Part shown: piece after piece, positions 1 to 32,683 of the stretch
Numbering within the stretch: the stretch's first letter is position 1
Layout: every line of letters begins with the position of its first letter
Notes under the pieces: generated by a model
Databases searched by the model: none
What the model was told of the DNA's origin: nothing
Seen by the model: only the letters and a program-made list of their open reading frames with translations
Assembly: GCA_035527515.1 (NCBI GenBank)
Contig: DATLAJ010000034.1
Coordinates: forward strand, 1 to 32,683
Origin: a bacterium
GTDB lineage: Bacteria; B130-G9
Reading direction: 5' to 3'
Length of the DNA: 32,683 nucleotides
Made by a program: the position numbers and the translations under genes

Positions 1-1
1 G

Positions 2-1003
2 ATGAGGCTTTTCTCCGTTATTCTGTCAACGTTCACGATTATCATCGCCGCCCTGGTCGGTAAACTGCTCTTTGGAGCGCAGTCGTTTACCTGGCTACTC
101 GTGCCAGCCATATTTCTCTTCTCGCCGGTCTTCACGTTTGACCAGGCGTGCATCAACAACGACCACTTGCTAATCCCGATGTACGCCCTACTGCTCTACC
201 TGATGCTCAAGTGGTCGGAGACACCACTAACGAACAAGAGACTGATCGGGCTCGGCCTTATCGTCGGGCTAGGCATCCTCGCCAAACTCCTCTTCTTGAC
301 AGCGGTCCCGCTCGTCTTCTTGTTCGTCTGGTTGAAGGAAAGAGGACATGGTCTTCAAAGCCTCAAGAGCGCCTCACGCAAGCTCGCCCTGTTTACTATG
401 CTTCTCGCCGCCATCTCTGGTTGGTGGTTCGTCCGAAACTGCGTTATCTATGGCTTGCCGATCGTAACCGCCACAACGATCAGGCCGGATGCAAAACTCC
501 CCGTCGTCATCGGCCTCGTTGACATTCTTGGCTCAGAGAGTTTCTGGGTATGGCTCACTACGAGCTGGTTCTTCAGAATAGCGAGCCACACGAGCTTCAC
601 GCCGTCAGAGACGAGCCGAAATCTGACATATTTCCTGTTCGGCCTCGCAGGTCTGGGGTCCCTTCGAGCCATCCTCCTTAAACTGTTTAAGAAGAGGCGA
701 CTCCTCAAACCACACACCGCCAAAAGGCTAAGATGGCTTGCCTACGCCGTCCTAGTCCATACCTCGATCATTTTCGTCCAAGTGGCCAATGGAACAATGA
801 TCGTTGGCAAGTTCAGGGCGTTCAACGGGAGATACCTGCTTCCGGTCGGCATCGGCATGGGAGCGTTCTTTGCGTTTTCCATCCAGAATCTCCTCCCGCA
901 AAAGCTCCAGCGTTTTGGCGTGTTGGTCGCCGTCGTGATCCTAATCGCCATCGAGGTCCTGACGGTCCATCTGGAGATGATGAAGGTCTGCTACCCGTTC
1001 TGA
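2..1003 (+). CDS. PMT/ArnT-like membrane glycosyltransferase, 3' part
   Basis: The frame is open at the window edge, so the ATG at base 2 is probably internal and the N-terminal part, with the usual catalytic acidic loop, lies outside. The visible 333 residues hold about eight hydrophobic segments. The motif INNDHLL near residue 51 matches the conserved NND region of the dolichyl-phosphate-mannose mannosyltransferase-like (PMT_2) integral membrane glycosyltransferases. FNGRYLLPVGIGMGAFFAF near residue 273 matches the RYLLP stretch near the end of that family. Such enzymes move a sugar from a lipid-linked donor onto a lipid or protein at the outer face of the inner membrane; the substrate here is unknown. 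The gene converges on the next one, leaving 74 bases between them. The family call is fairly firm, the exact function is not. Confidence 0.72.
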   Translation: MRLFSVILSTFTIIIAALVGKLLFGAQSFTWLLVPAIFLFSPVFTFDQACINNDHLLIPMYALLLYLMLKWSETPLTNKRLIGLGLIVGLGILAKLLFLTAVPLVFLFVWLKERGHGLQSLKSASRKLALFTMLLAAISGWWFVRNCVIYGLPIVTATTIRPDAKLPVVIGLVDILGSESFWVWLTTSWFFRIASHTSFTPSETSRNLTYFLFGLAGLGSLRAILLKLFKKRRLLKPHTAKRLRWLAYAVLVHTSIIFVQVANGTMIVGKFRAFNGRYLLPVGIGMGAFFAFSIQNLLPQKLQRFGVLVAVVILIAIEVLTVHLEMMKVCYPF

Positions 1004-1077
1004 GCGAAGTCCGGCACAAAACGAGGCCATTTCATACTGCCCAAAGCCGCCCTTCGCTTAGACTGTTCTCGGCATAG

Positions 1078-3561
1078 CTAGTGTCTGCATCCGCCAACCT
1101 CTTCCCCGCTGCATATTGGATAATGGTACCCTATGTCCACAGTGGCTGTGTCCGGGGTGGCGTCCGCCTGCGTCGTCCGGTCCGAAAGGCCTGCATCTTC
1201 GGCTGTGCCATAACCAGCGTCGATACACGGGCTTCCTCGACCCAGGTACCAATCGCCCAGCGGGCCGGTAACAAACCTCGGGTCTTCCCCCACAATGTTC
1301 CAGCGGTCCTCAAACCAAACCCCTATCAAGCAGTATGAACATGACCCAACATCGTCCAGGTCCGGTGCCCAGTACGGCGCATCGTTACCCCAGACGATGC
1401 AGTTCACGATGCTCGCAGGGCAATTCCCGATCCCGCCGCCGGAATAAGACTCGGCGATGTTACCACTCACCGTGCAGCTGCTTATTCTACCTCCGCAGTC
1501 GTACATTCCGCCGCCCTGGAACCCAGCTGTGTTATGCAAGATCAGGCAGTTCGATATCAAGCCATAGCAGGAGCACAAACCTGCCCCTTCGTAAGCTGAA
1601 TTGCCCATGATCACACAGTTCACGATCGCACCATGGCACTCATATATCGCTCCCCCCCACGCCGTCGCCGTGTTATCGAGGAATCTGCAGTTGGTGACAC
1701 TGGCCAGGGTGTCCGCGCCATGAACTCCTCCACCATCAAAGGACTTCCCGTTCACAATGGTAAACCCGGACAAGACACAGCTGCCATCCTCCAGCCCTGA
1801 GAATCGAACAACAGAACCGTTACCTCCGCCATCGATCACCGTGGATTCAACGATCGCCGGATCGTCCGGATCTAACGACTGCACGGTTATGTCGCATCCG
1901 CGAAGCTGAATGTTCTCGTAATATGTGCCCGGATGCACAACAACCGTCTCTCCTTCGAGAGCAGCATCTATGGCCTCTTGAATCGACAGAAAGTCAGCTG
2001 AGCCGTCTTGACTGACCTCCAGAGCCCTCTCGCGATGCCGCCGGTATCTGAATTCCGACTTGCCAGGGCTGATGGCTGACCCAACGGGCACACTTGGGAC
2101 AAACAAGTAATATATAGGGTACGTGCCGTTCGGTTCCATGCCGGAGAATACATAGGAAAAGGCCTCGAACGGTTCCTGATGGAATCCCGAGGGGAGGCTC
2201 AATTCTTGGAACCAAGGCTGAGGCTCACTCCCCAGAGTAGGGAGGTACAGCAGCGGCCCGTAGGGCGCTTTAATCGCCGCATAAAGGTCAACCCAGACTC
2301 TTGGACCGAAGTTGCCGCCTTCAAGATTCAGGATCAGCATCTCCTTGGCGAAGTATACCTCTCTTGTGGCTTGGACCTTCACGTAGAAACCGTTTGGATA
2401 CTCGTATGCACCCATATCTACGGTGCCGTTGATTATGCGCGGGTGTCCGTCGAAGTCAGTTTGACCTACCACTGACCAGTTGCTCCCGGCATCAATGCAT
2501 GGCGAGCCCGGTGAAAGACGAAAGTCTCCGTCCTCTGGTGCAGCTAGGACCGGGTCGTCAGATATATTACCCTCCCCACCCCCCGTCCAGCCCAAAATGC
2601 ACGAGAATGACGGCGTGGAACAGCCATCTAGGTCACCTCCTACTTCTACCCCTGTATTGTTGCGCCAGATGATGCAGTTTGAGATTGGGCCCTTGCACTC
2701 ACAAGCGCTCGCTCCATCACCATCTGCCGAGTTATTCCACATGGTGCAGCTGGTGATCGCGGCGCCGCAAGAAAGTAGCCCTCCTCCACCGGCCCCTCTT
2801 GCGTGATTGTTACTTATCACGCAACCATGAATCTGGCCATCACAGCAAGATGCACCTCCCCCACCCAGAGGGGTGCCTACATTACCGATTATCGTACATA
2901 GGCTGATGGTCCCACTGCAATCAGCCAGCCCTCCGCCACAACCCGCGAAGTTATCAATGATCTCACAAGAGGTTATGGCTGCACGACAGTCGTAAATGCC
3001 GCCTCCGCGGCCTCCGCAGGACAGGTCAGCCGAATTGCCTGCAATCACGCAGTTAGCAATTCTTCCATCGCAATGCGCTATGCCGCCTCCATCATTTGCA
3101 GCGTTGTTGACGATTCCGCAATTGGTCACGGTCGCTTTTGTTCGGGGGAAAGCTCGAAAGTTAAAGACCGACTTCGTGCCGCATATCCCTCCCCCGGAGT
3201 GACCCCTCCCGTTGGTGATCGTGAACCCAGATAGAACGCAGCTTTCGTCTTCATTACCATTGAATGTCACGACGGAATCGTTCCAACCACCATCAATCAC
3301 GGTCCCTTCTACAATGCTCGGATCATCCGGATCCAAGGACCGCAAGCTAACCTTGGGCCCCCAGAAGTCTACGTTCTCATAGTAGGTCCCCGGATGGACG
3401 ATTATCGTATCGCCGTCCGTCGCTGCAACGTTAACCGCCACCTTTATCGACAGAAAATCCCCTGTGCCGTCCTGGTTCACGTGATATTCCGCGCCATCGG
3501 ATGGCGTAATCGATAGCCACAACATCGATATTCCCACCAAAACAAGCCATAACACTCTCAC
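1078..3561 (-). CDS. secreted double right-handed beta-helix protein
   Basis: An exported protein of about 827 residues. I chose the GTG at 3561 because GGGAG lies 9 bases upstream and the product then begins with a compact signal peptide (VRVLWLVLVGISMLWLSI). The ATG at 3600 has no visible Shine-Dalgarno site. Two pectin-lyase-like beta-helix domains (about residues 25-390 and 513-815) are built from turns of the form NC-x-I-x2-N-x-A-x2-GGG-I, as in polymorphic outer-membrane-type repeats. Each opens with a DGTGDFLSI or DGSADFLSI-like strand followed by VHPGTYYEN, and each closes with SPCIDAG. The halves are clearly an internal duplication. Between them (about 392-508) sits a module resembling the one that ends the propeller proteins at 8283 and 10604. 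Many paired cysteines suggest disulfides. The fold is confident; the ligand or function is unknown. Confidence 0.85.
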   Translation of the reverse strand: MRVLWLVLVGISMLWLSITPSDGAEYHVNQDGTGDFLSIKVAVNVAATDGDTIIVHPGTYYENVDFWGPKVSLRSLDPDDPSIVEGTVIDGGWNDSVVTFNGNEDESCVLSGFTITNGRGHSGGGICGTKSVFNFRAFPRTKATVTNCGIVNNAANDGGGIAHCDGRIANCVIAGNSADLSCGGRGGGIYDCRAAITSCEIIDNFAGCGGGLADCSGTISLCTIIGNVGTPLGGGGASCCDGQIHGCVISNNHARGAGGGGLLSCGAAITSCTMWNNSADGDGASACECKGPISNCIIWRNNTGVEVGGDLDGCSTPSFSCILGWTGGGEGNISDDPVLAAPEDGDFRLSPGSPCIDAGSNWSVVGQTDFDGHPRIINGTVDMGAYEYPNGFYVKVQATREVYFAKEMLILNLEGGNFGPRVWVDLYAAIKAPYGPLLYLPTLGSEPQPWFQELSLPSGFHQEPFEAFSYVFSGMEPNGTYPIYYLFVPSVPVGSAISPGKSEFRYRRHRERALEVSQDGSADFLSIQEAIDAALEGETVVVHPGTYYENIQLRGCDITVQSLDPDDPAIVESTVIDGGGNGSVVRFSGLEDGSCVLSGFTIVNGKSFDGGGVHGADTLASVTNCRFLDNTATAWGGAIYECHGAIVNCVIMGNSAYEGAGLCSCYGLISNCLILHNTAGFQGGGMYDCGGRISSCTVSGNIAESYSGGGIGNCPASIVNCIVWGNDAPYWAPDLDDVGSCSYCLIGVWFEDRWNIVGEDPRFVTGPLGDWYLGRGSPCIDAGYGTAEDAGLSDRTTQADATPDTATVDIGYHYPICSGEEVGGCRH

Positions 3562-3616
3562 GGTCTTCGTCTCCCTTCGGTGTTGCCCCACTGAGATCAT
3601 AGTTTAGCCCGACCCA

Positions 3617-3880
3617 CTAAAAGCCATTACAGTAACCTGGGTCCACATCGTACTTCTCACCGACCTCCAGCCTAGCGCACGTGCCTCCGGCCGGCCCCTC
3701 GATCCACTGAGTCGCCATCCGCCATGCTGTCAACATCTGCTCACCCATAATCTAGAGCGCTATTCGGTAGTCAATCATGCTATCGCTGTTTCGGCACAGG
3801 TATTCCAGCAGCTGATAGTATCCCACATCCGGCATCAAGTTCCACTCGGAATCTGCCGCAAGGAATCCTTCTCCCGTTGA
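3617..3880 (-). pseudogene. broken gene remnant with in-frame stop
   Basis: One minus-strand frame of 88 codons reads like protein (LMPDVGYYQLLEYL, then TAWRMATQWIEGPAGG and VDPGYCNGF) but is cut by a TAG at 3752-3754. It is bounded upstream by another TAG at 3881-3883. No start with a ribosome site is seen. The second part could be read from an ATG at 3748 as a 42-residue ORF. The simplest reading is the decayed C-terminal end of a longer gene. I do not recognise the family. Coding character is judged by eye from residue composition. Confidence 0.4.
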
Positions 3881-4047
3881 CTAATGAACCCTCGCTCGTC
3901 GTTTCTCTGCGAATCGCCAGTTGAGCGCTGTGCGTCAAGACAACAAGGGAATGTGGATGGGTTTGGGCGTCTTGGGGCACCACAACAAGTGGAGAACGTA
4001 GCGAATATCATCGCGCGATATGGCGTTGAGCAAATGAATAGCGCTTG

Positions 4048-4054
4048 AAAGGAG
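4048..4054 (+). promoter_or_regulatory. ribosome binding site of the 4060 gene
   Basis: AAAGGAG lies 5 bases before the ATG at 4060. It favours that ATG over the in-frame TTG at 4045, which would overlap the site itself. Between 3884 and this site I see no convincing gene; a short palindrome ATCGCGCGAT lies near 4010. Confidence 0.7.
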
Positions 4055-4059
4055 TAAAC

Positions 4060-5091
4060 ATGCCAGTTTTCTTCAGCGACAAGGGGAGTCTCTCCGAACC
4101 TGAGAAGGTCCACTTTGCAGACCAGAACTACGAGCAGGTCGCGGTCGGCAAGCCGCTCTGCGTGGAGATAATTCACGTGGGTTTTGGCGACACGAGGGAC
4201 ATATTTGGGAAGGCGGAGGTTTTGGTGTCCAGCTGGGCGAGGCTTGGTGGAGCGGGCAAACCTGGGCCGAGCCTGATTAACGTTATGCGGACTGGGGTTG
4301 ACGCTTTCGACCACCTGTCGAGTTTCGGGGCCGCCGAGTATGCCAACCCACTGGTGTTCTACACGCCCAGTTACAGTGGCGAAAGGCTGCATCTCTCGAT
4401 CGAGATGCTCGAAATCGATAAGCTCCGAGCAGATGGCGTCCAGCGCCTCGGCGAGGCGCTGAGCGAGCTTTCACAGCTGACGGTTTTTGCGTCGCAGCTT
4501 GCTTTTATGTCGCTTGCGCCGGATGCCTTAAACTTAGGGCGCAAGCTCTACAACCTGCTGAACAGGAACGATCAGGTGCTCTTGGAGCGTCTGGACCTTG
4601 CGTTCAACGAGCCAGACCTGAAGGTCTTGACGTCCGGACGGTTCGTTCTGGTGCACAAGGAGCAGAGCACGTCCGCAATCCTGAAGAACTTCAAGCTTTC
4701 CGCTGGGAGCGAGCTTGTGACGGAGGACGGCAGGCCGGCGGAAGAGGCAGGGATGAAAAGCCCATACATCGTCATACGAATTGACGCGAAGGACAGGCCG
4801 GAATACAGGGATTTTGAGATCGATAGCGCCACCCAGGATGAGCTGCGGAAGTTCCTAAACGAGAGCGTAACGGAGGATTTCGCGGAGTTTCTGCGGTCTG
4901 GAGTTCGCGACACGGCGAACCTCAACGCGGTTCTGAAGCTGCTGCGATTGAAGAGACAGCTGGACGCTACGCGGGACGACAGCAGGATGCGGGCGATTGT
5001 GCAGGAGGCTCAGAATGAGATGAGGAAGCTTCCGGATGAGATCAATAATCTGCTACTTACCGCTCTCTCGGCCTCTGAAAACGTGAGCTAA
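4060..5091 (+). CDS. unrecognised cytosolic protein, beta-rich N-terminus plus helical C-terminus
   Basis: A 343-residue protein without signal peptide or membrane segment, started at the ATG with an AAAGGAG site. Residues about 1-130 look like a beta-sandwich: alternating strands such as PLCVEIIHVGFGD, KAEVLVSSWARLG and RLHLSIEMLEID. Residues about 130-190 are helical and hydrophobic (TVFASQLAFMSLAPDALNLG, then LYNLLNRNDQVLLERLDLAF). A second beta portion follows (SGRFVLVHKE, SPYIVIRID). The end is charged and helical, possibly a short coiled coil. The N-terminal layout recalls prokaryotic C2-like domains, but this is a guess from pattern. It is the only plus-strand gene between 1004 and 21418 and has no operon partner. 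Function unknown; the reading frame itself is convincing. Confidence 0.75.
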   Translation: MPVFFSDKGSLSEPEKVHFADQNYEQVAVGKPLCVEIIHVGFGDTRDIFGKAEVLVSSWARLGGAGKPGPSLINVMRTGVDAFDHLSSFGAAEYANPLVFYTPSYSGERLHLSIEMLEIDKLRADGVQRLGEALSELSQLTVFASQLAFMSLAPDALNLGRKLYNLLNRNDQVLLERLDLAFNEPDLKVLTSGRFVLVHKEQSTSAILKNFKLSAGSELVTEDGRPAEEAGMKSPYIVIRIDAKDRPEYRDFEIDSATQDELRKFLNESVTEDFAEFLRSGVRDTANLNAVLKLLRLKRQLDATRDDSRMRAIVQEAQNEMRKLPDEINNLLLTALSASENVS

Positions 5092-5192
5092 GGGAACAGG
5101 GCCGGCGACGCTGAGGCTTTGGCTGGCAGAGCGCACTGAGATTGCCATCTGCCGCTATGCGCAGCGTTGCTGGCCCGGACCTGACCTCGCCA

Positions 5193-5399
5193 CTAAACGA
5201 GAACCTCCACCTCACGCATCGATACTGTAAGTGGCATTCCCCGCTCAGCCCGGACTTCAAGGCACTGCCTTATCGCGTCTTTGATGTTGTGAAGCGCCTC
5301 TTGCTCCGTCTTGCCCTGACTGACGCATCCGGGAATTGAAGGGCATTCGACGACAATCATGCCGTCCTCGTCGCGCTCAAATGTTACAATGAATCTCAA
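5193..5399 (-). CDS. HicB-family antitoxin-like protein
   Basis: A 68-residue protein with the HicB fold signature: MRFIVTFERDEDGMIVVECP, then PGCVSQGKTEQEALHNIKDAI. HicB proteins normally neutralise the HicA mRNA interferase and repress their own operon. The start is a TTG two bases after the stop of the upstream SPFH gene, with AAGGAG inside that gene's last codons, so translation is probably coupled to it. No HicA frame (small, lysine-rich, with a GSHI-like motif) follows: the 100 bases to the next gene hold only short frames. There is no C-terminal DNA-binding helix, as in the short HicB-like subfamily. It may be a solitary or relic antitoxin. Confidence 0.8.
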   Translation of the reverse strand: MRFIVTFERDEDGMIVVECPSIPGCVSQGKTEQEALHNIKDAIRQCLEVRAERGMPLTVSMREVEVLV

Positions 5400-5401
5400 C
5401 G

Positions 5402-6403
5402 CTATGTCTCCTTCCTGTTGCCTACACCCTCCAGCATCTCTTTGATGCCACCGATTGAGCTGAGGACGCCGGTCGCCTCAAACGGCAGATAAACAACCTT
5501 GTTGTCTTTGCCGGAGACCATCTCCTTCAGCGTGTCGAGGTAGCGGACAGCGATGAGGTAGTTTGCGGGGTCACCCTTGCTCTCGGCAATTGCCTTCGTG
5601 ACCATGTTGATCGCCTCCGCCTCTGCGCTTGCGACCTTCACGCGGGCCTCAGCCTGCCCCTCTGCCATCAATACCTTTGCCCGCTTCTCGCCTTCAGCCC
5701 GGTTGATCTTGGACTCTTTGACGCCCTCCGCCTCCAGAATCCTTGACCGCTTGTCGCCCTCCGCTATCAAGATTGTGGCTCGCCGGTCTCGCTCGGCACG
5801 CATCTGCTTCTCCATCGCATCCCTGATGTCCTGGGGCGGATTGATGTCCTGAAGCTCCACGCGATTGACCTTGACGCCCCACTTGTCCGTCGCCTCGTCA
5901 AGTATCTGACGCAGCTTGTTGTTGATCGTGTCGCGGGACGTGAGGGTCTCGTCCAGGTCAAGCTCGCCGATCACGTTCCTCAACGTCGTCTGCGTCAGCT
6001 TCTCGATCGCATCCGGCAGGTTTGCGATCTCATAGACAGCCTTTACGGGGTCCGTGATCTGGAAATAGAGCAGCGCATTGATCTCGGTAACCACGTTGTC
6101 CTTGGTGATGACGTTCTGACGAGGAAAATCATAGACCGTCTCACGCAGGTCGATGCGTTTCACAAGCCGCATGATAACTATCTTGTGGCCCCGCCCGTCC
6201 TCGCGAGTGAACCGCCACTCGATCTGCCTCGGCTTGTCGACGATCGGCCAGATCACGTTGATGCCAGATTGGAGCATCCTGTCGAACTTGCCCAGCCGCT
6301 CGATTACGAGCGTTTCAGCCTGCTGGACAATTACCAGCCCCCGTGCTGCGAAAATGATGATGAAAAGGGCTACTACTGCAACGATAACTATTCCGGCGCC
6401 CAC
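5402..6403 (-). CDS. qmcA: SPFH/band 7 (stomatin-like, QmcA type) membrane protein
   Basis: A 333-residue member of the SPFH/stomatin/prohibitin superfamily. An N-terminal membrane anchor (about residues 3-22) is followed by the band 7 domain with VIERLGKFDRMLQSGINVIWP and the segment VITKDNVVTEINALLYFQI. Next comes a long alanine/glutamate-rich coiled coil (about 190-270, with repeats like AEGDKRSRILEAEGVKESK) and a conserved tail, YLPFEATGVLSSIGGIKEM. These proteins form ring-like oligomers that organise membrane microdomains and affect protease and membrane-protein quality control. Translation starts at a GTG three bases after the nfeD stop, with GGAGGAG in the end of nfeD. An NfeD partner directly upstream is the classic pairing. 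The symbol follows E. coli QmcA by family; orthology is inferred. Confidence 0.9.
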   Translation of the reverse strand: MGAGIVIVAVVALFIIIFAARGLVIVQQAETLVIERLGKFDRMLQSGINVIWPIVDKPRQIEWRFTREDGRGHKIVIMRLVKRIDLRETVYDFPRQNVITKDNVVTEINALLYFQITDPVKAVYEIANLPDAIEKLTQTTLRNVIGELDLDETLTSRDTINNKLRQILDEATDKWGVKVNRVELQDINPPQDIRDAMEKQMRAERDRRATILIAEGDKRSRILEAEGVKESKINRAEGEKRAKVLMAEGQAEARVKVASAEAEAINMVTKAIAESKGDPANYLIAVRYLDTLKEMVSGKDNKVVYLPFEATGVLSSIGGIKEMLEGVGNRKET

Positions 6404-6406
6404 GGC

Positions 6407-6865
6407 TCACTCCTCCTGGTTCTTCGCAATGCTTTTGACAAACAGCTTGGTCCCCTCAACTCGAATGACCTCAACCCTCTCTCCCCTCTCGATCACAGAA
6501 TCGTCAGTTGACGTTGCCCTCCAATCATCGCCGCCCAAAGCTGCCCTACCTTTGCCGACAGAGGGGTCTATTCTCTCGGTAACGAGACCAACCTTGCCCG
6601 CAAGCGCATCAACGTTCGTTCTCACCGCAGCATCCTTATCAGAACGATAAATACGCTTGACGAAAAGCGGCCTGACTGTGAAGAACGCAACCAACGAGGC
6701 AACGCAAAAGACGACTACTTCAATGGTAAAACTCACGTCGAATGCGGCGAAAATAGCGGCCACCAGACATGCCACGCCAAAACACGCCACGACGAAGCCG
6801 GGCGTAAATATCTCCATGATAAGGAGCAGCACTCCGACGATAACCCAAATCTGCCAGCTCTCCAC
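6407..6865 (-). CDS. NfeD-family membrane protein
   Basis: A 152-residue NfeD protein of the short type. The GTG at 6865 is chosen because AGGAGG lies 7 bases before it; an ATG eight codons earlier would place that site inside the gene. Three membrane helices occupy about residues 3-64 (IWVIVGVLLLIMEIFTPGF and two more). A soluble beta-barrel (OB-like) domain follows, with ALAGKVGLVTERIDPSVGKG, ending in GERVEVIRVEGTKLFVKS. NfeD proteins act together with the adjacent SPFH protein in membrane-domain organisation. It is first in a three-gene run, nfeD - SPFH - HicB-like. It lacks the N-terminal protease domain of long NfeD forms. Confidence 0.88.
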   Translation of the reverse strand: MESWQIWVIVGVLLLIMEIFTPGFVVACFGVACLVAAIFAAFDVSFTIEVVVFCVASLVAFFTVRPLFVKRIYRSDKDAAVRTNVDALAGKVGLVTERIDPSVGKGRAALGGDDWRATSTDDSVIERGERVEVIRVEGTKLFVKSIAKNQEE

Positions 6866-6994
6866 GTTTCTGCCTCCTGTTAATCCCACTTATGCGCACG
6901 ATAACGCCAATTACACTACATATCTTCGAAGACGCATTCAAGGATGGCGCAGCTGCTGCACTTATCGCTCGCCAGCTAAACTGGCCTTCTCCTC

Positions 6995-7022
6995 AAGAGG
7001 CTGTCCGATAAATCACTTCGCG
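6995..7022. repeat. decayed end of the MITE-like repeat
   Basis: AAGAGGCTGTCCGATAA resembles the left end of the elements at 13088 and 16179 (AAGAGGCTGTCCAATAA in the latter), but the rest of the element and a right end are missing. It lies in the 520-base gap between the MGMT-like gene and nfeD. Likely a solo or degraded end. Confidence 0.4.
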
Positions 7023-7138
7023 TTCTTATCTTCTTATTCCATATAGGGATGATACCGTGAATATCCGAGCACTATAAGATTGATGTGCCGTGAGCGTCTG
7101 GCGGACATCGCGATGCATTCTGGCTTCAGAACGGCATA

Positions 7139-7356
7139 GTAGGGGGGCTGCTTGCTGCACCCTCCTTATGATTTGCCAAACGGAGATAGGGCGGGACAAG
7201 GAGGGTGGGTCGTGAAATGATTGTCAAATCAACCTACCGAGGAATATAGTATAGTCAGACTCACAATGCAGCTAAAACTAACTATCTATTACACAATTAA
7301 CTGATAATATACTACACAAAGCGAATTATGACCCACCCTCCAAGCAGCACCCCTAC
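7139..7356. repeat. multi-palindrome element with A+T-rich core
   Basis: Outer arms GTAGGGGGGCTGCTTG (7139-7154) and CAAGCAGCACCCCTAC (7341-7356) are inverted repeats with one mismatch. Inner arms at 7200-7215 and 7326-7341, built on GGAGGGTGGGTC, pair with two mismatches. A third pairing, CACCCTCCTT with AAGGAGGGTG, sits inside the left part (7158-7208). The centre, about 7240-7327, is strikingly A+T-rich against its surroundings. There is no frame of note in it. This could be a non-autonomous mobile element or a protein-binding or structured site. It occupies most of the 6866-7385 gap. Confidence 0.6.
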
Positions 7357-7385
7357 AATGCCCGGACCAACGTGCAATACAGCAT

Positions 7386-7799
7386 TCAGGTCCCCCATCC
7401 CTCTCTGGGCGTGAGATGCTTCTCGAAATCTGCGACGACTGACTTCTTGCCCTTGGCGATCACCTTGTGGCCTTCCTTCTCCAGGAGCTTCTTCTGCCCC
7501 TCCGCGGCCGCCTCGCCAGCGGCTCTTGCGGCAATTCCCGCAAAAATCCCCGTAGTAATCGGGCAGCCGATAGTCGCTCCGTGCTTCTTGGCCAGAATCT
7601 CACGTATCTCCTTAATCGTGATGAGCTTGCCGGAGGGCACACGTCTCATGATCCCATCGACCTCACGAGGCGCGGGAATGACGACCGTGCCCTCGCCCCA
7701 TCTCCTGCTCATTGTGCCCTCGATCTTCTTGACAACCGGCAGGCCCTTGTCATCCGCCAGCTTCTCCCGCCAAGATTTGCGCATTCTCAGTCCAGCCAT
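7386..7799 (-). CDS. short MGMT-family (alkyltransferase-like) protein
   Basis: A 137-residue protein started at the ATG at 7799, with GGAGG 8 bases upstream. The core MRRVPSGKLITIKEIREILAK (about residues 51-71) matches the start of the winged-helix domain of O6-methylguanine-DNA methyltransferase relatives, in which a P-x-GK-V/L-x-T strand leads into a DNA-binding helix. GCPITTGIF (about 78-85) follows. The catalytic PCHR motif is not visible, so it may bind alkylated DNA or have another role. From memory, relatives with the same opening (KSWREKL) carry an extra segment of roughly 25-30 residues between AARAA and EGQKKLL. Here that part appears missing, so an internal deletion is possible. 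It lies 23 bases beyond the cupin gene. Confidence 0.65.
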   Translation of the reverse strand: MAGLRMRKSWREKLADDKGLPVVKKIEGTMSRRWGEGTVVIPAPREVDGIMRRVPSGKLITIKEIREILAKKHGATIGCPITTGIFAGIAARAAGEAAAEGQKKLLEKEGHKVIAKGKKSVVADFEKHLTPREGWGT

Positions 7800-7822
7800 A
7801 ATACATGCCTCCAATTTGCCGC

Positions 7823-8197
7823 CTAATCATCCCCTATCGGGGTGACCGTAGCCGCTTCCACCATTAGAACCACCGTGCGCTCTGGAGCGCGCGGGCGATG
7901 GATGACGCCCCTTGGAACCACTGTCCCCTGATGCGAGGACAGTTCTATCGTTCGGCCTTCCAAATCAATGAGCAAACACCCTTTAACAACGTAGAAGAAC
8001 TCCTCTTCTTTTTCGTGCCGATGCCAATGGAACTCACCCTTTAGGATTCCGAGACGCACCACAGAGTCGTTGACTCGGCAGAGCGTCTGGTTGAACCATT
8101 CGTGTTCGCAGGCCCGCTCGAGCTCCGCCAGATCAATACGTTCTAGAGGGCCGAATTCGACGTCTGTGTTTATATGGTATTCTGTTTTCTTCCCCAT
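7823..8197 (-). CDS. small cupin-domain protein
   Basis: A 124-residue single-domain cupin. The ATG at 8197 is chosen because GGAG lies just upstream; in-frame TTG codons earlier have no such site. Cupin motif 1 is clear, with His57, His59 and His61 in GEFHWHRH, Glu65/Glu66 and Gly73 in VVKG. Motif 2 is VPRGVIHRP with His100. These histidines and the glutamate normally hold one metal ion. Small proteins of this type range from sugar isomerases to dioxygenase-like or binding proteins, and the sequence does not say which. The MGMT-like gene follows closely on the same strand, so the two may be cotranscribed. Confidence 0.85.
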   Translation of the reverse strand: MGKKTEYHINTDVEFGPLERIDLAELERACEHEWFNQTLCRVNDSVVRLGILKGEFHWHRHEKEEEFFYVVKGCLLIDLEGRTIELSSHQGTVVPRGVIHRPRAPERTVVLMVEAATVTPIGDD

Positions 8198-8282
8198 TGC
8201 GTCTCCAGCAGCAGCCAATCTAGTATCATCAAACGAAATCAGTAGGTCAGAATATCAAACATGAGCGCTAGCGTCTAAACTC

Positions 8283-10562
8283 TCATTCGAACTGACCATG
8301 ATCTTGATGTCTAGTCGTCGCTATGCGAAACTGGCACGTCGCCAGGTTCGACATATACGTCGTCGTGCCCTGCTCAAAGAGCGCGGCATAAGCATAATAG
8401 ACGCCCGAGGGCAGCCCAGCATCGAGCGGCGCCTCAAGCAGCGTGAAATCCTCCAGGTCGAAATGGCCCGGTATCCAGCCCGAGTAGTATGGGCTGTAAT
8501 CCATCGACAGGCTCGGGAGGTAGAGCAGCGTCTTGTCCGGCAGCTCAATCGCCGCGGCGAGGTCGGCGAAGAGCTCGCCTCCGGGGTTTGAGAGAGCGAG
8601 CGACAGCCGAAGCGTATCGCCAACATAATACTTGGCCTGCGACGTCGAAAGCGAGACAAAAGGCGTGAGCGGGTCAAGGAACGAGAAGACCGCGGCGCCC
8701 GCGGCGTAGATCGTGTTGCCCGTCTCGCCGAAATCGACCACAAGCGCTGTCGTGTTCGAGCACTCAAGCCCCTCCGTCGAGAGTGAGGTCCACGTCTTGC
8801 TGCCATCTCTGGTGTGGTGAACGCCTTTGTAGCCTGATATGTAAAAATCATCGCTATCGCTCGGGTTGATCGCCATGTCATAGACCGAATCGACCGGCGT
8901 CTCGAGTCGGTCCCAGCTATCTCCAGAATCGCTGGACCTGTATAGCCCCCCGCCGTACCACCCATCGCTCGCGTAAACCGCAGAGGAATCAACCGGGTCG
9001 AACTCAACGAAGAATGGGTTAATGCCCAGTCCTTCGACGAGATGGAAGCTATCTCCGTAGTCTGTTGTTAAATAGAGACCCTCCGAAGTGCAGACGAATA
9101 CCCGATTGGGGTCTCTCGGGTCGATCGCGACAACGTAGGTAACGCAGCCGCTCCCTCCGACGAAATTCGAGAGTCGCTGCCAAGTGAAGCCCAGGTCCTC
9201 CGTCCTGTAAATCGCATCACTCAGCATCGCGACGTATATCCTGCGAGAGTCGCTGGGGTCAACCGCGATGTCCTCACACCAATCCCATTGCCCGCCCGGC
9301 CAATACGAGAAGAACTCCCAATCCTGCCCTGAATTGTGGGACACCTGAATGATGTCCTCAAAGGGGCTGCCCTCATAAAGCACGCTCTTATCGTTAGGGT
9401 CTTGAGCGACACAGATCGAGTATATGTCCCTGAAGTAGTCGTTGATCTCCCAGCTTGAACCCGCATCGGTGCTTCTGGCTAAGATGTATGGGCCGGCCAC
9501 AACAAGTGTCTTCATTGCGTCATCACAAGTTAAAAGTTGAGAGGCCATTTGGGCGATCAACCCATTCGACGAGAACTCGGCGCTGTTACAGCCATCCGTT
9601 GAGCGGCAAATGCCTGAGTCCGAGCCGACTAGGACCTCGTTGCTATCAAACGGCGAGACGTCGATGAAGCTTCCGCCATAGTCACTGCACATCAAGGTCC
9701 AACTATCGCCGCCGTCCTCCGAATAATATAGCCCCGTAGTACCATAACAGGCATACATTCGTGAGGGATCATCCCTGCAAAAGCAGATGTCATTCACCAG
9801 AACTCCGACATCAGTCCAGGTAAATCGCTCCTGATCCCAGCGGTAGAGGCCCCAGTCGCTGATGAAGACATCGGAGGAGTCGATCGGCGAGACATATATC
9901 CCTTGTGGCCAGAAATACAAGAGGTCTAAACCATAAGGCAGGTCTTCCCAGGTAATCCCGCCGTCCACGCTTCGCTTTGGTGCACTATAGACACACCCAA
10001 TCCAAATCGTCTGCGGGTCATCAGGATCGATGCAGACCGCGGAAGGTTGTGGGCCAGTAAAGACCATCTCCCACGTCGCGCCTCCGTCCAAGGTCTGAAA
10101 AAGCCGGCCAAGTTCGAACGTGTCATATACGGCGACGCACAGGTGGCCAGCATCGTTCGGATCGAGGGCTATCGCCGAGAGGTCTTGATTGCCCCAGGGC
10201 GCGCTGATGCCCTCCCAGGTTATTCCGCCGTCCACGGATTTGAAGAGCGACTCATCATCGAAACAGCAGATATGGGCAAAAACCAGCCCTCCTACGCTCC
10301 TGCTTGCGCAGAAGCAAGCGGAAGAAACATCATCGGCGGGGAGATCAGGGACGCTCCTCTCCCAGGTTACGCCGCTATCCTGCGACCTGAAGAACCCGTT
10401 CTCGCCGCCTGCATAGCAGAGTCCTGGGGTCTGGCAGTCGTATTGGACTCTTGTGATATAGCCACCATAAGGCCCGTTGGTCTCCCAGAAGCCCTCGCCA
10501 GCAATGCCCAGCTGGCAAAGACAGAAGATAACCACCGTCAGGCTCAAAATACACCGTTTCAT
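8283..10562 (-). CDS. secreted Asp-box (BNR/sortilin-like) beta-propeller protein, copy 2
   Basis: A 759-residue exported protein with a signal peptide (MKRCILSLTVVIFCLCQLG, cut near AGEG). About twelve Asp-box turns of the form S-x-D-x-G-x-T/S-W are spread evenly, for example RSQDSGVTW, KSVDGGITW, RSSDSGDSW and HTRDGSKTW. The interleaved phrases AIDPRDPNRVFVCT and VEFDPVDSSAVYA are typical of VPS10/sortilin-type ten-bladed or doubled propellers. From about residue 640 a beta module begins (STSQAKYYVGDTLRLSLA), also present in the 10604 and 1078 proteins. The RBS context GGAGGCAAGA-ATG matches that of the paralogue. It lies 41 bases downstream of that paralogue on the same strand, so they are probably one transcript. 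Ligand unknown; sialidase-type catalytic residues are not evident. Confidence 0.85.
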   Translation of the reverse strand: MKRCILSLTVVIFCLCQLGIAGEGFWETNGPYGGYITRVQYDCQTPGLCYAGGENGFFRSQDSGVTWERSVPDLPADDVSSACFCASRSVGGLVFAHICCFDDESLFKSVDGGITWEGISAPWGNQDLSAIALDPNDAGHLCVAVYDTFELGRLFQTLDGGATWEMVFTGPQPSAVCIDPDDPQTIWIGCVYSAPKRSVDGGITWEDLPYGLDLLYFWPQGIYVSPIDSSDVFISDWGLYRWDQERFTWTDVGVLVNDICFCRDDPSRMYACYGTTGLYYSEDGGDSWTLMCSDYGGSFIDVSPFDSNEVLVGSDSGICRSTDGCNSAEFSSNGLIAQMASQLLTCDDAMKTLVVAGPYILARSTDAGSSWEINDYFRDIYSICVAQDPNDKSVLYEGSPFEDIIQVSHNSGQDWEFFSYWPGGQWDWCEDIAVDPSDSRRIYVAMLSDAIYRTEDLGFTWQRLSNFVGGSGCVTYVVAIDPRDPNRVFVCTSEGLYLTTDYGDSFHLVEGLGINPFFVEFDPVDSSAVYASDGWYGGGLYRSSDSGDSWDRLETPVDSVYDMAINPSDSDDFYISGYKGVHHTRDGSKTWTSLSTEGLECSNTTALVVDFGETGNTIYAAGAAVFSFLDPLTPFVSLSTSQAKYYVGDTLRLSLALSNPGGELFADLAAAIELPDKTLLYLPSLSMDYSPYYSGWIPGHFDLEDFTLLEAPLDAGLPSGVYYAYAALFEQGTTTYMSNLATCQFRIATTRHQDHGQFE

Positions 10563-10603
10563 TCTTGCCTCCCTTGATTTACATCACTCTATGCTTAGCT
10601 ATG

Positions 10604-12877
10604 TTATCTTGTGCCCTTGATGAAGCGGAAGTGCTCAACCGCCAGGTTCGACATATACGTCGTCGTGCCCTGCTCAAAGAGCGCGGCATAAGCATAATAG
10701 ATGCCCGAGGGCAGCCCAGCATCGAGCGGCGCCTCGAGCAGCGTGTAGTCCTTCAGGTCGAAATGTCCCGGTATCCAGCCTGAGTAGTATGGGCTGTAAT
10801 CCATCCACAGGCTCGGAAGATAGACCAGCGTCTTGTCCGGCAGCTCAATCGCCGCGGCCAGATCGGCGAACAGCTCGCCGCCCGGATTCGAGAGATCGAG
10901 CGCCAGCCGAAGCGTATCGCCAACATAATACTTGGCCTGCGACGTCGAAAGCGAGACAAAAGGCGTGAGCGGGTCAAGGAACGAGAAGACCGCGGCGCCC
11001 GCGGCGTAGATCGTGTTTCCCGCCTCGCCAAAATCGACCACAATCGCCTCTATGTTCGTGCACTCAAGGCCCTCCGTCGAGAGCGAGGTCCACGTGTTTC
11101 CTCCGTCCCTAGTGTGGTGAACGCCCATGTAGCCCGATATGTAGAAGTCGTTGCTATCGCTTGGGTTGATCGCCATGTCATAGACCGAATCGACCGGCGT
11201 GTCGAGCCTCTCCCAGCTATCTCCAGAATCGCTGGACCTGTAAAGCCCTCCGCTGCTCGAATCGCCAGCATAAACGCTCCTCGGGTCGTTGGGATCGAAC
11301 TCGACGAACGCCGGCTCCGCATGAACGCTGCTGGTCCTCTCGAAGCTCTGCCCATCATCGGTCGAGCGATATAGCCCATTCGACGTGCAGACGAAGATGC
11401 GCCTCGGTGCGCTCGGGTCGATCGCCACGGAATAGATGTAGCCGTATTCGCTAGTCGATGCGAAAACAGGCAGCTCATCCCAGCTTAAGCCGGCGTCTCT
11501 CGTCCGGTAGATAGATGTGTTTACACCGAGGAACATCGTGTCCGAATCGGTCGGGTCAACCGTGATGGCGTCAACCCAACCTACGTTGAACGGGAAGTGA
11601 CAGAACACGTCCCAGTCCTGGCCAGAGTTATCAGAGAAGGAGATTATCTCGTCCGAAGAGTCGGTCGCGTAAAGCCTTTTGAGGTCACTTGGGTCTTGCG
11701 CTAGATAAAGGCTATAGTTGTCCATGAACGAATGGTCAAGTTCCCAGGTCCCGCCCGAATCGGCGCTCCTGGCGAGAAGATGGTAGCCCGCGCATACCAA
11801 AACGCTCTTCGCAGCGTCGCAGGCGACGAGGTATTCAGCTTCCTGAGCAACAAGGCCGTCGCACGAATAATTCACGTTCTGGCAGCCGTCCGTTGAGCGC
11901 CAGATGGCCGTCAGGTCTCCGACCAGGACCTCGCCAACGGTCGCAGGGCACGCATCGATGAACACGCCGCCCACTCCAACGTTTCGCACTTGCCAAGATG
12001 CGCCTCCGTCATCGGAGGAGTAAAGGCACGAGTAGTCGCAGGCGAACATCTTGCTGGGGTCGCCCGGCCAGAAACAGATGTCGGTTACATCAATGCCCGC
12101 TGCTTGCCACGCATAGCTCGACTCATCCCATCGATACAGGTAGTCGTACCCAGAACAGAAGAACACGGCGGACGAATCGCCCGGCGAGACGTACATCCCG
12201 CGCGGATAAATGCAGTCGCCCGGCAACAGCCCCTGGCCCAGGTCCTCCCAGCTAGCTCCGCCGTCGGTCGTGCGCTTGGGGAAACCGTAATTACAGCCGA
12301 TCCAGATCGTCTCCGAATCGCTTGGGTCTATCGCGATCGCATAGACCTCTACACCCTCGTAGATCCTGTTCCAAGATGTGCCGCGGCTCTTGGACTCCCA
12401 GACCTCGCCCCCGTTGTAAGTGCCAGTCCAGACAGATAGCGCTACGCACACGTGGTTCGCATCGTTCGGATCGCAGGCAACATCATCTACGTAACCGTCC
12501 CAAGGCGTCATGAGAGGCGCCCACGTCTTGCCGCCATCCTGCGACCTGAAGAATGGCCATGACTCCTCGAAGTACCCTATTCTGGCAAAGACCAGCCCTG
12601 AAAGAGCTTTACTGACGCAAAAGCGACTGCAAAAGACACCCGAGTCGCTCGCGGTGAGGTTGGGGATGCTGCGCCGCCAGGTTACGCCGCCGTCTTCCGA
12701 CCGGAAGAACCCGTTCTCACCGCCGGCATAGCAAAGCCCTGGGGTCTGGCAGTCGTATTGAACTCGATTGATATAGCCGCCATAAGGGCCGTTAGTCTCC
12801 CAGAAGCCCTCGCCAGCAAAGCCCAGTCCGTAAACGCAAAAGATAATCGCCGTCAGGGTCAAAATGCGCCGTTTCAT
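10604..12877 (-). CDS. secreted Asp-box (BNR/sortilin-like) beta-propeller protein, copy 1
   Basis: A 757-residue paralogue of the 8283 protein and first of the pair. It starts at an ATG with AAGGAGG six bases upstream. The signal peptide is MKRRILTLTAIIFCVYGLG. About twelve Asp boxes include RSEDGGVTW, RTTDGGASW, RTRDAGLSW and HTRDGGNTW. In both copies the sixth is degenerate at the same place (RSTDGC). The first 60 residues and the last 200 are nearly identical to the other copy, while the middle blades differ strongly. The terminal module (about 640-750, GDTLRLALDLSNPGGELFADL) is shared. Such propellers bind proteins or glycans in the envelope or outside; no catalytic site is evident. Tandem repeats lie in its leader region. 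Confidence 0.86.
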   Translation of the reverse strand: MKRRILTLTAIIFCVYGLGFAGEGFWETNGPYGGYINRVQYDCQTPGLCYAGGENGFFRSEDGGVTWRRSIPNLTASDSGVFCSRFCVSKALSGLVFARIGYFEESWPFFRSQDGGKTWAPLMTPWDGYVDDVACDPNDANHVCVALSVWTGTYNGGEVWESKSRGTSWNRIYEGVEVYAIAIDPSDSETIWIGCNYGFPKRTTDGGASWEDLGQGLLPGDCIYPRGMYVSPGDSSAVFFCSGYDYLYRWDESSYAWQAAGIDVTDICFWPGDPSKMFACDYSCLYSSDDGGASWQVRNVGVGGVFIDACPATVGEVLVGDLTAIWRSTDGCQNVNYSCDGLVAQEAEYLVACDAAKSVLVCAGYHLLARSADSGGTWELDHSFMDNYSLYLAQDPSDLKRLYATDSSDEIISFSDNSGQDWDVFCHFPFNVGWVDAITVDPTDSDTMFLGVNTSIYRTRDAGLSWDELPVFASTSEYGYIYSVAIDPSAPRRIFVCTSNGLYRSTDDGQSFERTSSVHAEPAFVEFDPNDPRSVYAGDSSSGGLYRSSDSGDSWERLDTPVDSVYDMAINPSDSNDFYISGYMGVHHTRDGGNTWTSLSTEGLECTNIEAIVVDFGEAGNTIYAAGAAVFSFLDPLTPFVSLSTSQAKYYVGDTLRLALDLSNPGGELFADLAAAIELPDKTLVYLPSLWMDYSPYYSGWIPGHFDLKDYTLLEAPLDAGLPSGIYYAYAALFEQGTTTYMSNLAVEHFRFIKGTR

Positions 12878-12899
12878 TCTTGCCTCCTTAAATTGACAT

Positions 12900-12962
12900 C
12901 ACTGGTTACAGTTCACTGGTTACAGTTTCACCTTATCCAAACGAAGCAGAAAAACTGTAACA
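12900..12962 (-). promoter_or_regulatory. tandem and inverted repeats in the leader of the propeller operon
   Basis: CACTGGTTACAGTT occurs twice in tandem (12900-12913 and 12914-12927), just upstream of the Shine-Dalgarno site of the 12877 start. AAACTGTAAC (12953-12962) is the inverted partner of GTTACAGTTT about 35 bases away. The layout suggests operator sites or an RNA structure. On the minus strand a weak promoter (TTACAG, 18 bases, ATAAGG) overlaps them, but I do not rely on it. Confidence 0.4.
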
Positions 12963-13087
12963 CAACTAAAGAACTCAATTCAACCTCAGCACCGGGGAAA
13001 GCAGGTTGTGGCCCGGAGTCCGCGAGGCAGTCCCAAAAGACCGAAGGGGTGCAGCGGTTTTTACTATCAGGAGTTTCCCCCGGTCTT

Positions 13088-13240
13088 GGAGGCTGTCCAA
13101 TAAGTCGGTTTCAACGGGGATGACGCAGCGGGGTATGCCATACGTAGGGGCAGGCCTTGTGTCTGACCGAATATATAGATGGACGGAGACAAGAAGGCTG
13201 TCCCTACACAACCTCAGACCCGACTTATTGGACAGCCTCC
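13088..13240. mobile_element. MITE-like element, copy A, perfect 21-bp terminal inverted repeats
   Basis: The ends at 13088-13108 and 13220-13240 are perfect 21-bp inverted repeats built on GGCTGTCCAATAAGTCGG. A second inverted repeat lies inside: GTAGGGGCAGGCCTTG pairs loosely with the GGACGGAGACAAG arm around AATATATAGAT, so the whole 153 bases can fold into one long hairpin. It holds no credible gene and is closely similar to copy B at 16179. The size and ends fit a non-autonomous transposable element mobilised by a transposase coded elsewhere. A clear target duplication is not visible. Confidence 0.7.
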
Positions 13241-13279
13241 TTGAGGAATTGGACCTGACCGGACGCTGTGCCTCAGAAC

Positions 13280-13324
13280 GCCCTGAAAGGGCGGAACATG
13301 AGTAGCCGTAGGTGGAACCTACGG
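13280..13324. repeat. REP-like double palindrome with GTAG
   Basis: GCCCTGAAAGGGC (13280-13292) is followed after 9 bases by GTAG (13302-13305) and the palindrome CCGTAGGTGGAACCTACGG (13306-13324). The same arrangement with the same 9-base spacing occurs at 17783-17827. GTAG immediately 5' of a palindrome is the signature of REP sequences mobilised by REP-associated tyrosine transposases (TnpA-REP/RAYT family). No such transposase gene is in the window. Confidence 0.6.
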
Positions 13325-13351
13325 ATTGAAACGGACAAGAATCTATTAGTT

Positions 13352-13396
13352 CCAAAGGCCTCGGGCAATCTCTGCGAGATTGCCCGAGGCCTTTGG
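13352..13396. repeat. perfect 21-bp hairpin
   Basis: Bases 13352-13372 and 13376-13396 are exact reverse complements around the loop TGC. The arms begin CCAAAGGCCTCGGG. No T-run follows on either strand, so a standard intrinsic terminator is unlikely. Confidence 0.75.
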
Positions 13397-13424
13397 AGGA
13401 GAGGGTTGTCGGCTCGCACGGATT

Positions 13425-13471
13425 CCCCACGTTGCACGTGGGGCTATTCACGTTGATCCCCTTGCGGGGAT
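13425..13471. repeat. two short hairpins
   Basis: CCCCACGTTGCACGTGGGG (13425-13443, 8-bp stem, loop TGC) is followed by ATCCCCTTGCGGGGAT (13456-13471, 6-bp stem, loop TTGC). They belong to the cluster of palindromes between the methyltransferase and the propeller operon. Confidence 0.6.
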
Positions 13472-13520
13472 TTGCACGGGGCTTATGTGCTAAGACTTTC
13501 CTGTAAAAAAGTAATGCGCG

Positions 13521-13566
13521 GGTGGTGTCAAGCCACCACCAATGAAAGCGGCGTCAAGCCGCCGCT
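13521..13566 (-). repeat. twin hairpins with identical TCAAGC loops; possible terminator
   Basis: GGTGGTGTCAAGCCACCACC (13521-13540) and AGCGGCGTCAAGCCGCCGCT (13547-13566) have different 7-bp stems but the same six-base loop, TCAAGC, and are six bases apart. They lie just past the stop of the methyltransferase. Read on the minus strand, the second hairpin met is followed after about 10 bases by TTTTTT, so it could end that transcript. Confidence 0.55.
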
Positions 13567-13591
13567 CTCCAAAAAACGCGTGCAGCGGTCT

Positions 13592-14494
13592 CTACGATGC
13601 CTTGCGGAATATCAGGATATGTTCGCTCTGCATGACGTTATAGAGGCCGAAGATGATCTTGGGCACGTCCTTCTCGAGGCGAAAGCCTATCTCCTGAGCA
13701 AAGCGAGTCACGGAATCAATCGTCTTGACCTCTTGGCCCGAGTAGGTCGCGTTCCCGACCACGATCGCGGCGTATCCGTCTCGCCTCAAGACTCTGAACA
13801 TCTCGGCCAGGCTCCTCTTCAGGTCTTCATTGTAGAGCGCGAGCTTCGCCTCGCCTCTTCCCCGGAGACCCATGAACCTCGGTCGCAGGTCTGCCGCCGC
13901 GTAACCCAAATGCTCCAAGGCGTGAGCATCATTCGCCAGGTAGTCCAGCGCAATCGAGTAAGGCGGCGAGGTTATTATCCCGTCGATTGAGGCATCAGGG
14001 AGGTCAAGGGAGCGCGCATCGCCCCGGACTATGTTGACATCGCCCAGCTTGAGGCCGAGGGATTCGGCAACACTGCGATAATCGCCGACAGATGCGAGCA
14101 TACGCTCGAGGTTCTTGACGAACGAACTGCCAAAATCCCTTCTTCTCCGTGCGCGATCGCTGATCGAGACCAGCTCAACCATCTCGTAGAAGTTCCGCAC
14201 GGGGCCCTCGTCCATTGAATCGATCACATCCCTTGCCACCCGAAGTTGACTGTCGAGCAACGAGGCGCCGACTGCGCTCATTACTTCCTCGCTGGCCGAA
14301 AGAATCTCGTCATAAGCGAGAACGGACTCGGTCTTCACTCTGCTCTGAAGGACACAGAGAGGAGAGATGTCAAAACCGATACAATTGATCCCCAGAAGCT
14401 GCGCCTCGACCGCAGCGGTGCCGCTCCCGGCAAAAGGATCGAGAAGGGTCTCCCCCGGACTCAGCCCTATGATGTTCAACAGCGCCCGTATCAT
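13592..14494 (-). CDS. DNA methyltransferase (Trm11/N4-N6 type), main intact frame
   Basis: This frame holds an AdoMet-dependent methyltransferase with DPFAGSGT (residues 19-26, AdoMet-binding motif I), FDISPLCVLQSRVK and GDAR (motif III region). TSPPY (175-179) is the catalytic motif of enzymes that methylate an exocyclic amine of adenine, cytosine or guanine. The order motif I then IV, with a long helical insertion between them, resembles Trm11-like and orphan DNA methyltransferases. The first ATG here (14494) is not the natural start: coding sequence clearly continues upstream without a stop (see 14495-14816), including YPYKGKFHPQ directly before it. No restriction endonuclease gene is adjacent. 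It follows sppA on the same strand. Confidence 0.8.
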   Translation of the reverse strand: MIRALLNIIGLSPGETLLDPFAGSGTAAVEAQLLGINCIGFDISPLCVLQSRVKTESVLAYDEILSASEEVMSAVGASLLDSQLRVARDVIDSMDEGPVRNFYEMVELVSISDRARRRRDFGSSFVKNLERMLASVGDYRSVAESLGLKLGDVNIVRGDARSLDLPDASIDGIITSPPYSIALDYLANDAHALEHLGYAAADLRPRFMGLRGRGEAKLALYNEDLKRSLAEMFRVLRRDGYAAIVVGNATYSGQEVKTIDSVTRFAQEIGFRLEKDVPKIIFGLYNVMQSEHILIFRKAS

Positions 14495-14816
14495 CTGAGG
14501 ATGGAACTTGCCCTTGTAGGGGTATATCCAGTGCGTCAGATACTGGTTTAAGGACCTGGTTCTGTTCTTCCTAATGATGTGGAAATAGTGGGTAAGCGCT
14601 CCGTTGACGGATTTGAAGTAGGCCAGTCTTCTGCGAAGCTCGTCGTCGTCCTTTGCCTCGAGCAGTCTGAATTGCCTGAAACCGTCAGCGAGCGCAAAGC
14701 GTGCCCCAAAAGACTGAAGCTCGAGCTGCGCAAGCGCCAGCTCGTATATGAACTGAACGTTATCCAGCAGGACCAGACTATTCGATCGGCAGGACGTCTC
14801 TCGCCTCTTGTTTCAT
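14495..14816 (-). other. 5' part of the methyltransferase gene, separated by an apparent +1 frameshift
   Basis: An ATG at 14816 with AGAGG upstream begins MKQEARDVLPIE and then hits TAG at 14778-14780. Skipping one base there joins it to an open frame reading SLVLLDNVQFIYELALAQ onward, which runs without a stop into the methyltransferase. That second frame has no ATG, GTG or TTG before 14494 and is closed upstream by a TGA that overlaps the ATG (ATGA). Joined, the product would have 407 residues, a plausible full length. Causes could be a genuine inactivating insertion, a sequencing error or a programmed slip; the site (GAATAGT) is not a known slippery sequence. Confidence 0.65.
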
Positions 14817-14909
14817 TTGCTGGCCTCTTCCCTGCTCGGACAATCCAGAATGGGACACATGATCGGCCTTACGAAGCCTTATTACGAAGTATCAGCCTCC
14901 TTTCGGCGA

Positions 14910-15887
14910 CTACTCCGTCCAGATGTAATAGAACCCCGGCCTCCCGATAGAATCGAGCGTGCCAAGATCTAGCTTCAGGAGGTTTATGTCGATGGGTCTC
15001 CCCGGCGCAGTCGCTGAATAGACATCGTATTTGTGGTTCCAGGGCCACTCGTAGGCGACGACCGACGCCGCACTGAAATTGCCCTTCTCCTTGACAGCCG
15101 ACACCGCGTCCTCGAAGTAGCCTATCTGGTCGATGAGCTTCGCCTCGAGTGCTTGGCTGGCCGTAAAGACACGACCATCAGCAAGCTTGAGCAGCTCCTC
15201 CCTCGTGAGTTCAGTGCGGTTAGCAAGCACGCGGTCCAGAAAAACGCCATACATCTGCTCAAGAATCGCCATTATATAAACCTTCTCCTCGGGCTCCATA
15301 GGCCGTGCAAACGAACCAACGTCCTTCATCGCACCGGTCTTCAGGGTTACGACATCAACACCGATCTTGCCGAAGAGGCCCTGAAGATTGAAGAACATGG
15401 AGATAACGCCGATGCTGCCAGTTATGGTGGTGGGGTGGGCGATTATTTTGTCGCCGGCCATCGATATGTAGTATCCGCCGGAGGCCGCCACATCTCCCAT
15501 TAGGACTACCACGGGAACGCCCTTTTCTTTCTTGAACTTCGCGATCTTATGGTAAATAATCTCAGAAGCCGTTACCGCACCACCGGGTGAGTTCACAGTC
15601 AGGATCAGCCCCTTGATGTGTTTGTCCTTCTTCGCCTTATCAAGCTGCATCCCCAGCACCTCTACCAGGTTGTCTTGCGACGAAAACGCACCACGGGACG
15701 AGGACGAGCTGATGATGCCGCTGAGCGGAACCAGCAGGATCTTATCCTTAGTGCCCTTAGCCTTCTCGAGCATCTGCTCACTCAGGCGGATGCGCTCCCC
15801 AAACGTGGGGAACTTGACGTAGCACCCACAAAGGCCAACCACCAACGCTACAACAAGGACAATCGAAACGAACAAACCTCGTCTCAT
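14910..15887 (-). CDS. sppA: signal peptide peptidase SppA (S49), lipoprotein form
   Basis: A 325-residue S49 peptidase of the short, single-domain type that clears cleaved signal peptides from the membrane. The leader ends in LCGC, giving a lipobox with Cys22 as the lipidated residue. That is unusual, since most SppA proteins are anchored by an uncleaved helix. The nucleophile is Ser136 in DVAASGGYYIS and the general base Lys188 in GAMKDVGS. Their spacing of 52 matches the B. subtilis Ser147/Lys199 pair. NSPGG (about 99-103) and GSIGVI are also present. GGAGG lies 9 bases before the ATG at 15887; a GTG at 15890 is an equal alternative. The methyltransferase gene follows. Confidence 0.92.
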   Translation of the reverse strand: MRRGLFVSIVLVVALVVGLCGCYVKFPTFGERIRLSEQMLEKAKGTKDKILLVPLSGIISSSSSRGAFSSQDNLVEVLGMQLDKAKKDKHIKGLILTVNSPGGAVTASEIIYHKIAKFKKEKGVPVVVLMGDVAASGGYYISMAGDKIIAHPTTITGSIGVISMFFNLQGLFGKIGVDVVTLKTGAMKDVGSFARPMEPEEKVYIMAILEQMYGVFLDRVLANRTELTREELLKLADGRVFTASQALEAKLIDQIGYFEDAVSAVKEKGNFSAASVVAYEWPWNHKYDVYSATAPGRPIDINLLKLDLGTLDSIGRPGFYYIWTE

Positions 15888-15997
15888 CACTCAAAACCTC
15901 CTTCACAGAAAATACAAGACACGCTTTCCAAACGTTACTAAATCACAATAGACTAGCGTAGGGCGCAAAGCCGGCAGACCACCGGACGCAGACCCTC

Positions 15998-16072
15998 TGG
16001 AGGCGGCACCGGGACTCGAACCCGGGATCGAGGATTTGCAGTCCTCTGCCTTAGCCACTTGGCTATGCCGCC
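15998..16072 (-). tRNA. tRNA-Cys (GCA)
   Basis: The minus strand folds into a full cloverleaf. The acceptor arm GGCGGCA pairs with TGCCGCC, the anticodon loop is CTGCAAA with anticodon GCA, and the T arm is CCGGGTTCGAGTCCCGG. The discriminator base is U73, an identity element for cysteine, and CCA is encoded (15998-16000). Confidence 0.95.
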
Positions 16073-16178
16073 TCATTCTTGACCAACAAATATGGCCTAC
16101 GCATTGCGCCAATGCAAGTGGTTGTCCGCCGCCGTAACAACCAGAGTGACATCGCCCGGCGCAAGCCGATGCGATGCA

Positions 16179-16329
16179 AGAGGCTGTCCAATAAGTCGGT
16201 TTCTACGGGGATGACGCAACGGGGTATGCCACATGTAGGGGCAGGCCTTGTGTCTGCCCGAATATATAGATGGGCGGAGACAAGCCCCGCCCCTACACAA
16301 CCTCGGACCCGGCTCATTGGACAGTCTCC
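16179..16329. mobile_element. MITE-like element, copy B
   Basis: Closely similar over its length to the element at 13088. The left end reads GAGGCTGTCCAATAAGTCGG and the right end, CCGGCTCATTGGACAGTCTC, carries a few mismatches to it. The internal arms GTAGGGGCAGGCCTTG and CCCCGCCCCTAC flank AATATATAGAT. It fills most of the 351-base gap between tRNA-Cys and lpxC and encodes nothing credible. Open frames across it in both copies give matching peptides only because the DNA is repeated. Confidence 0.68.
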
Positions 16330-16381
16330 GTGAACCGCCCCTACACGACGTTGATGTTCTCTTTGGCCAAGGTGGGGCTTT

Positions 16382-16406
16382 CGGGGGCGGCTGAAAGCCG
16401 CCCCCG
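16382..16406. terminator. 11-bp G+C hairpin just past lpxC
   Basis: A perfect 11-bp stem (CGGGGGCGGCT with its complement) and the loop GAA lie 17 bases beyond the lpxC stop. The position suits transcript end or 3' protection, but no T-run follows on the minus strand, so intrinsic termination is uncertain. It may be another repeat palindrome. Confidence 0.4.
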
Positions 16407-16423
16407 ACTTGTTGTTGGGTTAC

Positions 16424-17350
16424 CTATATCGAAAGATACGCCTTCCCATTTGCATTCTGAGCAGCGACGGCCTTGAGCGTGGCCCTCGAGAGCTCTGCCT
16501 CGTACCAGTTCTCCTCATCCTCGAGGATCGCCCCGACTAGCGCCGTGTGAAGGGAATGACCCGCCTTGTAAGCCACTACGTGGCCGAAGACGGGCGCGCC
16601 CAACAGGGCCAAGTCGCCGAGCAAGTCGAGCGCCTTGTGCCTCACGAACTCGTCCTTGAACCTCAGGTAGGGATTCAGGATACGGTGGTCGTTGACCACG
16701 ATCGCGTTGTCCAGGCAGCCGCCCTGCGCAAGGCCCATCTTCATGAGCTGTCGGATCTCGGTCAGGAAACCGAACGTTCTGGCCGGCGCGAGCTCCTTAA
16801 TAAACTCGTCCCGAGTTATGGCGAATGAGCATGACTGCTTGGCGATGACCGGGTGCTCAAAATCAACAGTATAGGAAATCTGAAGATGATCGCACGGCAA
16901 AACCGACAGCCACTTGCCGTCCGTCTCCACCCGGATGGGCTCCTTGATCACGATACAGCGGCGCGGCCTGTTCAGTGTCCGGATGCCCGCCTCTTTGATT
17001 AAAAACACCAATGGTGCGGCGCTCCCATCGAGAATTGGCACTTCTTTCGCATCGATCTCGACAAAGGCATTGTCAATGCCCATCGCCGTAAACGCCGCAA
17101 GCAGATGCTCAACCGTCTGGACCTCGACATCGCCATCCTTCAGAGACGTCGCGTAGAAAACGTCCGCGACATTCCCCAGACAGGCTGCGACTGACCTCCC
17201 ACCGAGGTCAACGCGGCGAAACACGATGCCTGTGTCGGCAGGTGCAGGACACAGGTTCATACGAACCTTCTCGCCGCTGTGAAGCCCGATCCCTGTGCAT
17301 GAGACACACCGCTCCAGCGTCTTTTGCATACAATCGTTATCTGTAATCAT
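16424..17350 (-). CDS. lpxC: UDP-3-O-acyl-N-acetylglucosamine deacetylase LpxC
   Basis: A 308-residue zinc deacetylase of the committed step of lipid A synthesis, removing acetate from UDP-3-O-acyl-GlcNAc in the cytosol. All key residues are present: Glu81 and His82 in VEHLLAA, His238 and Asp242 in RHKALDLLGD (zinc ligands with His82), and catalytic His265 in AGHSLH. The numbering nearly matches the E. coli enzyme. GIGLHSG near the start and ILDGSAAP are further family marks. Length is normal. The ATG at 17350 has AGGGA upstream; an internal ATG seven codons later is possible. No other lipid A gene is adjacent. It shows that the organism makes an LPS-bearing outer membrane. Confidence 0.95.
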   Translation of the reverse strand: MITDNDCMQKTLERCVSCTGIGLHSGEKVRMNLCPAPADTGIVFRRVDLGGRSVAACLGNVADVFYATSLKDGDVEVQTVEHLLAAFTAMGIDNAFVEIDAKEVPILDGSAAPLVFLIKEAGIRTLNRPRRCIVIKEPIRVETDGKWLSVLPCDHLQISYTVDFEHPVIAKQSCSFAITRDEFIKELAPARTFGFLTEIRQLMKMGLAQGGCLDNAIVVNDHRILNPYLRFKDEFVRHKALDLLGDLALLGAPVFGHVVAYKAGHSLHTALVGAILEDEENWYEAELSRATLKAVAAQNANGKAYLSI

Positions 17351-17895
17351 AAATTAGTCCCTAAAGTTCGCTCATCCCGTGAACATATTAAAGCACAAAG
17401 TGTGCCAGAAGAATAATAAATCTATCCCCTACTCGTTCGGCACCTGTAATCGGCCTACCGGTCGGCAATCCAACAACAGCGCATAAATAGAATGTGCCCG
17501 ACGAAAGCGACTCCGGACTCGAACATTTGTTGCAGAATCTCAAACAACTGTGGGAGCTTTTTCTACACCTGCCTCCGGTAAGCCGTTAGCTTGCTTCCCT
17601 GCCGAAAGCGCACTGCAAGGGTCGTGGCAAGAAATCAACACACACGCAGAGAGGAGTTTTCGTAATCGCTCGATGTGGGCGTTTTGATGCTCGCATTCTG
17701 GGCTTGGATTAGGGGTTATGGGCTACAAAGCCTCGACAATCTGAGAATCGGCCTCGATGCAATTTGACGGCCATGCCTGAATGCCCTGACGGGGCATAAT
17801 TTGAGTAGCCGCAGGTGCAACCTGCGGATTGAAATGGGCGACAACCAAGAAATCCCTTCGCCAGCGCCAGCCGCCGTCTCGCCCCTAGCAGAGCC
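17351..17895. other. 545-base intergenic region
   Basis: No credible gene on either strand. It should hold the lpxC promoter near 17351-17420 (A+T-rich, not resolved) and it carries the REP-like pair at 17783-17827. GGCCTACCGGTCGGC near 17453 is a weak palindrome. The rest shows nothing I can name. Confidence 0.5.
17783..17827. repeat. REP-like double palindrome with GTAG, second copy
   Basis: GCCCTGACGGGGC (17783-17795), 9 bases, GTAG (17805-17808), then CCGCAGGTGCAACCTGCGG (17809-17827), followed by ATTGAAA as in the copy at 13280. Stem bases differ between copies but pairing is kept, which argues for selection on structure. Confidence 0.6.
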
Positions 17896-19248
17896 TCACG
17901 TGTTCAGCCGGTTCCGAATCTTGTTGGCCACGTATTGCGGTGAGAACTTGATAATCCGGTGAACCTTGCCGAGCAATTTGACTGTCTCCTCCGGAGTTAT
18001 CCCTTCCAGCTTTACCATTGGGATCAGTGGCGAACCGTAGGCCTCATCGTCGAGGTTTCCAATTAACAGGTCGTGCTCGACACAGAAGTCATACATCTTT
18101 GTGCCGGGATAGGGGACCGCGAGATTCGTCAGCACAGCATCGAGGTTGAGGCTTCTGGCGAACCGCCCCGTCCGGAGGATATCCTCCTTCGTCTCCGTCG
18201 GATAGCCTATTATGAAGGAACCGCAGGAGTTGATGCCGTGTTTTCTTATCATCTTAGTTGCCTCTTTGACCTTTGAGAGTTTGAGCTTCTTGTTGGCCAT
18301 GTCCAAAAGCCTCTGCGTGCCGAACTCCAGGCCCAGCAGCACGTATGCGCAGTTGGCCTTCTTCAGCCACATCAGCATCTCGTCGGTCAAAGTGTCTGCT
18401 CTAGCGTCACACGACCAGCGAATGTCGTTCAGGCCCGCCTCGATGAACTTCTGGCAGAACTCAATGAGCCACTTGCGGTTGGCGCTCATAATGTCGTCAT
18501 ACGAGAACAGGACCTTCATGTCATACTTCTCCCGCATCCACACGAGCTCCTCGATCACCTTGTCAACCGCTCGCAGCCTCGGCCCGCCCCACATCATCTT
18601 CGAGGCGCAGAAACCACAGTTGCTGTAGCAACCTCGGCCTGAGCAGAACGGCAGGATCAGGTCCTTCCTTGTCGCCAACCCTCTCATCTCAAAGTAATAC
18701 TCGTGCAGAGGCATCAGGTCTAGGGCGGGATACGGCAGGGTGTCGAGGTCCTCGATATAAGGCCTGGGCGGCGTTGTTATGACCTGGCCGTCCCTCTTGA
18801 ACGTAACGCCCTTGACCTTCGACACATCACCGCCTTTCCACACCGTGTCGATCAGCTCATAGGCGGTGATCTCACCCTCGCCTCTAACGCAGTAATCGAC
18901 GAAATCGTTCTCCCTGGTGAGCTGCTCATGGAGGGCTGTTGCGTGAGGCCCGCCAATAACCGTGACTATCTTTGGATGCGCCTCTTTGATCTCCCGGAGA
19001 TGGCGAAGGGCGCTTTGGCACGTCGCTGCGATAGCAGTGATGCCCACGAAATCAAAGTCGTAAAAGGACACGTATTCAACGACGCCCTCGTAACTCACGT
19101 CCAGCGCTGTCGCGTCCAGAATATCAACGTCTATCCCTCGCTCCCGCAAATAGGAAGCGATGTATGCCACGCCGATAAGAGGCATACACTGATACTTAGG
19201 ACGGACAGTCTTTGCCGTAATCAGCAACACTTTAGGTTCATTTGCCAT
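17896..19248 (-). CDS. B12-binding-domain radical SAM protein
   Basis: A 450-residue protein with an N-terminal cobalamin-binding-like Rossmann domain (about 5-140; PLIGVAYIASYLRERG, VGITA, VIGGPHATALHEQ) and a radical SAM barrel from about 195. The [4Fe-4S] ligands are Cys207, Cys211 and Cys214 in GCYSNCGFC. Later conserved pieces are SFIIGYPTETKEDI and PYPGTKMYDF. This architecture (as in BchE, HpnJ and many methyltransferases) catalyses methylation or ring-forming chemistry on unreactive carbons; the sequence alone does not give the substrate. The ATG at 19248 is preferred to the GTG at 19257; neither has a strong ribosome site. It stands alone on its strand, between the beta-helix gene and lpxC. 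Confidence 0.88.
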   Translation of the reverse strand: MANEPKVLLITAKTVRPKYQCMPLIGVAYIASYLRERGIDVDILDATALDVSYEGVVEYVSFYDFDFVGITAIAATCQSALRHLREIKEAHPKIVTVIGGPHATALHEQLTRENDFVDYCVRGEGEITAYELIDTVWKGGDVSKVKGVTFKRDGQVITTPPRPYIEDLDTLPYPALDLMPLHEYYFEMRGLATRKDLILPFCSGRGCYSNCGFCASKMMWGGPRLRAVDKVIEELVWMREKYDMKVLFSYDDIMSANRKWLIEFCQKFIEAGLNDIRWSCDARADTLTDEMLMWLKKANCAYVLLGLEFGTQRLLDMANKKLKLSKVKEATKMIRKHGINSCGSFIIGYPTETKEDILRTGRFARSLNLDAVLTNLAVPYPGTKMYDFCVEHDLLIGNLDDEAYGSPLIPMVKLEGITPEETVKLLGKVHRIIKFSPQYVANKIRNRLNT

Positions 19249-19407
19249 ACCGGTCACCCAGAAGAACTGAACGATGCAAGTTAGTTTATGCGGGCAATCT
19301 TGCCACCAGTCGGCGCCATGTCAAGGTTCCAGGCACGAGGATTCGCCTTCTAAATCAAGACCGCAATAATCGATGCTAAGCCGGTCGGTGAACGAACTAG
19401 CAATACC

Positions 19408-21039
19408 TCACTTAGGCGTTTGAACCTCATAAATAGCTGGCTCGCAGGCGTAGTCGAGGGTCCCGGGCTTACACAGGGCCGCGTAGAGCCTCCAGCCAAT
19501 GGCAGAGGCCGGTATGTCAGTCAGATAGAACGGGCCGTGCCAATACCCTCTAAAAAGGTGCAATCCCTCCGCAAGGGGGCGGATGCCGGGCTGCCAAGCG
19601 CCGTCGGAGAATGTGTAGAGCTCACCTTCAGGCGATACTGCCGCAAGGTATGCGTCCACTTCCGCGTCCGAATACCGCGAGGCGCCGCAAGAAAGCAAGA
19701 CAGAGTAACAACCACCTACCGGCTCAACGTCCATGACCAAACGAGGCGCGATGCGGTAATGGAAGCCCATATCAACTGTCCCTGTGTCGGGCGCGAAATC
19801 GGTTCGCGTGGTGTAGAACTGCATACCCGCTTCTTCCACAGACACACCGCCAGCGTCGATGCACGGGCTGTCCTTTCCCTGCCCGGCGGCCGTGCTGCTC
19901 AGGAAATACCGCAGGTGCTCGTCCGTATTCCCTGGTAAAAACGTGAAGAGGGGGTTTTCATCAATGTTACCGCGGCCCTCATGGCCCCCCTGGACGCAGG
20001 AGTATGCCGCGCCCCAGTCGGTCATATTGTCCTCGCCCCAGAGAATCGACCTCCCGGTGCCAATGTAGCCCCACCACTCGTTTGTGTCTTCCAGCCGGTC
20101 CTGGATCAGCGTCGTGTTCTCCACGGAGGAGCTGCCTCCCCAGACGCCAATGGCACCGCCATAGTGGGACGGGTTCTTGATAAACAGGCAGTTGCGGACG
20201 GTGTAGGCCCAGTAACCTGCGGTGGAACGCCCCGTGGTCGAGCTCGCGCCGATGATACCGAACCCCTCGATATAGGGAGTCCAAGCCCCCACGCCGCCGG
20301 AGTTCCCCTCGAATATGCAGTCAGCGACGACCGCCTCGCCCGGCATTCTGGGATTCAGATCTAGCCAAGATAAGCATGGCGAGAAGTCGGACATGTTGCC
20401 CCGAAAAGTGGAATCGGTCACTACTAGGTGAGGGCTCCTGGACGGCCCGTCCACGACCATCCTGATCCCGGCAGAGCTCCGTACGGCGAGATTATAGGAG
20501 AAATCGCACATCACGAACCGGGCATAAGAGCTTGCACCGCCGTAGTGGCAAGAGCCAAGGTACGAGCCAGCTGTCTTATAGAATACGCAGCCCATCGCGA
20601 TCACCTCGCTGCCGGTCCCCGCGTCGATCCCCCTGCTGCCATAGTAGGGAGAGATGGGAGAGATGTATATGTTGGACAACACCAACTTGGCGCCATCGTC
20701 CACCCAAAAGGTGGTCTCCACATTAGAGCTGAACTGGGGGATCTGGTACCATTTCGAGGTGTCCCGGATGCCGCAAAGGTAGACGGTTTTCTCAATCTCA
20801 ATCGGGAAGGTCTCAAAGTGAGAGTAGTAGACACCAGGCTCAAGATATATCACCGTTAGGTCGGCCTCTTGATCACGAGCAAACTGGAGCGCGTCGGTCA
20901 GCGACGGGAATGCGTCAGGTATAGAGCCGCTAGGCGAGACGTAAAGCTCAAGAGGTGCCGCGCTGGCGGTCCCTATAAGTCCGCTGGCTCCAAGAAGCCA
21001 GATGATGCAGAAAGCCATGAGTAGAGCAGTTCTTGTCAT
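19408..21039 (-). CDS. secreted right-handed beta-helix protein
   Basis: A 543-residue exported protein. GGAGG lies five bases before the ATG, and the signal peptide MTRTALLMAFCIIWLLGAS is cleaved near ASA (about 27). Residues 30-360 fold as a pectin-lyase-like beta-helix, with a DALQFARDQ helix cap, VIYLEPGVYYSH and turns such as VADCIFEGNSGG and VRNCLFIKNPSHYGGAIG. SPCIDAGG (391-398) and TDFAPDTGTVDMGFHY close it just as in the second half of the 1078 protein. Residues 431-543 resemble the module seen in the other secreted proteins (VDAYLAAVSPEGELY, YAALCKPGTLDY). It diverges from the giant C25 gene across a 379-base intergenic region. Probably a cell-surface or secreted binding protein; no catalytic residues recognised. 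Confidence 0.83.
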   Translation of the reverse strand: MTRTALLMAFCIIWLLGASGLIGTASAAPLELYVSPSGSIPDAFPSLTDALQFARDQEADLTVIYLEPGVYYSHFETFPIEIEKTVYLCGIRDTSKWYQIPQFSSNVETTFWVDDGAKLVLSNIYISPISPYYGSRGIDAGTGSEVIAMGCVFYKTAGSYLGSCHYGGASSYARFVMCDFSYNLAVRSSAGIRMVVDGPSRSPHLVVTDSTFRGNMSDFSPCLSWLDLNPRMPGEAVVADCIFEGNSGGVGAWTPYIEGFGIIGASSTTGRSTAGYWAYTVRNCLFIKNPSHYGGAIGVWGGSSSVENTTLIQDRLEDTNEWWGYIGTGRSILWGEDNMTDWGAAYSCVQGGHEGRGNIDENPLFTFLPGNTDEHLRYFLSSTAAGQGKDSPCIDAGGVSVEEAGMQFYTTRTDFAPDTGTVDMGFHYRIAPRLVMDVEPVGGCYSVLLSCGASRYSDAEVDAYLAAVSPEGELYTFSDGAWQPGIRPLAEGLHLFRGYWHGPFYLTDIPASAIGWRLYAALCKPGTLDYACEPAIYEVQTPK

Positions 21040-21418
21040 TTCGTCCTCCGCAAAATTCGCTGTGTTTAATGTTCACTGGTAGATTATATCCGGCACCGCC
21101 GAATAATTTAGCACTATTCGTGCCACATTGTGCGACTTTCTGCCACACCCTCTCTTAATCTAAGAATAAAGAGGCGATACGCCCGGTAATGCCAGCATTT
21201 CCAGCACCCAGAGATAGAATCACTGTGGATCAGAACTGATCCACTTGTGACGTGCCAATACGGCGGAGATTCTTTAGATTAGCCTTCTATCCGTCTGTCT
21301 GATGTGGGTCAACAACTGACCCACCATCGGTTGGCCTAAAGATCTCTGGCTTCAGTTCGATGAGTAAAGCCGTTGTCAAATCCACTGGGAGGAGGAGCTT
21401 GACATAAGGAGGGAAGGT
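21040..21418. other. divergent promoter region, 379 bases
   Basis: It separates the beta-helix gene (leftward) from the giant peptidase gene (rightward) and must hold both promoters. It contains the two dyads at 21225 and 21304. I see no small gene in it. The right end carries the AGGAGG site of the giant gene at 21407-21412. Confidence 0.6.
21225..21324. promoter_or_regulatory. two related dyad symmetries, possible operators
   Basis: GTGGATCAGAACTGATCCAC (21225-21244) is a perfect 9-bp dyad around AA. GTGGGTCA-ACAAC-TGACCCAC (21304-21324) is an 8-bp dyad. Both share GTGGRTCA/TGAYCCAC arms and lie about 80 bases apart in the region between the divergent genes, as expected for sites of one dimeric regulator. 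Confidence 0.5.
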
Positions 21419-24400
21419 ATGCCTGCACTTCGGATGCGTTGGATCATTGTGGTGCTGTGGATGCTGGGCACAATGGCCCTGGCGCCACAAGCTTTCGCAG
21501 AAAGCATAAACATTGTCCTTGATTTCCCCGTTGATCAGTTATCTATAACCCCTAAGGACGATTACGACCAGATAAGGCTCCGCGGGTGTTATATCGCCTC
21601 GGATGTGGGCGCACCGGCGCTGCCTCAAAAGAGCGTCTATGTGTCCATCCCGTTTGACAAGAGCGTCGATCATGTTGAGGTATGCGCCGTCTCAAGACTT
21701 GTTCTTGATGGGCAATACACCGTATATCCTATGCAGCCTCCCGTCCCGACGGACAGTGGCGGCGCTGCGGGATTCGTGGCCCCAGACCCGTCGATCTACA
21801 GCTCTGACGCACCGTATCCGGCAAACGCTGTTGAGCAGACGAAGTCGGGCTCCCTTGCGGGCTACAAGATCGTAGGTCTTTTAGTTACACCGTTCGAGTA
21901 CAAACCGGTCTCACAGACGCTCACATTCTTCACATCAGTATCGCTAAGGCTGGACCTCGCGCCGGCCCCGCCTCAGGCGCTTGCCGTGACGAGGCGAAGT
22001 GATGTTCTCGAGAGGTCAAGTCGAGAGAGGATTTCAAAGCTAGTTGTCAACAAGGGCTCCATCAGCCCGCCAAGACTTTCCCCCAGCGTCTTGGGAACGT
22101 TCGACACGGTTGACTGCGTGATCATCACGGGGAGTTCCTACACGTCCCAGATGGAGCCGCTGGCGGACTGGATGATCAAGAAGGGCTACAGGACGGAGAT
22201 TCATACGGTCTCAGCGATCAGCAGCTCCTACGGCGGGACGGACACACAGGAGAAGATCAGGAACTTCCTCAAGGATTACTACAGCAACAAGGGCCTGGGA
22301 TGGGTGATACTTGGCGGCGACACAAGCGTTGTGCCGGCGAGGGCGGCCTACGCCTTTGACGTGGAAGGCGACGGTTACACCTACGATGACTATCTTTATT
22401 GCGATTACTACTATGCTGACCTGGACGGCACGTGGAACGACGACGGCGACTCGCTTTGGGGCGAGGTCAACGCTGACAACATAGACATGTATGCTGACCT
22501 TCTGGTCGGCAGGTTGCCGTTTGATACGACCAGCGAGGCGGAGGTAGTTGTCGAGAAAACGCTGGTCTATGAGGGTGTTGGCTCAACGCAGATGCCTACC
22601 GACTATCAGAAGAAGCTGCTGATGTTCGCCTGCGAGCTCGATGGAGCGACCTCTGGCGGGGACTGTAAGGACGAGCTGGAGAACTACGTGGGCATCCCAG
22701 GCGACTACACGATCACGAGGCTTTACGACCGCGACGGCACATCCGGCAAGACTAACATCGTCAACGCCATGAACTCCGGCTACAACCTGATCAACAACGT
22801 GGGTCATGCTAACTACTCGGTGATGAGCGCGAAATACACAGGGACCCGTGAATACCTTTACCGAGACGACATGTCCGGGCTTGCCAACGGGCCTCGTTAC
22901 TCAGTTTTATATACGATCGGCTGTTGGGCGGCAGCGATAGACTACGACTGCATGGGCGAGCGGTTCGTTCTCTCTCCAAGCGGCGGCGGCGTCGCGTTCA
23001 TCGGGAACAGCCGGTATGGATGGTTCAGCTCTGGTTATCCCGGTTACGGGCCTTCCGACGCGTTCGACCAGGAGTTCTACTCCGCGATTTTTGACAGCGG
23101 GACTTTCGAGCTAGGCGCTGCGCTTTCAGACTCGAAGCAGGTTTTTGCAAGCTACGCAAAGGGCAGCTATAGCTCGAGCAAGTATTACCGCTGGGTCCTT
23201 TACGAATTGAACCTTTTGGGATCGCCGACAACGCCCGTCTGGACAGATACGCCATCGTCCATGAGCGCAAGCTACGACAGCACGCTAACGGTGGGGCAGA
23301 CAGAGTTTGATGTTCACGTTGAGAGCAGCGGGCCGGTTCAGTCCGCGCTAGTATGTCTTTACAAGGAGGACGAGGTCTTTGAGACGGCCGAGACCGATTC
23401 GAGCGGCTTGGCCCACGTGACGCTCTCTCCGCCGCCGACATCAACGGGGACGATGTTCGTAACAGTCACCAAGCACAATTACCTGCCCGAAAGAGGCAGC
23501 GCCGAGGTTCAGGACGGCAGTAGCTCCGGGCCTGAACTGAGCGACGGGTCGGTCTCGCCAGAATATGGGCAGTCAACCGATACCTTTACGTATTCTGTGC
23601 ACTATTATCATGCAGATTCGGAGCCACCGGCGACCGCGGACGTCTATATCGACGGCTCTCCGCAAACGATGACGTTGGCCTCCGGCCAGGCGGCGGACGG
23701 CGACTACGAATACGAGGCATCGTCGCTTTCTGCTGGCGATCATTCGTTCTACTTCTACTTTGAAGACGGAAACGGCAAGAGCGACAGGTTGCCCGCCTCA
23801 GGAACTTCTGATGGGCCGTTCGTTGACGACACGAAACCCTCCTCGAGCTGCTCAAGTCCGAGCTACTCGACCTCGCAGCCAGCGTCGATCACGTTCACGT
23901 CATCCGACGGCGAAGGATGCGGCATCTACGAGACCAAGCTCTATTACAGGTTTGATGGCGGCAGCTACAGCTACTCCGGAGAGTCGGAGTCGGGCACATC
24001 TGGCTCGTTCTCCTTCTCATTCCCCGATGGACAGGGGACCTATGACTTCTACACTATCGCCATTGACAACGCCGGCAACGCCGAGGACCCGCCGGGCTCC
24101 GCCGACGACACGACTATCTACGACTCGCAAGCGCCCGTCTCATCCTGTTCGTCACCCACCTATGGCACGTCGCCGATAGCCGTAACCTACACCGCATCGG
24201 ATGGCGGAAGCGGCCTGGCCAACACGAAGCTCTACTACAGCTATAGCGGAGGCAGCTTCACGTTCTCCGGGCACCAGGCTAGCGCCAGTTCTGGCTCGTT
24301 CTCCTTCGTCCCTCCCGATGGCGAAGGAACCTACTCGTTCTACACGATAGCCTACGACAACGCTGGCAACGAGGAGGGCGCGCCGGGCTCTGCGGACGAC

Positions 24401-27400
24401 ACCACTATATACGATGGAACAAAGCCCTCGTCTGCCGCTTCCTCGCCAACGTACGCCACGTCGCTGCCCATAACCGTCTCCTTCACCGCATCCGACACCG
24501 GCTCGGGCATCGGCTCGACGGCGCTTTTCTACAGCCACGATTCTGGCAGCTATTCGTATTCTGGCCAGACGAAGAGCGGGACGTCGGGCTCGTTCTCATT
24601 CTCGGCAACCGAGGGCGAGGGCACGTACAGGTTCTACACGCTTGCGACCGACAACGCCGGCAACGAGGAGGATGCGCCGGGCTCTGCGGACGACACGACC
24701 ATCTACGACTCTACCAGACCCGAATCATCTTGCTCCTCGCCAGAGTATGCCTACTCAAGTCCGATCACCATCACGTTCACGGCGTCCGATTCGCTCAGCG
24801 GCGTCTCAACAACCAAGCTCTACTACCGCAAAGACGGTGGAGATTACTCGTATTCTGACCTCGAGGAGAGCGGGACCTCGGGGTCGTTCTCGTTCTCGCC
24901 GCCTGACGGGGATGGCACGTTCGACTTCTACACGCTTGCGACCGACAACGCTGGCAACGAGGAGGACGCGCCAAATGCGCCCGACTCATCGACCGAGTAC
25001 AGAGAGACGGACAACACCAGGCCTGAGTCGTATTGCGAGGCGCCGGAGTATGCGACCTCGATCCCAATTGATGTGGAGGCTTTCGCGTCGGACGATGAAA
25101 GCGGCGTTGCGCAGACGAGACTCTATTACAGCTTCAACGGTGGGGAGTATGAGGATTCTGGCGTAACGTGGTATGGGGACAGCTTCTGCTTCCTTCCTCC
25201 GCCTCTGCACGAGGTCTTCGTTTCTCTGGACGGCACACCGGACGCTACGGGGACGATAGACGACCCGAAGAGCCTCGAGAGCGTGGTAACGGATGCTGAG
25301 CTCGCGGCCGGAACCATAGTGTGGCTGCGCGCGGGTGAGTATTCAGGGGCTTTATCACAGTCGTCGGCTCAGGATGGCACGCCCGATCATCCGGTCATCG
25401 TTATGCCTTTCTGCGGCGAGCGAGCTACGCTTCTGGATGAGGTCTCCCTGCGAGGAGATTCCACATACTGGATAGGCGTTGAGCTCACCAGCTCCGGCAC
25501 ATCCGGCGGAATCGACATATACGACGGCGACGACGTTCGCCTCGTGAACTGCATCATCCACGACCCTCCTAACGGGTATAACGGCATTGGTGGCTGGAGG
25601 GTTGGTTCCGGCCACATATTTTATGGGAACTTGATCTGGGGGATAGCACCCAATCACGAGGACCCGCACGGGCACGCCATCTATACACAGAACGATTCCC
25701 CTAATTACGGGCTGAAGACCATCACCAACAACATATTGTTCAACAACAACAAGTTCTCGTTGCACGCCTACTGCGAGGGTGGGACTGAATTGAGCGGCTT
25801 CAGAGTCACCAACAACATATCGTTCGGCAACAGTAGATACTTCCTGCTCGGAGGCGGGGGGAACATCACGCTCCGCGATAATGTCGTCTCATCCAACTAC
25901 TTCTATGAGCCTAAGACATATCCTTTCATGCCAGGGTGGTATGGGCCGACGGACACGATGACAATCACGGACAATTATGTAGCTTCCGGCGGCAGCCCAG
26001 CCTGGTTCAGACGACACGAATATGGCTCCATAGTGAGAGGCAATACTTTCATCTCGTCCGGGACTTACCGGCTGTTTTTCGACGAATATCAGGACGAGTC
26101 GCCCGAATACAGCACGTTCGAGTGGGATGAGAATACCTATTACGTTGGTGCCACGGATGATTTTAGAGTCCTTTACTGCCGCAGCGATGGGAATACATCT
26201 TACAGCCTCGAAGAATGGCGTAGTCTGACAGGATGGGATACCAACAGCCAGATAGTTGAGGCACAGAAGCCGTCCCAGAACAAGACCGTTGTCCTATCGA
26301 ACAGATACAAGATCAAGCGGGCTCACATCGCGATCTACAACTGGGAGGCGTCCGACAGTGTTGACGTTGACGTCTCCTCGATTCTGAGTGCCGGCGACTA
26401 TTTCCGGCTAGTGGACGTTGAGGATTACTTCGGGGAGCCAGTCTTAAAGGGCTTTTACGATGGCGAACCGCTCTCGGTCCCGATGGCAGAGGAGTTCAAA
26501 TGCTTCGTGCTCTCTGCGTCATCCTTCACCCCACCCGAGGGCGAGGGCACGTACGCCTTCTACACGATCGCCACGGACAAGGCCGGCAATGTCGAGCTCC
26601 CTCCGGATGAGCCCGATGCGGTTACTGTCTATGACGAGACGGCCCCGGTCTCTGGCTGCTCGTGTGATTCGGACGTCAACCACAGCCCCATCTCGATCTC
26701 TTTCTCATCTCAGGACGAGACAAGCAGCGTGGCAAACACAAAGCTCTACTACAAATTCAACAGCGGCAGCTGGACCGATACCGGTCTGGAGGAGACAGGC
26801 ACGTCAGGGGCCTTTGAGTTCACGTTCTCGCACGGCGAGGGGACATATTACTTCTACACACTGTCCACGGATGCGGCAGGCAATGACGAGGCGACGAAGG
26901 AGGCTCCGGACGCATCTTGTGTCTATGACACAACCAAGCCAACCTCGGCTTGCTCATGCGGCCAATTCGCCAGCTCACTCCCCATCGTCATCCAGTTCGA
27001 GGCGCATGACGGCGGCAGTGGAATGGCATCAACCAAGCTCTTTTACAGTTTTGACGGAGGAGATGCCACCGACTCGGGCCTCGAGACAGATGGCACGGCC
27101 GGCAGCTTTGAGTTCAACGCCCCAGACGGGGAGGGCACGTTCAACTTCTACACCATCGCAGTTGACGCCGCCTCAAATGAGGAGACGCCTCCGCAGAGCG
27201 CCGACTGCAATGCCATCTACGACGCAACGTTGCCCAGCTCCTCATGTTCGTCGCCTGACTACTCCAACGGCGATCAGATAGCGGTCAGTTTCACCGCCTC
27301 GGACACACTAAGCGGCATCTCATTCTGCGACCTTTATTACAGGTTCGGGGATGGCGAATGGACGTCGAGCGGGCTTCGCGAGTATAGCACCTCGGGGAGC

Positions 27401-30400
27401 TTCAACTTTGAGCCGGCCGAGGGCGACGGAACCTACCAGTTCTACACGATCGCAACGGATAGAGCTGGGAACGCGGAGGGGACGAAGTCCGCCGAGACGA
27501 CGACGGCTCTTGATACGCAGGACCCGAGCTCAAGCTGTAGCTGCCCCAGCATTACCAAAGCGAGCTCCGTGGAGGTCGCCTTCTGCGCGAGCGACGAGTC
27601 GAGCGGGCTTGCTCAGACGAGACTCTATTATCGGTATGCAGGGGGCGAGTGGGTGGACGCGGACGAGGCAGGCAGCGACGAGGCGGGAACATTCGTCTTC
27701 TCGTTCGGCGACGGCGATGGGATATATGAGTTCTACACAATCGCAACGGACATCGCTGGCAACACCGAGTCCGTGCCCGAAGAGCCCGATGCGACGGTGC
27801 TCTCTGACAGGTCTGCGCCAGCGTCCGAGTGCAGCTCGCCAGAGTCTGCCGGCCAGGGATTCGACGTGAACTTCTCCTCCGACGACGGCGAGGGATCGGG
27901 GGTTGTCTCAATTGACCTCTGGTTCAGATTCTCTTATGACCAGGGACAGACGTGGCACCCGGACTGGACAGCGAGCGGGACCTCGTCATCGGAGCCCGCC
28001 GGCGCCTTCTCCTATCAGCCCGAATTGGGCGAGGGGATATACGAGTTCTACACGATCGCAACGGACGATGCTGGGAACATCGAGGAGGCCTCGCAGACCG
28101 CCGACTGCACCACACATTATGTCACGGAGAAGCCTACATCGAGCGCCTCGTCGCCTGAATACGCGAACAGCGACACCATACCCGTCTCGTTCGAGGCGCG
28201 TGATTCGAGCGGCATCAAGGAGGTTCAGCTCTATTATCGCTATGCGCAGCAGGACGGCTCGGATTGGACTGACTACACTGACAGCGGTTACAGAGCCTAC
28301 ACTCAGGAGGGGACCTTTGACTTCGTCGCGGAGAGCTTCTACGGCGAGGGCATATATCAGTTCTACACAATAAGCGTTGACGCCGCAGACAACGTCGAGG
28401 ACCCGCCGGAGCAGGCCGACTGCCAAACCATCTACGATGCAACGTTACCGAAATCGTATCTATTCTCGCCGGATTACGCGTCGGCCGCGTCGATCAGTTC
28501 GGTCTTTACAACCGACGAGGACCTGTCTGGCATTGACAAGGTCGAGCTTTGGTTCCGCTACTCCGATGATAACGGCGGGACGTTTGAACCGGACTGGGGC
28601 TCAAGCGGCGTCTTCTCCGAGGCCACGGGCGGGTCTCTCATGTTCGGCGCTGAGGATGGGGACGGACTCTATGAGTTGATGACACTCGCAGCGGACAACG
28701 CTGGCAACCAGGAGGATAAGGGCCAGGCAGCAGACCAGACCGTCATCTTGGACACCATCGCGCCGGCCGCGACCGTATCGTGCATGGAATACGCAAGTGA
28801 GCTCCCGTTGCGCCTCGAGTTCACGGCAACGGACGGCACGATCGGTTCGGGCGTGGCATCCGTTCTCTTCTGGTATCGCTTCGAGGAGGGAGATTGGACG
28901 CCAACAGGTCTCGAGACCGAGGGGACTTTTGGCACCGTGTCGTTCTCGCCCAGCGAGGGCAGCGGCACTTACCAATTCTTCGCCATATCGAAGGACTCGG
29001 CCGGCAACGCCGAACCGATCTATTATGAGCCAGAAGCCGAGCTGGTTTTCGACGACCAGATGCCGGCATCATTCGCATTCTGCTCCAACTTCAGCACATC
29101 GTCCGTGATAGAGGTCGGCTACGAGGCCACAGGCCGAGAGAGCGGCATTGCGAGCGTGTCGCTGTTCTACCGGTTCAGTTCGGACGGAGGCTCCAGCTGG
29201 GCACCGGATTGGACGGATTCTGGCCAGAGTCGCTACACACCGTTCGGGAGCTTTGACTTCACAGCTGACCAAGGTGAGGGTAGATACGAGTTCTACACGA
29301 TTGCTGAGAATAACGCCGGCAGCGTCGAGCCTGAGCCAAGCAGTGCGGACGCCTGGTGCATGAACGATCACACTCCTGCATCCTATCAACTCTCCTCGCC
29401 GGAACTCTCAAACAGCTCGCCCATCAACGTAGATTTCGAGGTCGATGACGGTCAGGCCGGCAGCGGCCTTCGCTCCATCGAGCTATATTACCGCTTTGAT
29501 GGCGGAGATTGGCGGGCGTCAGGCCTCGATTCAAGCCAGACGGCGGGAACGTTCGCCTTCACGCCTGAGCAGGGAGACGGAGTGTTCGAGTTCTCCGCGC
29601 TCGTCATCGATAAGGCTGGAAACTCCACGGCGGGTTCGTTCGAGGTGAAGACCAGCACGGAATACGACACTGCCGCACCCTCTTCAACACTCGCAGGCCC
29701 AACTACCGTCAATCAAGGGCCGCTTCAACTGCATTATGAGGTCTTGGAGACCGATGGCCTTCTAGAAGTTTCGCTGTTTTATAGGTTCAGCCAGAGCTGT
29801 GGAGAGAGCTGGGACGTCCCGTGGACCGATTCGGGCCTGTCAGGCGCCGACGCTGAGGGTGATTTTACATTTGAAACGGAGCAAGGTGAGGGGTGGTATC
29901 AGTTTAAGTCGATCGCAGAGGACGAAGCCGGCAACGTTGAGCAAAAAGAGGCTGCTGACACTCAAACTGTTCTCGATTCAGCCCAGCCGGTCTCCTCGCT
30001 CGAGGGGCCTGAGTGCGCCTCAGGCTCGACCATCCTAATCAGCTTCGTGGCCTCCGACCCGGGCTGCGGCTCCGGCATCGTTGCAGTCCACCTGTTCTTC
30101 AGCTCTGCGGTCTCTGACTGGGAGGAGGCGGACGTGGGAGCCACGGGCACCGAGGGCGTCATCCAGTTCGAGCCGCCTGACGGTGAGGGGTGGTATCAGT
30201 TCTACTCCCAGGCTGAAGACGCCGCCGGAAATTTGGAATCCACCAGCGGAGCGCAGATCGAGGTTACGTTCGACACAACCCCGCCAGAATCGAGCTGTCA
30301 GGCAGAGCCCTATCCGTCGCACTCACCGGTCGAGGTCGGAATGCAGGCGGCAGACGCCACAACCGAGCCGGTCGCGATCGCGCTTTACTACCGGTTCAGA

Positions 30401-32683
30401 CTCCCAGGCAGCAGTTGGCAGCCCAACTGGACCGACTCAGCGCAGCGGGTTGACGGCGATTCTGGGACGCTGCAATTCGATACACCACGCGGCGAGGGGA
30501 TATACGAGTTGTGCAGCATAGGCCGAGACCGCTGCGGCAACACCGAGCAGATCGATACGCCACGAGCAGTGCAGAGCATCTTCGACATGACGCGTCCGGT
30601 ATCGACGCTTAGCGGGGGCTCCGTGGCGAGTTCAGGCACTCTCGAGCTGAGCTTCACCTCTTCTGATGCACTGAGCGGACTGAGCTCCGCTAAGCTGCTT
30701 TACGGCTTTGGAGACGAGGACCTCGAGCCAACTGGCCTTACTACAACCACAACCGAGGGCATATTCGCATTCACATTCGACGACTCTGACCGGCAGGGAA
30801 CGTATAGGTTCGTGTGCGTTGGAACTGACCGCGCAGGAAACCAGGAGCAACCTACTACTGACAACACAGTCTCGGTTCAGTTCGATCTCGATGCTCCAAC
30901 TTCTAGAGCAGTTGCTCCGAGGTTTGCGAACCAGCTGCCTATCCAGATAACATGCTCCGCCACAGACGGGACTATCGGGACTGGCGTCGTGAAGGTCGAG
31001 CTCTACTACCGCTTCGGAGAGCAGGACTGGGAGTTCTCGAATCTGTCGCAGGAATGCAGCACTCGTGCGACGTTCACGTTCGACTCCGAGCACGGAAACG
31101 GCACATACGAGTTCTTCAGCATCGCGATCGATGAGGCCGGCAATAGCGAGCCGATGAAGACTGAGGCCGATTCTCAGACGCTGATTGATAACAAGCGTCC
31201 AGATTCTGAGGCGTCTTGCCAACCCTGTCATCCCGAGTCGCCAATCGAGATATCTTATGTGGCCACGACAGGCACATGCCAGCTCCAAAGGGTAGCGCTG
31301 TGGTATCGCTATTTCGACAGCGCAAACTGGACATCGTGGGCGGATTCAGGGGCTTCGGATGGTGGCACGAAGGAAAGCATCTCATTCTCGCCGCCGCTTG
31401 GGGACGGGCGTTACGAGTTCTATACGCTGGCTGAGGACGAGTGCGGCAACATGGAATTCGGGCCTGGCATCGCCGACTGCACCACCGTGTTTGACACAAC
31501 AGCTCCCGTATGCCTCCTCTCGGTCGCGCCGTTCTGCAACCAAGCTGCGGTGCGCGTCGATTACCAGTGCGACGACGGTCAGCTGGGGTCCGGGCCTGGG
31601 CCCATAGATTTTTGGCTCAGGATGCAGGACGAAGACTGGGAGCTTCAGTCCGCCGCTAAGGGATATGGCGCAGAGGGCTACGTTGTCCTGAACGTCGAGC
31701 CTCAGGAGGGGCATTACGACCTTACAGCCGTCTCGACTGACATCGCCGGCAACACGAGCGGTTTCACGGGCGAGACCAAGGCATCGTTCATACTTGACCT
31801 GCTGTCACCGACGTCGATGAGCACTTGCCCACCCTTTGTAAGAACGGCCGAGGTTACGGTCGATATCCGCTCATCCGACAATCTCTCGGGCATAGAATCG
31901 CAGCAGCTGTTCATGAGGCGCCCGGGCGAGGCTTGGGCTGCGGCCGGCGCCCCAACTCAGGCAACCCACGCCTCAATCACGCTCACGCTTAGCGGGGGGC
32001 AGGGCAGTTATGAGTTTCGAGCGAGGGCGATTGACCGGGCAGGCAACAGCGAGTCGATGTCCGACCAGCTGGAATGCTCCACGGTCTATGATGCAACGCT
32101 GCCAGAGGCAAGTTGCTCATCGGAGCGCTACACGCGAACCACGACAGGCGAGATAGACTTCGAGGCATCAGACGAGCACTCCGGGGTGCGTAAGGTTACG
32201 CTTTGGGCGGCGTTCGAGGGAGCTCCGTTGGCCGCGGTCGATATCATCAATGGGCAATCCTCTGGCTCTTTTGACTATGCCTTCTCGCAGGGCGAGGGCA
32301 CATACCACTTCGCCGTTCAGGCACAGGACGCGGCGGGCAATTGCGAGAGCGCACCAACTGTCCATGAGGCAAGCACTACCCTCGACAGAACTGCGCCGCA
32401 GACAAACTGTAACACACCATCTGTTACAAAAAGCTCGCCGATCAGCATAACATACAACGCGACTGATTCTTTGTCTGGCATTGAACAGGTAACCCTATAC
32501 TATCGACTGAACGGCGGCTCGTGGAGTAAGTCCAGTGAGACGAGCACGTCTGCGGGCGGCACCATGTCCTTCTCACCGGCCAGTGGAGACGGTCAATATC
32601 GCTTCTGCATCGTGGGCGAGGACCGGGCAGGCAACAAAACAGAAGTTGGCAGCGGAGGCATCGACGAGACCATCTTCGACACC
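21419..32683 (+). CDS. giant secreted C25 (gingipain-like) peptidase with Ig-like repeat array, 5' part
   Basis: Translated codon by codon, the frame is open for 3,755 codons and has no stop by the window end, so the protein is longer still. AGGAGG lies upstream of the ATG. The signal peptide (MRWIIVVLWMLGTMALA, cut after AFA) leads into a propeptide (about 25-230), then a C25 cysteine peptidase domain (about 232-605). That domain has VDCVIITGSSYTSQMEPLAD, WVILGGDTSVVP, His463 in NNVGHANYS and Cys502 in YTIGCWAAAID, the expected catalytic pair. Two beta-sandwich linkers follow (about 615-705 and 707-803), then about 25 Ig-like units of 97-105 residues from residue 806. A beta-helix module of 438 residues interrupts unit 5. 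Related gingipains work outside the cell. No sorting tail is reached, so the anchoring is unknown. Confidence 0.92.
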   Translation, partial: MPALRMRWIIVVLWMLGTMALAPQAFAESINIVLDFPVDQLSITPKDDYDQIRLRGCYIASDVGAPALPQKSVYVSIPFDKSVDHVEVCAVSRLVLDGQYTVYPMQPPVPTDSGGAAGFVAPDPSIYSSDAPYPANAVEQTKSGSLAGYKIVGLLVTPFEYKPVSQTLTFFTSVSLRLDLAPAPPQALAVTRRSDVLERSSRERISKLVVNKGSISPPRLSPSVLGTFDTVDCVIITGSSYTSQMEPLADWMIKKGYRTEIHTVSAISSSYGGTDTQEKIRNFLKDYYSNKGLGWVILGGDTSVVPARAAYAFDVEGDGYTYDDYLYCDYYYADLDGTWNDDGDSLWGEVNADNIDMYADLLVGRLPFDTTSEAEVVVEKTLVYEGVGSTQMPTDYQKKLLMFACELDGATSGGDCKDELENYVGIPGDYTITRLYDRDGTSGKTNIVNAMNSGYNLINNVGHANYSVMSAKYTGTREYLYRDDMSGLANGPRYSVLYTIGCWAAAIDYDCMGERFVLSPSGGGVAFIGNSRYGWFSSGYPGYGPSDAFDQEFYSAIFDSGTFELGAALSDSKQVFASYAKGSYSSSKYYRWVLYELNLLGSPTTPVWTDTPSSMSASYDSTLTVGQTEFDVHVESSGPVQSALVCLYKEDEVFETAETDSSGLAHVTLSPPPTSTGTMFVTVTKHNYLPERGSAEVQDGSSSGPELSDGSVSPEYGQSTDTFTYSVHYYHADSEPPATADVYIDGSPQTMTLASGQAADGDYEYEASSLSAGDHSFYFYFEDGNGKSDRLPASGTSDGPFVDDTKPSSSCSSPSYSTSQPASITFTSSDGEGCGIYETKLYYRFDGGSYSYSGESESGTSGSFSFSFPDGQGTYDFYTIAIDNAGNAEDPPGSADDTTIYDSQAPVSSCSSPTYGTSPIAVTYTASDGGSGLANTKLYYSYSGGSFTFSGHQASASSGSFSFVPPDGEGTYSFYTIAYDNAGNEEGAPGSADDTTIYDGTKPSSAASSPTYATSLPITVSFTASDTGSGIGSTALFYSHDSGSYSYSGQTKSGTSGSFSFSATEGEGTYRFYTLATDNAGNEEDAPGSADDTTIYDSTRPESSCSSPEYAYSSPITITFTASDSLSGVSTTKLYYRKDGGDYSYSDLEESGTSGSFSFSPPDGDGTFDFYTLATDNAGNEEDAPNAPDSSTEYRETDNTRPESYCEAPEYATSIPIDVEAFASDDESGVAQTRLYYSFNGGEYEDSGVTWYGDSFCFLPPPLHEVFVSLDGTPDATGTIDDPKSLESVVTDAELAAGTIVWLRAGEYSGALSQSSAQDGTPDHPVIVMPFCGERATLLDEVSLRGDSTYWIGVELTSSGTSGGIDIYDGDDVRLVNCIIHDPPNGYNGIGGWRVGSGHIFYGNLIWGIAPNHEDPHGHAIYTQNDSPNYGLKTITNNILFNNNKFSLHAYCEGGTELSGFRVTNNISFGNSRYFLLGGGGNITLRDNVVSSNYFYEPKTYPFMPGWYGPTDTMTITDNYVASGGSPAWFRRHEYGSIVRGNTFISSGTYRLFFDEYQDESPEYSTFEWDENTYYVGATDDFRVLYCRSDGNTSYSLEEWRSLTGWDTNSQIVEAQKPSQNKTVVLSNRYKIKRAHIAIYNWEASDSVDVDVSSILSAGDYFRLVDVEDYFGEPVLKGFYDGEPLSVPMAEEFKCFVLSASSFTPPEGEGTYAFYTIATDKAGNVELPPDEPDAVTVYDETAPVSGCSCDSDVNHSPISISFSSQDETSSVANTKLYYKFNSGSWTDTGLEETGTSGAFEFTFSHGEGTYYFYTLSTDAAGNDEATKEAPDASCVYDTTKPTSACSCGQFASSLPIVIQFEAHDGGSGMASTKLFYSFDGGDATDSGLETDGTAGSFEFNAPDGEGTFNFYTIAVDAASNEETPPQSADCNAIYDATLPSSSCSSPDYSNGDQIAVSFTASDTLSGISFCDLYYRFGDGEWTSSGLREYSTSGSFNFEPAEGDGTYQFYTIATDRAGNAEGTKSAETTTALDTQDPSSSCSCPSITKASSVEVAFCASDESSGLAQTRLYYRYAGGEWVDADEAGSDEAGTFVFSFGDGDGIYEFYTIATDIAGNTESVPEEPDATVLSDRSAPASECSSPESAGQGFDVNFSSDDGEGSGVVSIDLWFRFSYDQGQTWHPDWTASGTSSSEPAGAFSYQPELGEGIYEFYTIATDDAGNIEEASQTADCTTHYVTEKPTSSASSPEYANSDTIPVSFEARDSSGIKEVQLYYRYAQQDGSDWTDYTDSGYRAYTQEGTFDFVAESFYGEGIYQFYTISVDAADNVEDPPEQADCQTIYDATLPKSYLFSPDYASAASISSVFTTDEDLSGIDKVELWFRYSDDNGGTFEPDWGSSGVFSEATGGSLMFGAEDGDGLYELMTLAADNAGNQEDKGQAADQTVILDTIAPAATVSCMEYASELPLRLEFTATDGTIGSGVASVLFWYRFEEGDWTPTGLETEGTFGTVSFSPSEGSGTYQFFAISKDSAGNAEPIYYEPEAELVFDDQMPASFAFCSNFSTSSVIEVGYEATGRESGIASVSLFYRFSSDGGSSWAPDWTDSGQSRYTPFGSFDFTADQGEGRYEFYTIAENNAGSVEPEPSSADAWCMNDHTPASYQLSSPELSNSSPINVDFEVDDGQAGSGLRSIELYYRFDGGDWRASGLDSSQTAGTFAFTPEQGDGVFEFSALVIDKAGNSTAGSFEVKTSTEYDTAAPSSTLAGPTTVNQGPLQLHYEVLETDGLLEVSLFYRFSQSCGESWDVPWTDSGLSGADAEGDFTFETEQGEGWYQFKSIAEDEAGNVEQKEAADTQTVLDSAQPVSSLEGPECASGSTILISFVASDPGCGSGIVAVHLFFSSAVSDWEEADVGATGTEGVIQFEPPDGEGWYQFYSQAEDAAGNLESTSGAQIEVTFDTTPPESSCQAEPYPSHSPVEVGMQAADATTEPVAIALYYRFRLPGSSWQPNWTDSAQRVDGDSGTLQFDTPRGEGIYELCSIGRDRCGNTEQIDTPRAVQSIFDMTRPVSTLSGGSVASSGTLELSFTSSDALSGLSSAKLLYGFGDEDLEPTGLTTTTTEGIFAFTFDDSDRQGTYRFVCVGTDRAGNQEQPTTDNTVSVQFDLDAPTSRAVAPRFANQLPIQITCSATDGTIGTGVVKVELYYRFGEQDWEFSNLSQECSTRATFTFDSEHGNGTYEFFSIAIDEAGNSEPMKTEADSQTLIDNKRPDSEASCQPCHPESPIEISYVATTGTCQLQRVALWYRYFDSANWTSWADSGASDGGTKESISFSPPLGDGRYEFYTLAEDECGNMEFGPGIADCTTVFDTTAPVCLLSVAPFCNQAAVRVDYQCDDGQLGSGPGPIDFWLRMQDEDWELQSAAKGYGAEGYVVLNVEPQEGHYDLTAVSTDIAGNTSGFTGETKASFILDLLSPTSMSTCPPFVRTAEVTVDIRSSDNLSGIESQQLFMRRPGEAWAAAGAPTQATHASITLTLSGGQGSYEFRARAIDRAGNSESMSDQLECSTVYDATLPEASCSSERYTRTTTGEIDFEASDEHSGVRKVTLWAAFEGAPLAAVDIINGQSSGSFDYAFSQGEGTYHFAVQAQDAAGNCESAPTVHEASTTLDRTAPQTNCNTPSVTKSSPISITYNATDSLSGIEQVTLYYRLNGGSWSKSSETSTSAGGTMSFSPASGDGQYRFCIVGEDRAGNKTEVGSGGIDETIFDT
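23834..32683 (+). repeat. tandem array of about 25 Ig-like units in the giant protein
   Basis: Each unit has the order: P-x-S-S-x-C-S-S-P-x-Y, a hydrophobic strand (PITVSFTASD), SG-hydrophobic, LYYR-x-F-x-G-G-x-W/Y, SGTSGSFSF, GEGTYxFYTIATDNAGN, then an Asp-rich link ending in IYD. Units begin near 23834, 24128, 24422, 24716, 25019, 26639 and then about every 300 bases. Units 1-8 are closely alike. Units 10-25 drift, with longer strand loops (for example 27815-28444 and 29060-29370) and lost cysteines, but keep AGN and YY/WYR. It resembles bacterial Ig-like/fibronectin-like surface repeats; the exact Pfam family cannot be settled by eye. Confidence 0.85.
25205..26518 (+). other. beta-helix module inserted within Ig unit 5
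   Basis: About 438 residues (1263-1700) of a right-handed beta-helix protein in the same frame: a VFVSLDG start, IVWLRAGEYSG, HGHAIYTQNDS, ITNNILFNNN, ISFGNS and DNVVSSNYF, then a tail with AHIAIYNWEASDSVDVDVSS. This is a recognisable complete module, usually a separate secreted protein. It sits between SFCFLPP and SSFTPPEGEGTY, which are the two halves of one Ig strand-turn. Confidence 0.8.

Follow-up and report, generated by a model that had tools for sequence, protein, structure and literature searches.

Adhesin genes of Helicobacter pylori provide a described case of paralogues with similar ends and a divergent middle: in babA/babB and homA/homB, the 3′ segment evolves in concert and this is attributed to intragenomic conversion (PMC3960876, PMC2795765, PMC4552749). 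For the mammalian tandem paralogues TLR1 and TLR6, a C-terminal stretch is described in which independent conversions have made paralogues more alike than orthologues (PMC2077338). Gene conversion has also been reported for ppe18 and ppe57 in an outbreak of M. tuberculosis (PMC12046097).

Here we describe a bacterial tandem pair, genes A and B, with the same shape of similar ends and divergent middle as the H. pylori adhesins. Unlike those adhesins, the proteins concerned carry a beta-sandwich tail on beta-helices or on propellers of the Asp-box or another type, and they belong to several families of one genome; they are not known to undergo phase variation or to have a role in a host. TLR1/TLR6 differ from A and B in being animal receptors with only the C-terminal part affected. 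The kind of event is already known; what is new is the setting, the recurrence in several families and an unnamed domain.

Genes A and B lie on the minus strand of a 32,683-nt stretch of DNA, the window analysed here. A (8283–10562) encodes 759 aa and B (10604–12877), located upstream of A across a 41-nt gap, encodes a 757-aa paralogue. The product of A has a hydrophobic N-terminus followed by Asp-box/BNR beta-propellers and then by a C-terminal beta-sandwich domain (CTD). A domain search finds Asp-box/BNR, PSII_BNR and Sortilin-Vps10 matches in both products (Sortilin-Vps10 in A, E 3e-24), and both look secreted, with a putative signal peptide judged by eye. The CTD occupies 8319–8669 in A (profile match E 3.6e-42) and 10622–10969 in B (E 2.1e-38), both on the minus strand.

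The structure model of A has a mean pLDDT of 69.7 and a pTM of 0.58, with most blocks of the propeller part at pLDDT 65–94. In the fold comparison its best match is to GH74 tandem propellers (6p2m_A, Z 29.9 over 576 residues, rmsd 6.3); residues 25–631 of this predicted model align to the GH74 chains as two seven-bladed propellers in tandem, and single propellers already reach Z of about 26–27. While A resembles GH74 xyloglucanases in this tandem 7+7-bladed arrangement, it differs from them in sequence (13–20% identity) and in the extra CTD of both A and B. Read from the fold, A would be a putative glycan binder or hydrolase.

Elsewhere in the window, a tRNA-Cys gene is found at 15998–16072 (minus strand). 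An ORF of at least 3755 aa (21419–32683) runs off the window end; it starts with a C25 (gingipain-type) peptidase with propeptide, and its later part contains repeats spaced about 291–315 nt.

The original prediction, that the two genes have conserved ends around a strongly diverged middle, holds: the DNA of A and B matches only at the ends, and protein identity over the middle (residues 77–530; 8973–10334 of A, minus strand) is 46%. Repeat finding gives direct repeats at 8340–8639/10640–10939 (offset 2300, 93% identity) and at 10336–10588/12651–12903 (offset 2315, 83%). Searching the own genome at the DNA level with gene A as query yields four matches, namely A itself, two tracts in B and a stretch of 27 nt on a different contig. 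The first B tract is 614 nt long (nt 1610–2223 of A, codons 537–741) and 91% identical, which fits the predicted match 'almost base for base' at offset 2300. This 3′ tract, at 8340–8953 in A and 10640–11253 in B (both minus strand), comprises the end of the propeller part and the CTD. The second covers nt 1–227 of A (codons 1–76) at 83% identity; together with 26 nt upstream, this 5′ tract corresponds to 10336–10588 in A and 12651–12903 in B, again on the minus strand. The first 60 codons had been called nearly identical. They are indeed similar, but the degree was overstated, with 83%, 90% and 77% DNA identity in 40-codon windows starting at codons 1, 21 and 41, and 84% protein identity over codons 1–56.

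The similarity of the ends extends to synonymous sites. Based on Nei-Gojobori counts, used here for pS and dN/dS by region, pS between A and B is 0.35 in codons 1–56, 0.74 in codons 77–530, where synonymous sites are near saturation, 0.22 in codons 537–742 and 0.15 in codons 626–742. Agreement at third codon positions is 39% within the inner block (residues 76–530 of A) and 78% outside it; the corresponding two-breakpoint chi-square of 110.6 was reached by 0 of 500 shuffles (shuffle maximum 21.3). Fourfold-degenerate sites agree in 45 of 104 cases within the middle, compared to 89 of 107 within the 3′ end. Given the low synonymous divergence at the ends, protein constraint alone does not produce this pattern.

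Relatives of A and B were found at E 1e-20 or better in 5 of 41 genomes searched: the own genome (G000), a genome of the same genus (G001), two of the same family (G002, from another genus, and G003) and, with a remote match, G016. The family sample thus consists of four genomes. The G001 gene (G1) is a 3′ fragment, the G002 gene (G2) is the orthologue of A, and G003 has its own tandem pair (G3a and G3b).

The gene tree switches between the middle and the 3′ end. In the middle (residues 77–530), A groups with G2 (support 99/99) and the AU test rejects a grouping of A with B (p-AU 0.0034). At the 3′ end (537–742), A groups with B (96/95), and A, B and G1 group together (98/97), while A with G2 is rejected (p-AU 0.0045). 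The CTD-only tree likewise joins A and B (96/96) and rejects A with G2 (p 0.0025). Site patterns follow the same switch: positions at which A equals G2 and not B number 340 in the middle (57–530) and 27 at the 3′ end (537–742), compared to 141 and 146 at which A equals B and not G2. Thus A resembles its paralogue more than its orthologue at the 3′ end, and its orthologue more than its paralogue in the middle.

The combination of low synonymous divergence at the ends alone with this change of tree points to gene conversion of the ends, as had been proposed. For the 3′ end, conversion is well supported by the AU-tested conflict and by the drop in pS from the middle to the 3′ end. For the 5′ end, conversion may account for the similarity, and what speaks for it is synonymous identity: in codons 1–56, pS is 0.80 for A-G2 and 0.64 for B-G2, well above the A-B value, and in the tree of these just 56 codons neither A with B (p-AU 0.49) nor A with G2 (p-AU 0.18) is rejected. 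The 3′ tract is patchy, since in codons 551–600 A, B and G1 are almost equally distant from one another (pS 0.43 for A-B, 0.44 for A-G1 and 0.31 for B-G1).

The flanks suggest a direction of copying. Past the converted tract, A retains its own 3′ tail (8283–8339, minus strand); by eye, its final residues and its 3′ flank recall the downstream copy in G003, and those of B recall the G001 gene. Directly downstream of A lies a Cupin_2 gene (7823–8218, minus strand), and a 70% identical homologue directly follows the second copy of the G003 pair, whose upstream copy carries one in-frame TGA (locus L037, about 4320–6640). With a tandem pair and an adjoining cupin homologue in G003, the site looks syntenic. 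Since the tail of A is G003-like beside the same cupin gene and the tail and flank of B are G001-like, B is probably the donor and A the recipient at the 3′ end, a direction read from a short tail.

Two further observations concern the relatives. The G001 fragment (locus L038, 3–1022) is itself a further mosaic: its middle is of the A type (A+G1+G2, 97/98), and its 3′ end and flank resemble those of B. In codons of about 384–440, identity of A to G2 is 0.81–0.88 versus 0.65–0.68 to the same-genus fragment where they overlap.

Taken together, we consider it very likely that A and B are old tandem paralogues in which gene conversion has overwritten the ends, at the 3′ end probably with B as donor and A as recipient, and has spared the middles. 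The likeliest mechanism of copying would be homologous recombination between those segments that are most alike. The copied tail may be kept as a common functional module of secreted proteins, perhaps for surface attachment or export, and the propeller middles may do different binding jobs. Selection for function would then keep the tail uniform; alternatively, the tail may simply be the easiest substrate.

The strong difference between the middles had been ascribed to diversification of the binding face. In such a case, akin to antigenic or ligand variation, diversifying selection would act on the propeller face and conversion would preserve the scaffold. This has a precedent in the H. pylori Bab adhesins, and the middles do differ strongly, but the substitution pattern does not bear it out and we regard it as unlikely. 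dN/dS in the middle is 0.17 for A-B, whose synonymous sites there are near saturation. Between A and its orthologue G2, pS is 0.65 in the middle and 0.59 at the 3′ end, and dN/dS is 0.16 and 0.18, respectively. Accordingly, the middle does not evolve faster than the 3′ end. No sign of positive selection in the middle was found in 37 A-B sliding windows, a scan of low power in which 10 windows were saturated and gave no ratio and the other 27 gave ratios of up to 0.93. Within the middle, residues outside strands show less identity than those in strands (0.42 versus 0.54 for A-B; 0.35 versus 0.47 for A-G3b), and this drop is no larger for A-B than for A-G3b. The middles of A and B differ because the middle is old.

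A second alternative, slightly less probable again, is a recent tandem duplication after which one middle was replaced from a diverged donor. For a single pair this yields the same pattern, and the G001 fragment, joining an A-like middle to a B-like end, is in line with it. However, no donor was found. Further copies elsewhere in the genome had been suggested as possible donors, yet neither DNA nor protein search reveals a silent copy in the own assembly (95.6% complete): the only extra DNA match is the 27-nt stretch, and the next protein relative is 32% identical. A recent duplication is also at odds with G003, where a tandem pair adjoins this cupin gene, and with the recurrence of a common C-end in other families, described below.

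To describe this recurrence we use the CTD, which has 128 matches in G000 (E 1e-4). From the stretches fetched, 105 ORFs with 121 domains were recovered; the genes of the survey were therefore chosen for having a CTD. Among 138 pairs with a DNA match, 31 have tracts of at least 78% identity over at least 90 nt. The longest tract is at the C-end in 21 of the 31 and elsewhere, several times at the N-end, in the other 10. In 14 of the C-end pairs, from six families, the passengers are homologous and diverged (pS 0.65–0.83), while the tract is 82–92% identical with a pS of 0.19–0.56. Several of these 14 pairs lie on different contigs and, contrary to replacement of a middle, they have only the C-end tract in common. 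The remaining 7 are fragments or are similar along their length, and hence provide no passenger contrast. Neighbouring genes on contig C126 repeat the picture seen in A and B, with one pair having the C-end in common and another pair the N-end.

Synonymous divergence reveals the same bias. Passengers of at least 100 aa, present in 79 of the 105 ORFs, give 277 pairs, of which 271 with homologous passengers and a passenger pS of at least 0.6 were kept. The pS of the CTD is 0.6–0.8 in 239 of them and at most 0.45 in 11 (seven families, 17 genes). Windows of 40 codons with a pS of at most 0.35 are found in 85 of 2047 cases at the C-end (14 pairs), 8 of 598 at the N-end (2 pairs; after exclusion of 171 N-end windows from genes truncated on their 5′ side) and 17 of 10,902 in the middle (5 pairs), where 16 of the 17 adjoin a C-end tract. 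Because windows overlap and pairs within a family share genes, these are counts and not probabilities. No low-pS window is present at the C-end in 257 of the 271 pairs, suggesting that conversion is occasional. The number of families depends on the threshold: six by DNA tracts, seven by CTD pS and eight by windows, the eighth being C63/C72, which has a high pN in its middle window and may be due to chance. The C-end bias therefore recurs in about seven paralogue families around the CTD, and this is the new element of the present analysis.

The limits of the tracts vary. In the C60b, C40 and C111/C42 pairs they end at the stop codon; others run into the 3′ flank, for about 176 nt in C60a/C97 and to the end of the stretch examined in C131/C144. 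Among 16 pairs with a CTD match at the DNA level and no counted passenger match, we found no tail common to unrelated long passengers: in 15 one partner has a passenger of less than 100 aa, and in one (C146/C147) of 188 aa, with passengers that match over 101 aa.

The window also carries a 147-nt element at 13091–13237 and 16182–16324. By eye it has short terminal inverted repeats and is MITE-like; repeat finding with a 25-nt minimum gives no inverted pair for it. It has 22 matches in its own genome, 20 of them of at least 90 nt. From a comparison of positions, four of the 22 are situated no more than about 60 nt downstream (3′) of a CTD gene or match (C60:5269-5413, C97:6646-6751, C167:4946-5044 and C108:21274-21365), a plain count. 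The common 3′ flank of C60a/C97 reaches into the element.

The C60 propeller family, with a PQQ_2 match in one copy, provides a second genome. Identity over the last 60 codons is 0.89–0.95 among the four G000 copies and 0.91 among three of the four G002 copies, compared to 0.71–0.76 between the genomes. Identity of the passengers (residues 45–345) is 0.45–0.48 among G000 copies, except for one pair at 0.78; for the two G002 copies spanning this region it is 0.57. Homogenization of the tail has therefore happened in G002 too. The fourth G002 copy (C202a) is not homogenized at the tail, and its passenger (346–545) is 0.60–0.66 identical to C60a and C40 of G000 and 0.45–0.51 to its G002 paralogues. 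In the passenger tree calculated without C202a, a branch (86/92, not starred) also separates the four G000 copies from the rest, so that the C60 case relies on identity levels.

Stronger purifying selection on the ends than on the middle, with no conversion, is a third explanation, and we judge it very improbable. In its favour, ends are better conserved in protein at larger distances: identity is 0.56 and 0.61 at the ends and 0.39 in the middle for A-G3b, and 0.43, 0.45 and 0.32, respectively, for G3a-G3b. Constraint thus contributes. Nevertheless, the synonymous sites of A and B are also low at the ends, whereas the CTD is usually near saturation between paralogues, as in the 239 pairs above. 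In the G003 pair pS is high at either end (0.65 and 0.73), as constraint alone predicts, unlike in A-B. For the 3′ end, synonymous sites and the change of tree topology between middle and end rule out constraint alone. Finally, an assembly or binning artefact, conceivable for a draft assembly of 183 contigs, can be dismissed almost entirely: the common ends of A and B still disagree at 9% (3′) and 17% (5′) of sites, and many contigs, as well as a second genome, display the pattern.

Conversion of ends thus remains our preferred reading, and the domain at its centre deserves description. Modelled alone, the CTD of A is an eight-stranded beta-sandwich (pLDDT 95.9). Foldseek returns weak generic matches only, with a TM to the query of 0.38–0.65 among the 50 matches listed. 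The CTD of A has no match in Pfam, and the best among 18 CTDs (that of the window and 17 of the 24 rows of a search, which form the CTD alignment) is at E 0.0067 (MG2, two members). At E 1e-6, the CTD is found in 9 of 290 genomes, with at most 15 places scored per genome, and the four family genomes have the best E-values. Our literature search, in which subscription journals were mostly outside coverage, found no paper naming the domain or describing the A/B case.

In 82 of the 105 ORFs the CTD is C-terminal, the ORF ending within 25 aa of the last domain. Two others end 26 aa past it and four end 94 to 1148 aa past it, while 17 run at least 66 aa past the CTD, beyond the 200 nt fetched, so that the domain is internal or N-terminal there. 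More than one CTD is present in 15 ORFs. The CTD is mostly, not solely, a C-terminal domain. Its passengers include Asp-box propellers, other propellers, one beta-helix protein and, in the same open frame in three G000 ORFs (on C167, C38 and C1), a C25 peptidase.

A mostly C-terminal beta-sandwich on many secreted-looking proteins, C25 peptidases among them, recalls the CTDs of type IX secretion cargo. The assignment is nonetheless unsupported: Por_Secre_tail (PF18962) has no match in the own genome (one match, below the cut-off, among 14 controls), and SprA_N (PF14349) has none in the four family genomes, which are 83–96% complete, compared to 65 of 241 searched genomes with a match. PF14349 was used because the SprA model TIGR04189 matched nothing, controls included.

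A more speculative possibility, which we hold to be rather doubtful, is that the CTD would usually serve as C-terminal address or anchor in a not yet described route of surface display, with about a hundred clients in this genome, in a lineage in which no SprA was found; end-biased conversion would then keep the address uniform within each client family while the passengers diversify. The 17 ORFs with an internal or N-terminal CTD lower the odds of this anchor reading.

These results have several implications. Whole-gene trees for genes of this kind mix two histories. End-restricted concerted evolution, known from H. pylori adhesins and animal receptors, acts also in an uncultured environmental lineage, where several different propeller and beta-helix families are affected at once. 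With 128 matches in one genome, the unnamed CTD lends itself to tests of a role in sorting or anchoring.

Follow-up and report, generated by a model that had tools for sequence, protein, structure and literature searches.

A predicted β-helix domain nested within one Ig-like unit of a giant gingipain-like protein

The fifth Ig-like unit of a giant gingipain-like protein is discontinuous in sequence. Its two halves, which together account for one complete unit, are separated by a 438-residue insert that is predicted to be an independently folding β-helix domain. The window analysed here is the entire contig C34 (32,683 bases) of a draft genome of 3.47 Mb in 183 contigs. The likely reading is that unit 5, as a split Ig-like display domain, presents a β-helix that binds or cleaves glycans.

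Architecture of the giant protein

The gene for the giant protein is cut off at its 3′ end by the contig end, and the features of the portion present are collected in Table 1. Both junctions of the insert are crossed without a stop in this single open frame, as the initial annotation had stated. Between the signal peptide and the Ig array, Pfam detects a C25 propeptide, the C25 domain and a C-terminal C25-type Ig domain. On sequence grounds, the giant protein is a member of peptidase C25 (gingipain-like); its C25 domain retains both catalytic residues and is probably active as a protease. The signal peptide suggests export and a surface location. The Ig array comprises 24 complete units of approximately 98 residues and one unit in two pieces, as detected with an HMM built from intact Ig units.

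Table 1. Features of the giant-protein gene in the window.
Feature	Position	Strand	Details
Giant-protein ORF	21419..32683	+	3755 codons/aa to contig end, no stop reached
N-terminal signal peptide (approximate)	21419..21499	+	by eye: MPALRMRWIIVVLWMLGTMALAPQAFA
Peptidase C25 domain	22118..23236	+	Pfam PF01364, E 6e-61
Catalytic His463; Cys502	22805-22807; 22922-22924	+	aligned to gingipain R H211/C244
Ig-like units 1-4	23831..25000	+	unit HMM
Split Ig unit 5, N-terminal part	25016..25183	+	unit-HMM 1-56; pLDDT mostly 90-96
Inserted predicted right-handed β-helix and C-terminal all-β segment, 438 aa	25205..26518	+	Pfam, fold and profile searches
Split Ig unit 5, C-terminal part	26522..26635	+	unit-HMM 60-97; pLDDT 84-98
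20 further Ig-like units, off contig end	26639..32683	+	unit HMM

Elsewhere in the window, two minus-strand genes (19408-21039, which is divergent from the protease gene, and 1078-3600) apparently encode secreted proteins that look β-helix-like by eye and have no Pfam match above cut-off. Two adjacent minus-strand genes of Vps10/BNR type (8283-10562 and 10604-12877; 759 and 757 residues) are possibly a tandem pair.

Fold and relatives of the inserted domain

The insert spans residues 1263–1700. It matches the Pfam family PF13229 (Beta_helix) with an E-value of 6.6e-9, above the family cut-off, and this generic family is the only one to which Pfam assigns the insert. Foldseek comparison with the PDB, in which no match to the insert fell below an E-value of 0.001, returned PL6 chondroitinase B (7o78; probability 0.98, E 5e-3), PL6 alginate lyase 7dmk and phage tailspikes, including that of Dettilon. 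A profile search aligned 60 N-terminal residues with the PL6 structure 6qps (E 0.003). From these sequence and model comparisons, the insert is assigned a right-handed β-helix (pectate-lyase-like) fold. The Pfam family model for PL6 gave no match to the insert at E ≤ 0.1, and NCBIfam gave none above cut-off, the nearest being a sub-threshold pectate-lyase match to 92 N-terminal residues (E 0.004). No catalytic residues of known lyase families were identified in the insert. A split domain needs the ends of its insert to lie close together, whereas the ends of a plain solenoid lie far apart. The all-β C-terminal segment of the helix domain may bring the two ends of the insert together.

A related β-helix protein occurs in a genome of another phylum (G107), where it is represented by two fragments on different contigs. 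One fragment opens with a signal peptide and the other runs to a stop codon, their ends match those of the insert, and both are presumed to derive from one gene. This relative shares the all-β C-terminal segment and, judged from its sequence, looks like a secreted, free-standing protein. Its fragments adjoin apparent glycosyltransferase and exopolysaccharide genes, the functions of which were read by eye. The predicted fold and this gene neighbourhood point to a glycan as the likeliest ligand of the helix, and the ligand-binding role that the initial annotation gave to the insert is, on this basis, an inference.

It is possible, although the odds are somewhat against it, that the insert, instead of being a binder, acts as a polysaccharide lyase or hydrolase, in which case a protease and a glycanase would share one stalk with the same split-domain architecture. 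The PL6-type fold, the N-terminal profile matches and the situation of the G107 relative among polysaccharide genes are consistent with enzymatic activity, as are the His/Asp-containing blocks NCIIHD, NGIGGW.VGSGH and DPHGH.IY.QN, which are invariant in the three sequences from the family. However, the G107 relative lacks these blocks wherever its fragments permit comparison, no Pfam lyase family was assigned and the NCBIfam pectate-lyase match stayed below threshold. Furthermore, divergence is faster in the helix than in the protease: between the genus of the window and its sister genus, the C25 part is 61% identical and the helix only 41–45% identical, which makes the helix the least conserved large part of the giant protein.

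The split Ig-like unit

The N-terminal half of unit 5 (residues 1200–1255) matches positions 1–56 of the unit HMM, and the C-terminal half (residues 1702–1739) matches positions 60–97, in a model of length 98. As the two matches are complementary, with approximately 3 of the 98 positions missing, the halves correspond to exactly one Ig unit, and unit 5 is classed from sequence and modelling as a split Ig-like domain. An SF..PP-like remnant of strand E flanks the insert on both sides in the window, such that the insert boundary is good only to approximately five residues. The initial annotation held that the unit resumes exactly where the strand ought to continue; this is correct for the complementarity of the halves, but the residues at the junctions themselves are not clean.

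AlphaFold2 modelling, also among the checks initially suggested, used an alignment of helix relatives joined with 43 intact Ig units. The block-mean pLDDT was 90–96 for model residues 1–50 and 84–98 for model residues 501–540, which represent the Ig halves, and ranged from approximately 28 to 79 in the weakly to moderately modelled insert. An earlier model from three sequences had a mean pLDDT of 45. As intact units were among the alignment rows, the high values for the halves derive partly from the alignment, and the model demonstrates that the halves are compatible with one Ig domain rather than proving it.

Conservation in related genomes

The metagenome-assembled genome (MAG) AUK292 (G002), from the Auka vents, represents a sister genus in the same family and contains both junctions at homologous positions in diverged sequence. 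The left junction lies on contig C83 (...EYQDSGVSNFGATLAPPP, with LGIMYASPDG... following the junction) and the right junction on contig C78 (...CFILSASSFTPPDGEGTYEFYT). The right junction is nearly letter-identical between the genera (LSASSFTPP[E/D]GEGTY). Comparison of the gene neighbourhood on the sister contig with ten genes of the window gave no match at an E-value of 1e-3, and a search for the helix in genome contigs, viral contigs, phages and plasmids recovered only C83 and C78. An origin in Ca. Tharpellota, which the Auka-vent provenance of the sister MAG had brought to mind, was discarded, as nothing ties the family to that clade.

Host unit 5 is 82% identical between genera (74 of 90 positions), whereas every other Ig unit is 38–65% identical. 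This bears on the proposal that two independently truncated Ig units flank the helix, left by an end-to-end fusion and subsequent erosion, instead of one discontinuous Ig domain. Such a history would suit the SF..PP strand-E remnant present on either side of the insert in the window, which resembles the outcome of a duplication. The proposal is nevertheless improbable: the halves complement each other almost completely and keep the hallmark residues of the unit, no other Ig sequence is as well conserved between the genera, and a single model folds both halves with high confidence. The same observations, together with the junctions conserved in a second genus, uphold the initial description of a β-helix nested inside one Ig unit over an end-to-end arrangement.

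A chimeric assembly, as might arise inside a repeat-rich gene of a draft genome, is excluded to near certainty by the recurrence of both junctions, in diverged form, in a MAG of a different genus, and the insert does not stand out from the remainder of the gene in codon usage. The orthologous sequences on C83 and C78 substantiate the junctions as real. Codon usage likewise gave no indication of a foreign origin of the insert (−1.102, compared with −1.122 to −0.987 for other windows of the gene).

The family sample comprised four genomes, the sole representatives of the phylum in the genome set searched. Unit 5 of the window is the only split unit lying inside a contig, alongside 526 full units in approximately 50 Ig-array ORFs from the four genomes; the unit count is approximate, as the stretches fetched include a few that overlap. 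At 1 split unit among ~527, nesting is rarer than the end-to-end arrangement within this family, as had been anticipated. In C25 relatives from the family that lack the helix (G000:C38 and G001:C273), both of the two Ig units are intact. For G001, the other species in the genus of the window, the available sequence of a possible ortholog is limited to its first 32 residues, at a contig end. The genomes of the family are packed with giant Ig-array ORFs, more than 500 units having been fetched; the longest ORF encodes 6033 residues (G000:C84).

The two helix sequences of G002, on C83 and C78, share 86% DNA identity over 920 bases. Their dN/dS of 0.26 indicates that the helix is under purifying selection. 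The first 77 bases of C78 are identical to a stretch of C83, an overlap consistent with a branching de Bruijn assembly graph; the assemblers employed included SPAdes, which uses k=77. A search of G002 for further copies of the left flank found none. Either the helix was duplicated in tandem within the same Ig socket, or the two sequences are alleles from different strains.

Proposed function

It is proposed that the giant protein is exported via its signal peptide, with its N-terminal C25 protease probably active. Within a long extracellular stalk of Ig beads, one bead would be interrupted, before or within the E strand, by the complete β-helix, which would bud out sideways. The two halves would close into a normal Ig bead, such that the stalk stays continuous. 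The helix is of the polysaccharide-lyase/tailspike type; its most likely role is to bind or cleave polysaccharide, which would recruit protease and stalk to a surface or matrix made of glycan.

A more specific reading, which is offered tentatively and is rather unlikely as it stands, is that one Ig bead is dedicated and conserved as the socket of a rapidly diverging helix of enzyme size beside the protease, with a duplication of the helix in the sister-genus socket. If so, split-domain display would occur outside the RTX adhesins with inserts several times the size of their host. With a socket that is conserved and an insert that diverges, the idea of display can be tested.

Comparison with known systems

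The giant protein resembles gingipains of peptidase C25 in its propeptide, its C25 domain with His and Cys, its C25-type Ig domain and the presence of extra domains thereafter. The adhesin regions of gingipains are built from end-to-end modules, whereas the giant protein has an array of approximately 25 Ig repeats with a helix nested in one of them. The insert shares its predicted fold with PL6 lyases and phage tailspikes and has a similar N-terminal cap, but lies outside PL6 by Pfam and NCBIfam and possesses the all-β C-terminal segment seen in the G107 relative.

In a survey of domain insertions, the median insert was 115 residues and the median host 199 residues, the insert was smaller than its host in 77% of cases, and the insert ends were a median of 14 Å apart (PMC13114784). 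Against these statistics, a host of approximately 98 residues holding an insert of 438 residues, 4–5 times its size, is unusual, and the ends of the insert would be expected to need bringing together.

Split Ig-like domains with inserted ligand-binding modules have already been described in RTX adhesins, where they project ligand-binding domains off the stalk axis; the inserts include CBM, PA14, peptide-binding and RTX modules (PMC12077191, PMC10865825). This precedent was absent from the initial annotation. In the RTX adhesins MpIBP, FrhA and AhLap, a sequence-discontinuous Ig-like stalk bead likewise holds an independent domain. RTX adhesins end in a Ca-binding β-roll and a type I secretion signal, whereas the giant protein starts with a signal peptide, which argues against type I secretion, and a C25 region. 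The part of the giant protein present, its C terminus lying beyond the contig end, gave no match to an RTX family in Pfam or NCBIfam. Its 438-residue β-helix is also unlike the described inserts. Split Ig domains being known, what is new here is the size of the insert relative to its host and the C25-protease setting. Split Ig display would thereby no longer be confined to RTX adhesins but also occur in a gingipain-like protease, in which a small host carries a fold with ends that are normally distant from each other.
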